In this document: piece by piece, positions 1-64,000 of the stretch
Layout: each line of letters opens with the position of its first letter
How positions within the stretch are numbered: the stretch's first letter is position 1
Source: Halococcus hamelinensis 100A6
GTDB lineage: Archaea; Halobacteriota; Halobacteria; Halobacteriales; Halococcaceae
Assembly (NCBI RefSeq): GCF_000336675.1
Contig: NZ_AOMB01000003.1
Location: 1 to 64,000, forward strand
Direction of reading: 5' to 3'
DNA: 64,000 nt
Notes under the pieces: model-generated
Databases searched by the model: none
Told to the model about the DNA's origin: nothing
Seen by the model: only the letters and a program-made list of their open reading frames with translations
Position numbers and translations under genes: made by a program

Positions 1-24
1 CTCAGAGATGTGTATAAGAGACAG
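1..24. other. Sequencing adapter remnant (Tn5/Nextera mosaic end)
   Basis: Bases 6-24 read AGATGTGTATAAGAGACAG, the 19-base Tn5 mosaic end used in Nextera libraries. The five bases before it (CTCAG) are close to the end of the Nextera read-2 adapter (CTCGG). This is library sequence, not genome. It marks the window start as a contig end, and the permease gene that runs into it is cut artificially. Confidence 0.95.
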
Positions 25-821
25 AGATAGACCAGCCCGATCAGGAGCATATACGCGGCAGCGGTCGCCATCGCGAGGTTGTTCGAGGCATTGATGATCT
101 CATACCCCGCACCTGGCGCGCCGAACAATTCGGCGGCGACCACGATCATCCAGCATCGTCCGACGCTCGTCCGAAATCCGGTGAGTATCTGGGGCGCAGC
201 ACTCGGCAGCACGATTCCCCGGATCATCCCCAGATTACTGTTCACACCGAGACTCGCCGCGACTTCCCGGAGCGCCGTCGGCGCGCTCTCGACCCCGCTG
301 TAGGCCGCATAGAAGTTGATCCAGAACGCCCCGATGGCGACGATGAACGCGGCCCCCGTGTGGCCGATACCGAACCAAATGATCGCGAACGCGATCCACG
401 CCAGCGGCGGGATCGGGCGCAAAACACGCACGACGGGGCGCAGCACGTCGTCGAGCCGGCTGCTCCATCCGAGCGCGAGCCCGAATCCGATCCCGAGCAC
501 CGCCCCGACCGCGAGGCCGGGGACGTAATGCAGCAGGCTCTGGAGGAGTTTGACGAGCATCCGCGAGAACTCCACATCGGTGCCGACGACCGGGAGCGTG
601 AACGACATCGTGGTGGTGAGCTGATCCACGAACGCACCGAGAACCGCGGGTGGGCTCGGGAGCAGATACGACGTGTCGAGGCTTAACGAACCCGCCCACC
701 ACACGGCGACGAACCCGACGAGACCGGCTATCCCACGGCCCACACGGCGGGGATCCCAGCCGGCGGCGTGGTCACGCTCGGTGGTTACCTGCTCGGTTTC
801 GTTGTCGAGACCGATACTCAT
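25..821 (-). CDS. ABC transporter permease, NitT/TauT (SsuC/TauC) type, 3' end missing
   Basis: Membrane subunit of an ABC importer of the nitrate/sulfonate/taurine class. Reading from ATG at 821 gives about 265 residues: a cytoplasmic N-terminus (MSIGLDNETEQ), a first membrane helix near residues 28-45, then the binding-protein-dependent permease domain with several helices and an EAA-like loop (ALREVAASLG) near residue 190, the contact for the ATPase. The start overlaps the stop of the receptor gene (ATGA), so the two are translated together. The C-terminus and probably an ATPase gene lie beyond the adapter-marked contig end. Substrate cannot be read from the sequence; the neighbouring NikR hints at metal control. 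Confidence 0.85.
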
Positions 822-1936
822 CGTGTGGTTGTCGACCCCTCCGCCACCGATTCGTAGATGCTCGTATCGAACAGCCGTGACGGCGAGACGACCGAATCGG
901 TGTTTCCGACCTCGGAGACGAATTCGGCCATCGTCGCCGCTTGGTCGGTCACCTCGTTCGGATCCGAGAGGAAGTCCGAAGCCTGCGAATCGATAGCACG
1001 ACGAGCGAGGTCGCTACTCACGCCCGACCCGATGACCGCCGCCGCGTCGTCGGCCGCCGCCTGCGGCTGGTTCCGAGCGAACTCCGTGGCTCTGATATGC
1101 TGGGTTACGAGTGACCGAGCGGTCCCGCTGGAAACGCGGTCGCTGACGAACATCACGGTGACCGGATGACCGGGGAAGATGTCGCCCGACCACGCCGCCT
1201 CCTCGAACCCGGATTCGTTCGCGATCACCGTTGCGAACGGTTCCTGTATCATCGTCGCGTCGATGTCCCCGGACTGGATCGCTTGGGGGGCTCTCGCCGG
1301 TGGGATCTGTACCTTCTCGACGACCGACCCGAGGTCGCCGAGACCGAGGTCCTCCTGTATCCAGTAGCGAGTGATAACGTCGGGAACGCTCCCATCGGGT
1401 GGCACGCCGAAGCGTACCTGCCGACCGTTTTGCTCCCGAAAGGCGGCGAACGCGTCCGCACCGTCGTTCGCGTACGACGAAGCGAACGCTTCGGTCGCCA
1501 TCACTCGAAACCCGTTCCGACTGTTCGGAACGAGGACGTTCGCGTTCACCCCTCGGTCGGTGAGGACCATCGTGGGCGAGATACCGAACATCGCGACGTC
1601 GACGTCGCCGCTCGCGAAGGCCTTCACGACGCTCGGGCCGTCGGAGAACTGCCTGACGTTTACGTCGTTCGGGAGTTCGTCGTAGTAGCCCTCCTCTTGC
1701 ATGACGAAGTGTTGCATGTTCGGATAGATGGGGACGAACGCGATCGTGAGCGCACCCGCGCTGCTCGCTCCGTTGCCAGCCGTCCCATTGCTGCTTCTGC
1801 TGTTGTTACTGTCACCAGTTCCGCTATCGTTACTTCCGCTCTGTCCGCCACCGATGCAGCCAGCCAGTCCCAGCCCTGCGAGAAGGCCAGTGCTACCGGT
1901 AGTGAGGAGCTGTCGACGGGTTGGGCTACTGCGCAT
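818..1936 (-). CDS. NitT/TauT-type ABC transporter substrate-binding lipoprotein
   Basis: Extracellular receptor that delivers a small ligand to the downstream permease. The ATG at 1936 is preferred over the TTG at 1957 because it places a twin-arginine signal (SPTRRQLL) at the N-terminus, followed by a hydrophobic stretch and a lipobox (LGLAGC). This is typical of Tat-exported, lipid-anchored haloarchaeal binding proteins. A Ser/Asn/Gly linker follows. The mature part looks like the NMT1/THI5, SsuA/TauA fold, with a segment on ligand-dependent specificity near DGPSVVKAFASGDVDVAMFG. It lies 112 nt downstream of NikR on the same strand and overlaps the permease by 4 nt. The true ligand is unknown. 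Confidence 0.85.
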   Translation of the reverse strand: MRSSPTRRQLLTTGSTGLLAGLGLAGCIGGGQSGSNDSGTGDSNNSRSSNGTAGNGASSAGALTIAFVPIYPNMQHFVMQEEGYYDELPNDVNVRQFSDGPSVVKAFASGDVDVAMFGISPTMVLTDRGVNANVLVPNSRNGFRVMATEAFASSYANDGADAFAAFREQNGRQVRFGVPPDGSVPDVITRYWIQEDLGLGDLGSVVEKVQIPPARAPQAIQSGDIDATMIQEPFATVIANESGFEEAAWSGDIFPGHPVTVMFVSDRVSSGTARSLVTQHIRATEFARNQPQAAADDAAAVIGSGVSSDLARRAIDSQASDFLSDPNEVTDQAATMAEFVSEVGNTDSVVSPSRLFDTSIYESVAEGSTTTR

Positions 1937-2048
1937 TCGATAGCAATTCTGTACCAAGTGTTAATAAGAATTGTGACTTGACAACCTATAGTTGATAAAA
2001 TGGCCGATGACGAGGTGATTCGTCGAGAAGTACACTAGGCTAAGGGAG

Positions 2049-2456
2049 TCAGAGTTCATCCACGGGTGTCAGAGAGTGGTTGACCGCGATCGGGGCCTTC
2101 ATCGAACGTACGGCTTCAATAAAGGTCGAAAGATCTTCGAGTTCACCCTCGAGGACGAATAGCTCTATACACTGCCGATTTCTGGTGTGATTGTGTACGT
2201 TCGCTACAACGAGGTCATCGTGTTCATGACGAAGGTCTATTAGTCGCTCTTCGACGTTCGTTCCCTCGTAGCTGAAGGTAACAGTGACGATTCCAACGAG
2301 CGCACGATCTTCGAGAGAGACCTCTTCTATCTGTTCGATGAAAGAGCGGATGGCCTCTCGAATCATGATGCTCCGTCCAGGGTAGCCATGTTCAGCCGCG
2401 AACCCGTCGAGTCGATCGATGAGCTCGTCGGACATCGAGAAGCTAACAGTGACCAT
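2049..2456 (-). CDS. nikR: Nickel-responsive regulator NikR (ribbon-helix-helix, ACT-like domain)
   Basis: Metal-dependent DNA-binding repressor of 135 residues, the usual NikR length. An N-terminal ribbon-helix-helix (VTVSFSMSDELIDRLDGFA) precedes a regulatory ACT-like domain. All four residues that bind high-affinity nickel in E. coli NikR have counterparts: the first His of RHEHDD (H76), the two His of VHNH (H87, H89) and the Cys six residues later in TRNRQC (C95). In the family, nickel binding drives operator binding and shuts off nickel uptake. It is the first gene of a same-strand run with the ABC receptor and permease, which suggests autoregulation and control of that transporter (inference). 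Confidence 0.92.
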   Translation of the reverse strand: MVTVSFSMSDELIDRLDGFAAEHGYPGRSIMIREAIRSFIEQIEEVSLEDRALVGIVTVTFSYEGTNVEERLIDLRHEHDDLVVANVHNHTRNRQCIELFVLEGELEDLSTFIEAVRSMKAPIAVNHSLTPVDEL

Positions 2457-3031
2457 GTAATAACTGAGTTTGCTTCGATATTAGTAGTTATTGTTTGTTC
2501 TGCCGATTTTGATAACCCTGTATTGATGGTTTGAACATCTTGCAACGAATCGACACTTGCATTTCTCGGTAATTTATCTTGTTTAACAGAAGCAAGAATA
2601 GTGGACCAAAGCCAGTATTTCTCGTGGGCGGACGCGTGATTTCACGATAGCCAATCTCGTTGCTCTGAGAGCGCGTAACGTTCCCATTATGTGTCTCTCC
2701 TTCCCTCTGCCGTTACTCTAAAAGATGGACTTGTAAGCAGATAGGTGGTTTGTAGGAATCCACCCTCCGAACCTCTGCTGCTTCCCAGCGGCCGAACTTC
2801 TATATCACAGCATGTGGTTTATGAGTGTCACTTCAGACGCTATAGAGCCCTAGGATGCAGAGATCGGCGGAATTAGGCTCATGTCGTGTTACTCGTGCTT
2901 AATCGAATAAGGACCAGTAAACTTACCCACCACCCCGCCCTCTGCCACAGCCAACACGATGCAGCAACTCAGAACCCGGGTTACGCAGCCTGAGAACCAT
3001 ACTGGGGCCAGTGAACGGAGAGGTGCATAGC
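2457..3031. other. Intergenic region between nikR and integrase
   Basis: About 570 bases without a convincing coding frame. It separates nikR from the integrase gene and is the natural place for an attachment site or the regulatory region of either gene. I looked for a tRNA end or T-loop sequence here and saw none. No long palindrome was recognised. Confidence 0.5.
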
Positions 3032-4180
3032 ATGGTTCGCATTGATGCGGTCACCGAGGACTTCCTGACTGACAAAGGGAAAGGACAGGGTGGGAAGAGC
3101 GGGAACTATCGGAGCGACGCTAACAGGGAGCTCGATCGCTTCGTCGAGTTCCTCGCTCAACACGAGGATGCCGTGACCACGTTTGAAGAATTAGAGTCAG
3201 GCCATCTCCGTGAGTACGCTCGACATCTCACCCGTCAGGGCTGGGCAACAGGCACAGTCCGGACCTACTATGCCTACGTCTCCGCCTTCTGTGGCTGGGC
3301 CGTTCGTGAAGGTCATCTCGCTGAGAACGTCGCTCAGCGGCGCAACGCTACCGAACCTATCCCTGACGACGGCGGGCACAAGAGCGGTGACCAGCAAGCC
3401 TGGTCCGCTGACGATCGCCAACAGCTCACCTCTTACGTCGACGAGCAAGCACACGAAGCTATCGACAACGTCAGTGAGGACCGAGAGGCCGCGATCAAGG
3501 CGTGTCGCGACCGGGCTCTCGTCTACCTCCTCTCGTACTCTGGGGTTCGGGGCGCGGAAATCCTCCGTGACAAGAGTGATGAGCGTCGTCAGGGACTTCG
3601 ATGGGAGGACGTCAATCTCGCGGATCGCTACGTAACCCTATTCGCGAAGAAGCAACGGCTTGACGACCGGGGCCTCCCCGGACCGGTGATCTATCCGTTC
3701 GAGGCCTATCAGCGCGTTCTCGACGCTCCTAGTCCGAATTGGCCAGTCTTCCCCTCTTTCCACCGACCGACGCTCTCACAGCTGATTACGGAGACACTCA
3801 CCGGCCGTGGCTATAGTGAGACGGAAATCGAGGAGACCAAAGAGGATCAGTCCCTCATCGAAACCTGTGTCGAGGTCGATGTCGCGCCACCATCGATTAC
3901 GACCGACGCTGGACGGCATGTTCTCAAACGACTCTGTGAGCAGGCAGGTATCGAGCTCGACGATGACGACGAATATCTGATGCCACACGGTGCCCGCCGT
4001 GGGGCTGGTGAAGTTCTCGTCCGCACTTCAGGCCACGCGGCTGCAGCCCGAGCACTCGATAACTCTGAGGAAGTCGTTCGCGAACACTACTCACACATCG
4101 AAGCTGGAGATCTTGCCGACCAGATGACCGACGCCTTCGAAGAAGCCGATCAAATTTCGGACTCAGTGCAGAACGAGTGA
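3032..4180 (+). CDS. Tyrosine recombinase / phage-type integrase
   Basis: Site-specific recombinase of 382 residues if the ATG at 3032 (MVRIDAVTEDF) is used rather than the GTG at 3011. The N-terminal half is a SAM-like core-binding domain (helical, GTVRTYYAYVSAFCGWAV). The catalytic half contains a first Arg in SGVRGAEIL, the HGARRGAG box (His-x-x-Arg), a Gly-His in TSGHAAAARAL, and the nucleophile Tyr in VREHYSHI. The order matches haloarchaeal plasmid and provirus integrases. Its 3' end overlaps the convergent small gene by 31 nt. It probably mobilises or mobilised part of the following island; no attachment site was identified. Confidence 0.9.
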   Translation: MVRIDAVTEDFLTDKGKGQGGKSGNYRSDANRELDRFVEFLAQHEDAVTTFEELESGHLREYARHLTRQGWATGTVRTYYAYVSAFCGWAVREGHLAENVAQRRNATEPIPDDGGHKSGDQQAWSADDRQQLTSYVDEQAHEAIDNVSEDREAAIKACRDRALVYLLSYSGVRGAEILRDKSDERRQGLRWEDVNLADRYVTLFAKKQRLDDRGLPGPVIYPFEAYQRVLDAPSPNWPVFPSFHRPTLSQLITETLTGRGYSETEIEETKEDQSLIETCVEVDVAPPSITTDAGRHVLKRLCEQAGIELDDDDEYLMPHGARRGAGEVLVRTSGHAAAARALDNSEEVVREHYSHIEAGDLADQMTDAFEEADQISDSVQNE

Positions 4181-4488
4181 ATCTCCACCTGCTCGTAGTC
4201 CGGGTCTTTGAAGTAGTTCTGATGCTCGTGCATCTGCGTTATCACAACGAGCGCGTCGTCGGTGACCGCGAAGGCGATGATGATTGTCTCGACTTGATGG
4301 CCCGTTCCTTTCTTCGTCCTGAGGAGGTACTCGTTTGTCCCCTTTCGGTGGAGTAAGTGCAGTCCATGAGTGCTCATGTCGCCGACGATCTCCCTGAGAC
4401 GCCACGGCTGGTACATCCGATAGCCTTTATATCGGGCTGTATCGGTCACTACCACCTTACGATCCGCCTGATTCGGTTCGAGTGTCAT
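4150..4488 (-). CDS. Small hypothetical protein, possible toxin of a toxin-antitoxin pair
   Basis: A 112-residue basic protein containing RYKGYRMYQPWRLREIVGDM, a central LLRTKKGTGHQVETIIIAFAV strand pattern and a His-containing tail (ITQMHEHQNYF). I do not recognise the family with certainty; the size and alternating strand pattern recall small DUF4258- or RelE-like toxins. It lies 34 nt downstream of a second small gene on the same strand, the usual two-gene arrangement of toxin-antitoxin loci, beside an integrase. The toxin role is inference from context. Its 3' end overlaps the convergent integrase gene. Confidence 0.6.
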   Translation of the reverse strand: MTLEPNQADRKVVVTDTARYKGYRMYQPWRLREIVGDMSTHGLHLLHRKGTNEYLLRTKKGTGHQVETIIIAFAVTDDALVVITQMHEHQNYFKDPDYEQVEIHSFCTESEI

Positions 4489-4522
4489 CGAATCCTACAG
4501 AAGCTTGGTAGGCCAGTCGATA

Positions 4523-4720
4523 TTAGCCATCGCACACCACCTCACGAAGCTCGGCAAGTAGATCGGGGTGGTGCTCTTCGAGCAGCGCTACGTCCTTCGT
4601 GAGTTCTTCGTTCACGCGTCGCCGCGCCCGTGAGACGGCCTCGTACTTCCGCTTATCAGACTGCTCGCCAGCTATTTGCTCGCGTTCTGTCTCAGTTAAG
4701 AGCGCACGGGTTCGGGCCAT
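4523..4720 (-). CDS. Small conserved haloarchaeal helical protein, possible antitoxin partner
   Basis: Sixty-five residues from the internal ATG at 4720 (MARTRALLTETEREQIAGE). It is rich in Arg and Glu and predicted fully helical, ending in LLAELREVVCDG. Proteins starting MARTRALLTxxEREQI are common on haloarchaeal chromosomes and plasmids, often beside small toxin-like genes and integrases; the function is not established. An alternative upstream ATG at 4744 adds eight residues. It is the first gene of the two-gene unit with the 112-residue protein. The antitoxin label is inference. Confidence 0.65.
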   Translation of the reverse strand: MARTRALLTETEREQIAGEQSDKRKYEAVSRARRRVNEELTKDVALLEEHHPDLLAELREVVCDG

Positions 4721-4916
4721 ACTGTACCGAGTATCTACAGCCATTGTAGGATTTGCTAAGACTGCCAGCGCCTAATGAATTGGTGTATTGCACAATGTTG
4801 TCGCAATTGCCAACCTGTAAGTGGTTGTAGCATATACTAACCACTACAGCCCGAGACCGTCTGAGAAACGACGGCCCCGCGCGCCAACGCGGGACCACGG
4901 GTTGCCTATCAACCCC

Positions 4917-5083
4917 ATGCAACACCACGACCTCGTGGCTCTTGAAGACCGCGAACTGACGGACGCATCGTCTGTGACTTTATCAAGGGAGAGCGTCGCC
5001 TTGAAGGCAATATCGAGGCGGCTCGTGGCTGAACACCTGCGCACCTGCTCTCCGAAGGGTACATCACCCCGCGCCCGGAGTGA
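4917..5083 (+). pseudogene. Decayed gene remnant upstream of the methyltransferase
   Basis: The sequence just before the methyltransferase carries coding-like fragments in more than one frame. From the ATG at 4917 the frame reads MQHHDLVALEDRELTD. A second frame then reads GRIVCDFIKGERRLEGNIEA, meets TGA, and continues as HLLSEGYITPRPE to a TGA at 5081. No single open frame links them, so I read this as a small gene broken by frameshifts and an in-frame stop. The original function is not recognisable. It stops 6 nt before the methyltransferase start, so it may once have been the first gene of the restriction-modification operon. Confidence 0.4.
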
Positions 5084-5089
5084 CAACTA

Positions 5090-6079
5090 ATGACTGCGGT
5101 CGACGTGCTTAGAGAGCACATTCCGGACTCCTGTCGCGACCTCCTCGAGCTCACGGACAACGAACTCAAATCGGAGATCCCCGCGCTCGCTCGTGACCAA
5201 GGACGAATGGGCGAGGTCGAGCAGGCCGTCCGATCGCTCCCCTCCCATCACGACCTCTATCAGGGAGACTCGCGCGACCTCTCGATGATCGACGACGAAA
5301 GCGTCCAGCTCATCGCGACCAGTCCACCGTACTTCAACCTCAAGGACTACGAAAACGGCGTCGCCGATGGCCAACTCGGCGATATCAATGACTACGAGCG
5401 TTTCAATCAGATGCTCGACGGCATCTGGGAACAGTGCTATGAGAAGCTCGTTCCTGGTGGTCGGTTGTGCGTCGTCGTCGGTGACGTCCTCCGCTCTCGG
5501 AGCGAGCACGGTCGTCACCGGGTCATCCCACTCCACGCCTCGATACAGGAGCACTGCACTGCCATCGGCTACGATAACCTCGCGCCGGTCATTTGGTATA
5601 AGATCGGCAACGCCTCGCTCGAGTCGGGCGGGAACGCCCGCTTCCTCGGGAAGCCCTACGAGCCCGGTGCCGTCATCAAGAACGATATCGAGTACATTCT
5701 CCTCTTTCGCAAACCCGGCGGCTATCGCTCGCCGTCGATCGAGGAGCGCATCCTGAGCACGATCGAGGCCGACGAGCATCAGAAGATGTTCCGCCAGCTC
5801 TGGGATGACATCACGGGCAAACGTCAGGGAGAGCACCCCGCGCCGTATCCTGCGGCGCTCGCTGAGCGTCTCATTCGAATGTTCTCTTTCGCCGGCGATA
5901 CCGTGCTCGACCCGTTCGCCGGGACCGGCTCGACGGCTGTGGCGGCCTCGCGAGTCGGTCGGAATTCGGTCAGCGTCGAAATCGAACCGAAGTACATCGA
6001 GATCGCCGAGGAACGGATCCAGGGCGAGCGTGGCACACTCACGAACTACCAGAACCTTACTGTCGACGTCACCCGATAG
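5090..6079 (+). CDS. Site-specific DNA methyltransferase (beta-class, TSPPY type)
   Basis: Modification enzyme of 329 residues. The catalytic motif IV is TSPPYFNLKDY near residues 81-91; the TSPPY form is characteristic of N4-cytosine methyltransferases, though some N6-adenine enzymes share it. The AdoMet-binding motif I (DPFAGTGSTAVAA) follows near residue 270, giving the catalytic-before-binding order of the beta class. The C-terminus (VEIEPKYIEIAEERI) is the usual continuation of motif I. It heads a same-strand group with a membrane protein gene and a nuclease-like gene. It most likely protects host DNA from the nuclease at 7026. The recognition sequence cannot be predicted. Confidence 0.9.
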   Translation: MTAVDVLREHIPDSCRDLLELTDNELKSEIPALARDQGRMGEVEQAVRSLPSHHDLYQGDSRDLSMIDDESVQLIATSPPYFNLKDYENGVADGQLGDINDYERFNQMLDGIWEQCYEKLVPGGRLCVVVGDVLRSRSEHGRHRVIPLHASIQEHCTAIGYDNLAPVIWYKIGNASLESGGNARFLGKPYEPGAVIKNDIEYILLFRKPGGYRSPSIEERILSTIEADEHQKMFRQLWDDITGKRQGEHPAPYPAALAERLIRMFSFAGDTVLDPFAGTGSTAVAASRVGRNSVSVEIEPKYIEIAEERIQGERGTLTNYQNLTVDVTR

Positions 6080-6094
6080 GTCGACTATCGGTAG

Positions 6095-6928
6095 ATGATG
6101 AGACGGAACACTCTGGTGCAGATCGGTTTACTGGCGGCTGGTGTTGTGTTGGTCGGGATAATTGTCGTGACCATCTGGTTAGGATGGACAGGTCGTATTG
6201 ACAGTAGAACTGCTTCACTTGTTATCGGCGGTGTCAGCGCGTTCGCGAGCGCATCATTGGCGATTGCAACTTACACGACTGTTCTACAGAACCGCCGCAC
6301 TGTAGAGGAGCTACAAAAGGATCGAGAGAAGCCCTTAGCTCAAGATGTTCTTCGACAATTGGTTGCGCCGTTTAAGCAGCAAATAGAAGACCACATAGAC
6401 AGGATGGAGTCGGACTACCCTCCCTGGGTTCAGATCTGGAACACATATGGCGAGCAGCACGCAACCCGATTCTATCAAGAGTTGTCAACGGACAGGGCGA
6501 GCGACACAGCAGTCAGAAAGTTAAGACGGGACAATCCAGATCTCATGAAGCAAATTGACAAACACAACCAGTCGGTCCGCGATGTCGAAGAAACTATAGA
6601 AGCTCTTCTGAGCAGACTCGACGAGCGAGTGGAGGTTCTTCTAGGTGAACGAGTTGCCGACCACATGGATATAAACGACGAAGAAATTAGAGTTCTTTCG
6701 AAATGTGTTTTGCAAGGATACAGCCAAGACGCGTCGTCATTGTACGCTACTGAACTCTGGGAAGCATATAGCGGCGAACTACAGGAACTAAAGGATGAAG
6801 AAATCGTTGCGGAGTTATCAAATACCCGTTCAGATTACTATAGCGAGTGTCAGTCGATAAGAGACGCTCTTTTAGAGTACAAGATGGAGATACAACAGCA
6901 ATACGGGATCTCAGAAAGCGATCTGTAG
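6095..6928 (+). CDS. Membrane-anchored coiled-coil protein between methyltransferase and restriction genes
   Basis: A 277-residue protein of unknown family. Two N-terminal membrane helices (about residues 6-30 and 40-62, IGLLAAGVVLVGIIVVTIWLG and SLVIGGVSAFASASLAIATY) are followed by a long charged, mostly helical cytoplasmic part with heptad-like runs (NRRTVEELQKDREK; VRDVEETIEALLSRLDERVEVLL). It begins 15 nt after the methyltransferase stop. Base composition is more AT-rich than its two neighbours, which suggests a separate origin. It is not a recognised specificity subunit or control protein. It may be unrelated cargo or a membrane-linked accessory of the restriction system. Confidence 0.7.
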   Translation: MMRRNTLVQIGLLAAGVVLVGIIVVTIWLGWTGRIDSRTASLVIGGVSAFASASLAIATYTTVLQNRRTVEELQKDREKPLAQDVLRQLVAPFKQQIEDHIDRMESDYPPWVQIWNTYGEQHATRFYQELSTDRASDTAVRKLRRDNPDLMKQIDKHNQSVRDVEETIEALLSRLDERVEVLLGERVADHMDINDEEIRVLSKCVLQGYSQDASSLYATELWEAYSGELQELKDEEIVAELSNTRSDYYSECQSIRDALLEYKMEIQQQYGISESDL

Positions 6929-7025
6929 AGTATAGATTACCGTACACGGCTGACCTGTATCCACTCACTGGAGACACATCGTTTCGCACCTAGTTTTATA
7001 CCGCAGACCTTGTGACACCGAAGGG

Positions 7026-7976
7026 ATGGCGCACACGTACGGCGATGAGCGAATCGCCGAGTGGTTGCGAGAAAACGAGTACCACCCTCGATCCTCGAAA
7101 CACGGCAGCGTCAGCTGTCTCGCACTCCTTGATGACCTCCTCTATGAGAGCGATCTGTTCCGGGAAGCCGCCGAGGCCGGCGAGATCGTTTACGAAGAGG
7201 ATTACACAGTCGGCGAGGGAGAGCTCCGTTGGAACGTCGATTTAGTGCTCGGACCTCCAACTAACGAGGTCGAGACCCCTATCGAGGGCGACCGCCAGAT
7301 CGCTGAGGCCAACCCCGAAGAGATCTGGCTCGCGATCGACGCGAAGTCGGTGATGACCGAACACCAGAAAGCTCGCCGGAATCGCCAGCGCGATATCAAC
7401 GGCTTCGCGGATATCATGTACCACCACTATCCTGGAGCCGTCGCTGGTGGCGTCCTCCTCATCAATATCGCAGACCAGTTCAGAAGCCCACTTCGCGATG
7501 AGGGTGATATCACCGAGCACGACAATATCGAGCGCCTGGTCGAGGAGACCATCGAGATCTTCCGAACCATCGACCGCTCGGAGGGCGAGATCGACCCGAA
7601 CGTCGACGCCGCCGCCACAGTCGTGGTCGACCATACGAACCTCGACGATGACCATGAGACTCAGCTCGTCGAGGATCCTCCGGCACCCGGCGAGAACTCT
7701 ATCGTCAACTACCGAACGTTCCTCAGCATCATCGTCGAGACCTTCGAGGAGCGATTCCTGATCGGCGACCCACCTAATATGGCCACCCTTCGCGAGGCCG
7801 ATACCCTTCGCAACGAGCTGAACGAGCAGGTCGTTGAGCTCCTCCACTACGTCCATGAGGTCGGCGTCACAATGGAACAAGGCGAGGTAAGTGAGGACTC
7901 AATTGAAGACCTCCGTGAGACATTAGGACAGCTCGAGGACCTCGTCGACGGAGTAGAACAGCGACACGCCGAATAG
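7026..7976 (+). CDS. Restriction endonuclease-like protein (PD-(D/E)XK)
   Basis: A 316-residue protein that I read as the nuclease partner of the upstream methyltransferase. A candidate catalytic core is visible: the Asp in RWNVDLVLGPP near residue 73, then IWLAIDAKSVMTEHQKARRNR around residues 100-120, where the D-x-K triad ends a beta strand and a basic helix follows, as in type II enzymes. The rest is acidic and helical, with FRTIDRSEGEIDPNVDAAATVV and a C-terminal helical region. The start at 7026 (MAHTYGDERIAEWL) lacks a competing ATG. Assignment rests on motif and position; I cannot name the restriction family. Confidence 0.75.
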   Translation: MAHTYGDERIAEWLRENEYHPRSSKHGSVSCLALLDDLLYESDLFREAAEAGEIVYEEDYTVGEGELRWNVDLVLGPPTNEVETPIEGDRQIAEANPEEIWLAIDAKSVMTEHQKARRNRQRDINGFADIMYHHYPGAVAGGVLLINIADQFRSPLRDEGDITEHDNIERLVEETIEIFRTIDRSEGEIDPNVDAAATVVVDHTNLDDDHETQLVEDPPAPGENSIVNYRTFLSIIVETFEERFLIGDPPNMATLREADTLRNELNEQVVELLHYVHEVGVTMEQGEVSEDSIEDLRETLGQLEDLVDGVEQRHAE

Positions 7977-8094
7977 AGATGAGTTGCTTGGTTCTGATCT
8001 ACTTGAAGTAGAGAGTTCCAAGTTATGAAATAGCTCGTATGAATGCAAGTAGTAATGTTCGCGAAGACGCATACAAGCAAGGTGTGTTCGTTAG

Positions 8095-9000
8095 ATGAGT
8101 CGATCGTTATCACCTATTGCGGGATTCTTGTACCTGATGAAAGGAGCTATCCGGTGGCTCTTCTATGCCAACAAAGAAGAAGTAGACTCGAAATTCAGGG
8201 AACAGATCAACTGGGAAAAAGCGAAAGTGAGATCAATGTGGCTCCTACTTTCACTCATACCCATATCTTTTGCTTATGAAATAGTCTTTTGCGGATTGTT
8301 TGAATCATTTCCAGTATTCTTTGGAGCAATACATGAATCACTACTCCGCGACGGAGAATGCGCGCGGTTTCTGAACAAGGACTACTTAAGCGCAGCAACG
8401 ACCTTTTCCTATTCTCTAAGTGCGTTTTTACTCGTTGCTGTCGCCGTAGTCTTTTCTGGCCAGCAGCGAGTGAAATCGAGTAATAAAGATGGGTCAGAAA
8501 GCGGCGGTGGTGGCGGGTCTAGTGATGATTCTGGTGGAGAAGACTATTCATTCTTTTTTGACCTTCCAAATCCGTTTTATGAGAGAGAAGCAGAAGATTC
8601 TGGGACTGAAAATGAAATAGAACAGATTCAGATCTTCAGAGTGTTCGGTCAGCTACAGGGCACTTCAGGAGGGTCAGACTCACCGAATGGTAACGGAGAC
8701 GACGACGGTGGAGAAGATAACGGCGATGACGAGCGGCGAAACTTCAATAGGCGACTCCAGCGAGCACTGGCATATTCTATATCCGCCTCATTGCTTGGAG
8801 TTCTCATCACAACACTCCTTCCGCTTCCAGTGTTGTTTGTTCATGACCTCCCGCGGGTGGTATCGGGCCCAGTATCTCTCATAAGTAATGTCGGGTATGC
8901 GTTCCTAACGCACGTGTTCACATTCATCTTTCTTGGGATGGTGTGGACTTCGGTAGAGCTGATCGAACTCTTAGACACCAGCTCAGATACAGACAAATAG
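8095..9000 (+). CDS. Multi-spanning membrane protein of unknown function
   Basis: 301 residues. Two membrane helices lie in the N-terminal part (MWLLLSLIPISFAYEIVFCG; a second near SLSAFLLVAVAVVFSG). A long hydrophilic loop rich in Gly, Ser, Asp and Asn follows (residues about 135-215, with a GGGGGSSDDSGGED linker). Two further helices sit near the C-terminus (ISASLLGVLITTLLPLPVLF; FLTHVFTFIFLGMVWTSVEL). AT-rich relative to the restriction genes, as is the membrane protein at 6095. It follows the restriction locus on the same strand after 118 nt. No family was recognised; a role as membrane effector is only a guess. Confidence 0.65.
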   Translation: MSRSLSPIAGFLYLMKGAIRWLFYANKEEVDSKFREQINWEKAKVRSMWLLLSLIPISFAYEIVFCGLFESFPVFFGAIHESLLRDGECARFLNKDYLSAATTFSYSLSAFLLVAVAVVFSGQQRVKSSNKDGSESGGGGGSSDDSGGEDYSFFFDLPNPFYEREAEDSGTENEIEQIQIFRVFGQLQGTSGGSDSPNGNGDDDGGEDNGDDERRNFNRRLQRALAYSISASLLGVLITTLLPLPVLFVHDLPRVVSGPVSLISNVGYAFLTHVFTFIFLGMVWTSVELIELLDTSSDTDK

Positions 9001-9016
9001 AGTATGTCGATGAATC

Positions 9017-9604
9017 TCAGTACGTCAGGTAGTAGGCCTCGACGATCTCGTCCTGGGCGGTCCGCACGTACCTCGACACGCGGTGGTCGCTCCAGGTTTC
9101 CTCGCCAACGATCTCCTCACTCTTTTCGAGGCCCCAGTACTCCTCCTGGAGACACTAGCAGTACTCCAATTTGATCTGCCTCATCGTCTTCGGCTGTAGG
9201 TTGCCGTGCATATTCCGAATTTGGTACCAGTTCACGACCTCGTCTTGGAACTCTTTCAGGATGGGGCGCATCTCGATGTAGCGCTTGAGTGAGAGCTCGC
9301 GCTCGCGGCAGAGCTCGGCGAGATACCCCGAAGCATACACCCACCACCACTGGTCATCCTTCGCCCGATGCAACTCACCGAACCCCACTAAGACACTGGC
9401 AGCCGCCCAGGTATCGGGACCGCTCAAGCCGAGTTCGTCCTGGAGGTTGCTGTGAGAGATCATCGGCTGCTCGCCGTCGTAGACGCGGGCGTACGCGGCG
9501 GAGATGTCTTCGAGGGTGGTGGCGTACTCCTCGGCGAAGTCACGAAGCTCGTCGAGTTCCTCGATGAACAGCGCCCGGCCCTCTTTCTGCTTGTGAACCC
9601 ACAT
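9017..9604 (-). pseudogene. Hypothetical gene interrupted by an in-frame TAG
   Basis: Reading from the ATG at 9604 gives 149 residues (MWVHKQKEGRALFIEELDEL) up to a TAG at 9155-9157. The same frame then continues for about 45 codons with clean coding character (CLQEEYWGLEKSEEIVGEE, later SRYVRTAQDEIVEAYYLTY) to a TGA at 9017-9019. The acidic, Trp/Tyr-containing tail matches the composition of the upstream part, so the TAG looks like a recent nonsense mutation or base error in a gene of about 195 codons. No family was recognised. The gene is divergent from the helicase-nuclease operon that starts at 9.7 kb. Confidence 0.65.
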
Positions 9605-9720
9605 ATGAAATTATCGACGTTACTAATACGCTCTCTTAGGAGAGAAAGACGATTTTATCAAGTACCAACTATCTATTTAAGGGGAATACTTTTTGGGGTC
9701 CCCCGATGTTGATGTATCAA
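9605..9720. promoter_or_regulatory. Divergent promoter region of the helicase-nuclease operon
   Basis: AT-rich 116-base gap between two divergent genes. A TATA-like run (ctatttaagg) near 9669-9678 sits upstream of the ATG at 9721 and could serve as the archaeal promoter of the three-gene operon. No ribosome-binding site is obvious. A short imperfect inverted pair (ctctcttaggagag) lies near 9632-9645. Confidence 0.4.
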
Positions 9721-11928
9721 ATGGTTACTGATAATCCATCTACCGAAAAATTCTATGCACTCGATTTCTTGCCGTCTCCACTTGCTGACCAATTCGCTGC
9801 CGCTTACAAGGAACTTCTCGAGGACCACAATTCCCGTGAAATTCTTGTCCTGAAACGTATTCCATGCAATCTGGACGCACTTGCTGATCATATTCAGAAT
9901 ACTCTCGGACTTATGATTCGTCCCGACGTCCAATCACTACCGCAGCATGCTTCCCATGTCGTCGAACTCAATGATCCAGATATTGATCGGCTGGCTTACG
10001 AACAACGTATCGAACTGCTCGGCGACGTCATCGAATCTACGGATTGGGAAACGCTCATTGATGAGGCAACAACCCGGTTCGACAATGTACGGTGGCCCGA
10101 CAACTACCAGCGAGCAGACGTCATCGAGTTCTTGCAGATCGCCAGCGAACAGGATAGTTTTGGTCGGGACGTTGGACAAGTTCTTCTCGAGGCCACCCGG
10201 CAAGGGGGGTTCAGCCCCCCGAACGACGATGCGGAACGACACATCCTGACCGCGGCACTTGCCTGTCTCAACGATCTGTTTCATGACCGGCTGGATAGCC
10301 ACGGCTTAGTCGAACGGGCAAACATTGTCCCCCGCGCCACGGACGCCCTGCAGGACGACACCACCTACAGTCACGCGGCCTCTGAGTTCAAAGCAATCCT
10401 CGCCCTCGAATTCGAAGAATACACGGTAAACGATCGCCAGTACCTCGCCCAACTCGCCAACGATGCGGACCTGATCGCGATCGGTGAACGCAATGCCAGT
10501 ATTCAACGGGTCAAGACCGAGCCAGGTGAACTGGACGACCTCCGTGATGGCTGTGTCATTGATTTTGATCTCGGTGACCCCGCAATACTCGACGAAGCTG
10601 GGGGAGCCTATCGCTCCGATACGGATCCGGGACAAATCGCCTCATATCTGGCAACCGGTACCGAACCCATGGACAGCGTCTCCGCCGTTCACCTCCACGA
10701 ATCCACCTTTCGAGACCAGATCAGTGCTGTCGCCAACGAAGTCGAATATCTCCGACACGGCACCGACGCAGAATACGGCGACTTCGCCGTCGTCGTGAAT
10801 GATCTTGGTGACCGGCTGTCAGAAGCCCGCCGCCATCTCCGGGCTGCCGGCCTACCAACCAAGACCGTGGGCGCACCCGCGCTCGCTGAAGACCCGGCTG
10901 TCACCGAGCTCTACGCCTTCGTACAGTTCCTTCTGAATCGCGATACGGAGGCTGAGTCCTGGCTGACCGCCCGGCTTGAGGGGTTCTCACCTGACTTCGC
11001 CGAAGCCTGTAACACAGGACCGATCGAGCACCGGCTCAACCGGTGGATCGTCAACACCGATCTGAAAGAGCGCATCGCTGCCGGTAAGAGCCATATCGAG
11101 ATGCAGGAACAGTTCCAGAACATCGAGCGGGTGACCGATCTTGCTCGGTTCATCGACCAGACCACTCTGCTGGACAGCGACTTACCCACCTTCAAACATG
11201 TGCTGGAGCGGGCGATACGTTTTGACGCGGCATACACACATACGATCGAAACCTCCCCCCAAATGTATGGCGTGACGGTGACCGACATCCAGGGCATCAA
11301 ACATGAGGCTTATAATACGGTATTCCTGTTAGGCGTGGTGGACGATGAGTATCCCGGCGGGGAGCGGTTGACACCGTTGTTCCCAAAACCATGGCTTATG
11401 GACATGCCGGACTACCCGGCGCTCACCGAGGTCGATGACGACACGGTCGACGCCACGTACGGAACCTTCACCGGGGAGCGGTCCACCAGTGCCTTCGACG
11501 CGTATTACCACCATCGGGAACGCCGCAAACTGGCGCTTGGTGCCCGGGCCGCGACGGACCACCTGTACTTCTGTACATATGATTCGCAGGATAATGGACT
11601 GGGCCGGGCGTACAATCCGTCGCGTTACCTCTACCGTTTGAAGGATCAGGATTGGAGTGTATTCAACGACCTGTCGATGGAAAGTGATGACCGGCCAATC
11701 CAGACACGGGAGAAAGTGGCCGAATACATCCTTGATCAGCCGTGGGGCGAGCTCGAGGGCATCGTGAACGCCGCGCATACCGGTCAAACAGCGGAGATCG
11801 AGGACACTGAGGAAGTGTTCGGAGTCATCCAGGGGCTACTGTCGGAAGACGACGTGGACCCCGTCTTCGCCGACGCAGTCGCCAGTCAATTTGCCATAGC
11901 CCGCGGAGAGGTGATGCACAGTGACTGA
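9721..11928 (+). CDS. AddB/RexB-like inactive helicase subunit
   Basis: A 735-residue protein that I read as the AddB-like partner of the helicase-nuclease encoded downstream. The UvrD-like C-terminal half is visible: VVNDLGDRLSEARRHLRAAGLP near residues 355-380 resembles the start of helicase domain 2, and the segment VTDIQGIKHEAYNTVFLLGV near residue 520, followed by DDEYPG, corresponds to the region of motif V. No GxxxxGK(S/T) Walker A is present, so ATP hydrolysis is not expected; AddB-type subunits often serve as scaffolds. The nuclease domain that ends AddB is absent and appears as the next gene. ATG at 9721 was preferred over those at 9706 and 9712. Stop overlaps the next start by 8 nt. 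Confidence 0.65.
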   Translation: MVTDNPSTEKFYALDFLPSPLADQFAAAYKELLEDHNSREILVLKRIPCNLDALADHIQNTLGLMIRPDVQSLPQHASHVVELNDPDIDRLAYEQRIELLGDVIESTDWETLIDEATTRFDNVRWPDNYQRADVIEFLQIASEQDSFGRDVGQVLLEATRQGGFSPPNDDAERHILTAALACLNDLFHDRLDSHGLVERANIVPRATDALQDDTTYSHAASEFKAILALEFEEYTVNDRQYLAQLANDADLIAIGERNASIQRVKTEPGELDDLRDGCVIDFDLGDPAILDEAGGAYRSDTDPGQIASYLATGTEPMDSVSAVHLHESTFRDQISAVANEVEYLRHGTDAEYGDFAVVVNDLGDRLSEARRHLRAAGLPTKTVGAPALAEDPAVTELYAFVQFLLNRDTEAESWLTARLEGFSPDFAEACNTGPIEHRLNRWIVNTDLKERIAAGKSHIEMQEQFQNIERVTDLARFIDQTTLLDSDLPTFKHVLERAIRFDAAYTHTIETSPQMYGVTVTDIQGIKHEAYNTVFLLGVVDDEYPGGERLTPLFPKPWLMDMPDYPALTEVDDDTVDATYGTFTGERSTSAFDAYYHHRERRKLALGARAATDHLYFCTYDSQDNGLGRAYNPSRYLYRLKDQDWSVFNDLSMESDDRPIQTREKVAEYILDQPWGELEGIVNAAHTGQTAEIEDTEEVFGVIQGLLSEDDVDPVFADAVASQFAIARGEVMHSD

Positions 11929-12865
11929 CCCGTACATGGCGCAAGAGCTGACGACATTCCTCGTGTGTCCACGGAAGTACGAGTTCGAGCACGTTACCGA
12001 GTTGGCCGGAGAGACGCGGCGGAACCAAGATCTATTCCAGAAGCTGCTCCGGAAGTCGATTTGCACCGGGTATAGTGAAGCCCAGAGTAACGGTGGGGAT
12101 CCTCGTGACGCGGCGATGGCGGCGCTTTACTCGACGTGGGGACTGTATGCCGGTGCGACAGACCATCATTCGTCGCAGCAGGAATCCACGGAGAAGACTC
12201 GGGCCGAGGCCGGGATAGAGGCCTACTTTGATGCGGTCGGGACCACGCATCTTGACCAAATTGAACAGGCGGCCACCGTCTGTGGTGCGCCGGTGGTCGG
12301 CCCCGATATCACGTTGACTGCGGAGATCCAGGGGCAGCAGGTCGGGGTGGATGTGGATTATATCATGGCCGATGATAGCCGGATCGTGGGTGTGCGGCTG
12401 ACGGATCGGATGTGGATAAACAACGTCCCTAATGAATCCGATGATGAAATTGTCGAGGAGCATCTCGATCAGGGTGATTATGAGCCTGAAAAAGTGGGGT
12501 CGGTGATCGCTGCCCGGATTGCTGAAGAAGCACTTAGCCAGTACGGTAGTAACGGGAACGGAACAGGGCTAATGTATCTGAGTGTGATGGAGGACACGTT
12601 TGAGACAGACGGTAGGTGCGAGGCAGTAACCGACCGACGGCAGATGGGCCTGTTTCTTGCGGACAGACGTCAGACGGTGGATGATGCAATCGCGTGGATG
12701 GTCGGAAACATTGCCAACGAGAGGTACAGTCCTGAGGAAGTGTTTGACGAGCAAAATTTCTGGGACGGCGACTTTCAGCAAGTAGTTGAAAATACGTGCC
12801 GGTACTGTTCACATGCTGCGGGCTGTCAGGAAGCGATCCGTCGGGAGGTGAAGTTCGATGTCTAA
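11921..12865 (+). CDS. Cas4/AddB-type Fe-S PD-(D/E)XK domain protein, nuclease residues degenerate
   Basis: 314 residues from a GTG at 11921. One Cys near the N-terminus (FLVCPRKYEFEH, residues about 13-24) and three near the C-terminus (CRYCSHAAGC) form the four-Cys pattern that holds a [4Fe-4S] cluster in AddB, Cas4 and related nucleases. Between them a strand pair (VGVDVDYIMADDSRIVGVRL) occupies the position of the D...(D/E)xK catalytic motif, but the second part reads GVRLTD rather than DYK, so activity is doubtful. It is coupled by 8-nt overlaps to the genes on both sides. It looks like the detached C-terminal domain of AddB, kept as a structural or DNA-binding part. Confidence 0.65.
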   Translation: MTDPYMAQELTTFLVCPRKYEFEHVTELAGETRRNQDLFQKLLRKSICTGYSEAQSNGGDPRDAAMAALYSTWGLYAGATDHHSSQQESTEKTRAEAGIEAYFDAVGTTHLDQIEQAATVCGAPVVGPDITLTAEIQGQQVGVDVDYIMADDSRIVGVRLTDRMWINNVPNESDDEIVEEHLDQGDYEPEKVGSVIAARIAEEALSQYGSNGNGTGLMYLSVMEDTFETDGRCEAVTDRRQMGLFLADRRQTVDDAIAWMVGNIANERYSPEEVFDEQNFWDGDFQQVVENTCRYCSHAAGCQEAIRREVKFDV

Positions 12866-15800
12866 ATTGGGGTCATCAGACGGTCCGACACCGAAAGGTG
12901 GACAGAAAGATGTTCTTGACGCCGAGAACGGATGTGTCAGAGTCGACGCTGGTGCGGGTACCGGGAAAACCACAACGATGCGGTGGCGGATCGAACAGAT
13001 GCTTACTGCGGCTGATGCCCCGTCGTCGGACCGGGTGCTAGTCCTAACATTCGCGAATGAAGCGGCGGGCTCAATCCAGGAAAGTATCACGGAAGCGGAG
13101 CAGCTGTCCATCGACCAAGCGTACAACGTCGATGTCTACACCTACCACTCGTTCTGCAACCGTCTTGTTTCCGAGTATGCCTACATTCTCGGGGCAGATC
13201 CTGACTTTGATGTGATCACTAAAGACCAGCGGTACCGCATCATCGAGTCACTGATCACTGAACACAACTATCAGTATGTCTCACAGCGGCAGAATGATTC
13301 CGAGGCCGTGGTCAAGCAAGCGCGGAACTACATCCGAGATATGCGGCAAGAAGCCATAACCCCGGGAATGATCAATAATTTTCTACCACCGAGATCTACA
13401 GTAGGTGAGCTCAAACAGCTTGTCGTAAATTTGGAACAATCAGCGGCCCAGGTGTTTGATCCGGATAGTCTCATTCCCGATGACTTTGAGGCTGGCGAGA
13501 CACAGATTGCATCTAGTCTGGCGGAGTACCGGGAAGCACTCGCTCATTGGCAGCAAGCCGCGGAGCACCAATCGGGGGAAATATGGAGTACAGTTGAGTC
13601 ATACCTTGATTTCCTGGAGCTGTGGACGGAAATGGTGGAAGCACTCGTCCATGAAGACTCGCCTATGGCGTACAATTTCCTTCCCCATGCGTTGTTCCAG
13701 AGCGGTATCAACAGCTACTGGTGGACAGATTTGAAACAGACGCCGTTCGGGCATCTCAAATCCTATATCACGGTGCTCGAAGAGATGCACCAGCTTCAGG
13801 AGATCTATCAGGATTATGTGGATGAACTCGAGTTCCGTGGAGCATTGGATTTTGATGGGCTCATCAACAGAGCAGACATGCTAATAAATGATTCGCAGGT
13901 AAGTGCTGAAATCCGCAGTCGTTGGGACTACGTCTACTGTGACGAATTTCAGGATACGGACGACGTCCAGATGGATGTCGTGACAGGTTTGTATCAGAAT
14001 GATGGCACGCAGCTGCTTGCTATTGGTGATGTCGATCAGGCAATCTATGGCTGGCGTGGTGCAAATCCTGATGGATTAAACGAGTTGGGAGACCACTTTG
14101 AAGACGATAACCGGATTGATATGCAGCTGAACTTCCGGTCAGAACAAGAGATCCTGGAAGTGGCAAACCAGTGCGGCGGCTACGATTCGAAAGACTTGGT
14201 CTCTGACAACTGCGAGACCGAGACAGATGACGGTGAGGCCTATGTTACACGGGATGAAGACGACGAGGCCCGAGTAGCTCTTGTCAACGGGAATAAGACA
14301 CAGCAGACGACCGCGCAAGAAGTTGCGACAACCATTTCGCAGCTACTAGAAAACGGATTCAACGATATTGAAGGTCGATCATTAGGTGATATTGCGGTAG
14401 TCGTGCGGAGAAACAGGCAGGCCCGAGACGTGGCAGCGAGCCTCCGGAACCGGCAGATCCCGTACCGGGTTGATGGGTCCAGTGAATCGGTGCTAAAATC
14501 GGGTGTTCAGACTATTCTCTCGTATTTCCGGACTCTTGTCGATCCGGATGCGGATATCCATCTTCGTCGGGTACTGATGCTGGTATACCGCGTAACTGAC
14601 ACGGACCTGAAAGCACTCGAGACCGCTCCGGCTGACTCGCTATACGACGCGGTAATGAACCATGACGATATCGGCAGCCTCTTCCTCGATGAGCCGGAGC
14701 GGGTGGACCGGGCACAAAACGATATCGACGAACTGCATGAGCTCAAGGACAGCCATTCACTGCCGTATTTCTACAGTGCGTTTCTCGACACAACGGCTGT
14801 TGAATGGTATTTGAAGGAAGACGATCGTGCGCAGATGGACCGGATCAAGAAGTTCATCGAAGCGTATGAGAGCGATAACGTGCTCCGCCGGTTCTCCGAG
14901 GGCTTCGTTGACAGCTTGGAACGATCGCTGAAAGGAAGCGATGACGTCGGAGTCGGAATCGGATCCCAGTCAGAGGACAAGGTCAATATTATGACGGTTC
15001 ACCAGGCCAAGGGCCTCCAGTTTGACACGGTGCTGTTCCCCTATCTGGAGGATACTGAGTGGCTATCAATGAACTGTCCCTCGTGGGCATCGCCAGAGGA
15101 TGCGGCGTGGAATGCCCACCGGTACAGCTCGATTATTCGGTCGCTGAAGGATGAGGAGTTCACTCATCCCTTGGCGGAGTCACTATACCAAGAGGAACAG
15201 GAGGAACACTGGCGTACGTTCCACGTTGGTGTAACGCGTGCCGAATCACTGCTTGTCCTCTTTAGCCAGCCACCAGAGGAATACGATGACTGGAAAAAAT
15301 CGGTATCATACTTGCGGCGACAGTGTATCCGAGCGTCAGGCCCAACAAATTCACCGGAGCAACTCCTCATAGATGTGTTTCCGGATGTCGATACCCCATG
15401 GTCGCCCGAACAGCCAAAGATGCGACTGTGGAATACTGTGCAAGCTACCTTCGAGAAGGTACAGGAGCAGTATCCACACACGGTTATAGATCTGTCTGAT
15501 GCGGTGTCGGAGGCTGCCGATGCAACGCCGGGTACGATCACTTACTACAACAAGTATGAGGATAAACTGAACATCGAGCAGGCGACCGATGAGATCCATG
15601 AGTTGGGGCGGGATATCTTCGAGGAGAACCTGACACCTCAAGACTCCGCTGAGACCGATATCTATCCCACGTCGCTGTCGTTCGAGGACGGCGCGAAGCT
15701 CCCGGTGCAGCACAGCCACACATCGCTGGAGACGTACTCAGACTGTCCGCGACGCCACCTACTAGACCACGTGCTCTACGGCTTCGATGATCCAATGCCG

Positions 15801-16487
15801 GCAGACGCGGCGATCGGCCGGTCAGATGAACCGAGCTGGCGGAAAGTCGGGGACGTGTTCCATGCTGTAGCGGAGGAAGCCTTCTACCAGAACCACACCG
15901 CTGAGAACGAATGGCTGGCTATCTGTGACCGGGTCGTACGAGCCCGGGATCTGGAATCGGTACGTTCCGAGGTCGAAGAGTGTATTCACCGACTGTTCGG
16001 GACAGATCTGTTGGCATGGGACCCTATTGCCGCCGAACTTCCGTTCGAAGTGACGGGTGTTCCAGGTGTTGACGGTCCGGTCGTCGGCTATATCGATTCA
16101 GTGCGACGGGTACCGGACAAAGGTCTCGCGGTTCTAGATTACAAGACGACGTTCGACAAGCGGGATATCGCGTCCTCATCACAGCTCTTACTGTATCTCC
16201 GGGCCTGTGAGGAGTTGTTTGATGAACCGGTGAACTGGGCCGGATACGTATATGTCGGTGAAGCTGGCGGTACCTCTGGCGAAATCGACTTGATCTCCCG
16301 CGATGAATTCGAGGGTGGCTGGGATGACGTTATAGATATGTTACAGAGTGCGGATTCACCGTCATGGAAAGCGAAGCCTGGGTCGCATTGTCAGCATTGT
16401 ACACACCGGTCACTGGGCTGTGCGCCGGACGAATATGCATATGACAACGAGTTTGTGATCGACAGCGGAGGCTCAAAATCTCATTAA
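12858..16487 (+). CDS. AddA/RecB-like UvrD-family helicase with C-terminal PD-(D/E)XK nuclease
   Basis: A 1209-residue ATP-dependent helicase-nuclease. Superfamily 1 motifs appear in order: Walker A GAGTGKTTT (about residues 31-39), Walker B CDEFQDTDD (about 358-366), GDVDQAIYGWRGA (about 390), VHQAKGLQFDTVLFP (about 711-725) and GVTRAESLL (about 790). The C-terminal nuclease carries one Cys at 961 (SDCPRRH), GYIDSV then VLDYKTTFDK (about 1070-1100, intact D...DxK), QLLLYLRA, and a CQHCTHRSLGC cluster near 1178, so an Fe-S nuclease is expected. It starts within the last codons of the previous gene. In bacteria such complexes process double-strand breaks and degrade foreign linear DNA. Confidence 0.85.
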   Translation: MSKLGSSDGPTPKGGQKDVLDAENGCVRVDAGAGTGKTTTMRWRIEQMLTAADAPSSDRVLVLTFANEAAGSIQESITEAEQLSIDQAYNVDVYTYHSFCNRLVSEYAYILGADPDFDVITKDQRYRIIESLITEHNYQYVSQRQNDSEAVVKQARNYIRDMRQEAITPGMINNFLPPRSTVGELKQLVVNLEQSAAQVFDPDSLIPDDFEAGETQIASSLAEYREALAHWQQAAEHQSGEIWSTVESYLDFLELWTEMVEALVHEDSPMAYNFLPHALFQSGINSYWWTDLKQTPFGHLKSYITVLEEMHQLQEIYQDYVDELEFRGALDFDGLINRADMLINDSQVSAEIRSRWDYVYCDEFQDTDDVQMDVVTGLYQNDGTQLLAIGDVDQAIYGWRGANPDGLNELGDHFEDDNRIDMQLNFRSEQEILEVANQCGGYDSKDLVSDNCETETDDGEAYVTRDEDDEARVALVNGNKTQQTTAQEVATTISQLLENGFNDIEGRSLGDIAVVVRRNRQARDVAASLRNRQIPYRVDGSSESVLKSGVQTILSYFRTLVDPDADIHLRRVLMLVYRVTDTDLKALETAPADSLYDAVMNHDDIGSLFLDEPERVDRAQNDIDELHELKDSHSLPYFYSAFLDTTAVEWYLKEDDRAQMDRIKKFIEAYESDNVLRRFSEGFVDSLERSLKGSDDVGVGIGSQSEDKVNIMTVHQAKGLQFDTVLFPYLEDTEWLSMNCPSWASPEDAAWNAHRYSSIIRSLKDEEFTHPLAESLYQEEQEEHWRTFHVGVTRAESLLVLFSQPPEEYDDWKKSVSYLRRQCIRASGPTNSPEQLLIDVFPDVDTPWSPEQPKMRLWNTVQATFEKVQEQYPHTVIDLSDAVSEAADATPGTITYYNKYEDKLNIEQATDEIHELGRDIFEENLTPQDSAETDIYPTSLSFEDGAKLPVQHSHTSLETYSDCPRRHLLDHVLYGFDDPMPADAAIGRSDEPSWRKVGDVFHAVAEEAFYQNHTAENEWLAICDRVVRARDLESVRSEVEECIHRLFGTDLLAWDPIAAELPFEVTGVPGVDGPVVGYIDSVRRVPDKGLAVLDYKTTFDKRDIASSSQLLLYLRACEELFDEPVNWAGYVYVGEAGGTSGEIDLISRDEFEGGWDDVIDMLQSADSPSWKAKPGSHCQHCTHRSLGCAPDEYAYDNEFVIDSGGSKSH

Positions 16488-16531
16488 ACGAGTTAGGTGA
16501 AAGGGCTGCTTGGTCGATTGATGCGCTTGGG

Positions 16532-17437
16532 TCAAGGAGTCAGCGAGTTCAACACCAGCACGTTGCTTGGGTCCTCCGCGAGGTCGGGACGCTGACTTCG
16601 TGGGAGGTCGTGAGCCAAGTCTAGCAACACGTCTTCTTGGATCCTGGTCAGTGTGCACTCATTCCCGTATCGGTCGAATACCTCCGTTCAGAAGGCATCG
16701 CTCACTGCGATTTCGGACGCCTCGTAGGGCCTGAGTCGACCGCTCTGGTCGAGTGATTCACCCGGTTGGCCACTGAGCGACGGTCCCCGTTCGGACCAAG
16801 CTTGCCAAACGTCCGGTGCTCCACTATCGTCGTTCTGTTGGGCTCGCTCGTGAAGCCACGCAACCGGGACAACGCTGGTGTTGAGGATCGACAGGTGAAA
16901 CTAGTAGTTCGGGACCTGTGTCCCGCTCGCTGTATAGTATGACCGAACTTCGAGGTGGTTGGGAACGCAGAGGCCACAGAACTCAACCACGCCCGATTCG
17001 GGCTTGCGGAACACGAGGATGGGCGGAACCTCCTCACGCTGGCCGGCCGTAGCGCTCTCGAAGGCGGATTTGATTTTCCGATTCTGTATGAACTCGTCGT
17101 ACGGGTTCGAAGCTTTTGCGTCTCCCCAGTAGCTAATATGGCCAGTGTTGATGGCAAGCGTATCCTCCAAGGGGTCGTCCTGTTGGGAGATCCCGCTGTC
17201 GTTCGAGACGAGGACGAGAGCCGCAGGCACGTCCGAACGGTCCGCAGTGAGGTAGCGAATCCCACGTGTTCTTGATACCACTGTCGAGTGGACCGCGAAT
17301 CCACCGCAAGAACTGGTCTTCGGACCTGCGGTAGCTTCCAGTGTCGTGGTATCGATCACCAACCCGAAATTCGCGTCGCATGGTATCACGATAATGGCCC
17401 CTATCAGGGGATAGCTCTCTGGGTGACGCAGGTTGCT
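16532..17437 (-). pseudogene. Decayed HNH endonuclease gene
   Basis: One frame on the minus strand stays coding-like for about 300 codons but is cut by stops. An open segment (about 17437 to 16904; MIPCDANFGLVIDTTTLEA, YLTADRSDVPAALVLVSNDS) ends in TAG at 16901. The frame resumes as FHLSILNTSVVPVAWLHERA, meets TGA at 16688, continues as DRYGNECTLTRIQEDVLLDL-AHDLPRSQ-DLAEDPSNVLVLNSL, and ends in TGA at 16532. The last part fits an HNH core: Cys, then Leu-Leu-x-Leu-Ala-His, then Asp-Pro-Ser-Asn. The final His-x-x-Phe-Asp stretch is lost. I infer an inactivated HNH nuclease, possibly restriction-type. Confidence 0.7.
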
Positions 17438-17605
17438 CTATGGATAAGACGGGCCTCAGTACATCAGATGAACTATCGCTGGCACACGACACATACGGGA
17501 CAGAAATGAGAGTCACTGTCTTCTCCACCGGAGAACCGATCGCGAATACTGTAACTTCTCAACGCCACCGAACGACTATACCGCAACTACTGCACTAATA
17601 AAACG

Positions 17606-18838
17606 ATGGCCGCCTCGCTCCCCGAACCAGTCGTGCTTGCAGCGGCGAAGGATGCGCTCTATCCTGAAATTGAGAACCGACCGCGTCGGTATGCCGTCGT
17701 CGACACACAGTTCACAGTAGATTTGTGGGGTAATTGGCCAGTCCCAGCATCGGTACGAGACCGCCTCATGCCGTTCAACGCTATCAGACTTTCCTCAGGC
17801 GAACCCGACCTGCTTGGCGTGGGGTTACCCCCTGATGGCGTACTCAATGCTCGTTCAGCGAGCGATCCAGTCGTGGCTGTCGAAGCGAAAGGCCACAATA
17901 CCGCACCCGAAAAAGCGGATATCTCTCGAGGGATCGAACAGGCCCACTCCCATCTCCCGGAGGCTAACCTCGGCTATGTTGCTGCGCCGATGGAAAGCGT
18001 CACCCAAACAGCACGCTCACTAGCCCGCGAACTCAACATTGGCGTCCTCGGTGTTCGCACTGACGAGAGCGTGGGGATCGTCGAACCAGCCCGTGTAGCT
18101 GGAGCCGGTGAGTTCTCCACCGGTATCGAGGCGCTCCGATTCCAAGCGAGTACCCACCAGCTAACTGCAGGGAGTTTTCCGGTGAATCATCCGAAGAACT
18201 TCCTTGGGTATGCCCTCGCTCTCGCTGCCGGAGGCGACACCGCTGATATCTACGCCGAAAACGTCATTCGAGACGTGGCTAGCGGCCGACGCGGCGCGAT
18301 TTTGTTGAATCTTGTCGACCCTCGAAGTGACGGCGAATACTTGACCCACCTCGGTGCGGAGGTAGTTCGGTTCGCTCATCAACAGTCTGGCAGTGTCTCA
18401 GCGGCGCTCACACGGTTCAGTGAATGGACTGGCAAGCGAACCCGCTTCACTGAACTGGCACCGCGCTGGGCGCAGCTTGCACGATCTATTGCAATGCAGT
18501 ACGAACCAACTCAGCTCATCGTAGACGTACTCGAACAGACCCATGCAGGAAACTCACGAGCCGTAACGCTCTCAGAGCTCGTCACTCGCGCCTGTGAGCT
18601 GAACAAGCCGCTTGCTATCGAGGTGTTCATCACAACTGGCGAGCGCGAGAACGCACTCACCCCGGACGGTGACCTCGACGAAACGCAACTCGATAATCCA
18701 GCGATCTACAAGTCAGGTGCCTACTTCCAGTTCAAGGCCCAATTGTATCACGTCGGTCTTCTCACCAGTGGTGGAACGGACAACGGAGAGCAGGCACTGA
18801 GCAATGAGTGGCAATTGGAGCACGCTGTAAGCCTATGA
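17606..18838 (+). CDS. PD-(D/E)XK nuclease-like protein of unknown family
   Basis: A 410-residue protein beginning MAASLPEPVVLAAAKDALYP. Around residues 65-95 it has SSGEPDLLGVGLPPDG followed by VVAVEAKGHN, which fits the PD...(D/E)xK core of restriction-like nucleases: an acidic residue before a strand, then Glu-Ala-Lys at the end of the next strand, then SRGIEQAHSHL as the following helix. The C-terminal part contains LVTRACELNKPLAIEVFITT and resembles a winged-helix-like or helical domain without a clear match. It follows the decayed HNH gene and precedes a serine recombinase. The nuclease assignment is by motif only. Confidence 0.6.
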   Translation: MAASLPEPVVLAAAKDALYPEIENRPRRYAVVDTQFTVDLWGNWPVPASVRDRLMPFNAIRLSSGEPDLLGVGLPPDGVLNARSASDPVVAVEAKGHNTAPEKADISRGIEQAHSHLPEANLGYVAAPMESVTQTARSLARELNIGVLGVRTDESVGIVEPARVAGAGEFSTGIEALRFQASTHQLTAGSFPVNHPKNFLGYALALAAGGDTADIYAENVIRDVASGRRGAILLNLVDPRSDGEYLTHLGAEVVRFAHQQSGSVSAALTRFSEWTGKRTRFTELAPRWAQLARSIAMQYEPTQLIVDVLEQTHAGNSRAVTLSELVTRACELNKPLAIEVFITTGERENALTPDGDLDETQLDNPAIYKSGAYFQFKAQLYHVGLLTSGGTDNGEQALSNEWQLEHAVSL

Positions 18839-18930
18839 GTGGGGGAATTGCAACAAAGTAAAATAGCCATTGTTGACGAGAGCCACACCATTGATTCCAC
18901 GTCGTTTACTCGCCCACTGCCGAGACATTA

Positions 18931-19704
18931 GTGGTGCAGTCAGCCGCTATCTACGCCCGTGTCAGTACCCCCGAGCAGCACCCTCAACGTCAACTCAACG
19001 AGTGCCGTGAGCACATCGTTTCGAAGTTCCCAGAGATCACGAGTATCGAGACGTACACGGACATCATCTCAGGCGTCGCCAAACACGGTGGTGAACAGTA
19101 CCGCGAACTCAACGAGGCTATCAAAAACGATGACTACGACCTCGTCGTGGTTCACGAGATCTCACGACTCTCGAGGCTCGGTGCTGGCGAAATTCATCGA
19201 TTTATCCAACGTTGCATGGAACGAGGGACAGTCGTTGAGTCGCTCGACCTCGGCCTCTCGATTCACGTCGAGGACTCACCCATCCAGCGAACCATCTACA
19301 CCATGATCGCCAGCATCATGGGCGACCTCGCGAAGATCGAGCACGAACAGGACCTTCTCCGTATCCAATCAGGGATCCGAGCCGCCCAGCAGGCTGGGAG
19401 GTGGACCGGCCGGCCACCGCGAGGCTTCGTGACCGACGAGAATGGTGTTCTCCACGTTGATATCGAGGAATTTCTCAAAACTCGCGAGGCGCTTCTCCGT
19501 CTCAAGCACGGTGAACGGAAATTGGTCGTCGCTGAAAGGTCGGGGATCCCACGGAGTACGCTCGTTGGACTGTTCAGAGACGAACAACGTCGCGCTATCT
19601 ATCTCGATGGTGTAGCTACTGACGAGCGTCTCAATCGTGCTCTCGCCGAATTTCGGGCCTTCTCGGACTTGGCACCAAACGAATCAAAAAGGAGGTTCAA
19701 CTGA
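18931..19704 (+). CDS. Serine recombinase (resolvase/invertase family)
   Basis: Site-specific recombinase of 257 residues starting at GTG 18931. The resolvase domain opens with AAIYARVSTPEQHPQRQ: the Ser of ARVST is the expected nucleophile, and the following Glu-Gln and Arg fit the family. VVHEISRLSRLGAGEIHRF near residues 75-95 is the conserved R-x-S-R-L segment. IMGDLAKIEHE leads into the long helix, followed by the GRPPRGF linker. The C-terminal DNA-binding part has a helix-turn-helix (ERSGIPRSTLVGLF). Haloarchaeal plasmids and transposable elements carry similar enzymes. It may have mobilised neighbouring island genes; no cognate inverted repeats were found. Confidence 0.88.
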   Translation: MVQSAAIYARVSTPEQHPQRQLNECREHIVSKFPEITSIETYTDIISGVAKHGGEQYRELNEAIKNDDYDLVVVHEISRLSRLGAGEIHRFIQRCMERGTVVESLDLGLSIHVEDSPIQRTIYTMIASIMGDLAKIEHEQDLLRIQSGIRAAQQAGRWTGRPPRGFVTDENGVLHVDIEEFLKTREALLRLKHGERKLVVAERSGIPRSTLVGLFRDEQRRAIYLDGVATDERLNRALAEFRAFSDLAPNESKRRFN

Positions 19705-19837
19705 TGGTTCCCTCAATCACTTGCTCAAGAGCTCTGTTGGAGCAAATGCGACCGTGAGAAACGATTATACAAGTTTGGAGAGGTGATGTGAGTGTGAGCA
19801 ACGAGTTTGTGTACCCCTCCGTCGATCTGATTCTCAG
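19705..19837. other. Convergent intergenic gap
   Basis: A 133-base spacer between the serine recombinase and the convergent membrane-protein gene. No terminator hairpin or other structure was recognised. Confidence 0.4.
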
Positions 19838-21595
19838 TCATGTTGGAAACCAGTCTACCAGGTTGCATATATGTAGGTCAATCAAACCCAATGCCGTTCC
19901 GACCAGTATCGCTGCCACCAGTAGGTAATATATGAACAGGTCATATGCAAGGGTGTACTCAAATGCAAATTCACCACGAGTCCATCCTAAAAAGTCAAAA
20001 AACCTCTGGAGTGGCGAACCCTCCACACCTCTTTCTAGTTGTAGGTCTTCCCGCTCCGATTCGTCAAAGAATTTGCTATAAAAATCCACCGAAGACATCC
20101 TATCATTAACGAGTCGATCTAATTGCTCATGAATTCCTCTGACCCGGCGCAAGACCACTAAACCATAGACAGAGACCAGCGACAGAAGGAATGTGAAAGC
20201 TGTAGTTGAATCAACGCTAGCTGGAAGTCTGTAGTATATTGTGGCTCCAAGCGCAATCACAAAGGCAATAGTTCTAAACATATCGCGTGACAACCCGTCA
20301 ATTAGCTGCGATCGAAGATCAGAGAATCTGCTGTTGGTTTCGAATACACTGTCGATCAATTCCTGGCGAAACTCAAAGAAGTCATCTGTCGTTTGTTCGA
20401 CATAGTATTGGTAGTTCGATTTGGTCGATCCATGAATCTCGCTTATATTTGCGACGACATCTGACAGATTTTGAGCGAACAGCGTAGCGACGTTTCTCAC
20501 AATTGGCATGCGAGTCTCTGGCTCACTGCCTTCTATGTACGTCCATTCAAACAAGGAGCGGAAATTCTCAATATCAAGCTGCTCAATCCGGAACGTTTCA
20601 TCTGAACCATCGGCATTACGAACAGCGACCTCCTCAGAAAAAACTTGGATACCACCTTCAATAAGCTGCTTTCCACTAATCTGTAATCCCCACATGGTCC
20701 CGTCCTGTTGTGCACTACTGGTAATCGATAGCATCGAAAATAGAACAGCATGACGCTTGAATAGGGTCTCAATCTGTTCGGCCTCTTCACCTGTGGATTG
20801 TGGGTCGAATTTGAAGAAAGATGGTGGAAGGTATACGTCTGAGATGTTTTCAATAAGTGATTGTCTCGCCACAGAATCCATGAGATTCTTCCAAGCAGCG
20901 CGGCGGCTTCTTGGCCACTCTGAGATTTGGTCTATTGAGCTCAATCCTGTAATGGCGAAATCTCCGTTATAGGCTATTGAATCGAAATCGTATATCACGA
21001 AGACAAGACGATCTTCTTCGCTAAGATACTCTCTTTTGAAATTCTCAGGTGACACGTTAGAAAGGTCTTCCTCAAAAAAGTTGAACGAGAAATAGAAATA
21101 CACACTCGTATCTTCGAAACCATACTCTTCTTCTAGCTTTTCCACAATTCCTCGCTTCTCGATGCCGAAATCAACGCTGAGGTCTATGTCTTCTCGAGGA
21201 ATTAGTAACTGTAACACATCAATTAGATCATCTACACTCCGAAGACGGTCATTTGAAATGCTACGAATGGCATCTTCGACCTGATCATCATCGTATAAGT
21301 CGCTGATATTATATTCACTGCCAGAGACAAGATCAGACTGTATAATATCCAGACTCACATCCCAATCTACATTGTACTGGTCTTCACCACCATCAATATC
21401 TATCCCGAAGGAGCCGGGACTGAACGACTCTGAGAGCCTTTCAACATTCTCAATCAGCTCTGGTATTTGCTCTTCGTTAATTTGCTCCGGGTTCAGTGAA
21501 TACTCACGATTCCTCTCTGTTGCTGACTCTCTCCATCTTTCTAAGAAGTCTGAAAGCTCAGCGTCTAAATTGGGTGTTGAATTTCCCAAACTCAT
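19838..21595 (-). CDS. Large membrane-anchored protein coupled to a NdpA-like protein
   Basis: A 585-residue protein of unknown family. The first 420 residues are soluble, acidic and mixed alpha/beta (DVSLDIIQSDLVSGSEYNIS; KREYLSEEDRLVFVIYDFDS). The C-terminal part has three membrane helices: about residues 427-445 (IAFVIALGATIYYRL), 455-475 (FTFLLSLVSVYGLVVL) and 548-572 (LFIYYLLVAAILVGTALGL). Between the second and third lies a basic and charged loop. The ATG overlaps the TGA of the upstream gene by 4 nt, so the two are translationally coupled. AT-rich codon use compared with haloarchaeal core genes suggests transfer. I infer a two-component, membrane-plus-nucleoid system, perhaps in phage defence. 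Confidence 0.75.
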   Translation of the reverse strand: MSLGNSTPNLDAELSDFLERWRESATERNREYSLNPEQINEEQIPELIENVERLSESFSPGSFGIDIDGGEDQYNVDWDVSLDIIQSDLVSGSEYNISDLYDDDQVEDAIRSISNDRLRSVDDLIDVLQLLIPREDIDLSVDFGIEKRGIVEKLEEEYGFEDTSVYFYFSFNFFEEDLSNVSPENFKREYLSEEDRLVFVIYDFDSIAYNGDFAITGLSSIDQISEWPRSRRAAWKNLMDSVARQSLIENISDVYLPPSFFKFDPQSTGEEAEQIETLFKRHAVLFSMLSITSSAQQDGTMWGLQISGKQLIEGGIQVFSEEVAVRNADGSDETFRIEQLDIENFRSLFEWTYIEGSEPETRMPIVRNVATLFAQNLSDVVANISEIHGSTKSNYQYYVEQTTDDFFEFRQELIDSVFETNSRFSDLRSQLIDGLSRDMFRTIAFVIALGATIYYRLPASVDSTTAFTFLLSLVSVYGLVVLRRVRGIHEQLDRLVNDRMSSVDFYSKFFDESEREDLQLERGVEGSPLQRFFDFLGWTRGEFAFEYTLAYDLFIYYLLVAAILVGTALGLIDLHICNLVDWFPT

Positions 21596-22665
21596 CCTCG
21601 GAAATCTTGATCAAGAGAATCCCCTCTAACAGTAATAATATATTCACCGTTTTCGTACTCAGGCTCCTGTACGGTTACTCTGTCCTCACTCACATCCGAC
21701 ATTTTCACCTTGACTTCTATACCATCAAGATTATACACAACATACTTTGTGGTGTTATTAGGGTCGATCTGAACTTCGCTCTCACCCTCTTCATGCAGCA
21801 TAGCGTCAACTTCTTCCTCGTTATATTCTTCTCCAAGTGCTTGTTCCGCCGCATCATGGACGATTTCGCCATCTGCTATTCCGTCTGAGCCTTGGATAGT
21901 TGTCCTAGCTTCTTGTACCTCTCCAGGATTAAGTACAGAGTCTGACCGATCCTGTTTTATGCCAGATAACCCTTCTAGAATTGTCTGACTCTGCTCTCGA
22001 CTTCCACTGCTCGTGACGCACCCCATGAATTCCTCAAAGTAATCCGAGTCGGCGTCCTCTTGAAGAAACTTCACGTCGCCATCCAAGTTGAATACATTGT
22101 CCTGATCGATAGGATCGAATATAGGATATGTACAACCTTTTTGAAGCTCTTCTGTAGGAGGGAATGCGTCCTCAATCTCCTCATATTCTAATCGTCTGGT
22201 ATCTCGGTCTAAAATCGGCCTTTCTTCACTTTGCACGACATCAAGTTTAAGAATGCCGATGAATGGCTCGTCATTATTGATTGCTTGGATTATGAAAAGG
22301 TAGCCTCTGGAAGTTCGACCGTCCATATGGGATATGAGTCGATTCTTTAGGGAATCAGCTACTTCCTCAAACTCCCTATAATTGGAACTATCTTCATCAT
22401 CTAGTTCTAATTCCCGAAGTCTATTCAGACGTTCTTGTGTTTCATCTCTCACATCCTCGTCACCACTACTATTGGAAAAATGTCCTACAGTTACTTTTCC
22501 AGTATCTTCTTTGTTGATAACCCGACTTAAATATCCTACAAATATCCCTATCACCCGATCATCAACATCGGCAGTCCGTGTACTAACAACCCAGTCATCA
22601 TCATCTCCGGATTCGATGTCGTGCGCTACAGGCGAGAAACTAATTGCGTTGATATTGATAACCAT
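21592..22665 (-). CDS. Nucleoid-associated protein (NdpA/YejK)-like
   Basis: A 357-residue acidic protein starting MVININAISFSPVAHDIES. The middle region resembles the NdpA/YejK (37-kDa nucleoid-associated) family: RGYLFIIQAINNDEPFIGIL, KLDVVQSEERPIL, then the SDYFEEFMGC box near residues 205-215, which matches the DYF..FLGC-type signature. The C-terminal part is strongly acidic, ending in two beta-rich segments (KYVVYNLDGIEVKVKM; YENGEYIITVRGD). It is the first gene of a coupled pair with the 585-residue membrane protein. NdpA relatives occur in bacterial defence loci; its DNA-binding role here is inferred from the family. Confidence 0.6.
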   Translation of the reverse strand: MVININAISFSPVAHDIESGDDDDWVVSTRTADVDDRVIGIFVGYLSRVINKEDTGKVTVGHFSNSSGDEDVRDETQERLNRLRELELDDEDSSNYREFEEVADSLKNRLISHMDGRTSRGYLFIIQAINNDEPFIGILKLDVVQSEERPILDRDTRRLEYEEIEDAFPPTEELQKGCTYPIFDPIDQDNVFNLDGDVKFLQEDADSDYFEEFMGCVTSSGSREQSQTILEGLSGIKQDRSDSVLNPGEVQEARTTIQGSDGIADGEIVHDAAEQALGEEYNEEEVDAMLHEEGESEVQIDPNNTTKYVVYNLDGIEVKVKMSDVSEDRVTVQEPEYENGEYIITVRGDSLDQDFRG

Positions 22666-23730
22666 GGGTTGCCCTTGTACGGCGTGGGGTGGAGGTGGTA
22701 AGTTTGTGGGTTACAACACATTTATTCTTTTGTGTTGATCGCATTGTCTTGTGACCGACTTGCTGAAGCACCGGAGATATCGGCGATGGGATAACCTTCG
22801 AAACTAAGCGGCAACAAGAGTAGGAATATCAGGTGGAAAATTTGTCAAAGAATAGTGGTGACTTCTTAGACACCACCATAGGTACCGATAGCCGCACCGG
22901 CACCCGCTGCACCTAGCCCAGCACAGGTTGCTGCATCCGCACTCGCTCCAGCGGCCATCGTGGCCCCAGTGGTCACATCGCGGCGTTTCTTGTTTGACTG
23001 TAGTTCTTCGACTCGCCCTATGCGACCGGCATGATATCGTCATCGATATCGTCTACCCAAGTATCGGGTTTCGTAGTTCGTTGACACTGAACCCAGCATC
23101 CAAGACGAACCGGTCGGCGAGGTCGCGCGTGATGGTGACCCGAAGGCACTCCTCAGCCCCGAACAGCCCGTTCCAATGAGTAATTATGATGCTTATGTCG
23201 GTTATCCTACTGTCGAAAAGGTACTCCTTTCCTGATGTGAAATTGAAGACGACATCTCACTCTCAGATTTTCCGATCCAAGACGGGATCTTCCATTACTG
23301 TCCGTATTCACCTCGTCACAGTGCTCACGAGACTCGAGCACTATCCTCCTCCTCTCCAGCTACATGGCGAATCAGGCCCCGTGACTATCACTATGGCATT
23401 CGGAAGGGGAGTGGGCACGGTCTCACGGAGGACAAGTAGCCATTATACCGTGCTCAAACGGGAGGGGCCAATCGACCAGTTCCAACTGCTTCGTCCCTCT
23501 CGTTTCAGAATGACTGTCTGCCGATACAATAGAAGCTATACTTTGATGCCAGTCCCGTCTTGACATACATTACCTCTCTGGCTCAAGACTCATCTTGGTT
23601 GTAGTCTATACCAGTAAATAGGGTTGGGGGGATCCGTTGCGTGGCATCACCTGCAATACCCTCCTGGCCCGCCCTCAGTAGTATCGTATTGTTTCGGGAC
23701 CCAATCCTTCTCGATGACACACAGAGCGTC
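22666..23730. other. Gene-poor stretch with gene fragments
   Basis: About 1.06 kb with no complete gene that I can support. On the minus strand a frame near 23050-23180 reads NGLFGAEECLRVTITRDLAD then RFVLDAGFSVNELRNPILG before TAG, a clear protein fragment of unknown family. On the plus strand about 23250-23440 reads DDISLSDFPIQDGIFHYCPY followed by basic coding-like sequence to TAG. These look like leftovers of decayed genes. A short Ala/Gly-rich minus-strand ORF is listed separately. Confidence 0.45.
22866..22976 (-). CDS. Possible 36-residue Ala/Gly-rich peptide
   Basis: From a GTG at 22976, or ATG at 22958, the minus strand reads VTTGATMAAGASADAATCAG and then LGAAGAGAAIGTYGGV to TAA. 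The peptide is almost entirely Ala, Gly, Thr and small residues with one Cys. The frame stays open upstream to 23034 with a basic stretch (RVEELQSNKKRRD). It could be the C-terminal hydrophobic segment of a decayed membrane protein, a very small hydrophobic protein, or chance. No partner genes for peptide modification or export are near. Low confidence. Confidence 0.25.
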   Translation of the reverse strand: MTTGATMAAGASADAATCAGLGAAGAGAAIGTYGGV

Positions 23731-24543
23731 CTATTTAGCGGGGTCCTGAATATCCTGCAGACCGTACGAGAGCAGTCGTCGGGCGATCACTACTAGTCCG
23801 TTCGAGAACCCACGACCGTATATCGCTCGTTCGCTCGGCCCATTTCCTTCACTCGGCGTTCGTGAACTCACGAGGAGTTCGCTTCGGTCGGTCATCACCA
23901 GAACACCGATCGACGCCTCATCGGGGCTTTCTTCGGGACTTCTGAGCCACTCGAGACCCGTTTCGAATACTTCGGCTTCTGGAATGTGGTCTCGAATTTC
24001 GTTGCGTGTTTCACGCTCCAATGCCCCGATGAGAACGTCGGCCCCAGCGGCGACTGCCTCTTGGAGGCTCTCGTAGAGGTCGTCGGTAAGCATCATGTCC
24101 GACCCAATGATCAGAAAGATCTCCTCACTCCCCCTGCGAATCATCTTCTGAGCACGGGTTGTGATCGAGGCGGTGGTCGCGAGCGACCAGACCTCGTGTG
24201 GCTCCTGTTCAGAACTCTGTTGTTGGCTCTCGAGGCCGTGGAGCGCCTGGTCGAGTTCGTCGATACGGGACGAATAGCGATCCCCGAGGATGACGACCGC
24301 CTCGTTAACCCCGATCGCTCGGAAGTACTGTGGGTTGCCATGTTGAATTTCGACTAGTCCACTGGACTCGAGTACTCGGACGGCGTCATAAACTCGGGTC
24401 CGGGGGACCTCCGCAGTGTCGCTGATCTCCTTTGCGGTCCCAGAGGAAAGCCTCGTCAATGCCGCAAAACACTTCGCTTCGTACTCCTTCAGGCCGAGAT
24501 CCTGAAGCAGGTCGATCACCTCCTCTTCAGTTGCGCTTACCAT
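23731..24543 (-). CDS. TrmB family transcriptional regulator
   Basis: A 270-residue regulator starting at ATG 24543. The N-terminal winged helix is the TrmB type (LLQDLGLKEYEAKCFAALTR; AKEISDTAEVPRTRVYDAVR; VLESSGLVEIQ). A helical linker (RIDELDQALHGLESQQQ) joins it to a phospholipase-D-like effector fold common in haloarchaeal TrmB proteins (SEEIFLIIGSDMMLTDDLYE; AGADVLIGALE). The family senses sugars or other small molecules in some archaea, but this shorter form lacks the sugar-binding C-terminal domain of the TrmB type protein of Thermococcus. A related paralogue lies at 26301 on the same strand with a Bat-type gene between. The target is unknown. Confidence 0.85.
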   Translation of the reverse strand: MVSATEEEVIDLLQDLGLKEYEAKCFAALTRLSSGTAKEISDTAEVPRTRVYDAVRVLESSGLVEIQHGNPQYFRAIGVNEAVVILGDRYSSRIDELDQALHGLESQQQSSEQEPHEVWSLATTASITTRAQKMIRRGSEEIFLIIGSDMMLTDDLYESLQEAVAAGADVLIGALERETRNEIRDHIPEAEVFETGLEWLRSPEESPDEASIGVLVMTDRSELLVSSRTPSEGNGPSERAIYGRGFSNGLVVIARRLLSYGLQDIQDPAK

Positions 24544-24792
24544 GATCCAACCACCGACTGATTCATTCGCTTTGCAAACGTATATGTCTCACCCTGTGGT
24601 ACTACCCTACTTAGACAGGGAATAAGGAGCGGAACAACCCGCTCTTTCGGACCTCAGGCTCTGATTTGGGACTTCACTACCGGGAAAATGTCTGTGTCAC
24701 CCAGATCCTCACAAAAGTATTTAGTCGGTGAGGGATAAAGGACGACTGGTATTCGGTCAGTACTTCCAACCACCGTACTGACCGGATGCCAC

Positions 24793-25473
24793 TTACCTCG
24801 CCCGCAGAGTGTTCTCCTCCTCCTGCGGGGCCCACATCGTATCGAATCTCCCATTCTTGAGGAGGTTCGAGAGACCACGGCGAAGGCGTTCGGAGGCTGC
24901 CTGGTCGGAGATATCGTGCGCCGCAGCGAGTTCGACCATACTGATTCCACGCGGGATCTCGAAATAGCCGTGTTCGATGGCTGAGGCGACGAGTCTGCGT
25001 TGGGAGGAGGTGAGAAGTTGGGGGTTCAACTTGGAGTCGGAGTGAGCCTCGGTGAGGCTGCTGAGCGAGAAATCGATATCTTGGTCGAGACAGCACTTTC
25101 GATATGTACTGAGGGACTCGTGGTCCGGGAACTCCATCCGGATGGTTGCGCCTCGAGGCGTGACGGTCGCATCAAGGAGCACGCCCCCGAGCGACGTCCA
25201 ATCCCAGTAGGTGGTCTTCGCGATGGGCACCCACAGTTGGTAGAGTGCTCGATCGTCCTCCCAGTCAGTATACTGGGTTGTTTCACCGCTTTCCCACTGT
25301 TCGAGGTGGGTTTCGAACGCCGCTGGGTGGGATGTTTCGACCCAGCACGTCACCGAAAGGGTCTCGGGACTACACGCGAGTACTTGCTCGACCTCGAACC
25401 GGAGGTCGGGTATTTCCTCAAAAACCGAATCATAGACTGGAGAGCCGATTTGATAGGTCGCAACCAAACTCAT
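24793..25473 (-). CDS. Bacterio-opsin activator (Bat)-type HTH-10 regulator
   Basis: 226 residues from the ATG at 25473 (MSLVATYQIGSPVYDSVFEE). The longer reading frame upstream (to 25761) is rich in unlikely composition and is rejected. The N-terminal beta-rich domain (about residues 1-150) resembles the ligand-binding domain that precedes HTH-10, and the C-terminus has the HTH-10 signature: LLTSSQRRLVASAIEHGYFEIPRGISMVELAAAHDIS in two parts, followed by ASERLRRGLSNLL. Haloarchaea carry many such regulators of mostly unknown target. It sits between two TrmB paralogues on the same strand; joint regulation is possible but unproven. Confidence 0.85.
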   Translation of the reverse strand: MSLVATYQIGSPVYDSVFEEIPDLRFEVEQVLACSPETLSVTCWVETSHPAAFETHLEQWESGETTQYTDWEDDRALYQLWVPIAKTTYWDWTSLGGVLLDATVTPRGATIRMEFPDHESLSTYRKCCLDQDIDFSLSSLTEAHSDSKLNPQLLTSSQRRLVASAIEHGYFEIPRGISMVELAAAHDISDQAASERLRRGLSNLLKNGRFDTMWAPQEEENTLRAR

Positions 25474-26300
25474 ACGGTCACCTCCTCGGATATCGCTCTC
25501 TCCGCTCGTAAGCGGTCGAATTGTTCGGACGACCGAGTCTCCGGATTCGGTGTGGAGATCTGCGTCCACTGGGGTGCGTACTTCATTCCAACCACCTGAC
25601 TCGCCTGCCTTGGTGTACCCATTATCGACTCTCCAGACATCATGTATGTGTGGAATTGTCACCCTCTTCCAGAACTGAATGAAACACGAGCTGTGTAGCG
25701 ATTCTTTTTTATTTAATGAAGTTGTGGAAAATATTAATAATTGAAACAATCCAATATTCAATTATTTTTTGCTAATTGAATATTTCAGATAAGTAGATTT
25801 TCTCCCACGAGTCCGGATTGGTTTCTCGCGCACGGGCACATCTCCCTGAAGGGTTCCCAACACTGAATGACTATCTCGGCTATTAGCCTCATGTGGAGAG
25901 TGTCATAGAATTCTTCACACACCTTCTCAGCAACCCGAGGAGCGGTGTCTAAGAAGCAACCAGTATTGTCGCTATTCAGAGCCAGCCGTAGTGAGTCTCT
26001 TAACCCATATCCGAAACCCACGCCAACTATCTATGACGCCCTATCACGTGGGTTTCCCACCACGGGGAGTTTTCTAGTGGCGTTCCAACCGGTAAGAGGT
26101 CATAAAACGCACAAACACTACGAGTTCTACGAGTCGTGAATTACGCGTAGTGACTGAGCGAGTTGTACGTCGTGTAGTGTTCTTACTGCTCAAAATCAGT
26201 AGAAGGCTCGCAAATCGCAAAAGTAGGGTCGTACAGACCATAGGACCCCATCACCGTTTCCGGAGGGTCTGTTGGTTCCGTGAGAGAGATCCTCGAAGCG
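25474..26300. other. Intergenic region, no supported gene
   Basis: About 830 bases. An AT-rich promoter-like segment (about 25690-25800) lies upstream of the Bat-type gene. A 78-codon open frame on the minus strand at 25785-26021 (GFGYGLRDSLRLALNSDNTG) has partly protein-like character but no recognised family and no clear start. I treat the rest as non-coding or decayed. Confidence 0.4.
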
Positions 26301-27062
26301 CTATGTGAAAATGGCACGGAGGACCACCACGAGGCTGTTGTGCTCGCCTGACCCCCAGATAGCAGTCTCTTCGGTGCCATTGCTAGTCCCCGATTCGGGA
26401 AGCAACACGCTGACGAGCGCCGTCTGCTCGTCGGTGAGGAGGACACTCCCTGCAGAGACCTTTTCCCAGTCCCAGAGCGTCTCGAACACCGTTAGACCAG
26501 GTATGCGCTCACGAATTCGCTCTTGGACCGCCTCTGAGATCCCTGCAAGATGAATGTCGACCCCTCTCTCGGCAGCGCGCTCGAGATGGTCGAGGTGGGT
26601 GTCGGTGAGCAACTCGTCGACAGTCATGTAGACGAGTTCGTCCTCGGTTTCGTCGATGAACTCCAACATACGACTCGTAATTGCCTCGGGACCAGTGGTG
26701 GTCCAGACGCCGAGTCCTTCGCGTTGTGGCTGAGCAGGTTCGAGCTCCTCTAATGCGCGTTCGAAGCGAGTGAGGAGGTTCTCATAGTCCAAACTCAGGG
26801 TTCGAAGGGCGGTCTCGTGGGAAACCGTCGTGAACGTCTGTGGTGTCGCGTGCTGAACATCGACGAGGCCGCGGTCGTGCAAGGTTTCGACGGCGTCGTA
26901 GACACGCGTTCGGGGGACGTGACCGATATCGGCGACGTCTTTGGCGGTCCCCCTTCCAAGTTGAATGAGAGCGACGAACGTGTCCGCTTCGTATTCAGAG
27001 AGACCGAGCTGTTCGAGCTTCGCGACAGCTCTCTCACGTGGATCGACTGAATCAGTCATCAA
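26301..27062 (-). CDS. TrmB family transcriptional regulator
   Basis: A 253-residue paralogue of the regulator at 23731. The winged helix is clear (KLEQLGLSEYEADTFVALIQ; AKDVADIGHVPRTRVYDAVE; TLHDRGLVDVQ). A helical linker (LLTRFERALEELEPAQPQ) leads to the same effector-like domain (EDELVYMTVDELLTDTHLDH; ERGVDIHLAGISEAVQ). Start is ATG 27062 with a second Met one codon later. A small zinc-finger-like gene follows upstream on the same strand 43 nt away. Ligand and target genes cannot be told from the sequence. Confidence 0.85.
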   Translation of the reverse strand: MMTDSVDPRERAVAKLEQLGLSEYEADTFVALIQLGRGTAKDVADIGHVPRTRVYDAVETLHDRGLVDVQHATPQTFTTVSHETALRTLSLDYENLLTRFERALEELEPAQPQREGLGVWTTTGPEAITSRMLEFIDETEDELVYMTVDELLTDTHLDHLERAAERGVDIHLAGISEAVQERIRERIPGLTVFETLWDWEKVSAGSVLLTDEQTALVSVLLPESGTSNGTEETAIWGSGEHNSLVVVLRAIFT

Positions 27063-27104
27063 AAATCTCTGATATAAGATTCATTTGAAGGGGAGCAAGC
27101 TGTC

Positions 27105-27320
27105 TCATCGTCGTTCAGCAACGAGAGTAGAGAACAGTGCCTCCCAACACGAATGACAGAGACCACTCTCAATGCGACGGTTTCTCGCCACGTCACTTTC
27201 GTCCTGAAGAACGATATTGTGGCGTGCATACGGACTCTCGGTAAGTTGTCCCCGGCAAAGTGGACATGTGGTTGCAGAAGCGGTTCCCTCGCGTATTGGG
27301 TTTGTTGAACTGTCTGCCAT
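27105..27320 (-). CDS. Small zinc-finger-like protein
   Basis: 71 residues from ATG 27320 (MADSSTNPIREGTASATT); an upstream ATG at 27326 adds two residues. Two Cys pairs, CPLC near residue 20 and CHSC near residue 55, with an intervening basic stretch (RHNIVLQDESDVARNRRI), form a likely treble-clef or zinc-ribbon-like site. Small CPxC proteins are numerous in haloarchaea and a few affect motility or biofilm traits, but this one has no assigned role. It is upstream of and on the same strand as the TrmB gene, so both may be cotranscribed. Confidence 0.6.
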   Translation of the reverse strand: MADSSTNPIREGTASATTCPLCRGQLTESPYARHNIVLQDESDVARNRRIESGLCHSCWEALFSTLVAERR

Positions 27321-27326
27321 GTGCAT

Positions 27327-28044
27327 TCGATCCTTTTGTTGGTCGTCTCTTCGGGCCGACGACTAGAGTAGTATCTCGGTCACTATAGGTGTGTTGTGAG
27401 AATGTGAGTGAACGCAATCAAATACCGAAGGCGAACAATGAACAGCTGAAAATGATGATCGATATTCGGTATCACTTAGACCCACTAATTCTGGCTAAGA
27501 CAGTGGTAACAGATGGTATCTCCAATATAAGAATCACCCATCCGTCTCTTGCATCTTTCGCAGGTTCGAACAGGCTCCGCTGATCCGGTCCGGTCATTTC
27601 GCTGCATGGCATCACCCACCAAGCGCTGCTGGCGACTTCATCAAAAAACTATCAGAAATGTTCAAATAAAAGACTCAGGTATTAAGGCTAGCTGCCTACA
27701 AAGACACTTCTGTAGCGCTAATGGCCTCTCGGCGGCTGAAATCGCTGCAGAGCTGGCAGGATAAGCGTGACCGTGCGGCGCTGTAATGTCGCCGATAGAA
27801 GCTTACTTCGAGCCCATCGAAGGCATCTCTCACGCGACTGCATCGGGTTGTACGTCGAGAGAGTCGCTTCTCGCTCGTTGCACACCGAACCGACTGACCG
27901 ATGTGCAAGGAACTTCAGTCGAATCAGCTTCTGCATGTAATTCTGAATAGAGACTCGAACGTCAATATAAACAAACAGCAGTCAGTTGCTTAAATCAGTG
28001 CTTCTAAGCGAGGCGATATGCAATGAATTCACGGTTGGATATAA
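27327..28044. other. Intergenic stretch without a supported gene
   Basis: About 720 bases. Several short frames (for example minus strand 27718-27936, MQKLIRLKFLAHRSVGSVCN) stay open by chance or are remnants of decayed genes. None has a recognised domain. No inverted repeats typical of an insertion sequence were found. Confidence 0.4.
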
Positions 28045-28317
28045 ATGCGAATCAAAACTGATGGGAAGCACGAGTATCGAGTCGATCAATTGCGCCAGAT
28101 CATGCAAGCTACTGAAGAAGGGACCAAATCAGGGGCCTTCGACTTCTCGACCGAATTCACGCTGAGAATGCTGGAGAATCTCGATCAGGCTCTCCACCAC
28201 TCCGACATGACCGAAGAGCTTGCGGAGGTTCTCTCAACTCCCACAGTGGATTTGACCTATCGAATAGAGGCCAACCTCGATGTGAATCCAAGCCGGCGGG
28301 CGCGAGCGGATGAGTGA
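28045..28317 (+). CDS. Small conserved haloarchaeal protein (DUF7692-like)
   Basis: 90 residues, ATG 28045 (MRIKTDGKHEYRVDQLRQIM). The composition and the run TEFTLRMLENLDQALHHSDM followed by TEELAEVLSTPTVDLTYRIE resemble a family of small haloarchaeal proteins often found on plasmids and in integrated elements. A beta strand at each end flanks two helices. The function is unknown. DUF assignment is from memory of the pattern, not from a search. Confidence 0.6.
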   Translation: MRIKTDGKHEYRVDQLRQIMQATEEGTKSGAFDFSTEFTLRMLENLDQALHHSDMTEELAEVLSTPTVDLTYRIEANLDVNPSRRARADE

Positions 28318-28433
28318 TTGATCTGAGCCAAGATCGAAGTTTTGCACATCAGCTCAAGAAGGGATCTCTCAGCGAGTAAAGCAAACGAATAGCAACCTCC
28401 ATCAGGAATTTGCCGTTGCCGGCCGGCACATAG

Positions 28434-28538
28434 CTAGAAATCTATTTCCTTCCGAAGATCATGAATTGCGATGTCTAAAAGGAACTCCTTGCTGACTCCT
28501 AGTTCAGAACCCTCGAACTTGATCTGCTGAGCAGGCAT
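28434..28538 (-). CDS. Possible 34-residue small protein
   Basis: The minus strand from ATG 28538 reads MPAQQIKFEGSELGVSKEFL and LLDIAIHDLRKEIDF to TAG at 28434. The composition (one strand, then an amphipathic helix with acidic and basic residues) is protein-like for a frame this short. It could equally be the surviving end of a longer decayed gene. No neighbour helps to assign a function. Confidence 0.35.
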   Translation of the reverse strand: MPAQQIKFEGSELGVSKEFLLDIAIHDLRKEIDF

Positions 28539-28624
28539 ACCAGAAGACCGTCCCCTCAACTATCGTCGATCCTGTGTCAGCCGACGGCTGTAATACCGTG
28601 CCGAGAGCAGTCTCCGGGTAAATC

Positions 28625-28960
28625 GTGAATCACTCACCATCTGATCGAACTCTCAACGATCTCGCCGATGCCGTCGCTGGCGAGTTCGAGGCATACCGTC
28701 ACTCTGACGGCTTCAACGAACTCTCGCTCGTCATCGACAACAGCGACCGCGACCGCTCGACCCTGATCGTCCACATTGATCGAGAGCAGGCCACCGACCT
28801 CGCCGACCGCGTCGAAGTATTCCTCCGCGATCACGGCGCACAGACCCAACGCGAGCACTACGCGACCTTCGAATCGGCGCTAGATATCCTTGACCGGATG
28901 TACGACGATCTTAAACCCGAGGCCGATTACCGACCAGACTCTACGGAAGTTCCTCGATGA
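28625..28960 (+). CDS. Small hypothetical acidic protein
   Basis: 111 residues from a GTG at 28625 (VNHSPSDRTLNDLADAVAGE). The order helix, two to three strands (LSLVIDNSDRDRSTLIVHID) and a C-terminal helix (FESALDILDRMYDDLKPEAD) suggests a small alpha/beta fold. High Asp content fits a haloarchaeal cytoplasmic protein. I do not recognise the family. Its last codons overlap the convergent gene at 28941 by 20 nt. Confidence 0.6.
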   Translation: MNHSPSDRTLNDLADAVAGEFEAYRHSDGFNELSLVIDNSDRDRSTLIVHIDREQATDLADRVEVFLRDHGAQTQREHYATFESALDILDRMYDDLKPEADYRPDSTEVPR

Positions 28961-29489
28961 TGTCGACAAGTATTTCTTCAGTTTGCCATCGATAGAGCCG
29001 ACCCTCGTTCTCAAACAAATCGAAGACCCCATCCTGCATCCAGCCAAACGGGTGCTCTTCGTCTTCGTAGACCCGTTTGAGGACGTGACTCTTCGCGAAG
29101 TACTCGACCGTCCCAACGAGCAGGCCTTGTTCGACGAGGAAGTCACTGGGGTCCTTCTCGGCGACACCGACGAGATACGTGACGAGGTCGGCGATCAGGC
29201 AGAACTTCTGAATGCTATTGTCCCACTCTCCGCGGATGTCCACCATCCGGAATGCGTAGGCATCCTGACGGCGGTTGAGGCGGTCTACCACCAGATTCAG
29301 TCGTCGGATCGGCTCCCGGTCGTAGTTCCCGAGGACGAAGTACGACCGATCGTTTTCGTAGATCGGCGTGAGTTCACTCAGCGCGTGTAGAATCTCCTCG
29401 TTGTCCGCCAGCGAGAGTTCCTCTTGGTCGATCTGCTCTTTGGCGCTCGTGAGAATTTCGTCGGGAACCGGCGACTCCTCGTCGGACAT
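28941..29489 (-). CDS. Conserved hypothetical protein divergent from a winged-helix regulator
   Basis: 182 residues from the internal ATG at 29489 (MSDEESPVPDEILTSAKEQI). The upstream start at 29579 would run through the palindromic promoter region and is rejected. The protein is acidic and helical with RSYFVLGNYDREPIRRLNLV and DAYAFRMVDIRGEWDNSIQK segments, followed by FDLFENEGRLYRWQTEEILV near the end. No family recognised. It is transcribed divergently from the winged-helix gene at 29618 and shares the intervening operator-like sequence, so that regulator probably controls it (inference). Confidence 0.65.
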   Translation of the reverse strand: MSDEESPVPDEILTSAKEQIDQEELSLADNEEILHALSELTPIYENDRSYFVLGNYDREPIRRLNLVVDRLNRRQDAYAFRMVDIRGEWDNSIQKFCLIADLVTYLVGVAEKDPSDFLVEQGLLVGTVEYFAKSHVLKRVYEDEEHPFGWMQDGVFDLFENEGRLYRWQTEEILVDIIEELP

Positions 29490-29514
29490 ATCACACCTAC
29501 TCCACGTGGAGGAA

Positions 29515-29595
29515 TATGGTTTACTACATAAACTACTGGGTGAATCGTTTTGTAGTTTACTTTGGAGTGATTCACTCAAGAGTAAACTACTTCCC
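29515..29595. promoter_or_regulatory. Shared operator-like repeats between divergent genes
   Basis: Within 81 bases the motif GTAGTTTAC / GTAAACTAC occurs twice in opposite orientation (29552-29560 and 29582-29590), with a related GTTTACTAC at 29520-29528. A second element pair, GTGAATC and GATTCAC, flanks the central copy. The arrangement lies between the divergent genes at 28941 and 29618 and fits binding of a dimeric regulator, most simply the winged-helix protein encoded at 29618. Confidence 0.6.
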
Positions 29596-29617
29596 GTGCC
29601 GGGGCGTAGATGTTCGT

Positions 29618-30025
29618 ATGAGTACCGACGTGGGGACTGCTGAAGACACGGAGGCGCGTGAGCTCGTCCACTTCGTAACTCAACAGACGCGATTTACGCT
29701 GCTCAACAACATCCTCCAGCACCCCGACCAGCTGCCGTCGATGTACGAACTCGAGCAGTTGAACCCAAGCATTAGCGACGCCACTGTCTACAAGCACATC
29801 CAGAAACTGATCGACGCTGGCATCGTCAAGGAGGCTGCGCTTTCGGACGACAAACGTCGGCAGGGCTATCCCTGGAAGTTCTACGGCGTGAGCGACGCGG
29901 GCCGAGAGTTCCTCGACGAACACAACCTACTGGAGGCCGAGGAAACCCTTCAACGCATCTACGAGACGATTTCCGACAAGTCCAAGAAGATGATCAAGTA
30001 CGAGAACGCGCCGCGCCCCCACTGA
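29618..30025 (+). CDS. Winged-helix transcriptional regulator
   Basis: 135 residues, ATG 29618. The winged helix covers nearly the whole protein: LVHFVTQQTRFTLLNNILQH, then PSMYELEQLNPSISDATVYK as the helix-turn-helix with recognition helix, HIQKLIDAGIVKEAALSDDK, and a beta wing (GYPWKFYGVSDAGREFL). A C-terminal helix (EETLQRIYETISDKSKKM) probably dimerises. PadR/MarR-like architecture common in haloarchaea. It probably binds the palindromic sequence upstream and controls itself and the divergent gene at 28941. The signal is unknown. Confidence 0.85.
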   Translation: MSTDVGTAEDTEARELVHFVTQQTRFTLLNNILQHPDQLPSMYELEQLNPSISDATVYKHIQKLIDAGIVKEAALSDDKRRQGYPWKFYGVSDAGREFLDEHNLLEAEETLQRIYETISDKSKKMIKYENAPRPH

Positions 30026-30111
30026 CGGGAGCTGCAGAGACCGACTCGCGGCGCGATGTGCAGTCGATTTTCGTCTCTTCTGTCACGTGGACACATCGGG
30101 ATCTGAGGCCA

Positions 30112-31188
30112 TCACGAGAGATGCTGCCAGATCTCGGTGGGATCGGTGTCGTTCAGTTCGGCGTTCGTCTGCATTTTCCGGAGCTCGGTGATACAGCGCT
30201 TAGCGACCAACGGATACACGTCAGCAGGTGTGAATGAAACATCGAGTTCCATCAGTTCCGGCCAGTCTTCGGCCCAAATATCCTCAACCACGCGGGGGTA
30301 GAGGTCGTCGTTCAGATGCAGGCCGAACTCACGTCCTTCCTCGACGACCATCGTCCGAACCTGTTTCCGGATCCGCGCCGGCGTGCAGTACGTCGCAACC
30401 ACGTATTCGGCCCCCGACTCCGCATCCTCGGGTTGCTGTCCGAACTGTTCGCGGTTCAACTCCCTGAACTCCTCGCGGACCAGTTTCGCGCGACGCGCCG
30501 AGGCGTCGCTTCGCACCACGACACCTTCGACCTGCATCTCCTCAGCCAGCGACGATGCCGGAAACGTGTACGTCTCCGGATCGAACCCATCGTCGAGGTG
30601 CTCGAGAATCGTTGCCGGAACGAACGACGAGGCGGTCGGGGCAGTATCGACGCGGATGCGCTCGAATATCTCCCACGCAGTCTCGGTGTCGAGAAAGCCC
30701 TCGAAGGTTTCCTCGTAGGGATTCCCCGGTGACGTCATCGTCTCGACTGCCACATACGGGAGGACGTCAAAGCCAACTAGCGCAGGCAGGTCGCGATCAG
30801 TGTATCCGTAATCGAGCGTCGAATACACGAGATTCTCGGCGTACACGATCAGCGGCCCCTCGTACTCGTCGTGAAGCGTTCGGAGAGTAGCGATATCGAC
30901 GCCCTCGCGGAGGCAGCGAACCGCACGATGCAGCGCACCGTCGATCTCATCCAACGAGTCGCGATGATTGCCTCGGATGGCCTTCCGCGTCCCGAAGACG
31001 AGACCTCCATCGCCATCGGCTGCACTGGCAACTTGGTCCGGATACCACTCCGCGTATCGTTCATCATACAGCGTGAACCGGAACGCGCTCCCGTCGAACT
31101 TCTCGACGAGGGTCAGATCTTCGACGTCGAACAACTCCGCTGGGACAACCGGATGGTCGTAGCGCGGGATTTTCGGATACACCTTCAT
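30112..31188 (-). CDS. RNA ligase-like nucleotidyltransferase
   Basis: 358 residues starting MKVYPKIPRYDHPVVPAELF. The nucleotidyltransferase motifs of the RNA/DNA ligase superfamily are present: motif I VEKFDGSAFRF (Lys near residue 29 would carry AMP), motif III-like LIVYAENLVY near 115, motif IV EGVVVRS near 220 and motif V RAKLVREEF near 230. About 130 residues follow, rich in helix (ARIRKQVRTMVVEEGREFGL), a position occupied in Rnl2-like or Pab1020-type ligases by a dimerisation or specificity domain. Substrate and pathway (RNA repair, tRNA healing) are not determined. A solitary gene; no PNKP or RtcB-like partner was seen. Confidence 0.8.
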   Translation of the reverse strand: MKVYPKIPRYDHPVVPAELFDVEDLTLVEKFDGSAFRFTLYDERYAEWYPDQVASAADGDGGLVFGTRKAIRGNHRDSLDEIDGALHRAVRCLREGVDIATLRTLHDEYEGPLIVYAENLVYSTLDYGYTDRDLPALVGFDVLPYVAVETMTSPGNPYEETFEGFLDTETAWEIFERIRVDTAPTASSFVPATILEHLDDGFDPETYTFPASSLAEEMQVEGVVVRSDASARRAKLVREEFRELNREQFGQQPEDAESGAEYVVATYCTPARIRKQVRTMVVEEGREFGLHLNDDLYPRVVEDIWAEDWPELMELDVSFTPADVYPLVAKRCITELRKMQTNAELNDTDPTEIWQHLS

Positions 31189-31421
31189 AGTTCAGTTATG
31201 CCATCGTGGTTCTCGGTCGGGACGATCGACTACCCACCCTCACGCTCGATCGAGAGCATGTCCATATCGAAAGCTGGGTACGATACAGTATGAACGGTCT
31301 TATTAGTTCTTCCACACGCTGATGAAACCGAACTCTTCCCCCATGGCCACTGCATGGATCCAGATGGGAATCCTCTAGAGTCTCTGCGAGATACCTTGTA
31401 TCCTCAATTAGTTCACCACCG

Positions 31422-31622
31422 GTTGAGGACTCCATCCAAGAGCTGACGAACCGATACTACCGTGGACTCGAAGTTCTCCAGGTACTCGCCGAACCAATAG
31501 CCGTCGACGAACTGGCCACCGATCTTGAATTAGACATCGATGTGGTCCGAGACAGGATCGCGTATCTTGACAAGTTTGACCGAATACGCCAAGATGGCGA
31601 AACAGTCAGTCCGGTGGATTAG
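31422..31622 (+). pseudogene. Helix-turn-helix protein remnant
   Basis: The plus strand reads VEDSIQELTNRYYRGLEVLQ, then VLAEPIAVDELATDLELDID and VVRDRIAYLDKFDRIRQDGE to TAG at 31620-31622. The pattern is a typical small winged-helix or HTH protein. No ATG or GTG start begins this frame: the preceding sequence stays open without a start codon and has no coding character. A nearby ATG at 31343 is in another frame. I read it as a 5'-truncated regulator. Confidence 0.5.
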
Positions 31623-31992
31623 TCCGACTTCCGTCCCTACTTAGAAGGAAGACGGTTATCGGTCGAGGAAACTCGTTCCTGGCTGATTTCGTTCTCCACC
31701 CGGCACATATGCTTGCTGCTACAACCGTTACTCGTCCTTTGCTCTCCAATCAGAAGTACACCTCTCTAGGTTCTTGCTGGCATCTTCTCATTCTGATAAA
31801 CTACACGGGGTCACTGATGGGGTGTCAGTAATCATGTGGCTACTGAGGGGTATGAGATGGGTTGTGTCCTTCTTCTCCCTCCCACAGCTCCGAGAGAGCC
31901 ATGAAAGTGAGCGGAGATTGTCCAGTATCATAGATGATTTGTGTCTTGTAATAGTCCCCAGGGAGCGGTTGAAGAGTTGTCCGCCAAGCGAT
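31623..31992. other. Intergenic region, nothing recognised
   Basis: About 370 bases between the HTH remnant and the convergent serine hydrolase gene. Frames in this stretch are short and lack coding character. No terminator or repeat was recognised. Confidence 0.4.
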
Positions 31993-33360
31993 TTAATCGG
32001 TATTGCTCATTCGATAAGTCCATTTTCCCATCGACAGTATAAGATCTGAAGGCGAATTAGAAACATCGAACTCAGCAAGCCACTTGACACCACTACCTGT
32101 TGCTCGGGAGAATCGGTATCGTTCTCCTGTGATGTCCTCAGGCTCCATTGTGAACTGGATATTGAGGTTCTCCAAATTCACTAGAATCGTGCTGGCTGGT
32201 GCTTTTTCGACCGTTGCCATCACCGCATTACGGTAGGCAGTGTAAGTACCGCTTATCTCATCGATCGCCTCGAATATCTTTAGGGTGGGCACAGCACTCA
32301 TCGGATCCTCGCCACAGATAATCGACAATACACCCTTTCCGATCGGGGCTACTGGCTGTCCACCCGTATTTAACGCCAGTGCAACTCCATGACCATGCTC
32401 TCGTGAGACGCACATATATCCTCCAGAGATACCGATTCCGCCTCGGTGAGCAACAAGCGTCTCATCCAGAAAATCGTCTATTTCCCAACCGTAGCCGTAC
32501 CCACGCTGAGTGCCATCGACAGTCGGCAAGGCTGGAGACTGAAGACGACACATCTTCTCAATTAGATCCTTCGAGAGGATTCGGTTTCCTCTCAATACAC
32601 CATCATTGAGAATACACTGTAGTAGCGAGCCGAGTTCAGTGACAGAACTAATCAGCCCGCCGGCTGCTCCGGCTCCCGGTTCGAGTGATTTGGAGGACAA
32701 GCCGTCGGCTGTTCTGAGATAGCCAGTCATCGCGTCGCAATCCGTTTCGAGTACTTCTGGGTCGAATACCGAGCGCTCCATATCGAGCGGCGCGAATACC
32801 TCCTCTTCGATATACTCAGTGTACGAACGCTCGGTGATCGTCTCGATGACTTCTGCCAGAAGGAAGTATCCACTGTTAGAATACATATAGCGGGATCGGT
32901 CGGTCAACCGTTGGTCCAGCGCTCCCTCAATATGCTCTATTCGACCGAGCTGCTGACCATCATCAAGGCTGTCGAAATGGGTGACAAAGTCCCGGGGAAG
33001 TCCGGACGAATGTGAGAGGAGTTCATGGATGGAAATGGGTTCTCCCGGAACTTCGTTCAGGAGCGGCACGTATTCGCTGGCATCGGCATCAAGAGAAAGG
33101 TCAGTTCGATCGACGAGCTGCAAAACCGCTGCGGCTGTGAATGGTTTCGTGAGGGAAGCGACTCCGAACAGCGTGTCTGGTGTTACTGGCTCCTCCAAAT
33201 CGAGGTCACGAAACCCGATACCAGACTCGTACAGCATGGTGGATTCATCCGAAATTGAGACGCTGACCCCTGGTATGTCCTCACGATCGAGCCATTCTTC
33301 TAAAAAAGAATCAATCGCCTCAACTTTGGAATCTGCAGTCCCATGGCACCGATGAGTCAT
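31993..33360 (-). CDS. Serine hydrolase of the beta-lactamase/penicillin-binding (class C) family
   Basis: 455 residues, ATG 33360. The catalytic residues of class C-type hydrolases are visible: nucleophile Ser in ASLTKPFT (S-x-x-K, near residue 70), Tyr in YSNSGYF (Y-x-N near residue 160), and HRGGIG near residue 305 in the place of the K(T/S)G triad. The C-terminal 130 residues form an additional beta-rich domain (SAVPTLKIFEAIDEISGTYT). No signal peptide was found, so a cytoplasmic enzyme is likely. Archaeal members of this family are mostly peptidases or esterases rather than lactamases; the substrate is unknown. Confidence 0.85.
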   Translation of the reverse strand: MTHRCHGTADSKVEAIDSFLEEWLDREDIPGVSVSISDESTMLYESGIGFRDLDLEEPVTPDTLFGVASLTKPFTAAAVLQLVDRTDLSLDADASEYVPLLNEVPGEPISIHELLSHSSGLPRDFVTHFDSLDDGQQLGRIEHIEGALDQRLTDRSRYMYSNSGYFLLAEVIETITERSYTEYIEEEVFAPLDMERSVFDPEVLETDCDAMTGYLRTADGLSSKSLEPGAGAAGGLISSVTELGSLLQCILNDGVLRGNRILSKDLIEKMCRLQSPALPTVDGTQRGYGYGWEIDDFLDETLVAHRGGIGISGGYMCVSREHGHGVALALNTGGQPVAPIGKGVLSIICGEDPMSAVPTLKIFEAIDEISGTYTAYRNAVMATVEKAPASTILVNLENLNIQFTMEPEDITGERYRFSRATGSGVKWLAEFDVSNSPSDLILSMGKWTYRMSNTD

Positions 33361-33378
33361 TTTTCTATTGTTTGTTAG

Positions 33379-33829
33379 TCATTGCGTATCCTTATCAGAC
33401 CACCGACTGAGTCTCCACCACTCCTCCTGTGGCCGATTGAGCGCTCGATAGACTGCACGAAGGTGAAACATATGCCACTTCGGGTCGCCAAACGAGAGGT
33501 CGTGATCTACGATGGCGGCCCCATAGGTTCGATAAGCAGGCGGATTTGGTATGCTGCTGTTACATTGGGACATGACTGTTCAAGGCACAAGCGACCGAAA
33601 GTGTGTATGCTGGGTCTTTGGCCTACCCCGATGTTTGCAAACGTGGACGATGACCTTCCTTGTTAATACTCACTTCGCGCTTTTCTGTATCACCCTCGCT
33701 GGTTTGAGCAGACCGCTCAAATTCTCTATTTGTGAAGTACGGTGGATCCGCGTATACTTCAGAAATGTCCCAATCTAACAGCTCGATGACTCCGTTTGGG
33801 ATCAATGCCACTTTTTGAAAAGAACTCAC
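33379..33829 (-). pseudogene. Two short coding-like frames, probably a decayed gene
   Basis: On the minus strand a 68-codon frame (33829 to 33623; SSFQKVALIPNGVIELLDWD, VYADPPYFTNREFERSAQ) is followed by a 64-codon frame (33573 to 33379; GAAIVDHDLSFGDPKWHMFH, LRAVYRALNRPQEEWWRLSR). Both have more protein-like composition than background, but neither has a recognised domain, and they are not joined by an open frame. They could be a decayed gene or two very small genes. Regulatory sequence of the hydrolase gene probably lies at the right end. Confidence 0.3.
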
Positions 33830-33974
33830 ATACTTCTGCAGCTATCGCAGCTCGACATATCGCTCGCAGGGTAACACCTGCTTTGATGACACGACCATTT
33901 CCAATACTTTCGAGCTACAAACATATACTATATTCCGAGAACCGGTGTAGCGAATCAGCATAGCCGATCTTGAG

Positions 33975-34877
33975 CTATATGGCGCTATTGTCCAGTATAC
34001 TTGTTGAGATCACCTTCAAATGCTCGTTCAACTCCAGAATAAGCGTATCGCTATCGGCGGCAACCTGTACTTCGCATCGCCATGGGTCTTTGCAGGTTAC
34101 GACTGTACAACGGTCATCAACGCAAAAGCCGATTTCCCAAAACGGTGCGACATCAACCGGTAATTCCCGATTCCGGAGGAATTCTCGTACTGGCTTTTCA
34201 TTGAGAAGAAGCATACCAATGCTCGGATACAGTCGATTTCCACATCGGGTACACTTATAGCCTGCATCCCGGCTGGCGGTCGTATCGGAGTCGTTTCGTT
34301 CGACGAACGGCTTCATCGGACCGAAACAGGCCGGGCAAACACCCTCTCGTGCGAGCCTCATGTGTGTCCGGACATGCTGGTCGAAGGTGTGGAGGAATTC
34401 GGATGGCGATCGCCCGGCAAGCCCACCCGGTGGAAATGGATAGCGCGTCAGTCGGGTTTCACAAGCCCTGCAATCGATTTCCATCCACTCGTCCTGATAC
34501 GTCGCTTCAAGAGCATCCGTTTCGCATCGCGGGCAGGTCCCTGCTATCGAGGTTGCAGCGAACTCATCACGCTGGTTGTATATCCCCGCGAGGATCGCGG
34601 TTGCGACCTTCCAACCAGCGTAGCGGAAGGCGTACCCTTCGTTAGTATGCTTGAGGAAATGGCCGGTGAGCTCGTCCAAGTGATAGCTGAACTGCGAACT
34701 GACGTCTGCACCCGCTTCCGCCTGGAGTGCTGAAAACGACGCCGGGTACTCTTTCTCAGTCCGCAGGATGTCGAGCAACGCTTGAAGAATCCTCACGCGA
34801 TGTTCGTTTCCGAGAAGCGCGAATGCATCCGCCGGTAGGAGATCCGCTGGAGCTGACGCGTCGTCGCCATCGTCCAT
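33975..34877 (-). CDS. ArsR-like winged-helix regulator with zinc-ribbon segments
   Basis: 300 residues from ATG 34877. The winged helix is near residues 18-90 (FALLGNEHRVRILQALLDIL; SSQFSYHLDELTGHFL; GYAFRYAGWKVATAIL). The middle and C-terminal parts have four metal-binding-like Cys pairs: CPRC and CRAC near 115 and 135, then CPAC and CTRC near 190-215. The C-terminus is beta-rich. The arrangement matches a haloarchaeal group (DUF7351-like) of unknown function. It is divergent from the MFS transporter at 35071, so it is a candidate regulator of that gene. Confidence 0.75.
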   Translation of the reverse strand: MDDGDDASAPADLLPADAFALLGNEHRVRILQALLDILRTEKEYPASFSALQAEAGADVSSQFSYHLDELTGHFLKHTNEGYAFRYAGWKVATAILAGIYNQRDEFAATSIAGTCPRCETDALEATYQDEWMEIDCRACETRLTRYPFPPGGLAGRSPSEFLHTFDQHVRTHMRLAREGVCPACFGPMKPFVERNDSDTTASRDAGYKCTRCGNRLYPSIGMLLLNEKPVREFLRNRELPVDVAPFWEIGFCVDDRCTVVTCKDPWRCEVQVAADSDTLILELNEHLKVISTSILDNSAI

Positions 34878-35070
34878 GATACAGGGTTATACTAGTCAGA
34901 CATGAATTCCGGTATCAGTCGTTCATCATTTTCGTGAATGGCTCGGCAACCGAGAGGTGACAATGCATCTACTAAAACTCATGGTAGCTAACACTTTTCG
35001 ACAGTACACACTCACAAAACGGTATGCGGGCACCAGAGCTCAAAGCGTGGTGGAACAACAGTGAGCAGCG

Positions 35071-36285
35071 ATGCTGACCGGTAAGTGGCAGCGACCGCCG
35101 CTATTTGTTCTCAAGTACTATGCTTATCGAGCGACGGTCACGTTCGGGTTCTTTTGGCCGGTGTTTACGATCTTCCTTCTCGACCGTGGACTCAGCTACA
35201 CGCAGATCGGTTTGCTGAACAGTCTCTCAGCTGGGATCATCGTCATTGGTGAGATTCCAAGCGGATATATCGGCGATCGGATTGGCCGACGAAACAGTAT
35301 ACTCGTCGGGTCAGGATTGCTTTCTGTATCGCTGATTGGGTTCACCGTCGTCAAAACGTTCCTTGCGTTCGCGGTTCTCTGGGTGTTTTGGGGGCTTGGA
35401 TCGGCGTTTCAGTCCGGAAGCGATGATGCATGGTTGTACGAGGCGCTCGAAGATCGCTCGGACGAATCCCAGTACACTCGTATCCGAGGACGTGGCGGGT
35501 CGGTCAATCAGTGGATGACTGCCGGAACAACTCTCGTTGCCGGGGGATTGTATAGCCTCAATCCACGACTTCCATTCCTTGCCGGTGGACTACTCGTCGC
35601 AAGTTCGATTCCGGTTTTGCTTTCGCTGCCGAAAGCAGGTGAGAACGAGACAGAGGATGACCGATTCACCGTTCTCGATGCACTTCCAGTGCTCCGCCGT
35701 CGATTAACCCAGCCGCCACTCCGGTCGTTCGTGGTGTATATGGCGTTGTTCTTCGGAATTATCAGTGCTGCTGACGAGTTCATCCAGCCGATCGCAACGC
35801 AAGCACTCTTTCTCTCTCCGACGGGTTTGGGACCGCTCTACGCGGGATTTACTGTCACAGCCGCGATTGCGAGTTACTTTGCCGGCGACATCGAGAAGCT
35901 GCTCTCAACGCAGTGGGCTATCCTGTTGGTACCGACGCTGGTGGGTGTGTTTTTCATCGTTCCACTGCTGGCACCGCTTGCAGCGTTCCCACTGTTCTTC
36001 GTGATGAAATCCGCAAACGTAGTAGTACGTCCGATAGCTACCAATTATATTAATCGACACGCGGAATCAGTCGGACGAGCGACCATCTTAAGCGCTGCCT
36101 CAATGGCGTATGCGCTGGTACGGCTCCCGATGAAGCCATTGAGCGGAGTGGTTGCGGACGCGACGACACCGATCGCCGCGGTCGCTGCCCTCGGCGGGGT
36201 GTTTCTGCTCGGAGGGACCATCGTCGTTCTCTGGGAAACACCGGTTAGTGATATCAGGGGTAAGGTGAGCGAATCCACCGATTAG
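35071..36285 (+). CDS. Major facilitator superfamily (MFS) transporter
   Basis: 404 residues with about 12 membrane helices (for example FGFFWPVFTIFLLDRGLS; LAFAVLWVFWGLGSAF; ILLVPTLVGVFFIVPLLAP). The MFS signature between helices 2 and 3 is GYIGDRIGRRNSIL (G-x(3)-D-R/K-x-G-R-R). The substrate is not evident; the arrangement opposite a winged-helix/zinc-ribbon regulator is like that of regulated drug or metabolite exporters. The start ATG at 35071 precedes the first helix by a short cytoplasmic stretch. The two genes are separated by 193 nt, probably holding both promoters. Confidence 0.9.
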   Translation: MLTGKWQRPPLFVLKYYAYRATVTFGFFWPVFTIFLLDRGLSYTQIGLLNSLSAGIIVIGEIPSGYIGDRIGRRNSILVGSGLLSVSLIGFTVVKTFLAFAVLWVFWGLGSAFQSGSDDAWLYEALEDRSDESQYTRIRGRGGSVNQWMTAGTTLVAGGLYSLNPRLPFLAGGLLVASSIPVLLSLPKAGENETEDDRFTVLDALPVLRRRLTQPPLRSFVVYMALFFGIISAADEFIQPIATQALFLSPTGLGPLYAGFTVTAAIASYFAGDIEKLLSTQWAILLVPTLVGVFFIVPLLAPLAAFPLFFVMKSANVVVRPIATNYINRHAESVGRATILSAASMAYALVRLPMKPLSGVVADATTPIAAVAALGGVFLLGGTIVVLWETPVSDIRGKVSESTD

Positions 36286-36387
36286 AAACCAGCGCAAGCA
36301 TCGCTGCACACATAACAGGCGACCGGAATCTGCTCTCCACTGATTCGAGCGACTGTTTCCACAAACCACTGTGACTCGCCAGCGATT

Positions 36388-36930
36388 TCAACCAAGCACC
36401 ACGGTCTGATTCCCTTTTTTCCAGTGTTCGAAGGAATTCACGACACGCGTATAATCTCGCATCTGATCTCGAATCTCCTGAGCCTCTGGAAGCGTGAAGA
36501 AGCGAGCATCGCTCACTTCAGAAGCAGCAGCAACATCGCCGTCAGTATGTGAGTAATCGACGACGTACCCGATCGAAAGGACGTATTTCTCATTTAGCGA
36601 GCTATGCCTCGTATCAAGTAAGGTGAGAGCAGCCGGATCGACCTCTAAGTTGGTTTCTTCACGCAGCTCACGAGCAGCTCCTAATGCAGGTGGCTCGTCT
36701 GGCTCGAGAGCGCCCCCAGGTGATGCCCATGCACCAACATCCGGGGGAATTGCTCGCTTGATGAGGAGCGCCTTGTTCCTGTCTCGAACGACCACACCAA
36801 CGCATGGCTTGGCGTTTTGCCAGATGAATCGCTCACAATCAGGACAGTACTGTCGTTCTCTCCCTTCGAAAGACCTCTGAGCGAGTACAGTACCACAGTC
36901 CGGGCAATAGGTTGCAGGGCGCTCAGTCAT
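36388..36930 (-). CDS. Nudix hydrolase with N-terminal zinc ribbon
   Basis: 180 residues, ATG 36930. Two Cys pairs (YCPDCGTVL and YCPDCERF) near the N-terminus form a zinc ribbon as in NudC-type NADH pyrophosphatases and related haloarchaeal Nudix proteins. The Nudix box is GGALEPDEPPALGAARELRE-ETNL near residues 72-95, matching G-x5-E-x7-R-E-x2-E-E. Function is cleavage of a nucleoside diphosphate linked to another group; the actual substrate is unknown. It is convergent with the MFS gene, separated by 102 nt. Confidence 0.9.
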   Translation of the reverse strand: MTERPATYCPDCGTVLAQRSFEGRERQYCPDCERFIWQNAKPCVGVVVRDRNKALLIKRAIPPDVGAWASPGGALEPDEPPALGAARELREETNLEVDPAALTLLDTRHSSLNEKYVLSIGYVVDYSHTDGDVAAASEVSDARFFTLPEAQEIRDQMRDYTRVVNSFEHWKKGNQTVVLG

Positions 36931-37055
36931 ATTTAGCGCTCACTCGGAGCCGTCTTTAGCATATCCTATGGATGGCTCTTCTTGAACCCCCTGTCAGCAA
37001 CCACTGGGCTATCGACAGAGGTACTTGGAGCTAGAGAGAGCTTCGGGGTTTATTC

Positions 37056-38318
37056 TCAAGTACGAAGGCTATCGACCCGTGCGGCAGCAAACGGTACCAG
37101 CATTTCATCCGGGTGAAGCCCACTATGCATCCCAATTTTTGAGAGAGAATTATCGCTCTCCACGTATCCTCTGCGAGGGATAACGAGTAAATCCGGACAC
37201 CGCTGATTAAAATACTTGCTCGGTTCTCGATCTCCAAACAACCCCATGTCAATAATTTGCTCGCGACCGAAAACGAGCGGATCAAGCATTGCTAGCTCTT
37301 TCTCAAGTTTCGTACGGAGCAGACCTTGGTGTCCCTCTCGGACGTGAAACTGAAGATTACGTGGACCCCCTTGAATTGGAATTGGTTCACTCGATCCATC
37401 TGTCTTCAGATGCGCATCGACGTCAAGTGTTCTCTTGCTGATGCGCTCCTTGGGAACTGTGTCTATCTGACCGTGATCAGCCACTAGAAGCAATAATGTT
37501 CGTTCTGCCACTGTCGGATCAAGCTTCTCAACAACCTCACGCTCAAGTGCATAGCAGATACTTCCGAGTTGAGCGTCAGTCTGGTCGTGAGAAACGCCTT
37601 CTTTATGTGAAATTGAGTCCACATTCGGAAGATAGCAGTAACAGTAGGTTGGTTCTTTAGCGTGTTCTAAGTGCTCACGAACCTGGTAAGCTGCCTGTAC
37701 GGTATCCTCATAGTTTCGTATTTGAGCTCCCCCATTGACCTGTGCGTCGTACGGGTTTCCCCCGATGCCTTTGGGTAGAACGAGCAGCGACTCAGCGTCA
37801 AGACGCTCGTAGATAGTTCGTTCATCGATTAGCGCTGTAGCATCGGTATTCTCGCGAACCTCTGAAAGAGCTGTACGGTCACGGTTTGCAAATAGGAGTG
37901 CCTGGACGGTGCCACCTAATGATTCGACATGTGTATTCCACCCCAAGATACCGTGTTCAACTGGCTGCTGGCCTGTGTGAATTGTTGAGATCGCCGCCGC
38001 TGTCGCACTCGGGTATCCTGCTGTTAGCGGTGTAACCGTAGCGTGCTTTGCCAATTTTGTCAGGAATGAGTGCTCGTCTCGAGCACGCTGAAAATGGTTC
38101 CAACCGAATCCATCGACGAACGCAAGCACGACGTGCTCAATGTCGGTCGCTACGTTCTCAAAAACGGTTTCCGGAAGAGATCTGTCAGCCTCCTCGCCGA
38201 AGAGCGATAACACAGTATCTGGAATGTTAGCAAAACAGTAGTCCTCCCAAGCCGGCCTGACAAACCCGGGTGCAAGTTCGTCCTTGCGAAGGTCCTCAGC
38301 CACAGATTCGTGAAGCAT
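37056..38318 (-). CDS. Type I phosphodiesterase / nucleotide pyrophosphatase family (alkaline phosphatase superfamily)
   Basis: 420 residues, start ATG 38318. The metal-binding architecture of the superfamily is present: Asp in AFVDGFGWN near residue 69, a probable nucleophile Thr or Ser in YPSATAAAISTIHTG near 105, Asp in LPNVDSISHKEG near 230, Asp-His in VADHGQID near 280, and His in GMHSGLHPDE near 400. No signal peptide, so cytoplasmic. Substrates in the family are phosphodiesters or pyrophosphates. It is a stand-alone gene between the Nudix gene and membrane proteins. The specific reaction is not known. Confidence 0.8.
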   Translation of the reverse strand: MLHESVAEDLRKDELAPGFVRPAWEDYCFANIPDTVLSLFGEEADRSLPETVFENVATDIEHVVLAFVDGFGWNHFQRARDEHSFLTKLAKHATVTPLTAGYPSATAAAISTIHTGQQPVEHGILGWNTHVESLGGTVQALLFANRDRTALSEVRENTDATALIDERTIYERLDAESLLVLPKGIGGNPYDAQVNGGAQIRNYEDTVQAAYQVREHLEHAKEPTYCYCYLPNVDSISHKEGVSHDQTDAQLGSICYALEREVVEKLDPTVAERTLLLLVADHGQIDTVPKERISKRTLDVDAHLKTDGSSEPIPIQGGPRNLQFHVREGHQGLLRTKLEKELAMLDPLVFGREQIIDMGLFGDREPSKYFNQRCPDLLVIPRRGYVESDNSLSKIGMHSGLHPDEMLVPFAAARVDSLRT

Positions 38319-38536
38319 AGTAGTTACTCAGAAGTCGAGTAACTAAACAATGGGGACGAACGCTGGAGCCGTGAGGGTAATGAATGTATTCCAGTGAGGT
38401 CATCTCTATTAGCCGGATATGCGGTCTCTAAACAACGATAGTAGAGCTTTATTGAAACCGAGGAGGTGAACTGCATGGAAACATCGGTGACGCACCAAGC
38501 GACATTGCGGATGCACGAATAATGCAGCCAGTTTTA
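38319..38536. other. Short intergenic region
   Basis: 218 bases between two same-strand minus genes. It should contain the promoter of the phosphodiesterase gene at its left side and the end of nothing else recognised. No frame is protein-like. Confidence 0.35.
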
Positions 38537-39043
38537 CTATGGCAACCAGTCAGCGAATCTCGTCCCGATATATACTGCGATGATTATCAGCGGCAGACCC
38601 AGGAGAACAGCCATTGCCGTAGCTGGGAATAATACGACGAAACTCCACCCTACACCACTGAGCGACCATCCTGCTTCAGAAGCCGGGCGAATTACCGACC
38701 ATCCGTAGGTGACGAGATAAACTATAGCTACCTCAGCAAACATTGCTCCTGGGCAGAGGAAGAAAACAAATGCTAACTGATCGATAACATCGTCTATCGT
38801 GACTGGGTAGCGGTATGTCGTCCGAGAGATGAATACTGGATAGGCGATAAGGAGAAAGATAGCTGGAAGCAGTCCGAAATTTAGCCCCGAAAGCGAGGGC
38901 GAGAGGTCCAGAGTTGGCCACCATCCAGTCGGTAGTAAAAACGGGAGCGCACTGGATATGATTATCAGCAGGGCGGCGACAAATGAGGAGGTCGCGAGTA
39001 ACCACCCTCTTCGGTCACTCACAGAATCCTCGGGTTCGCTCAC
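38537..39043 (-). CDS. Four-helix membrane protein of unknown function
   Basis: 168 residues from ATG 39043 (MSEPEDSVSDRRGWLLATSS). Four hydrophobic helices: SSFVAALLIIISSALPFLLP, LNFGLLPAIFLLIAYPVFI, DQLAFVFFLCPGAMFAEVAI-VYLV, and FVVLFPATAMAVLLGLPLII. The N-terminus is charged and cytoplasmic. No domain was recognised. It is one of a run of small membrane proteins without assigned function in this part of the window. Confidence 0.65.
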   Translation of the reverse strand: MSEPEDSVSDRRGWLLATSSFVAALLIIISSALPFLLPTGWWPTLDLSPSLSGLNFGLLPAIFLLIAYPVFISRTTYRYPVTIDDVIDQLAFVFFLCPGAMFAEVAIVYLVTYGWSVIRPASEAGWSLSGVGWSFVVLFPATAMAVLLGLPLIIIAVYIGTRFADWLP

Positions 39044-39188
39044 GAGAGGAGTGTGGTTCGAGGAATATTATATGTCTGTGTGTTTGATAGACGGAGGCTA
39101 TGTGTCGTTGCTATTCGACGACTGCTGCCGCAAACCAAACCGGTACGAATAGTAGAGTGACAAGACGTTAACGAAGACCGGCGGCTAC

Positions 39189-39386
39189 GTGACAGGCGGG
39201 TCGGCTGGGGCGTATGTGGTGCTGGTGGGAGCCGCATATCTGATAGCACCTGGACTGGCTGCGAGCGCGGGGGTCGCGACGATACAGGGAATAGTGGTCG
39301 CGATCGGCGGGCTGCTGCACGTTCGACGGGGGCGCTCGCTCACGATGATAGACAGCGAGAGCGAAGCTCAGGTATCGACCGAATAG
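39189..39386 (+). CDS. Small membrane protein
   Basis: 65 residues from GTG 39189 (VTGGSAGAYVVLVGAAYLIA). Two hydrophobic helices (AYVVLVGAAYLIAPGLAAS; AGVATIQGIVVAIGGLLHV) end in a basic stretch (RRGRS) and a short acidic tail. Size and charge arrangement suggest a membrane hairpin with its tail in the cytoplasm. Higher GC and cleaner codon use than the neighbouring decayed regions support it as a real gene, but no family is recognised. Confidence 0.5.
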   Translation: MTGGSAGAYVVLVGAAYLIAPGLAASAGVATIQGIVVAIGGLLHVRRGRSLTMIDSESEAQVSTE

Positions 39387-39408
39387 CAGTAGTCGGTAGT
39401 ACGGGGCG

Positions 39409-39972
39409 TTATTCAGTACTACCTGTATCTCTACGACCGCTTCGACTCGTCAAAATTCTAGCGACTGATAGCAATACGTGTGAAAAAGTGCTGACGCTTA
39501 TCGAAACCAACGCTCCAAGACTAAGCATCATGGGTACAAATACCCAGATAGGGACCGTTCCAATGCTGGTTGTGGGTATTTCACTCATGCCGGAGCTGAG
39601 AGCGTTCCAAACTGTACTGAGAGTGAATATGCTCACCAGTATACGCCAGACTTGGGCGGCACGATAGAGAGGCAAATGGGCTTGGCGAAAGGACATCCGC
39701 CAATCATAGACTCGAATACTGAGTACGAAGAAAACCACGACGAGAGTTAGAACCACCAGGTCAAGAACAAGCAGAACAGCAAAAGCAAATAGAGCATATG
39801 GATGGGTTCCCCCGAGTACTATGGCTTGGAATGCTATTGGTGTAACCCAGAGAAAGAAGCTCAACCCTGCGAGCGGGATGAGGACGATCCCCAAGGGAAA
39901 GTGGATTGGATCCTCGGCACCCTTTTCGAGAACCTCGGTAGCAAAGTTGGCGGTGCTGTCGATGATTCCCAT
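39409..39972 (-). CDS. Four-helix membrane protein
   Basis: 187 residues from ATG 39972 (MGIIDSTANFATEVLEKGAE). Helices near FPLGIVLIPLAGLSFFLWVT, YALFAFAVLLVLDLVVLTLV, WRILVSIFTLSTVWNALS and VFVPMMLSLGALVSISVSTF. The C-terminus is basic and Arg-rich (RILTSRSGRRD). No known domain was recognised. Its 3' end lies 22 nt from the convergent small membrane gene at 39189-39386. Confidence 0.6.
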   Translation of the reverse strand: MGIIDSTANFATEVLEKGAEDPIHFPLGIVLIPLAGLSFFLWVTPIAFQAIVLGGTHPYALFAFAVLLVLDLVVLTLVVVFFVLSIRVYDWRMSFRQAHLPLYRAAQVWRILVSIFTLSTVWNALSSGMSEIPTTSIGTVPIWVFVPMMLSLGALVSISVSTFSHVLLSVARILTSRSGRRDTGSTE

Positions 39973-40165
39973 ATTTGTGACCAAGAATCAAATTGTCAAA
40001 AGCGTTCATGGGACAGAGTAAAAGGGGTCCACACTGAGCGAGAGAATTGCACCCACAATAACTGATAGAGCGAATGTCGTAGTTGTCCCCTGACTACGAT
40101 GCCTGCTGTTTCTGTGGATTGTGTGATTCGTTGTGGTAGTAATTGCTTAGTATTGTCAAATTGGT

Positions 40166-40594
40166 TTGCGCAGAAAACTTATCACCAATTCGAACACACG
40201 TCTGCATGATGTGAATACATCCTATGATAACGGACAATGGAGTACGGGTTCGTGGCTAAGTCTTACTAGTAGAGCGATCGGGGTCCTTGCTGGGATCGCT
40301 GGTCTATTGGGTGCAAGCTATTTGATAGCCACATCTGTGCTTCCCTATTTCTTCTCTGATAGCGCTGCCCAGGATGCACCAATTTTCTTGATTTGGTCGA
40401 TTGTCCTTATCGGACTCTCATTCGGGGCTGGGTACGTAGCATGGAATGAGAAGCTGTGGGCCGTTTGGGGGTTCGCTATAGCAATTTCTGTACTTTCGGT
40501 AGTCACTCTATTCAGTTTTGGAGCAGTGGCTATTCCGCTTGCTACTCTTCTACTGATCGCTGCGATACTGTCGACTGTCGATCAGATGTTCTGA
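40166..40594 (+). CDS. Small membrane protein with four helices
   Basis: 142 residues from an alternative start near 40166. The N-terminal 30 residues are polar; helices follow at AIGVLAGIAGLLGASYLIAT, IFLIWSIVLIGLSFGAGYVA, WAVWGFAIAISVLSVVTL and FGAVAIPLATLLLIAAIL. Composition is AT-rich for this window. No domain recognised. The true start may be an internal codon. Confidence 0.5.
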   Translation: MRRKLITNSNTRLHDVNTSYDNGQWSTGSWLSLTSRAIGVLAGIAGLLGASYLIATSVLPYFFSDSAAQDAPIFLIWSIVLIGLSFGAGYVAWNEKLWAVWGFAIAISVLSVVTLFSFGAVAIPLATLLLIAAILSTVDQMF

Positions 40595-40874
40595 ATTGTG
40601 AGTTGTCAACAAATCATTTGCTAGAGTCGTTGTCCGTCTGACGTGAGACGATAAGCTAGATATGGCGAGATTGAGAGCGTGGATGTAACTCAAGAACGTG
40701 AACCGATGTCCGGGAGAAGACCCCGGACAGCCGCGTGCATAACACAGTGGGTGACAGATATCTCTGAGATTGGTCAAGGGTGTACAGAAGGGACGTCACG
40801 CTAAGAGGGGGTACATCCTTTTCGCGTAGACATCTCACTCTGGAGTTGCTACATTGGTCTGAGACCACCTTTCC
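40595..40874. other. Intergenic region, nothing recognised
   Basis: 280 bases between two convergent membrane-protein genes. No coding frame or repeat was recognised in it. Confidence 0.35.
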
Positions 40875-41402
40875 TCACCATCGCGAGCGCATGGCGGCGA
40901 CGAACCCGAGGAGCAAAAGCAGTGCATAGCCGGGAATGTAGTTGGCGAAGTAGACTAGAAAGAGTCCAAGCGACCCCAGCACCACCAGTATGCTGTCCAG
41001 TCTATTTGTTGCCTCTGAGAGAGGCTTCACGGCTGGATAGCTCACAAGAGCGGAAAACGAAAGGACACCGAGTACCTCCGGGAGCAGACTCACTGTCGAG
41101 AGTGAAGCATGGTTGCAGCCATCGTAGTAGACGATCTCATTGATGCCCACAGACATGACCCGGAAGTCCCTCCCCAACAGACTGGCTATCTGATCAAGAG
41201 TGTTGGTGTGGATACAAGCCGCTAATGTGGCAGAGCCCCTGACTGCGAATACCCCACCAATGATGAGAGCAACACTTACAGCAAGCAGGTAAGTGAAACC
41301 CCTCGACGAACGGAGCCAGGTCATTCTATTCCAGAGAACAATACCGTACATAAAAAGCCATACGAGAGCTACCGCGCTGCTGGAATGAGACGACAACCGC
41401 AT
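40875..41402 (-). CDS. Membrane protein of unknown function
   Basis: About 175 residues from ATG 41402 (MRLSSHSSSAVALVWLFMYG); the longer frame to 41450 adds 16 unlikely residues. Helices near VALVWLFMYGIVLW, FTYLLAVSVALIIGGVFAV, LLPEVLGVLSFSALVSYPAV and ILVVLGSLGLFLVYFANYIP. A loop with two Cys (AACIHT, DGCNHA) lies between helices 2 and 3 and is probably outside the cell. No domain recognised. Confidence 0.55.
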   Translation of the reverse strand: MRLSSHSSSAVALVWLFMYGIVLWNRMTWLRSSRGFTYLLAVSVALIIGGVFAVRGSATLAACIHTNTLDQIASLLGRDFRVMSVGINEIVYYDGCNHASLSTVSLLPEVLGVLSFSALVSYPAVKPLSEATNRLDSILVVLGSLGLFLVYFANYIPGYALLLLLGFVAAMRSRW

Positions 41403-41599
41403 TGTAGAGTACTGAGAGCAGGATAATCGATTAGAGACAGATGTGTTCATTCCCCGAATGGTAGTCGGTCATCATGCATTCGACGACCCAGAGCAATTGG
41501 TATACCACACACCTCGTACCGAGTGAGCCCCTCAATGGGCATACCAAACGCGGGGAACGGCGGCGAGGCTTTTTATTGGATAACGTGACCACCGACCCC

Positions 41600-41785
41600 A
41601 TGCACCCTCAGGATCGGTTGCTTTTCGCCGAGGCGCTCATTGCCTTCGCTGGCGACGCTCGCGATCTCACTGTCCGACAGCAACGAGCCTGGGAGCTCGC
41701 CGACCAACTGCTCACCGATGCAGACATCCCGAAAGAAGCGCTCGTTATGCAGGTCGACGAAGAGTGGTCAGGGCCGCTGGATTAG
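41600..41785 (+). CDS. Small conserved helical protein
   Basis: 61 residues from ATG 41600 ([20 protein letters not shown]); the longer frame from 41474 is rejected because the AT-rich run CTTTTTATTGG (41571-41580) places a TATA box about 25 bases before the ATG, typical of a leaderless haloarchaeal transcript. The protein is acidic and helical ([20 protein letters not shown]). Family unknown. Its stop is 4 nt inside the convergent nuclease gene. Confidence 0.65.
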
Positions 41786-42951
41786 AGCGATTCGCAGGCC
41801 TCACCGTCGTCATCAGCGTCCAGACCGGATGGGTCGCTCGGGTCGCTATCGTAGACCTGTTGAGCGGCCTCCTGGCTATCGAAGTCCCCACAATCGTAGG
41901 GGTCGCTCGCGTCGCCGCTCGGTGTTGGGGTTGTGACCCCGCCACCACTGCCACCGTTGTCGGATTCAGGTTCTGGGGTCGGAGTAGGCGTCGCGGTTTC
42001 CTCGGTGTCGAAGTCCCAGAGCCCGACATCGTTCGAGCGCGCCTCTTCTTCAGTGCTATCGAAGTCCTCACGCAGCGAGAGCGAGGAGTCGTAGACGCGG
42101 GCGTAGCCATCCTCGAGTAGCTGCTGGTTGAAGTTCGTCTCACCAAGGTAGATGTACGCGAGCAGGCGACCGTAGCTCCCGCGACGATCGCCCTCGTCGT
42201 CGGTCACCACACGAACAGTCTCGCCTTCTAGTTGATTGGTTGCGTAGTCGCTGGCCTGCTGACCCCAGTTGTAGAGGTGGTCACGTGCAGCCTGGGTGTC
42301 AGGAATCCCCTCGTATTCGTCAGGTGAGACGTCACCGAGCGATGTTTCGGGTGTATCGACACCAATGAATCGGATGGTGTCGGTCTCGCCATCCTCGAAC
42401 TCGACCTCAACGGTGTCGCCATCGATCACGCGCGTGACCGTCGCCCGACGAGCGTCACCTGAAACCCCTGATGGGACCGAGACATCAGGTTCCGGGGTTT
42501 CCGTTGCGGTTGGTGTCGGTGTCGGCGTCGGGGTAGGAGTGGGCGTTGGCGTTGCAGTCGGGGTCGGAGTCGGAGTAGCGGTAGGCGTTGGTGCTGGGGT
42601 CGGAGTAGCGGTCGCAGTGGCCGTTGATGTGGGTGTTGCGGTTGCAGTGGCCGTCGCGGTCGACGTTCGTGTCTGAGTCTGTGTCGCTGTTTGGGTGCTC
42701 GTTGCTGTTGCCGTCGACGTTGCTGTCGAAGTGACGGTTGGAGTCGAGGTCGCTGTAGCGGTCGTCGCCTCCGTCGCTGTGGCGGTCGTTGATGGTGCGC
42801 TCGCCGCAGTTTCGGTATCGGGGACGTCCGTTTGCTCTCCATTGGCCTCGCCAGTGACAACGGCGGTACTTCCCGATTCCGAACCGGTGCCACCACAGCC
42901 CGCAAGAACGAGGGCAGCAATGAGAACGAGCGAAAGCAGTGTTCGATTCAT
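41782..42951 (-). CDS. Exported SNase-type nuclease lipoprotein with Thr/Pro-rich linker and Excalibur domain
   Basis: 389 residues from ATG 42951 ([20 protein letters not shown]), a signal peptide with lipobox LVLAGC. A long low-complexity linker of Thr, Ala, Ser and Pro with TPTPTP runs (residues about 45-160) spans the surface layer. The nuclease domain starts [20 protein letters not shown], with [10 protein letters not shown] and [10 protein letters not shown] motifs of the staphylococcal-nuclease fold; catalytic Arg, Asp and Glu are likely in IDGDT and neighbouring segments. A second TP-rich linker leads to a C-terminal DYDCGDF-like Excalibur calcium-binding segment ([31 protein letters not shown]). 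Likely extracellular DNA or RNA degradation. Confidence 0.88.
42480..42800. repeat. Low-complexity GT/GC-rich repeat coding Thr/Pro linker
   Basis: Degenerate repeats of about 6 bases (CGGGGTCGGAGT-like on the plus strand) encode the TPTPTP and TATATA segments of the nuclease on the minus strand. This is ordinary coding low complexity, not a microsatellite with independent function. Length variation among relatives would be expected. Confidence 0.7.
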
Positions 42952-43176
42952 CTGATTATTGTTCTTAAAACAACCACTATGAGTGTTTGGGTGTCTCAAC
43001 TCTACGCGCTCGCATCAGAGAGGGAATTGTGGCCTAACCATACTCGTAGTTACCCCACTCACCGGGGTTAGTTCTACTACGTGGGGTAAATTCCAAGCCG
43101 TAGTCTCCTATCGGGTGGTACCAGCGAGAGTCGAGTCAACAGGAGACTTATACTACTTGGAAGGCTTTCTTTCGGT
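42952..43176. other. Intergenic region upstream of two genes
   Basis: 225 bases containing the promoter region of the nuclease (to the left) and of the small gene at 43177 (to the right). An AT-rich run, gagacttatactacttgg near 43144-43160, is a candidate TATA box for the latter. No other structure recognised. Confidence 0.35.
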
Positions 43177-43281
43177 ATGAACCTCGAAGAGACAGTTGAT
43201 TATCTTGCCGAGGAGCTCGACCTTGAACGTAGCGAGCACGTTCGCGAAGTCGGACAGTCGGTCGCAGAACTTCGCGACTGA
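43177..43281 (+). CDS. Small 34-residue acidic protein
   Basis: ATG 43177 to TGA 43281 reads MNLEETVDYLAEELDLERSE and HVREVGQSVAELRD. The peptide is strongly helical and amphipathic. A TATA-like AT run lies about 30 bases upstream, as expected for a leaderless transcript. The length is too short to assign a family; small acidic helical proteins are common in haloarchaea. It may be a regulatory microprotein. Confidence 0.45.
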   Translation: MNLEETVDYLAEELDLERSEHVREVGQSVAELRD

Positions 43282-43392
43282 ACTGGTCAGAACAGTTCTC
43301 TGAAATCCCGTTCAACGAGACCTGTCTCCAAATACTGGATGAACTCCTGCTTTGAGGGCCCTGATTTCATATTGCGCTCAGCAGCGCTCTAC

Positions 43393-43971
43393 TCACCCGA
43401 GGAGGGACAGGTCTGAGAGCCGGTCGACGAGAACTTCTGTCGCTTCTTCGGCATCCTCAAACTGCTTGCAGCCCGTGATGACGGTCTTCCCCGAGCCAAA
43501 TAGGAGTGCAACAACTTTGGGTTCCTCCAACCGATAGACGAGTCCTGGGAACTGTTCCGGCTCGTATTCGATGGCTTCGAGCCCGAGGCCGATCGCGATC
43601 GCGTTGAGATTGAGTGTTGCACCAAGATCCCCACTCACAACGATGTTCTGAACGGTAATGGTCGGATTATCGTTCACCCTGAGACCCAGGTTGCTGAGTG
43701 TTTCAAACGTTGACGCGAGCGCTTCGTGGACTCCGTCGACAGAGTCAGCCCCAGTACAAACCAACTTCCCGGAGCGGAAGATCAGCGCTGTTGCGTGTGG
43801 TTCCTCGATTCGATAGATAAGACCAGGAAACTGCTCTGGATCGAAGTCGACACCCTCAAGATCAGTTACCAATGCCTCGAGATCGATTTCTTGGCCGATC
43901 GCCGATGAGGCAACGACGTTCTGAATCTCGAGAGCCTCAATGTACGGCTCGACATCCGAGCGCTCAACCAT
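43393..43971 (-). CDS. tbp: TATA-box binding protein (extra copy)
   Basis: General transcription factor of 192 residues with two clear imperfect repeats, as in all TBPs: residues about 8-95 (IEALEIQNVVASSAIGQEID; EQFPGLIYRIEEPHATALIF) and 100-185 (ITVQNIVVSGDLGATLNLNA; EQFPGLVYRLEEPKVVALLF). Both halves carry the pattern Phe-Pro-Gly-Leu-x-Tyr-Arg and Leu-Phe-x-Ser-Gly-Lys, central to DNA contact. Haloarchaea carry several TBPs, often on plasmids, and use them in combination with TFB paralogues. This copy sits near a RNA-polymerase-epsilon-like gene and TbsP, suggesting a replicon-borne alternative transcription set. Confidence 0.95.
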   Translation of the reverse strand: MVERSDVEPYIEALEIQNVVASSAIGQEIDLEALVTDLEGVDFDPEQFPGLIYRIEEPHATALIFRSGKLVCTGADSVDGVHEALASTFETLSNLGLRVNDNPTITVQNIVVSGDLGATLNLNAIAIGLGLEAIEYEPEQFPGLVYRLEEPKVVALLFGSGKTVITGCKQFEDAEEATEVLVDRLSDLSLLG

Positions 43972-44064
43972 GGGGGTCGTCTAGACTGTGCAATAACAGC
44001 CTTAAATAACCATATACCACGGGGACGCTGGGTTCGCTGCGGTCAGCTGCTTGGAGCGCTCTTC

Positions 44065-44238
44065 TTAATCGTCGGTTGGAGTGATGTAGACTTCCTCATC
44101 GACGTAGTAGACATGTCCACGACGATAGAGCACGTCCAACACATAGGTTGCGTCGGCTTCAGTGAACGCTTCGTCCGCAACGAGAACAGCTTTGGCCTCC
44201 TCTTTCGTGAAGTCCGCTTCCGAAAACTCGTATTCCAT
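44065..44238 (-). CDS. Small hypothetical protein
   Basis: 57 residues from ATG 44238 (MEYEFSEADFTKEEAKAVLV); the start at 44298 would add a basic, AT-rich stretch of low plausibility. Alternating acidic and hydrophobic residues suggest a small beta-alpha-beta fold (DVLYRRGHVYYVDEEVYITP). Upstream of it, on the same strand, is no other gene. No family recognised. Confidence 0.5.
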   Translation of the reverse strand: MEYEFSEADFTKEEAKAVLVADEAFTEADATYVLDVLYRRGHVYYVDEEVYITPTDD

Positions 44239-44447
44239 CCTCAGCGTTCTCATCGTTTTGGTCGTCTTGGGCTGCTTCGGATAAGATGTCGAGAGCATCC
44301 TGAGCCAGCGGTGACAGTCGGCGCTCCCAACTTATACACAATATTTGGGTCCAAGAGCATGAATCTCTGGATATTTCAGATCAACTGATCCCGACTATTT
44401 GGACACAAGGATTCAAGACCGTCGCTGAAATACAATAGGTTTGCATA

Positions 44448-44885
44448 ATGGTTGAAATATCAGATCAGTTGGGGTGTCTCTTTAGTGACTCTATCGAACA
44501 AGACGGTGGGTCATATCGAATTGAAGTGCCGAAACGCGAGATCGATAATGGCTCAATCGTCCCCGGAGAGACCTACCGTGTCGCAATTCTCTCAGCCGAG
44601 GCAGTAGATGAGGAAAGGGATTCTCAGTCACAATCGCGATCCAATACTTCGGAATCAACGACACAATCGCCACCTGTCAAGCAGGGCGACAAGCGCACGC
44701 TATCCATCGAATCAATCGGTGACCAGGGCGATGGCATCGCAAAAGTCGAACGAGGCTATGTCGTCATCGTCCCTGGTGCCCGCCCTGGCGATGAAGTCGA
44801 GGTCGAAATCCAGAACGCTCGTGAGAACGTCGCGTTCGCCGAGGTCATCGAAGCAGTCTCGTCAAACACTGATAAGGCGGACTGA
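44448..44885 (+). CDS. TRAM-domain protein
   Basis: 145 residues, ATG 44448. The N-terminal half resembles a small domain with a Ser/Gln-rich linker (residues about 55-80). The C-terminal TRAM domain is clear: LSIESIGDQGDGIAKVERGY followed by VVIVPGARPGDEVEVEIQNA, with VAFAEVIEA at the end. TRAM domains bind RNA; in archaea small TRAM proteins act as cold-shock-like RNA chaperones. It is an isolated gene here, oriented away from its neighbours. Confidence 0.85.
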   Translation: MVEISDQLGCLFSDSIEQDGGSYRIEVPKREIDNGSIVPGETYRVAILSAEAVDEERDSQSQSRSNTSESTTQSPPVKQGDKRTLSIESIGDQGDGIAKVERGYVVIVPGARPGDEVEVEIQNARENVAFAEVIEAVSSNTDKAD

Positions 44886-45048
44886 GTGAGTTTGGGAAGC
44901 CCCACTATACAATGATTCACCTGGGAGCTTATTTCTGCTCTCACTGGTACTGAGTAGCCTGAGCGCATGCTTTCGTCACTAAGCAACAAGCTAAGGGACA
45001 GCTACCCGCTTAAGAACGACTGATATGAACGGAAGTCCCATCCGACTT

Positions 45049-45086
45049 CTCTCGTATCTTTACCTTGTCGCCAGAATCACTTAAAG
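45049..45086. repeat. 38-bp direct repeat, left copy
   Basis: The sequence CTCTCGTATCT-T-TACCTT-G-TCGCCAGAA-T-CACTTAAAG occurs here and again at 45917-45954 with three differences in 38 positions. The two copies flank the RNA-polymerase-epsilon-like gene and its 5' region. The CACTTAAAG end is TATA-like on the minus strand. It may be a duplicated promoter or the trace of an insertion. Confidence 0.8.
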
Positions 45087-45111
45087 GAAATACCGGATTT
45101 TGACACCCTCA

Positions 45112-45948
45112 TCATGCCGAGGAGCTAGCCAAAAGGTCCGGCAGACTTGGGTCTCGATAGGGATTTCGGCCGTAAGCTGCGTTGTGAAGGCCCTGTTCAT
45201 CGAGTTGGTCAACGAGTGTTCGCCGTAACCGATTCAGGTTCGTTACACCGAGATCGTGTTGCTCGCAGAGTTCTGTGAACTGCTCATCATCAGTGATCGA
45301 CTGGAACTGCTCATAGAGGTCGGCGAGTCGCTCGGGCGGTTGTTCTTGGAGCCACTCGTTATCGTGGAGGCCGAGATGATGTTCCCGCTCTCGGTCGACG
45401 ACATGGCGGATCACGACGAGCGCGACTTTTGGGATGGCACGTTGGCTTCCGAAAACGGTAAGATCGAGATCGACCATGGTACCGATAGCGCGGTCGCGCT
45501 GCCAAGGTGTGAGCTCAAGACTGCTGCAGAGTGCGTGCGTGAGGCGGAGCTTCTCGAGACGGTGAGCCTGCTCGCTGTAGCCTTCCATCGCTGGATGGCG
45601 CTCCTCGTGAAGTCGACGAATGTTTTCACTGAGGTTGTGTTCGGGCGAATCAGCCTGACCGATGCGCGTCGCGCTCGGAGTGACCAACCCCCATCGGCGC
45701 GTGGTTTCGTCACGCTGGAGGTCGGCACGAGAGACGGTACTATCACCGGCTCGCCGACTTAGTTGAGCGAATCTTCGCGCTCGTCGTTCTTGTCCAGAGT
45801 AGAGGAGAGCGACTGTGGGACGGTTCCACCGTTGGTCATAACTGGACTTACTATCTGCTCGTGGTTGAAAGATGCGTCTGTGTAGATTTCTATCCCGCAG
45901 AGAACCCGGCGTACCTCTCTCGTATCTGTACCTTATCGCCAGAAGCAC
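45112..45948 (-). CDS. Haloarchaeal RNA-polymerase-epsilon-like protein, 5' end uncertain
   Basis: The coding signal is strongest from about 45735 to 45112: ETTRRWGLVTPSATRIGQAD, HLGLHDNEWLQEQPPERLAD and YGRNPYRDPSLPDLLASS match the pattern of the small haloarchaeal protein annotated as RNA polymerase subunit epsilon. The only start in this frame is GTG 45948, but the first 70 codons (RYRYERGTPGSLRDRN) are poor. An ATG at 45839 opens another frame (MTNGGTVPQSLSSTLDKNDE) that ends in TAA just before the good frame starts, so a one-base frameshift near 45760 is likely. Role: probably a basal transcription accessory; a duplicate to the chromosomal copy. Confidence 0.7.
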   Translation of the reverse strand: MLLAIRYRYERGTPGSLRDRNLHRRIFQPRADSKSSYDQRWNRPTVALLYSGQERRARRFAQLSRRAGDSTVSRADLQRDETTRRWGLVTPSATRIGQADSPEHNLSENIRRLHEERHPAMEGYSEQAHRLEKLRLTHALCSSLELTPWQRDRAIGTMVDLDLTVFGSQRAIPKVALVVIRHVVDREREHHLGLHDNEWLQEQPPERLADLYEQFQSITDDEQFTELCEQHDLGVTNLNRLRRTLVDQLDEQGLHNAAYGRNPYRDPSLPDLLASSSA

Positions 45949-45954
45949 TTAAAG
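45917..45954. repeat. 38-bp direct repeat, right copy
   Basis: Partner of the copy at 45049-45086 (35 of 38 positions identical, same orientation). It lies at the 5' side of the minus-strand gene and includes a TATA-like CTTTAAGTG in the minus direction, so this copy could be its promoter. Confidence 0.8.
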
Positions 45955-46328
45955 AGCTAAGCGGTGACCGGCGTATATGCTCTGCAGACGACACAACAAA
46001 AGGTGAGGACCCCGACGCTGAATTCAAACCCGGCTTCAATGATGGCCTTGCCGACGCAGTTGCCGGTGCTGGCGCGGACAACCCCCAAATATCAGTAGGA
46101 GTTCGTCGTGAAGGGAGATGGCAAAGCGCGTGTGAGACTTCGCCATCACAGGACGTCACCTCAGAGCAACTGATATGCTATCCTGCGAATTACTCCCCAT
46201 CCATACCGGCATTAAAACCAGCGAAACCACTATCAGAGAAGGTGACGGGTATTTTGATAATCCTGGTTTCTCCACAAATTCAACAGTACTCTAGTCTGCT
46301 GAGTCGCCGCCTGCAAAATGAGGACAGG
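45955..46328. other. Intergenic region, no supported gene
   Basis: About 375 bases. A plus-strand open frame (from 45861) crosses it but runs over the end of the TbsP-like gene and has no recognised domain, so I do not accept it. A segment reading PDAEFKPGFNDGLADAVAGA is somewhat protein-like and could be a remnant. Confidence 0.35.
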
Positions 46329-47159
46329 CTATGCCGATATTTTCGAGAGCAATCGCTGAGCGACATCTGGGATGTCGTCGATATCGGCATCCTGGAGTCC
46401 GTCCTCGCCAAGAAGTAATCGGAGACGTGGCCGACCAACCTCGATCGGAACTTTCTCCGTCTCGATGAGACCACTCTCTTCGAGATTGGTCTTCCCTCGT
46501 GAGAAGGTTGCTTTGCTCGCGACGCCGACCTCCTCTCCCCATTTCGAGATATCATAGAGGAGGAGTTCATGCTTGGCAGCCACGAGAAGACAGGCATCAA
46601 CCACACCAAGAGTCTCTTCTTCACGAGTGCTTCCGATAGCGTCGAGCATCGCTCGAAAGTTCGCCTCGACCTCTGACCCAAATTCCTCACTCAGGGTTTC
46701 TTCGACTCGTGAGCGTGCTGGGGTTCGGAGCGAGAATTCTTCGGCCTGGTCCCATCGCTCGTCCCATTTCTCGTCTACTGCAGCAACGAATTCCTCGTGC
46801 TCGATCGGAAGTCCTGCGGTGTGCTCACTGGCGGTGACGAGCGAGATAACTGACTCTTCGGTGATGATCAACTGGTTTTCGGATACGCTTTCACCCGTCC
46901 GTATCGAGAGTGCTTCGTTTTCGACGAGGTCTGCAGCCTCGCTCGCCAGGATGAAATCATCCCGAACCCACTTCAAAACGGATTCAGTCGTCAGGAGCTG
47001 GACGTTCGGTGGATCATCCCTTTCCCCAAGTTCGGTGATAAGCGCCTCTGTAAGAGCTTCATCAAACCCAGTGCAAAGGAGGTCGCTTGACTCATTTTCG
47101 AGGATCGCATCGAAGAGGGTTGTTTTGGACGTCTCTACAATGGTTTGGCGTAAAGCCAT
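46329..47159 (-). CDS. tbsP: Transcriptional regulator TbsP (DUF5821)-like
   Basis: 276 residues from ATG 47159 (MALRQTIVETSKTTLFDAIL). The N-terminal part is an alpha/beta effector domain (SSDLLCTGFDEALTEALITE; NVQLLTTESVLKWVRDDFIL), and the C-terminus contains a winged helix (SKWGEEVGVASKATFSRGKT; NLEESGLIETEKVPIEVGRP). The order and sequence resemble TbsP, a TFB/TBP-linked regulator known from haloarchaea. It lies 3.2 kb from the extra TBP gene. The start at 47207 adds 16 residues of little value. Target genes unknown. Confidence 0.8.
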   Translation of the reverse strand: MALRQTIVETSKTTLFDAILENESSDLLCTGFDEALTEALITELGERDDPPNVQLLTTESVLKWVRDDFILASEAADLVENEALSIRTGESVSENQLIITEESVISLVTASEHTAGLPIEHEEFVAAVDEKWDERWDQAEEFSLRTPARSRVEETLSEEFGSEVEANFRAMLDAIGSTREEETLGVVDACLLVAAKHELLLYDISKWGEEVGVASKATFSRGKTNLEESGLIETEKVPIEVGRPRLRLLLGEDGLQDADIDDIPDVAQRLLSKISA

Positions 47160-47560
47160 GCTCAATGTTTGCTTTGAGACTTTATCGGCCTTTTGCCTAA
47201 GTAGCAAAGGTATTGTCCCAGGATTCCAGTGGTCCTATGAGGTTTAATTGTGATAGTAAGACGATTGAAAGCTCACGGGCGACATTTAGCAGACATTCTT
47301 CTAAAAAGACCCATCTCAACTAACTGTTCTATTGTAGGATATGACTCCACCATAGCTACAAAGCGGAGTTCAGGTTAGCTGAGTATATCGTGGTGAGCGG
47401 TTTATCAGTTGCTGACAGTAAGATTCTTTTTCCCAGCGCAGGAAACCTGGGGTGCGGTCTACGCCTCACTGCGGAGTTGAACAACATCACCGTACCACAA
47501 ACTACCCCCATTCGATGTCTAGATCCTCATGCCATCAATGACTCATTGAACCTTTGGCTC
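47160..47560. other. Intergenic region between tbsP and the partition genes
   Basis: About 400 bases with no coding frame. It holds the promoter of the TbsP-like gene at the left. The right end merges into TGAATCA/TGATTCA repeats listed with the partition module. No terminator recognised. Confidence 0.35.
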
Positions 47561-47584
47561 ACGGATTCAATGATTCATTGATTC
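47551..47584. repeat. TGATTCA-type repeats at the 3' end of the partition operon
   Basis: The stretch at 47551-47584 contains GGATTCAATGATTCATTGATTCGCG, which shares the ATTCAATGATTCA core with the repeats on the other side of the ParA operon (48936-49292). The position right at the stop of the second partition gene puts copies on both sides of the operon, suggesting that both belong to one centromere-like array. Confidence 0.7.
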
Positions 47585-48021
47585 GCGTCCTCTTTTGCCA
47601 ACTCGCGAATTTTCTCTTTTGTCTCTTCCTGATGCTCCCCGAACGCTATTTCGAAAACACCCCGATAGAAATGCTTGTTTTTCTCGAGCGTAGCGTTCTC
47701 TCGTTTCAGCTGCTTTTTTAGCCGAGTAAATGTGATCTCGATGTCCTCACTTTGGTCTGGCTCAACATATATCGTAGCTGAATCCCAGTCCTCCCGAATG
47801 TTCAATGGTTCGTCGTCTGTTTTCTCTGTCTCTTCAGCTGGCGGTTCAGTGGCCGCCGCGTCAGCAACCCTCTGTGGGCCTGGTTGCTCTTTGGTAGGAG
47901 TCTGAGATTCTTGCTGCTCTGTATCCGGTGTAGTCGTCATTGCCCCATCACCGGTTGTGTCGCTGTCTTCCTCTACCTCCTCTGATGGGTCCTCAAATCG
48001 TTCGTCCATTCCTCGGGGCAT
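47575..48021 (-). CDS. Partition accessory protein downstream of ParA
   Basis: 148 residues from ATG 48021 (MPRGMDERFEDPSEEVEEDS). The first 75 residues are disordered, acidic and Thr/Gln/Pro-rich. The C-terminal part (ATIYVEPDQSEDIEITFTRL, KKQLKRENATLEKNKHFYRG) forms a strand followed by helices and resembles small haloarchaeal partition partners that bind the centromere. It starts 2 nt after the ParA stop. No ParB HTH domain is visible, so it fits a ParR/ParG-like accessory by position. Its stop codon lies beside the TGATTCA repeats. Confidence 0.65.
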   Translation of the reverse strand: MPRGMDERFEDPSEEVEEDSDTTGDGAMTTTPDTEQQESQTPTKEQPGPQRVADAAATEPPAEETEKTDDEPLNIREDWDSATIYVEPDQSEDIEITFTRLKKQLKRENATLEKNKHFYRGVFEIAFGEHQEETKEKIRELAKEDANQ

Positions 48022-48023
48022 AC

Positions 48024-48935
48024 TTATGCCTCCACCTGGGTTTTGTCGAACGCCCGTTCCATTGTCTCAGCAATCTCTATGAAGAGATCGCGTTCTACTT
48101 GCTGTTCGTTCGCATCTTCCCACTCGAAGATATCACAGCCATTGTCCCAAGCGCGCTGGATTGCAACCCGCATTGGAAGCTTAAAAATCGGTGCTAATGA
48201 TGCATATGAGTTATCAAATTCATCGAGGAATTTCTTTGATTGACCATCATCACGATACATATTCGCCAGTAGTCCTACGATCGCAATTTCTATCTGTTGG
48301 TTGTCTTCGATGGATTCCAGCTGATCCCAGAGATCGTCTAAGGCATCTCGTGATGTGGCCTGGGTTTGTGCAGCCAAAAACACGTTTTGAGCCGCGATGA
48401 ACGCTGCATCCGTTAAGACCGAGAGATCTGGTGGACAGTCAATCAGGATGAAATCGTACTCGTGGCTGTCGGCAACCAACTCCTCAAGAGCTGTTTTCAG
48501 CGTAAGACGGGCGCTTGCATCGTCCATCCAGTCTCGAGCAAGTCCCATATCCTTGTGACTCGGCACTAAGTCGAAGTTCAGGTGGTCGTACTCATCAGCG
48601 TGAAGCACTATCTCTGAGAGCGTTGTGTCATGTGTGCGCGGGTTATCCACGAGAACATCAAGGAGATTTGCGTCATCCGTGGCGAGAGTATTTGGAAGGT
48701 CGTTCTTTGGGCTTGACGGATTGTTCTCGTCGCCTGGACCCAGCCCTAGCCCTTTCGTCATATCAGCCTGCGGGTCCATGTCGATTGCAAGGACATCGTG
48801 ACCGCGAGAAGCCAGCGCTGCTGCACTGTTTATTGTCGCCGTGGTCTTCCCGGTACCGCCCTTCTGATTGCCGAAGGCAATAGTAGGAATGTTGGTCGAC
48901 GGCCTGACGCCCCACCCCTGAGGTAACTCGGTCAT
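48024..48935 (-). CDS. parA: ParA-family partition ATPase
   Basis: 303 residues, ATG 48935. The deviant Walker A is complete: GNQKGGTGKTTATINSAAAL near residues 22-41 with the signature Lys before the Thr-rich end. Walker A' region IDMDPQADMTKGLGLG near 50-65, and Walker B-like ILIDCPPDLSVLTDAAF near 150. The C-terminal part (ILRVAIQRAWDNGCDIFEWE-like helices) supports DNA binding. ParA proteins segregate plasmids by ATP-dependent movement on the nucleoid. The gene overlaps nothing but is 2 nt from the accessory gene; repeats upstream probably act as centromere and operator. Confidence 0.92.
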   Translation of the reverse strand: MTELPQGWGVRPSTNIPTIAFGNQKGGTGKTTATINSAAALASRGHDVLAIDMDPQADMTKGLGLGPGDENNPSSPKNDLPNTLATDDANLLDVLVDNPRTHDTTLSEIVLHADEYDHLNFDLVPSHKDMGLARDWMDDASARLTLKTALEELVADSHEYDFILIDCPPDLSVLTDAAFIAAQNVFLAAQTQATSRDALDDLWDQLESIEDNQQIEIAIVGLLANMYRDDGQSKKFLDEFDNSYASLAPIFKLPMRVAIQRAWDNGCDIFEWEDANEQQVERDLFIEIAETMERAFDKTQVEA

Positions 48936-49292
48936 GATTCGATCATTGAATCAATGACTCATAAATCTACGTCAGACATTCCATGATGTCCCAGAATCCT
49001 CAGGCGCTGAATTCGGCGTTGTACCATCTGAAGAGCCAACTTGTGTACGTTTAGCTGAAATCATTGAATCATTGAGTCAAAGAATCAAATACTCAGGGAG
49101 TTAACGATCTGGGGACGATCAGCGAGTCAGTGAATCAATGATTCATTGATTCACTGCATCCGATAATCATTGGTTCTGTGACTTCGATAAGTCCGATGAG
49201 CCAAGAACGATACTATGACCAACTCAGTGAGTTCATGATTCAGCATATTATGGATTCCAACAATCAATGAATCACTGATCCTGTGATCACAG
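48936..49292. repeat. Centromere/operator-like TGAATCA-TGATTCA repeats of the partition module
   Basis: Four clusters of the motif TGAATCA / TGATTCA and relatives: about 48944-48962, 49058-49087, 49128-49156 and 49258-49275. The third is a near-perfect palindrome: 14-base arms CAGTGAATCAATGA / TCATTGATTCACTG around one central base. The region lies directly upstream of ParA. Repeats with the same core recur at 47551-47584 on the far side of the operon. Parsimonious role: partition site and autoregulatory operator (inference). Confidence 0.75.
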
Positions 49293-49497
49293 AAGCCTCG
49301 TTAGAGTTACTCTGTTCTGGAGCTGCAACCGACTCATCTGGTTTGAGCAGCTGCGTTCAGCGAGCCGGTCAGATAGCTTGGTCGCTCATGGAGAGAAGAA
49401 TAGCAGGCGCAATCTAGTGAGCGAAGGAATCTCTCCTTATATAACAGCTTGATGGAAGGGTAGTTACATAAGGGAGATATACAACCTATCGAGTCGC
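49293..49497. other. Intergenic gap with one copy of a palindromic half-motif
   Basis: About 205 bases. It contains GTTACATAAGG at 49463-49473, the same 11-mer that forms an inverted pair upstream of the DUF6788-like gene. No gene recognised. Confidence 0.45.
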
Positions 49498-49848
49498 TCA
49501 TACCTGCTTGTTATCAATATATTCGGAGGTGAGCGTACCATCGTCTGTGCGGTAGTAGAGATACTTGTATGGGCCGTGCTTTTCGCCCTTCTTCATACAC
49601 TTACAGGTTTCATCGCCACAAGTTACTTTCTCCATGACCACTGTTCCCTGTCGTCCTCCGTTTGCGTCCTCGATGGGTTCGGCATCCTTCGGAAGATCTG
49701 CGTCCTCGATCGGTCGTTGCTTCCACTCGATTAGTTCGTCGATGAAGGCTTGTGCTTCAAGTAGCTTTTCGACGTTCTGTTTTGGGATACCCTCCCGAAG
49801 GTACTTCGGTAGCGATGATGGTGCTGTTGGAGGCGTTCGGTTGGGCAT
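49498..49848 (-). CDS. DUF6788-like small protein
   Basis: 116 residues, ATG 49848 (MPNRTPPTAPSSLPKYLREG). The C-terminal core has the cysteine-rich signature VTCGDETCKCMKKGEKHGPY followed by KYLYYRTDDGT, typical of DUF6788-like proteins, which are widespread near transposases, recombinases and plasmid genes in bacteria and archaea. Three Cys and a His suggest a metal site. The N-terminal helical part (QNVEKLLEAQAFIDELIEWK) may mediate interaction. A palindrome (49855-49903) covers its promoter. Function unknown. Confidence 0.7.
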   Translation of the reverse strand: MPNRTPPTAPSSLPKYLREGIPKQNVEKLLEAQAFIDELIEWKQRPIEDADLPKDAEPIEDANGGRQGTVVMEKVTCGDETCKCMKKGEKHGPYKYLYYRTDDGTLTSEYIDNKQV

Positions 49849-49854
49849 GAGCTT

Positions 49855-49903
49855 CCTTATGTAACATATCCGTGTTCATAAGACCTCCGACTGTTACATA
49901 AGG
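49855..49903. promoter_or_regulatory. Inverted repeat CCTTATGTAAC / GTTACATAAGG upstream of the DUF6788-like gene
   Basis: An 11-base perfect inverted repeat: CCTTATGTAAC at 49855-49865 and GTTACATAAGG at 49893-49903, with 27 bases between. It begins 7 bases upstream of the ATG. Additional copies occur at 49463-49473 and 53586-53596. The spacing of the pair suits binding of a dimeric regulator at a promoter or a recombination site. Confidence 0.7.
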
Positions 49904-50000
49904 CTCGGCGATAATAGGTCCGGCCACGATGGTTGAGCTCAGTTCATATGTTTCAGACTGCACTAAGAGATTGTCTGCTGATAACGGAAAGACTGCTAAG

Positions 50001-50070
50001 ACACACACCGTGTGCAAAGTGATCTGCTGGGCAAGGCGATGAGAGACACACACCGTGTGCGAAATGAAAT
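50001..50070 (+). repeat. Two origin-box-like repeats beside the Orc1/Cdc6 gene
   Basis: ACACACACCGTGTGC begins at 50001 and again at 50046; the second copy continues as GAAATGAAAT, close to the GATATGAAAT of the copies upstream of the initiator. They lie downstream of the orc1/cdc6 stop, in the same orientation as copies 3 and 4. They look like auxiliary origin boxes. Confidence 0.7.
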
Positions 50071-50195
50071 TTCGAACAGAGAGATGAACGAAGTCCCGTT
50101 AGAAGCTACTGCTGGGAATACGTCAGAGCACTCCTATGAGGTTCTAGGTCGAATGAGGAATTTGTGTCATTAGCAACAAAAAAACAAAATAGGAG

Positions 50196-51542
50196 CTAAT
50201 TGTTTCCAAAGAAGTCATCTATCTGTGCATCGACAACAGATCTGATCAACTCCTCATCGTTTTGAATTTCTTCGATACGAATATCAGCCTGAAGTGTTTC
50301 TGCAACTACCTCTGGATCGTCGATGAAAGTGTATTCCTTATGGACTCCGTTCCCGTAGCCTCGACCCCGCTTTTCGGCGGTGACGAAGTTATAGGTGCCA
50401 GCTTCATTCATATACCGTAGATACGAGTCACGTGACTTCTCATCTGCATCTAGCAAGTTTGCGAGATATTGATAGACACGATAGGCAACCGTACTGGGAA
50501 CAGCGTTGAGATTTTGCCGTGAGTAGACAGGAACGATCGCTGTAGCATAGAGAGAGAGCTTTTTTTGCGTTGACAGCCCTTGCATCTGAGTCAGAGTCCG
50601 GTCGCGTTCTGATTCTTTCTGTGCATTTCGTACGTGATCCTCATTTACGGTGCTGTCTCCCTGTCGATCCGCGATTTCACCTGCTTTCCGGAAGAGGTCG
50701 ATCGCTTTCCGTGCGTCTCCATGATCTTGGGCTGCAAAAGCCGAGCTCAAAGAAATAATACCGCCTTCAAGTACGTTTTCCCGGTAGGCATCACTCCGAC
50801 GTTCAAGGATGGCTTGGAGTTGCTCCGCGTCATAGTCAGAGAACACAACATCTTGTGGATTGAACGAACTCTCTGCTCGTCCATCGAGATCCTCCATAAA
50901 TCGAGGGTCATTCGTGAGAGCTGCGACCGATACGTGGCCCTCAATTCGGCCTAGTTGCGAGGCACGCGAAAGCTGGTAGAGGAGTTTCGAGTAGGCAGGT
51001 TCGTCGTTCGGATTTCGCTTCCTGCCAATTAAGAGATCGATTTCGTCTAGGATAATGATGACTGACGCGAAGTGATTGCTCAGAATTTCATAAAATCGAT
51101 TTAGCTTCTGGTCAGTCGAGATACCACTCTGGGGAACACCTACTTCGACACCAGCTTTCTTTGCAGCGTTCTCAACCAATCGGTAGACTGCGCGGTCGTG
51201 GGAGTTGATCGTCTGGCAGTTGAGTTTGATAATCCCAAAGCGATCATCCTGAGACTGCGCAAGCTCGAGTACCTGCTGGCAGACCGCATTGATAATAAGT
51301 GATTTTCCAGTGCCAGATGGACCATAGAGAAGCATGTTAGGAGGACGGTTTCCCTGCAGTGCTGGTCGAAGGTAGGTGATGATATCGTCTAACTGGTCGT
51401 CACGGCCGACGATCCTGTCTTCATCAATGAGTGCATCCAGATCCAAGAGTCCCTTGTCGCGGAACACGGAATTTTGAGCCCCTTTCTGTAGACGGCCTTT
51501 AATGGACTGTGAGAGAGGTTGTTGATCGTTGCCGTCAGCCAT
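50196..51542 (-). CDS. cdc6: Orc1/Cdc6 family replication initiator
   Basis: 448 residues, ATG 51542. AAA+ ATPase: Walker A YGPSGTGKSLIINAV near residues 70-85, Walker B IIILDEIDLLIGRKR near 160, and sensor 1 VAALTNDPRF near 205. The C-terminal winged helix includes YATAIVPVYSRQNLNAVPST and SRDSYLRYMNEAGTYNFVTA. Length and order match haloarchaeal Orc1/Cdc6 initiators that bind origin boxes next to their own gene. Five such boxes flank it. It probably initiates replication of this replicon. Confidence 0.95.
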   Translation of the reverse strand: MADGNDQQPLSQSIKGRLQKGAQNSVFRDKGLLDLDALIDEDRIVGRDDQLDDIITYLRPALQGNRPPNMLLYGPSGTGKSLIINAVCQQVLELAQSQDDRFGIIKLNCQTINSHDRAVYRLVENAAKKAGVEVGVPQSGISTDQKLNRFYEILSNHFASVIIILDEIDLLIGRKRNPNDEPAYSKLLYQLSRASQLGRIEGHVSVAALTNDPRFMEDLDGRAESSFNPQDVVFSDYDAEQLQAILERRSDAYRENVLEGGIISLSSAFAAQDHGDARKAIDLFRKAGEIADRQGDSTVNEDHVRNAQKESERDRTLTQMQGLSTQKKLSLYATAIVPVYSRQNLNAVPSTVAYRVYQYLANLLDADEKSRDSYLRYMNEAGTYNFVTAEKRGRGYGNGVHKEYTFIDDPEVVAETLQADIRIEEIQNDEELIRSVVDAQIDDFFGNN

Positions 51543-51682
51543 GCTAGCGGGGTATTGCTCGTCCTACAAATAGATGTGGGAACCACGTGCGAGATTAAAT
51601 CTCTTGAATATGACGGGTAGAAGCTCTGGTTGGTGACCCGGTCGACAGCAAGTAGAAGCCGTGGGCGAAGTCAATCCGGCGG

Positions 51683-52078
51683 CCCACCCACCGTGTGCGA
51701 TATGAAATGCTGTAGGTCGCCCTATTGATGTTGGAATTCGTCGGTGGATTCTAGTGTTGAGAGACCACACCCACCGTGTGCGATATGAAATGTGGAGGAC
51801 TGTCTCTCCTGAATAGACGAGGAATAGATTAGGAGTTCTTAACGAGCTACTCCCAGCTATTCAAAGACTAGTAGTTGGAGATCTATTGTGCATGACTTTC
51901 CCACTACGGACCATATTTATTTAGCTAGTACCTAAAGCTTTCCCTGTTTCTAGTTTTCAGTACCCGTTCTGTAGGAGAGTGCGTTGTGGATCGGGGTATC
52001 ACACTGTCTTGTCTACTCGAATCCGTAGATAGTGACTCCCCTTCTTTCTTCAAATCATATCGCACACGGTGGGTGGGA
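51683..52078. repeat. Candidate replication origin: three Orc boxes around an AT-rich region
   Basis: Copies of CACCCACCGTGTGCGATATGAAAT are found at about 51684-51708 and 51767-51791 on the plus strand and in reverse at about 52053-52077. Together with 50001 and 50046 there are five copies around orc1/cdc6. The inverted pair at 51767 and 52053 bounds about 260 bases containing the AT-rich run ATATTTATTTAGCTAG (51910-51925), suitable for unwinding. Archaeal origins typically combine ORB-like repeats, an AT-rich stretch and an adjacent orc gene. Confidence 0.85.
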
Positions 52079-52411
52079 GTTGCTTTTCTCTTACCCCGGA
52101 ACTACAGCACCAAGTAGATCCGCTATTAGTCACTAATATGGTAAGTAACCCACGTAAGAGTGCAAGAAGGGCGCTTTCCCACCCACCCCAAACTACTGCG
52201 TTCAGTCTTCGTCTGAGTCATCGAATACGACACGTGTGTATACTGGCGACCACCGGACTGTACTCCGACCAGCCTGCTTTGAAACGAGTTGCGCTCGCTG
52301 CGGTTGCCGTTGTGGCTGCAACGAGAAGAACCCTCAACGCGGATCGTGTACCAGTAACACAAGCGAAGGACACAGGGTGATTTTCAGAGAACGGTTCAGT
52401 TCGATGGCTGT
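52079..52411. other. Intergenic region right of the origin
   Basis: About 330 bases. A few short frames overlap it but none has coding character. No repeats besides the origin box at its left edge were found. Confidence 0.35.
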
Positions 52412-53331
52412 TCAGTGTCGCCTGAGAGCGACGATCCGGTTCCGCTGGTCGGCCCACCAGAGGAAGACGCCGGCCGCGAACCCAACGATCAGGACCGCGA
52501 TAATTGAGCCTTCGAATCCGTATGCTCCACCGCTGAGCCAGGTTGGTCCAGAGGTTTCTCCAACCAGCAGCGACACGTCGTTGGCAACTTGGTTGCCCGA
52601 AACGGCAATGCCGAAGACCGCACCCTGCGTGAAGTTCCACGCCGCATGGAGCGCGATCGGGAACCAGAGTCGGCGAGTGTAGACGTACGCCCCACCGAGC
52701 ATCAAGCCAGCGACGAAGATCGACCCGGCCGTCCAGAGCGTTGCATTGGGAGTCACAACGAAATGGAATGCGGCGAACGCGAGCGATGACCCGACAAGTG
52801 CGACCCAAGTGCCGAGGCGTTCCTCAACCACCCGGAGCAACACGCCACGGTAGATGATCTCCTCAATCACGGCGAACCAGAGCGAGCCTGCGACGGCCGG
52901 GATGACGACCATCCAGGGGTTCGTTTCGATGACGGTGTATCCACCGGCTAGCCAGACGACCCCTAGAGGGCGAACAGGGCACTACCGAGGATGGCTCCGA
53001 GATCGAATTCCCGAATGGCTCCTTCTCGACTGAGTTCATCCACAGGTCGAGCTTCAACGAATCGGACGTATCCAGCGTAAGCAACGACCATCGCAAGGAC
53101 GGCCGTAAACTGGACAGTGAAGCCGGCAAGAACCGAGTCCTGTGGTGCCAATCCGAAGACTTCTTCGAACAGTGTGAGCGCGCCGTATCCACCGATGAGA
53201 GCGGCGAAGACAACGACACCCATGCCGAGCACGATGCGCGTCAAGGGAAACTGAACGATACGCTGGCGGAGTGAAATCCGAGTGATTTCAGGCTGTGATA
53301 CTGCTTCCTGGGTGGAGAGTGATTGTTCCAT
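52412..53331 (-). pseudogene. CPBP-family (CAAX-like) membrane protease broken by a one-base frameshift
   Basis: The N-terminal frame (53331 to 52963; MEQSLSTQEAVSQPEITRIS, with helices VVVFAALIGGYGALTLFEE and TVQFTAVLAMVVAYAGYV) ends ILGSALFAL-TAG. Coding continues in the next frame (GVVWLAGGYTVIETNPW leading to ATG 52912) with the CPBP motifs EEIIYRG (motif 1), FAAFH (motif 2) and HAAWN (motif 3). One missing base near 52968 would join them to about 305 residues. The family comprises intramembrane proteases and includes bacteriocin-immunity proteins. Whether the break is real or a base error is open. Confidence 0.8.
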
Positions 53332-53748
53332 GATTCTGCTGAGACAGCTATTTGACCGCTAATACGCTGAGGGTGTAATCACCGAAGTAGATGATGACAA
53401 TTGTTACCCGCTGTACGAGCAATGATAGATATCTTAGTACTATATGGTTGTGTAGCATAGTACACATTCTGTGATATGCCATGTTCTTGCACCCAGTACT
53501 CAAAAAGGCGGTAGTATCTCGGTGGCGGAGCAGCAGCGAACGGTCGAGCCTTGTGTAACATCTCGGTAGAACAACCGTCTCTTGTGTTACATAAGGTATA
53601 GCTGACGCCGGAAGCGCGGGGTGGGAGCGGTGGTCGAGGAGCAGCGGAACCTCCGGAAACAGTGGTGTGCTAGCGGTGGCCGACAGCGAAAACCAAACCA
53701 GTCTTTCTATCCCGAGAATATATGGCATGAGAAAACACAAACTCGACT
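53332..53748. other. Intergenic region with a GTTACATAAGG copy
   Basis: About 417 bases with no supported gene. GTTACATAAGG at 53586-53596 matches the motif of the inverted pair at 49855-49903. Confidence 0.45.
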
Positions 53749-53919
53749 ATGGCCTCAATGTACGGTCCTAGCTACGTGATTATCGGTATAATCTTCTCCG
53801 TGATCCTCGGTGGCTACGGGCTGCTAGAAGGTGCGATGGGCGCAGTCGTCCTCGGTGCCCTGGGGTTCATAGCCTGTCTCGGGCTTCTTGGCCTTGCACG
53901 ATACAACGGTGACATCTAA
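53749..53919 (+). CDS. Small two-helix membrane protein
   Basis: 56 residues from ATG 53749 (MASMYGPSYVIIGIIFSVIL) to TAA 53919. Two hydrophobic helices (YVIIGIIFSVILGGYGLLE and VVLGALGFIACLGLLGLA) with a short acidic/basic tail (RYNGDI). Clean haloarchaeal codon use and an AT-rich upstream sequence (gagaatatatgg) support it. Family not recognised. Confidence 0.6.
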   Translation: MASMYGPSYVIIGIIFSVILGGYGLLEGAMGAVVLGALGFIACLGLLGLARYNGDI

Positions 53920-54053
53920 GCCCCGCCTGGAGCGGCGGCCGAGAGCTACGACAGCAGCGCTCAGCTGTTATGCCCAACAATATCGAGGATAACGCGGTTC
54001 TCAAAGTAAGTCAATGAACAGAAAATTTAAGCAACCAACGTTAAGTTCGTATT

Positions 54054-54248
54054 ATGGCCTCTGAACGAGCACGGAAATTCGTTGGCGGAGCGATGGTCCT
54101 GGTCGGGTTATTCCAAGCGGCTCTGTATGCTACCCGGTTGGATTGGGTCAGTATCGGAATCGGCATATTCTACACAATTCTTGGGGGTGATATATCTCTG
54201 GGTGGAAGTCTACCGTTACAAGTAGACCTTTACTCAAACTATTGCTGA
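54054..54248 (+). CDS. Small membrane protein
   Basis: 64 residues, ATG 54054 (MASERARKFVGGAMVLVGLF). A hydrophobic helix (GGAMVLVGLFQAALYATRL) is followed by a second (VSIGIGIFYTILGGDISL). The C-terminus after ILGG differs in composition from the rest and could be out of the original frame. No family recognised. Confidence 0.45.
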   Translation: MASERARKFVGGAMVLVGLFQAALYATRLDWVSIGIGIFYTILGGDISLGGSLPLQVDLYSNYC

Positions 54249-54273
54249 CGAGCCACCACTACCGCTTCTGCCT

Positions 54274-54313
54274 CAGCAGTTTTGTTCACCCCGGAGGGGT
54301 GAGGGGTTCGAAG
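54274..54313 (+). repeat. Leader element, copy A
   Basis: CAGCAGTTTTGTTCACCCCGGAGGGGTGAGGGGTTCGAAG. The core TTTTTxxTTC..CCCCGxAGGGGTGxAGGGGTCGAAG recurs at 54438 and 55525, upstream of the RPA and RPAP genes. The CACCCCGGAGGGGTG part can form a perfect hairpin. Copy A is not followed closely by a gene, so it may be a relic of a duplication. Confidence 0.65.
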
Positions 54314-54437
54314 CTCTGGCGGTCGCCACGTCGATCCCGATGTCGGGAGCGCCGGCAGCGCGGTCGCGGTCAGCAGGCGGCAAGCGTCACAGCGACGTGG
54401 ACCGTCCGACGACCGCATTCCGCGACAGCGACCGCCT

Positions 54438-54476
54438 CAGCGTTTTTATTCCTCAGACAGGGGTGAAGGGTCGAAG
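54438..54476 (+). promoter_or_regulatory. Leader element, copy B (RPA)
   Basis: CAGCGTTTTTATTCCTCAGACAGGGGTGAAGGGTCGAAG; the TTTTTATT run is TATA-like and the GGGGTGAAGGGTCGAAG tail matches the other copies. It ends 51 bases before the RPA start codon and probably holds the promoter and 5' leader of RPA. Confidence 0.65.
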
Positions 54477-54527
54477 TCAATCAGAAGGCTCATCCCAAGC
54501 AGTCGCAGTCAATCCGAGTGATACAAC

Positions 54528-55486
54528 ATGTCCGTCCAGTCCACCAGTGGTTTGATCGTTGAAGAGTTCCAGAACAACGCGGGCGTCGACATCGACGGCG
54601 AGGAAGTACGCGAGAAGATGAACACCCTCGTCGAGGACTATCAGGTTCCCGAGCAGGAAGCACGGCGAAGCGTCGTCAACGGGCTCCTCGACGAGCACGA
54701 CATCGACCAGGATGCGTTCTACGCCTCGGACGACGGTGGCAACGAGCTCGTCCAGGTCGGTGACATCGACGAACCCGAACAGTGGATCGACATCGAGGTC
54801 AAGGTCGACCAGCTCTGGAAGCCGAACTCGGAGTCGATGGCCCAGGTCGGCCTCGTGGCCGACGAGAGCGGTCGAACGAAGTTCATCAGCTGAGAGAAGT
54901 CGGACCTTCCGGAATTGGAGGAGGGACAGGCCTACGCCTCTCGAACGTCGTCACCGATGAGTACGAGGGCAACTTCTCGGTAAAGCTCAATCGTACCACC
55001 CAGATCGAGGCGATCGACTCGGAAATCGATACCGACGCCGCCAACGAGGACGTGACCTCCGAGGGCGCGTTCGTGGCCATCCGGCCCAGTAGCGGCCTCG
55101 TGAAGCGCTGCCCCGAGGACGACTGCACGCGGATCATCCAGGACGGCGAGTGCTCGGCCCACGGGTCGGTCGACGGTGAGTTCGACCTCCGGATGAAGGC
55201 CGTCTTCGACGATGGCAACGAGATCGAGTCGATCATCTTCGATGCCGAAGCCACGGAGGCCGTGACCGGGATGACCGTCGACGAGGCGACTGACATGGCG
55301 ATGGACGCTCTCGATCAGAGCGTCGTCGTCGACGAGCTCCGTCAGCACGTGCTGGGTCGCTATTACGAAATCGAAGGCCCGGTCGTGGGCGACTACCATC
55401 TGGCCAACGAGGTCAGCGAAATCGGCCCGAACGACGCTCTCGAGGCGGATGCGGCGCGCGTCTTCAGCGAGCATTTCGAAGCGTAA
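54528..55486 (+). pseudogene. Replication protein A (RPA) gene with an in-frame TGA and a one-base frameshift
   Basis: Single-stranded DNA-binding protein of the RPA3/RPA1 type. The first frame (from ATG 54528; MSVQSTSGLIVEEFQNNAGV) includes the OB-fold start (EPEQWIDIEVKVDQLWKPNS; LVADESGRTKFIS) and reaches TGA at 54891, where relatives have Trp (KFISW-EKSDLPELEEGQAY). A missing base near 54937 then shifts the frame to LSNVVTDEYEGNFSVKLNRT, which runs cleanly to 55486. Downstream come the second OB fold and a zinc-finger-like CPEDDCTRIIQDGECSAHG. Two independent changes suggest a decayed gene, unless both are assembly errors. RPAP follows as expected for the RPA operon. Confidence 0.85.
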
Positions 55487-55524
55487 ACGGACGGATCGAA
55501 TCGTCGTCGGCCCTGACCGGCCGC

Positions 55525-55565
55525 GACAGCATTTTTTAAGCCCCGAAGGGGTGCAGGGGTCGAAG
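55525..55565 (+). promoter_or_regulatory. Leader element, copy C (RPAP)
   Basis: ACAGCATTTTTTAAGCCCCGAAGGGGTGCAGGGGTCGAAG: TATA-like TTTTTTAAG followed by a CCCC(GAA)GGGG hairpin and the shared tail. It ends 26 bases before the RPAP start at 55592. Same layout as copy B, so RPA and RPAP appear to have separate but similar promoters/leaders. Confidence 0.65.
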
Positions 55566-55591
55566 AAAAAGCACCTCGTGCAGTGATTCAA

Positions 55592-56248
55592 ATGAGTCAG
55601 AGTGACAACGGTAACAACAGCCGACAGACAGCCAAGCGCGTGTTCGCGAGCGAGTTCGAAGACGCAACGGACGTCTTCCAGCCGGGCGACAGCGAGCGCA
55701 GTCCGAAGTACGCAATGCTTCCCTCCGGGGAAGCGGCGAACCGAGTGTTCGTCGTCGGGACGCTCACCGACTGTGAGGACATCTCGAACAGCTCGGATTT
55801 GGAGTACCTTCAGGCTCGGATCGTCGGGCCGACGGGGACGTTCTTCGCCTACGCCGGGCAGTACCAGCAGGAGGCGCTGGGCGCACTCCGAGGCATCGAG
55901 GCTCCGGAGTACGTGGCTATCGTCGGTAAGCCCCGAAGCTACGAAACGGACGAAGGCGAGACGCTTGTTTCGCTCACGCCCGAGTCGATCACGGTGGTCG
56001 AGGAAGGCACTCGCGACCAGTGGGTCGTCGAGACCGCCGAGCACACCCTCGCCCGGATCGAGGCGATGGAGGACGTCGAGATGGGCGCAGAGGCGAGTCC
56101 CGATATCCAGCGAGCACTCGACGTCTACGGCGACGACGAGGACTTCGACCTCGGTGAGTACGAGCAGGGCACGAAGGAGGCACTGGCGCAGGTCGCGGGC
56201 ATCGACATCGAAGAGAACGACGACGACGAGGAGGACGGCGAGGAGTAG
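55592..56248 (+). CDS. RPA-associated protein (RPAP)
   Basis: 218 residues from ATG 55592 (MSQSDNGNNSRQTAKRVFAS); the upstream start at 55583 adds three residues. The central OB-fold domain (RVFVVGTLTDCEDISNSSDL; EYLQARIVGPTGTFFAYAGQ; EYVAIVGKPRSYETDEG) is typical of haloarchaeal RPAPs, which are encoded next to RPA and act with it. The C-terminus is acidic (EENDDDEEDGEE). In Haloferax volcanii RPAP3 and RPA3 are both needed together. The gene here is intact although the RPA before it is broken. Confidence 0.9.
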   Translation: MSQSDNGNNSRQTAKRVFASEFEDATDVFQPGDSERSPKYAMLPSGEAANRVFVVGTLTDCEDISNSSDLEYLQARIVGPTGTFFAYAGQYQQEALGALRGIEAPEYVAIVGKPRSYETDEGETLVSLTPESITVVEEGTRDQWVVETAEHTLARIEAMEDVEMGAEASPDIQRALDVYGDDEDFDLGEYEQGTKEALAQVAGIDIEENDDDEEDGEE

Positions 56249-56429
56249 GCAACGAGCCCGCTGGAGTTTTCACCCTCTTTTTTTGTGTGTTGCCACCCGC
56301 GCCTTCGGCGCGTCCTCCCCAGCCGACTCACTCCCTCCGGTCGTTCGTCCCTCGCGCGTTCTCCCGGCAAGGCCGGGATTCATCGCGCGCCGCAGCTCCG
56401 TGTAGTCCAAGTGTTTACAGTAGTTTTGT
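56249..56429 (+). terminator. T-rich terminator and GC-rich spacer
   Basis: Directly after the RPAP stop a T-rich run (CACCCTCTTTTTTTGTG, about 56268-56286) fits an archaeal terminator. A GC-rich spacer with repeats such as CGCGCCTTCGGCGCG (56300-56314, a perfect hairpin) follows. No gene recognised. Confidence 0.6.
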
Positions 56430-56925
56430 CTCGATTGTCGTGTCAGCACTTGGGACGCTTATCGTCTACAGAGGTATGGGGAAGGACCTCGAGACAGAGG
56501 GCTCACGAGTGGTCCTAATCGTGTACGTGTTTTTGGCGTCATTGGCCGCTGGGCTTGTCGGTGGCCTCGCCTTGCTCTTGCTGGTGATTCCGGGTATCTA
56601 CGTCACGCTCAGATTCCAATCCACGACCGCAGCTATCATGCTCGAAGAGCGAGGCCCGGTTCGTGGTCTGCAACGGAGTTGGGGTATCAGCGGGGGAAAC
56701 GTCTGGACGATTTTCGGTGTGGGCCTCGTATTTTTCGTGGTGTCGATGATCTTTTGGGGTGGTGCAGTACTCGCCACAGGCGGGATACCGACCGGGACGA
56801 CTGCTGAGGTGGTGCAAGGAATCGAACAACAGGCCACCTACGGGAGTGCTGTCCAATACGTCTTGACGGGACCGATACAGCTCTGCTGTACGGTGTATAT
56901 GTACGAAGCCTTCAGAGCGAAGTAG
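56430..56925 (+). pseudogene. 5'-truncated membrane protein
   Basis: Coding signal begins at VVSALGTLIVYRGMGKDLET and continues through LASLAAGLVGGLALLLLVIP, YVTLRFQSTTAAIMLEERGP, VRGLQRSWGISGGNVWTIFG and a last helix to FRAK-TAG at 56925. The fold is that of haloarchaeal DUF7847/glycerophosphodiester-phosphodiesterase-like membrane proteins, which normally have about 100 more N-terminal residues with further helices. Here the frame before residue 1 is low-plausibility sequence from the RPAP terminator region, so the 5' end appears lost. Confidence 0.6.
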
Positions 56926-57213
56926 GAATTCTGGCATCTCGAACCCAAAGGCTGTGATATGCCGCTCGGACGTTTCAAATACACAAGTGGCCGTCAATAT
57001 AGGCATTTCATCCAAGCTAAGTGCGTGACTGAATGGGGATTGTACTCGTGTAGTCAAGTGTGAGGTAACTTTGTTCATGTCCGAGATTTCCTTTTAAACC
57101 GACGCTACTACTGGCTCTGGTACAATGAACAATTCATACACACACAGGGAGGCGTAGTAGCGGATCGATACCTGTACCGTTATCACAAACCCCTTCTATT
57201 ATTCGCCTGGTCA
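56926..57213. other. Intergenic region, nothing recognised
   Basis: About 288 bases between the truncated membrane gene and the repeat-protein gene. No coding frame or repeat was recognised. Confidence 0.35.
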
Positions 57214-57782
57214 ATGCCGTATTCTGAGGAAGAACTGCTTGACGAGCTTGATTCTCTCGCAGATGACCTCGGTCGTACGCCCCACCAGCGCGATGTGAAC
57301 GACCGAGAAAGCGTGCCAAGTAGTACAACGTACTACCATCGCTTTGGGAGCTGGAGTGATGTCTAGTGGCCGCCGGTCTCAAACCAGACCCACGTGGGAG
57401 CCGTGTTGCTGATGATGACCTCCTTGAAGCGCTCAAAACGCTCGCTGATGAACTTTCCGTACCACCGACAGCTGATGATATAGATGCACACGAGGGAACG
57501 CCATCGAGTGACACGTATGTCAGGCGCTTCGGCTCTCTAAGTGAGGCGCTGCAAAAGGCCGGCATTCGGCACGCACCATGGCAATCGAACCAGTGCTCAA
57601 CCGAACAGCTACTCACTAAACTTCGAGCTCTTGTGACCGAATTTGGACGGCCACCCACATGGGATGAGATGAGACGACATCACGATTCTCCAGATCCGAA
57701 GACCTACGCTCGCCGATTCGGCTCTTGGTCGAGCGCAATTCGTAAAGTCGACCTCGAAACCGATTCGTCAGAAACAGATTAG
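57214..57782 (+). pseudogene. Homing-endonuclease-associated-repeat protein split by a one-base frameshift
   Basis: Three copies of a DNA-binding repeat of about 55 residues are visible. Repeat 1 (MPYSEEELLDELDSLADDLG; TYYHRFGSWSDV) is in frame from ATG 57214 until TAG at 57364. Repeats 2 and 3 (VADDDLLEALKTLADELSVP ... RRFGSLSEALQKAGI; LLTKLRALVTEFGRPPTWDE ... RRFGSWSSAIRKV) lie in the next frame. Adding one base near 57362 joins them (SDVLVAAGLK). The pattern -LG(R)xPxxxD(v/l)-...YYxRFGSWxxAL is that of the homing endonuclease associated repeat. No nuclease domain is attached. Confidence 0.75.
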
Positions 57783-57869
57783 AGATAGTTCTGAATCTCT
57801 ATTCGTTTCTTTGAGCTACGAAGTCTGAAATGTGGGTTTAGAGAACCTCTCTGAACCGTTTCAGAGCGC

Positions 57870-59831
57870 TCACTGATCGTCGCCGTGGCGGGTGAGACAC
57901 TCCCGAAGCCCCGCCACCTCGACCGCCTCGACGTCCGGCGCTTTCACCGCCGCCTGTCCTTTCCCGAATTTCGGGATGTCACGGGCAAACTCCGGCGGGA
58001 TCGACGGCACTTTCTGGACCACCTCGGCTCGAAGCCCGAGAAAGACGTTCGTGTTCGTCTGTTTCAGTACGTCGTCGTCGATGTCCTCGGGGTTCTGCGT
58101 GATCATCATCATCCCGAGTTGGTCCTTTCGGCCCTGTCGCACCGCGTCTCGCGCCTGATTCACGATATACTGACCACGGTGGTCGTCGCTGCTCGGTGTC
58201 GACAAGTAATTATGAGCCTCGTCGACGGCCACCATCAACGGCGTATCCGCCACGTTCGTATCCACGCTATCGGATTTCAGCTTGTTCTCGATGATGTACG
58301 AGAGCACCGAGAGCACCACTAGATCCTCGCGGCTACTCGTCAGATGCCGCGTCGGGATCACCGTGACCTGTCCCGGCTCGAACATCCGGTGGGCCACCTC
58401 GTCGAGACGGTTCGCATCGGCGTCGAACACCGCTCTAAATTCGGAGCGCTTCACCCGCCGCATCACCGCACCCCACGTTCCCGACCCTATTTCGTTGCGC
58501 TCTCGGAGCGGGCTCTCCTCGTAGTCGTTCTGATTGAGGAACTGAATGAACCCGTTGTAGGTCGGGACGGTCCCATCGTCGTCGACGAGCGAGGGTTCGC
58601 CGTCCTCCACTTCGTCGGGCTCGTCGAACTTGTCGAAATAGTCGTCGAGACAGTCCCGGAGCGCCCCCCGAGTCACGGGAGTCGACTTGTACGGCATCAA
58701 GAGCTCGGGATGCTCGTCTGCCAGCGAGAACGGGATCGAGAACGGGGAGTGCTCGCCGGCGTCGTCCGGGCTCGATCCTCGAACCGTGGGCGCGTAGACC
58801 TGTAGGTCGTCGTCGAGCCCGCCGACGTTGATCGGGCTATTTCGCAACTCCTCGCCGAGTTCCGCTTCCTCACCGCCGGGCTGGAGCGCGTCGTTGTCGT
58901 CGCGCATCTGGTAATACTCGTTCGCCGGATCGAAGATCACGACGCCGAGTTCTTTGTGGGCGTCGTCGGTGGGATAGCGTTTCCCGCCGATGAACTGCCG
59001 GAGTAGGTTCTTCGTAAAGTGGGTCTTCCCTTTCCCGGTCGACCCGGCGACGAGCGTGTGTCGCCAGATAGCGGGTTCGCCGCTCTCTACATCGAAGCCA
59101 CCCGATCCATCCGGTACGCTGCCGGGGTTGTCGATGTAGTAGGGGACCGTGTTGCCAGCAACGGTCTTGCGCTGGCCGGCGACCGCGAGGTGGCCACAGA
59201 ACACACCCGAATGGGGGATGTTTAGTCCTGTTCGGAGGAACGCCTCGTCTTCCGTGAGCGTCACATCCGCATTGGGCTTCGGGATCTTGCTCACGATCCC
59301 GCGTTCGTACTTCTCCTCGGCTTCGACGGCCGTCTCGTCGGTCTCGATCGAGGCGATCGGGTCGAGCTCCGCGACGAGCACGTACTCGCTCTCGTCGACG
59401 CTCTCCTCGCTCACGATGTCGTGGTGGGCATCGGAGGTATCGTCGAGGTCCGTATAGGGTTCGTAGCGGAGGGCTTCCACAGCGGCGAACAGGCTCTCGC
59501 CACCGGGGTAGGGCACCTGCACGTAGTCGCCCATCTGGACGTCCTCGCGGCGGTCGGTGGTGATGTACGCCTCGACCAGATGCTCGGTGCGACCGATACG
59601 GATGTTGTTGCCACCGAGGATGTGGCCCACCTCGTCGTCGGCTCGCTCGGTGATGTCGCTATCAACCGACCGCGATCCGATGGCCTCCTCGCCCGCACTC
59701 TCGCTCGCCCCGGCTCCGACGGATTCGAGCGTCACGGTCTCGGTGTCCGTGCCGCCGTCGCTCTCTGCACTCTGCTCCTCGGTCGTGTCCCCATCGCTCT
59801 CGCGGTCTTCGGGGAGGTCGAAATCACTCAT
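57870..59831 (-). CDS. herA: HerA-like ATPase / DNA translocase
   Basis: 653 residues from ATG 59831 (MSDFDLPEDRESDGDTTEEQ); 6 extra N-terminal residues are possible. After an acidic, disordered N-terminus, a HAS-barrel-like domain (LGGNNIRIGRTEHLVEAYIT) precedes the RecA-like core. Walker A VAGSTGKGKTHFTKNLLRQF near residues 252-270, Walker B TPLMVAVDEAHNYLSTPSS near 550, Gln of TQNPEDIDD near 600. HerA forms a hexameric translocase that works with NurA in resection of DNA ends in archaea. It overlaps the NurA-like gene by 8 nt. The ORF start and order support one transcript starting at NurA. Confidence 0.88.
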   Translation of the reverse strand: MSDFDLPEDRESDGDTTEEQSAESDGGTDTETVTLESVGAGASESAGEEAIGSRSVDSDITERADDEVGHILGGNNIRIGRTEHLVEAYITTDRREDVQMGDYVQVPYPGGESLFAAVEALRYEPYTDLDDTSDAHHDIVSEESVDESEYVLVAELDPIASIETDETAVEAEEKYERGIVSKIPKPNADVTLTEDEAFLRTGLNIPHSGVFCGHLAVAGQRKTVAGNTVPYYIDNPGSVPDGSGGFDVESGEPAIWRHTLVAGSTGKGKTHFTKNLLRQFIGGKRYPTDDAHKELGVVIFDPANEYYQMRDDNDALQPGGEEAELGEELRNSPINVGGLDDDLQVYAPTVRGSSPDDAGEHSPFSIPFSLADEHPELLMPYKSTPVTRGALRDCLDDYFDKFDEPDEVEDGEPSLVDDDGTVPTYNGFIQFLNQNDYEESPLRERNEIGSGTWGAVMRRVKRSEFRAVFDADANRLDEVAHRMFEPGQVTVIPTRHLTSSREDLVVLSVLSYIIENKLKSDSVDTNVADTPLMVAVDEAHNYLSTPSSDDHRGQYIVNQARDAVRQGRKDQLGMMMITQNPEDIDDDVLKQTNTNVFLGLRAEVVQKVPSIPPEFARDIPKFGKGQAAVKAPDVEAVEVAGLRECLTRHGDDQ

Positions 59832-61128
59832 CGTCGGGCTCCATGCCATTCAGGTCGTCCTGACTCCAGCGGCCGTCCCAATTGTAGTTCTGCGTCGGTG
59901 CGCTCGACTCCAGTACCCCACGGATCGTCTTCCGATTACCCTGTGAGATACCGGCGATACGGTCGGCTCGCTTCACCGCCTGCGGGACGTCGCGGCGCTT
60001 GGCGATCTCTTTCAGGGCTTTGTTCTGTATCTCGTCGCGCACTTCCTCGTCGTCGAGCACGAACAGCAAGGGCGTCTCGACCCGGAAGACGAAGCCCTGC
60101 CTCGGCAATCTCACATAGAAAAACGCCCGCCGGTAGTCGCCCGGCTCACCAAATTCGAGGTCCTCCGCGAACGGTTCGAGGATCTCCGTATCGCCGAGTC
60201 GGCCCGCACCGAGCTCCGTCGAGACGAACCACGACGTGTAGGTGAGGTCGTTGAGCGTCCCACCCTGTAGCACCTCGGCGATATACTGGTGGTCGCGCGT
60301 CCACGACACGTCGGGCCGGAGGCCGTTTTCGTCGACGACGCCGTGCTGGCGGATCTTCTCCTCCAGCGAATCGACGAGTTGGGCGGTCGTCGACGTTTTG
60401 ACGACGCCAACGACGGGGTAGCCACGGTCGTACTGTGTTTCCACGACGTCGATGTAGTTTGCGACGATCTCGCGGGGAATGTCCCACGACGCGGCGGGCG
60501 ACGTGATGCCAGCGTTGTCGAGGAGCACCCAATAGAGCACGCCCAGCGGGTAGAGCGACCCGTCGAGGAACAGCGGGCCGTCGACTTCATCGAGCATCCG
60601 CCGGGCGTGTTCGCCCTCGGCGAGCGATTGGGCCACCGACGACACCGCTTTCGAGAGGTTTTGCGTCGAGTCCCCACCCGCATCGTAGGTGACGAGTTCG
60701 CCCTCTACGGGGCTATCGGGGTCGGAAAACTCCTCGCCGCGAATACTGGACTCGCCCTCGTCGAAATAGACCACGGTCTTGACCGTGCCGGCGCGTTCGG
60801 CCTCTCGATCGACGCCGATCCCACCCACTCCGAGTTTGGCGTAGGCGGTATCCATAATCAACCCGTTTGTGTACTCCGTGCCGGTGAGCGTCGAGGCGTC
60901 GATAGCGTAGGATGGGCCTTCCCACGGGTCGTCGCTCCAGTTGCCGAGGTCGGCGATCGGCGTCTTTGCGATCCACGGCTCGTCGATCGACTCGACGCCT
61001 CCCCCCGGCTTATCGAGGTGCTCGAACAGTTGGCGAGCGTAGTCGGCCTGCTCGCGGCCCTGCCGAGGGACGTGTTCGTCGATCCGGCCGCATATCGCCC
61101 GGACGAGCGACAGCGCTTGTGCGTCCAT
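59824..61128 (-). CDS. nurA: NurA-like nuclease
   Basis: 434 residues, ATG 61128. NurA-family signatures: SYAIDASTLTGTEYTNGLIM near residues 70-90 with the catalytic Asp of YAIDAST, and VDGPLFLDGSLYPLGVLYWV near 180-200 with the second acidic centre. Additional acidic and basic motifs follow (YVRLPRQGFVFRVETPL near 345). The protein is expected to be a 5'-3' exonuclease and ssDNA endonuclease working with HerA. The RNase H-like NurA fold matches these positions. Mre11 and Rad50, usually encoded with HerA-NurA in other archaea, are not in this window. Confidence 0.85.
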   Translation of the reverse strand: MDAQALSLVRAICGRIDEHVPRQGREQADYARQLFEHLDKPGGGVESIDEPWIAKTPIADLGNWSDDPWEGPSYAIDASTLTGTEYTNGLIMDTAYAKLGVGGIGVDREAERAGTVKTVVYFDEGESSIRGEEFSDPDSPVEGELVTYDAGGDSTQNLSKAVSSVAQSLAEGEHARRMLDEVDGPLFLDGSLYPLGVLYWVLLDNAGITSPAASWDIPREIVANYIDVVETQYDRGYPVVGVVKTSTTAQLVDSLEEKIRQHGVVDENGLRPDVSWTRDHQYIAEVLQGGTLNDLTYTSWFVSTELGAGRLGDTEILEPFAEDLEFGEPGDYRRAFFYVRLPRQGFVFRVETPLLFVLDDEEVRDEIQNKALKEIAKRRDVPQAVKRADRIAGISQGNRKTIRGVLESSAPTQNYNWDGRWSQDDLNGMEPDDE

Positions 61129-61242
61129 CTATCGAACGCATACAGCGACATCTGCCTTAAGTACCGGCTCTCCGGGCATCGAATCGGGGTGGAATCGGAG
61201 ATTGAGAACGCGATCGGGCGGCACCGATTCTCGCGCCCGGGG

Positions 61243-61473
61243 CTAGTAGCACGTCCCGAGGTGGTTCACATACACACCTACACGAAACATTGCGGCGAGC
61301 CAAATCACAACCGCAGCTGCCGAGCCGCCGATAACGATTGTGTGAGCACAATACTGGCCCATGAACTTCGGTGCGACTGCCTGCGTCCAAAGCAAAGTGT
61401 AGCCGATCCACAATCCAGACAGGATCAGCGCTTTGTTTCTGTACCGGCGTCGACGCTCGTAATTCGGGTACAT
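61243..61473 (-). CDS. Small two-helix membrane protein
   Basis: 76 residues from ATG 61473 (MYPNYERRRRYRNKALILSG), preceded by a better composition than the start at 61542. A basic N-terminus leads into two helices (LILSGLWIGYTLLWTQAVAP; HTIVIGGSAAAVVIWLAAMF). No family recognised. Confidence 0.55.
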   Translation of the reverse strand: MYPNYERRRRYRNKALILSGLWIGYTLLWTQAVAPKFMGQYCAHTIVIGGSAAAVVIWLAAMFRVGVYVNHLGTCY

Positions 61474-61590
61474 ATCGGCTGTGTGCAGTCGTCCACCATA
61501 CAGGTTGGGGGAAATCTCACTATCCGGCCGTTCGACACACACCTGTCAAAAGTTCTGGTTTTATCAGGTCGGGGCGCGTAGGTGGGGATT

Positions 61591-61782
61591 ATGGCGTCGA
61601 TATTCGAGCGCGATCAATCGACCGTGGGGACCGCCGTCGGGATCGCTGTCTGTGTCGTGGCTATCCTCGGCTCGCAGTTCCTCGGTTGGGAGTGGGGGTC
61701 GGGGCAACTCGTGCCGGCGATAATCGGTATCGCAGCGGTCGTCGCGGCCGGCGTGCTGGCCTACCAGCGTCTCCAGAACTGA
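61591..61782 (+). CDS. Small two-helix membrane protein
   Basis: 63 residues from ATG 61591 (MASIFERDQSTVGTAVGIAV). Two helices (TAVGIAVCVVAILGSQFLG; VPAIIGIAAVVAAGVLAYQ) with a charged N-terminus. It is convergent with the DUF1648-like gene at 61761, overlapping by 22 nt. Clean codon use supports a real gene; function unknown. Confidence 0.6.
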   Translation: MASIFERDQSTVGTAVGIAVCVVAILGSQFLGWEWGSGQLVPAIIGIAAVVAAGVLAYQRLQN

Positions 61783-62234
61783 GCGAGAGCTTCAGTAACG
61801 GCGGGTTTTTTCGTCCTAACGAGCGTGCCTGTGCGGTGGTAGGAATAACCGACGAGCGCGACCACCCACAGGACTGCGCCGACGAGAACGGCGTCCATAG
61901 ATATTGCGTAGCCGAGGTTCCATCCGAGAACGAGGAACTGGACGGCGGCGAGCAGCAGCAGCATCGTCCCGATGGCGGTCACGACAAACACTCGTTCGTC
62001 GTCCGGCGGGTCGTAGTGGGCGGCGACTCGCAGGATAGCGAGCGACCCAAGCATGACCGCGGGGATGAGCGCCACCGCGATCGCTTTCGGGACTACTGTA
62101 TTGGGGTCGCCACTCGCCGAGAAGTGAATCGCTACCTGTGAAGGAAGTTGACTCCAGAGCGTGAGACTGCCCAGCAGCGTGAGGGTGGCGATAGCGGTAC
62201 CCACTAGATCAACGCGATTCGGGCGGAGGTTCAT
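61761..62234 (-). CDS. DUF1648-containing membrane protein
   Basis: 157 residues, ATG 62234. Four membrane helices and the DUF1648/SdpI N-terminal motif LPSQVAIHFSASGDPNTVVP near residues 28-47, which in the family precedes additional helices. SdpI-type proteins provide immunity to a bacterial killing peptide in Bacillus, but haloarchaeal members are not characterised. C-terminal sequence is basic. Confidence 0.75.
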   Translation of the reverse strand: MNLRPNRVDLVGTAIATLTLLGSLTLWSQLPSQVAIHFSASGDPNTVVPKAIAVALIPAVMLGSLAILRVAAHYDPPDDERVFVVTAIGTMLLLLAAVQFLVLGWNLGYAISMDAVLVGAVLWVVALVGYSYHRTGTLVRTKKPAVTEALAQFWRRW

Positions 62235-62338
62235 GCTCTCTTGATGATCTTCTCATGGTGGCGAATTGAATCTTTGGCCGATTCAGGTTTGTAGTTATCC
62301 GAGAAGTTTCAATACGCTACCCGGTAGACGTGTATCCA

Positions 62339-63457
62339 ATGGACGCCCGCGAACTGATCGAGCACATCTCTCGAAGCGACCGACGACTCGACATTTTGTG
62401 TGCGCTGCGAGAGCGCTCGGCGAAACCCGGCGAGTTGGCCGACCGCGCCGACGTCGAGCGCACACCTGTCTACACCGCTCTCGAAGACCTCGAAGAATCC
62501 GGGGCTGTCGCCTCGATCGACGGCCGGCGAAAGCTCACCGCCGCTGGCGATATTCCCGTCGCCGAGACGCTCGACGCCTGCGAAGCCGTTGGCCGCGAGG
62601 CGATCTTCCACCTCGCCTCCTCGACCGATAACAATCGCCTGCGGATTCTCGGCGGGCTCGCCGACTCGCTCTCGCGTGGTGAAATGGTCCACGACGACTC
62701 CTACCCATCGCGTTCGACGATTAACCGAACGCTGGAGGATTTCGAGGCGTTCGGCTGGATCACGCCCCGCCCGAACAGCACGCTCACGAAAGCAGGCCGG
62801 GCGGTGTACGATGCCTACACCGAGCTCGATCGCGTCGTGAACATCGTGGTGGATAAGCTAGTGTATCTCCGGCACGTCGACCCCTCGAAAGTCGACATAC
62901 CCATCGACCTGATCGACGACGCGCGAGTGGTTCGCTCGCGTCCGAACCGGCCACAACGGGCGGATGCTCATATGCGAGAGCGAATCAACGAGGGCTTCGG
63001 CCACGCGAAGGTTTTTGCGAGCTACTATTCCGAAGCGGAGGTCACGCCGATGTTCGATCAGGTCGAGCAGGGTTCGTCGTGGGAAGCGGTCACGCCGCTG
63101 CCCTCGCACGCTCCACTACCCGACAGCCCGCCGGAGATCAAGCATTTTCGGATGGGGCTCGGCTCCGAGCGCGTCGAGTGGACCATCTATCCCGACGACT
63201 TGCCCATAGATATGATTCTGTTCGACAGCGATCGCGTTCTGTTGGGGACCGACGTTGAGCTCGAAACCACCCGCACCGACGCGATCCTCGATTCGACGAA
63301 TCCTTCACTGATCGAGTGGTCGCACGACCTCTACGATGAGCACAAAAAGCGGGCGTCGACACCGCTCGACTATCTGCTCGACCCGATCAAGGAGAAGGGT
63401 ATCTACCGGGCGTTGCGATTGGATTGGGCTCGCGGTCGGACGGCCGAGAACGACTAG
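62339..63457 (+). CDS. Winged-helix transcriptional regulator (FilR1-like haloarchaeal family)
   Basis: 372 residues from ATG 62339 (MDARELIEHISRSDRRLDIL), chosen over GTG 62330. The N-terminal winged helix is visible (RLDILCALRERSAKPGELAD; VERTPVYTALEDLEESGAVA), and a second one at residues about 95-150 (LRILGGLADSLSRGEMVHDD; RSTINRTLEDFEAFGWITPR). The C-terminal half (about 200-370) is the FilR1-type sensor domain (FRMGLGSERVEWTIYPDDLP; MILFDSDRVLLGTDVELETT). It overlaps the convergent small membrane gene by 4 nt. No target known. Confidence 0.8.
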   Translation: MDARELIEHISRSDRRLDILCALRERSAKPGELADRADVERTPVYTALEDLEESGAVASIDGRRKLTAAGDIPVAETLDACEAVGREAIFHLASSTDNNRLRILGGLADSLSRGEMVHDDSYPSRSTINRTLEDFEAFGWITPRPNSTLTKAGRAVYDAYTELDRVVNIVVDKLVYLRHVDPSKVDIPIDLIDDARVVRSRPNRPQRADAHMRERINEGFGHAKVFASYYSEAEVTPMFDQVEQGSSWEAVTPLPSHAPLPDSPPEIKHFRMGLGSERVEWTIYPDDLPIDMILFDSDRVLLGTDVELETTRTDAILDSTNPSLIEWSHDLYDEHKKRASTPLDYLLDPIKEKGIYRALRLDWARGRTAEND

Positions 63458-63639
63458 CTGGTTGGTTCACCATCTGGTTCGGCAACGGTTCGCTCTTGCC
63501 ATAGCACGACGGCCCAGAGAATTGCCATAAGCCCACAAAACCCGCCGAACACGTAGTTGCCCAAAGAGATGACGAATACACAGAGGCCGGCGTGACCGAG
63601 CACAACTGCTACCTGCGCCCACTTTCTCCGTTCGCTCAT
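63454..63639 (-). CDS. Small membrane protein
   Basis: 61 residues from ATG 63639 (MSERRKWAQVAVVLGHAGLC). Two hydrophobic helices (VAVVLGHAGLCVFVISLGNYVFG; GLMAILWAVVLW) followed by an acidic tail. Translation is probably coupled to the upstream gene, whose stop overlaps the start. Family not recognised. Confidence 0.6.
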   Translation of the reverse strand: MSERRKWAQVAVVLGHAGLCVFVISLGNYVFGGFCGLMAILWAVVLWQERTVAEPDGEPTS

Positions 63640-64000
63640 TGCTCAATGGGCTCCGGTACTGTCTTCGGAAGCTCTCGCAGCCGCTTGGCGGCCATATACT
63701 GCCGAGAAGAGTAGTTGAAAACCGGCGACTCGGTGGGTTCGGGCACGCCGGCGGCCTCGAACAGCGTGTTGGTGGTGATCTCGGCGTCGACGTCGGTCAG
63801 CGCCCACGGTCGGTGGTCGGCGGCTCCCGCAAACATCGACGTTCCCGTATTCGTCTGCCCTGTTCGAGAGCCGCCCTCGGTCGTTCCCATGACCTCCGAA
63901 AGCCGACGAAACTCCGGGCCGGCCTCGAAATAGTAGTTGGTGCGCTCGATTAGGAACTCCTCACGGCTGCCTTCCTCGGCGAACCCGCCTTCGTGGAGAT
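63636..64000 (-). CDS. Hypothetical protein, 5' end beyond the window
   Basis: The frame ends at TGA 63636 and runs to the window edge, giving about 121 residues: LHEGGFAEEGSREEFLIERT, then NYYFEAGPEFRRLSEVMGTT, a Gly/Thr-rich segment with ADHRPWALTDVDAEITTNTL and PEPTESPVFNYSSRQYMAAK. The C-terminus ends KTVPEPIEQ. It may be a larger protein; no family recognised. Its stop overlaps the start of the small membrane gene by 4 nt (ATGA). Confidence 0.65.
   Translation of the reverse strand, partial: LHEGGFAEEGSREEFLIERTNYYFEAGPEFRRLSEVMGTTEGGSRTGQTNTGTSMFAGAADHRPWALTDVDAEITTNTLFEAAGVPEPTESPVFNYSSRQYMAAKRLRELPKTVPEPIEQ

Follow-up and report, generated by a model that had tools for sequence, protein, structure and literature searches.

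Two overlapping genes on the minus strand of the window (by which we mean the whole stretch of 64,000 nucleotides analysed here) form a conserved, co-evolving and horizontally moving module within defence clusters. We regard it as rather probable that this pair, in which an NA37/YejK-family protein is followed by a large membrane protein, is a variant of the two-gene anti-phage system DS-1, in which case the novelty is an archaeal DS-1 with a new N-terminal domain. The pair and its characterised neighbours are laid out as follows:

21592..22665, minus strand: NA37/YejK-family protein of 357 aa, first gene of the pair (ORF; Pfam NA37; YejK fold match; 11-member alignment)
22018..22044, minus strand: DYFEEFMGC box of the NA37 domain, residues 208-216 (conserved in alignments)
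21592..21595, minus strand: ATGA stop/start overlap of 4 nt (ORF ends)
19838..21595, minus strand: membrane partner of 585 aa, second gene (ORF; 11-member alignment)
20576..21595, minus strand: archaea-specific soluble N-terminal region of the partner, residues 1-340 (AlphaFold2 model; no fold match or bacterial relative)
20300..20575, minus strand: linker/coiled-coil core of the partner, probably common to bacterial DS-1B-like partners, residues 341-432 (hhalign, block shuffles)
20213..20269, minus strand: predicted transmembrane helix 1, residues 443-461 (Kyte-Doolittle)
20150..20206, minus strand: predicted transmembrane helix 2, residues 464-482 (Kyte-Doolittle)
19880..19936, minus strand: predicted transmembrane helix 3, residues 554-572 (Kyte-Doolittle)
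18931..19704, plus strand: serine recombinase with a Resolvase N-terminal domain, adjacent and convergent (Pfam PF00239, 7e-21)
12858..16487, plus strand: UvrD helicase/PD-(D/E)XK nuclease fusion (Pfam; PADLOC GajB-type helicase match)

The first-pass annotation, made from the sequence alone, had described a translationally coupled pair of AT-rich genes, and both points hold: the reading frames lie where it placed them, with an overlap of 4 nt, and homologous archaeal pairs keep an intergenic spacing of -11 to +14 nt. Both genes have a GC content of 0.43-0.44, against 0.545 for the window, and occupy its lowest-GC stretch; the pair was probably acquired by horizontal transfer.

Its description of the first protein as NdpA/YejK-like is borne out by profile and by fold. 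The 357-aa protein scores 34.9 bits against Pfam NA37 over residues 14-329, above the gathering cut-off of 24.6, so that the profile check on which the annotation had staked this assignment came out in its favour, and its AlphaFold2 model (mean pLDDT 69.6) has a single significant match in the PDB, E. coli YejK (9BE2; E = 1.4e-6, prob 1.00). The DYFEEFMGC box to which the annotation had pointed is indeed a conserved stretch, reading YF..F..C in archaeal NA37 proteins and YFR.FLGC in most of the bacterial NA37 partners. Fold and Pfam family are thus those of the housekeeping nucleoid-associated protein YejK/NdpA, but identity in the structural alignment is only about 15%, and whereas YejK on the E. 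coli K-12 chromosome has no such paired membrane protein, the archaeal NA37 protein has one. Judging from its family, the 357-aa protein may well bind DNA or the nucleoid.

The second protein was expected to be soluble-plus-membrane with three helices, and this is what hydropathy and the structural model indicate: about residues 1-380 make up a soluble N-terminal portion, there is a long helical linker, and three hydrophobic helices lie towards the C-terminus, at about the positions listed above. No Pfam, NCBIfam or PADLOC family matches it above chance, and its model has no significant fold match in the PDB or in a viral library; weak matches to DUF1798 (E 0.007), DUF2760 (E 0.07) and a CARF-HEPN model (E 0.009) were judged to be chance.

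Are the two genes truly a unit? The first-pass annotation had called for both proteins to be searched together, with separability in most genomes counting against its reading, and the two turn out to be tightly linked. Among 392 genomes of the haloarchaeal order, 14 have an NA37 relative and 12 have the membrane protein, and in 11 of these 12 the NA37 gene lies directly upstream of the membrane-protein gene, in constant order; the twelfth membrane gene (G177/L045) starts at a contig end. Pairwise distances among the NA37 proteins closely follow those among their partners (r = 0.96 for 13 archaeal pairs and 0.95 for 16 bacterial pairs; permutation p = 1e-4), a correlation that is due in part to common descent of the whole pair and which indicates that partners are not readily swapped. 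The pair is accessory, being absent from all nine further genomes of its genus. Copies are carried on plasmids in Haloarcula marina and Halobaculum magnesiiphilum, and one pair (L053) comes from a different archaeal class within the same phylum. A scan of genome contigs found relatives in haloarchaea only, and in viral contigs, scanned with a single protein, the archaeal membrane protein had no relative.

Three haloarchaeal NA37 genes lack a partner (L017, L026, L027). The gene at L017:9347-10132 belongs to the same clade, is cut at residue 229, has transposase-like ORFs nearby and misses the membrane gene; it is a decayed copy of the pair. The other two (L026:9769-10878 and L027:9041-10351) are distant solitary genes in housekeeping surroundings, nested with weak support within the paired archaeal clade of the NA37 tree, and possibly represent domestication following loss of the membrane partner.

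The surroundings of the pair point to defence. The cluster of nucleases and recombinases noticed in the first-pass annotation is real, including in the window the UvrD/PD-(D/E)XK fusion, a neighbouring repair or defence gene outside the system, and the serine recombinase, which is probably mobile context and likewise outside the system. At seven of ten loci, as well as in the window, the neighbours include type I restriction, GmrSD, methylase, SNF2-PLD or UvrD-nuclease genes; the large ones within 10 kb are HsdR-type subunits (L018, L020, L022), GmrSD with a C5 DNA methylase (L015), an SNF2/PLD protein (L019), a DUF1156 methylase (L023) and a UvrD-nuclease (L025). At a PADLOC threshold of 1e-10, 98 proteins near the pairs matched 442 models and 115 proteins from ten control stretches (same contigs, at least 70 kb away from the pair) matched 5, which is a contrast and not a calibrated ratio, because the models are redundant and ORF length cut-offs were unequal between the sets. 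In Pfam, restriction families top the list near the pair and none is among the top families listed for the control. The anti-viral role that the first-pass annotation had suggested is probable.

Several other genes in these neighbourhoods are worth recording. At 17606-18838 of the window, a 410-aa protein with no Pfam or PADLOC match carries a VAVEAKG stretch like a PD-(D/E)XK motif, and is possibly a restriction-like enzyme. A 314-aa protein at 11921-12865, just upstream of the UvrD/PD-(D/E)XK gene and overlapping it, matches no family, and its cysteines recall the Cas4/AddB iron-sulphur nucleases. At locus L024, ORFs of about 1,250-1,410 aa lie on both sides of the pair (1214-9416 and 12819-17054), one of which (5574-9416) has no Pfam family; these giant ORFs are possibly undescribed defence genes.

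The same layout exists in bacteria. A plasmid search with E. coli YejK led to distant NA37 genes in Sphingomonas and Acinetobacter, where the downstream gene, overlapping or nearly so, encodes a membrane protein. Searches with these proteins led on to Methylobacterium, Methylobacter, a second Acinetobacter locus and Pseudomonas, and later rounds to a P2-like prophage contig, a Sinorhizobium phage, phage records from Klebsiella and human faeces, Pseudoalteromonas, Paraglaciecola, P. putida, and prophage-type loci of E. coli and Klebsiella. All were reached by tblastn; at the nucleotide level, the Acinetobacter pair gave no match in E. coli. Together, 16 complete bacterial pairs on plasmids, chromosomes and prophages keep the order of NA37 gene and then membrane-protein gene. 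For two further membrane-protein matches, Cupriavidus L070 and Pseudomonas L080, the stretch examined contains no NA37 gene; they are probably truncated or different. In the P2-like prophage contig the pair (L065:5001-7367) adjoins tail and tape-measure genes, and there, as in Acinetobacter L064, a third small membrane ORF follows it.

It is the E. coli pair that gives the family a name. Present in 105 of 5,426 complete E. coli genomes, it lies between the antiterminator Q and the holin of lambdoid prophages, on the opposite strand (L071:3286-5678; L082:3001-5393), an interval that is a prophage cargo site, and its proteins match NCBIfam NF053868 (DS1_1_antiphage, E = 2e-135) and NF053869 (DS1_2_antiphage, E = 3e-112). 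In the main text of the DefensePredictor study (Science 2026), 42 validated transcriptional units receive DS-n names, one of them with a YejK nucleoid-associated domain; this system, placed in the novel-domain group, protects E. coli against phages, and it is for the E. coli system only that protection is shown there (PMC13092281). The same text mentions Halobacteria for DS-41, DS-26 and DS-29, which are among the 31 systems outside that group (PMC13092281). Going by the NCBIfam names, DS1 is evidently the YejK system of that study, DS-1. The first-pass annotation had known of no described archaeal system with this pairing; as far as the text of PMC13092281 and the NCBIfam models NF053868/NF053869 go, its layout is that of an E. 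coli anti-phage system, and in the literature searched, the DS-1 distribution figure excepted, we found neither a description of an archaeal version nor an experiment on the archaeal pair.

How far, then, does the resemblance go? In both cases the NA37/YejK gene comes first and the membrane-protein gene second and nearly abutting, the C-terminal hydrophobic segments follow a coiled-coil core, and the pair is carried on mobile DNA. Across the 13 archaeal and 16 bacterial pairs, NA37 is always first at a spacing of -20 to +36 nt, and all 29 have C-terminal hydrophobic helices, mostly two or three, hydropathy calling one in E. coli and Klebsiella. The archaeal NA37 proteins align with the bacterial DS-1-like ones over about 230 residues (hhalign E = 7e-11). 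Between the membrane proteins, the profiles of 13 archaeal and 16 bacterial sequences align weakly, archaeal residues 341-432 with bacterial residues 176-272 (P = 3e-4, prob 40), but this core is collinear, immediately preceding the first membrane helix in either set, and its score of 41.3 exceeds all 300 block shuffles (mean 22.3, sd 3.9, maximum 36.3), whilst reversed-profile controls gave P = 0.006 and 0.016. In the closest members, the block ends before the membrane as FSDLRSQL in the window protein and as FSDIQTQL in Acinetobacter. The N-terminal profiles show no similarity to each other (score 17, P = 0.11). From these alignments, the membrane-protein core is probably homologous to that of the bacterial partners, the N-terminal domain having been replaced.

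The differences are nonetheless considerable, and they give some room to the idea that an archaeal NA37 protein was joined convergently to an unrelated coiled-coil membrane protein, yielding a defence system similar to DS-1 or Kiwa but outside the DS-1 family. The archaeal partners are 564-586 aa long, against about 377-455 aa in bacteria, with an unrelated N-terminal domain, and the profile match between the two sets is modest, covering about 90 core residues only. Neither the window pair nor two other archaeal pairs match the NCBIfam DS1 models at E <= 1, though these models are narrow equivalogs: the pairs of P. putida and Methylobacter, with matches of 6e-18 to 3e-33, are below the cut-offs as well. 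On the NA37 tree, the archaeal sequences form a separate deep branch, apart from the bacterial ones with full support, and solitary genes occur on both sides, so that the deep division is between archaea and bacteria and not between paired and solitary genes. Because of this split and these solitary genes, we can envisage either one ancient pairing or two separate pairings. Against convergence stand the collinear core before the first helix, with a score above every block shuffle and the reversed controls, and the same gene order, spacing and helical C-terminus in both sets; we think convergence unlikely, and favour a variant of DS-1.

Kiwa had been proposed as the comparison for this pair, and proves to be an analogy only. 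KwaB is a DUF4868 protein; neither of the archaeal proteins has a Pfam DUF4868 match, a meaningful PADLOC match to Kiwa or fold support for it. On the KwaB side, the Pfam match is to NA37 only and the PDB fold match to YejK only, and, set against the four helices of KwaA, the 585-aa protein has three C-terminal helices and no KwaA match. The archaeal pair puts the DNA-binder first, and its membrane protein is much larger. What the two would have in common is a membrane protein with a DNA-binding partner, acting on incoming DNA at the membrane; in Kiwa, KwaA detects infection at the membrane, whilst KwaB attaches to the DNA that is injected and leaves it uncut (PMC12904381). Kiwa may serve as a working analogy for how NA37 could be recruited to the site of entry.

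We infer anti-viral activity in archaea, formation of a complex, DNA binding by the 357-aa protein and a mechanism of sensing and coating. The NA37/YejK-fold protein would bind DNA, and the membrane protein would hold it at the membrane via the coiled-coil core and the three C-terminal helices, with the cytoplasmic N-terminal domain responding to infection. When a virus enters, this complex would cover or clamp its DNA as it arrives, so that replication or expression is blocked, in much the way that Kiwa works. We posit, tentatively, a still larger step: that this is a distinct immune system, in which a new, archaea-specific cytoplasmic domain detects archaeal viruses as they enter and places NA37 as a clamp on the incoming DNA. 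This would be a membrane-anchored, non-nucleolytic DNA-clamping immunity, common to bacteria and archaea, whose sensor domain can be exchanged.

The tight, NA37-first coupling of the genes also recalls antitoxin/toxin operons. Perhaps the membrane protein is an abortive, toxin-like effector that forms pores or otherwise damages the membrane, silenced by NA37 and released by viral DNA or DNA damage; its membrane segment is C-terminal, and the remnant at L017 has lost the membrane gene, although that remnant does not discriminate, because both of its genes are damaged or lost. Simple membrane toxins do not resemble a 585-aa partner whose soluble domain is large and conserved, and we hold this mode of action to be improbable, more so than convergence. 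That the pair is a maintenance or nucleoid-regulation module of mobile elements, controlling the expression or partition of a plasmid or island (like NdpA2 of the PAPI-1 island) and not viruses, is very improbable: an NA37 protein on an integrative element helps to control the transfer of that element (PMC8565334), and several pairs are on plasmids, but restriction and defence genes surround the pairs whether these are chromosomal or plasmid-borne, the bacterial system is anti-phage and sits in prophage cargo positions, and the three partnerless plasmid YejK genes examined are placed on another branch in the NA37 tree or are unresolved.

Since the two genes occur together in defence clusters and resemble E. 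coli DS-1, a version of this immunity probably exists in archaea too. A variant of DS-1 in haloarchaea would extend to archaea a system that entered the literature from E. coli in 2026, in a study whose main text gives its mechanism without detail. Apart from CRISPR and restriction, little of archaeal innate immunity has been mapped. Considering that NA37, the linker/coiled coil and the membrane helices are kept across domains, these likely constitute the effector core, and the N-terminal domain, which changes between archaea and bacteria, is likely the sensor. The findings indicate that an NA37 DNA-binding protein with a membrane partner is a widespread immune architecture, one whose N-terminal domain can be swapped.
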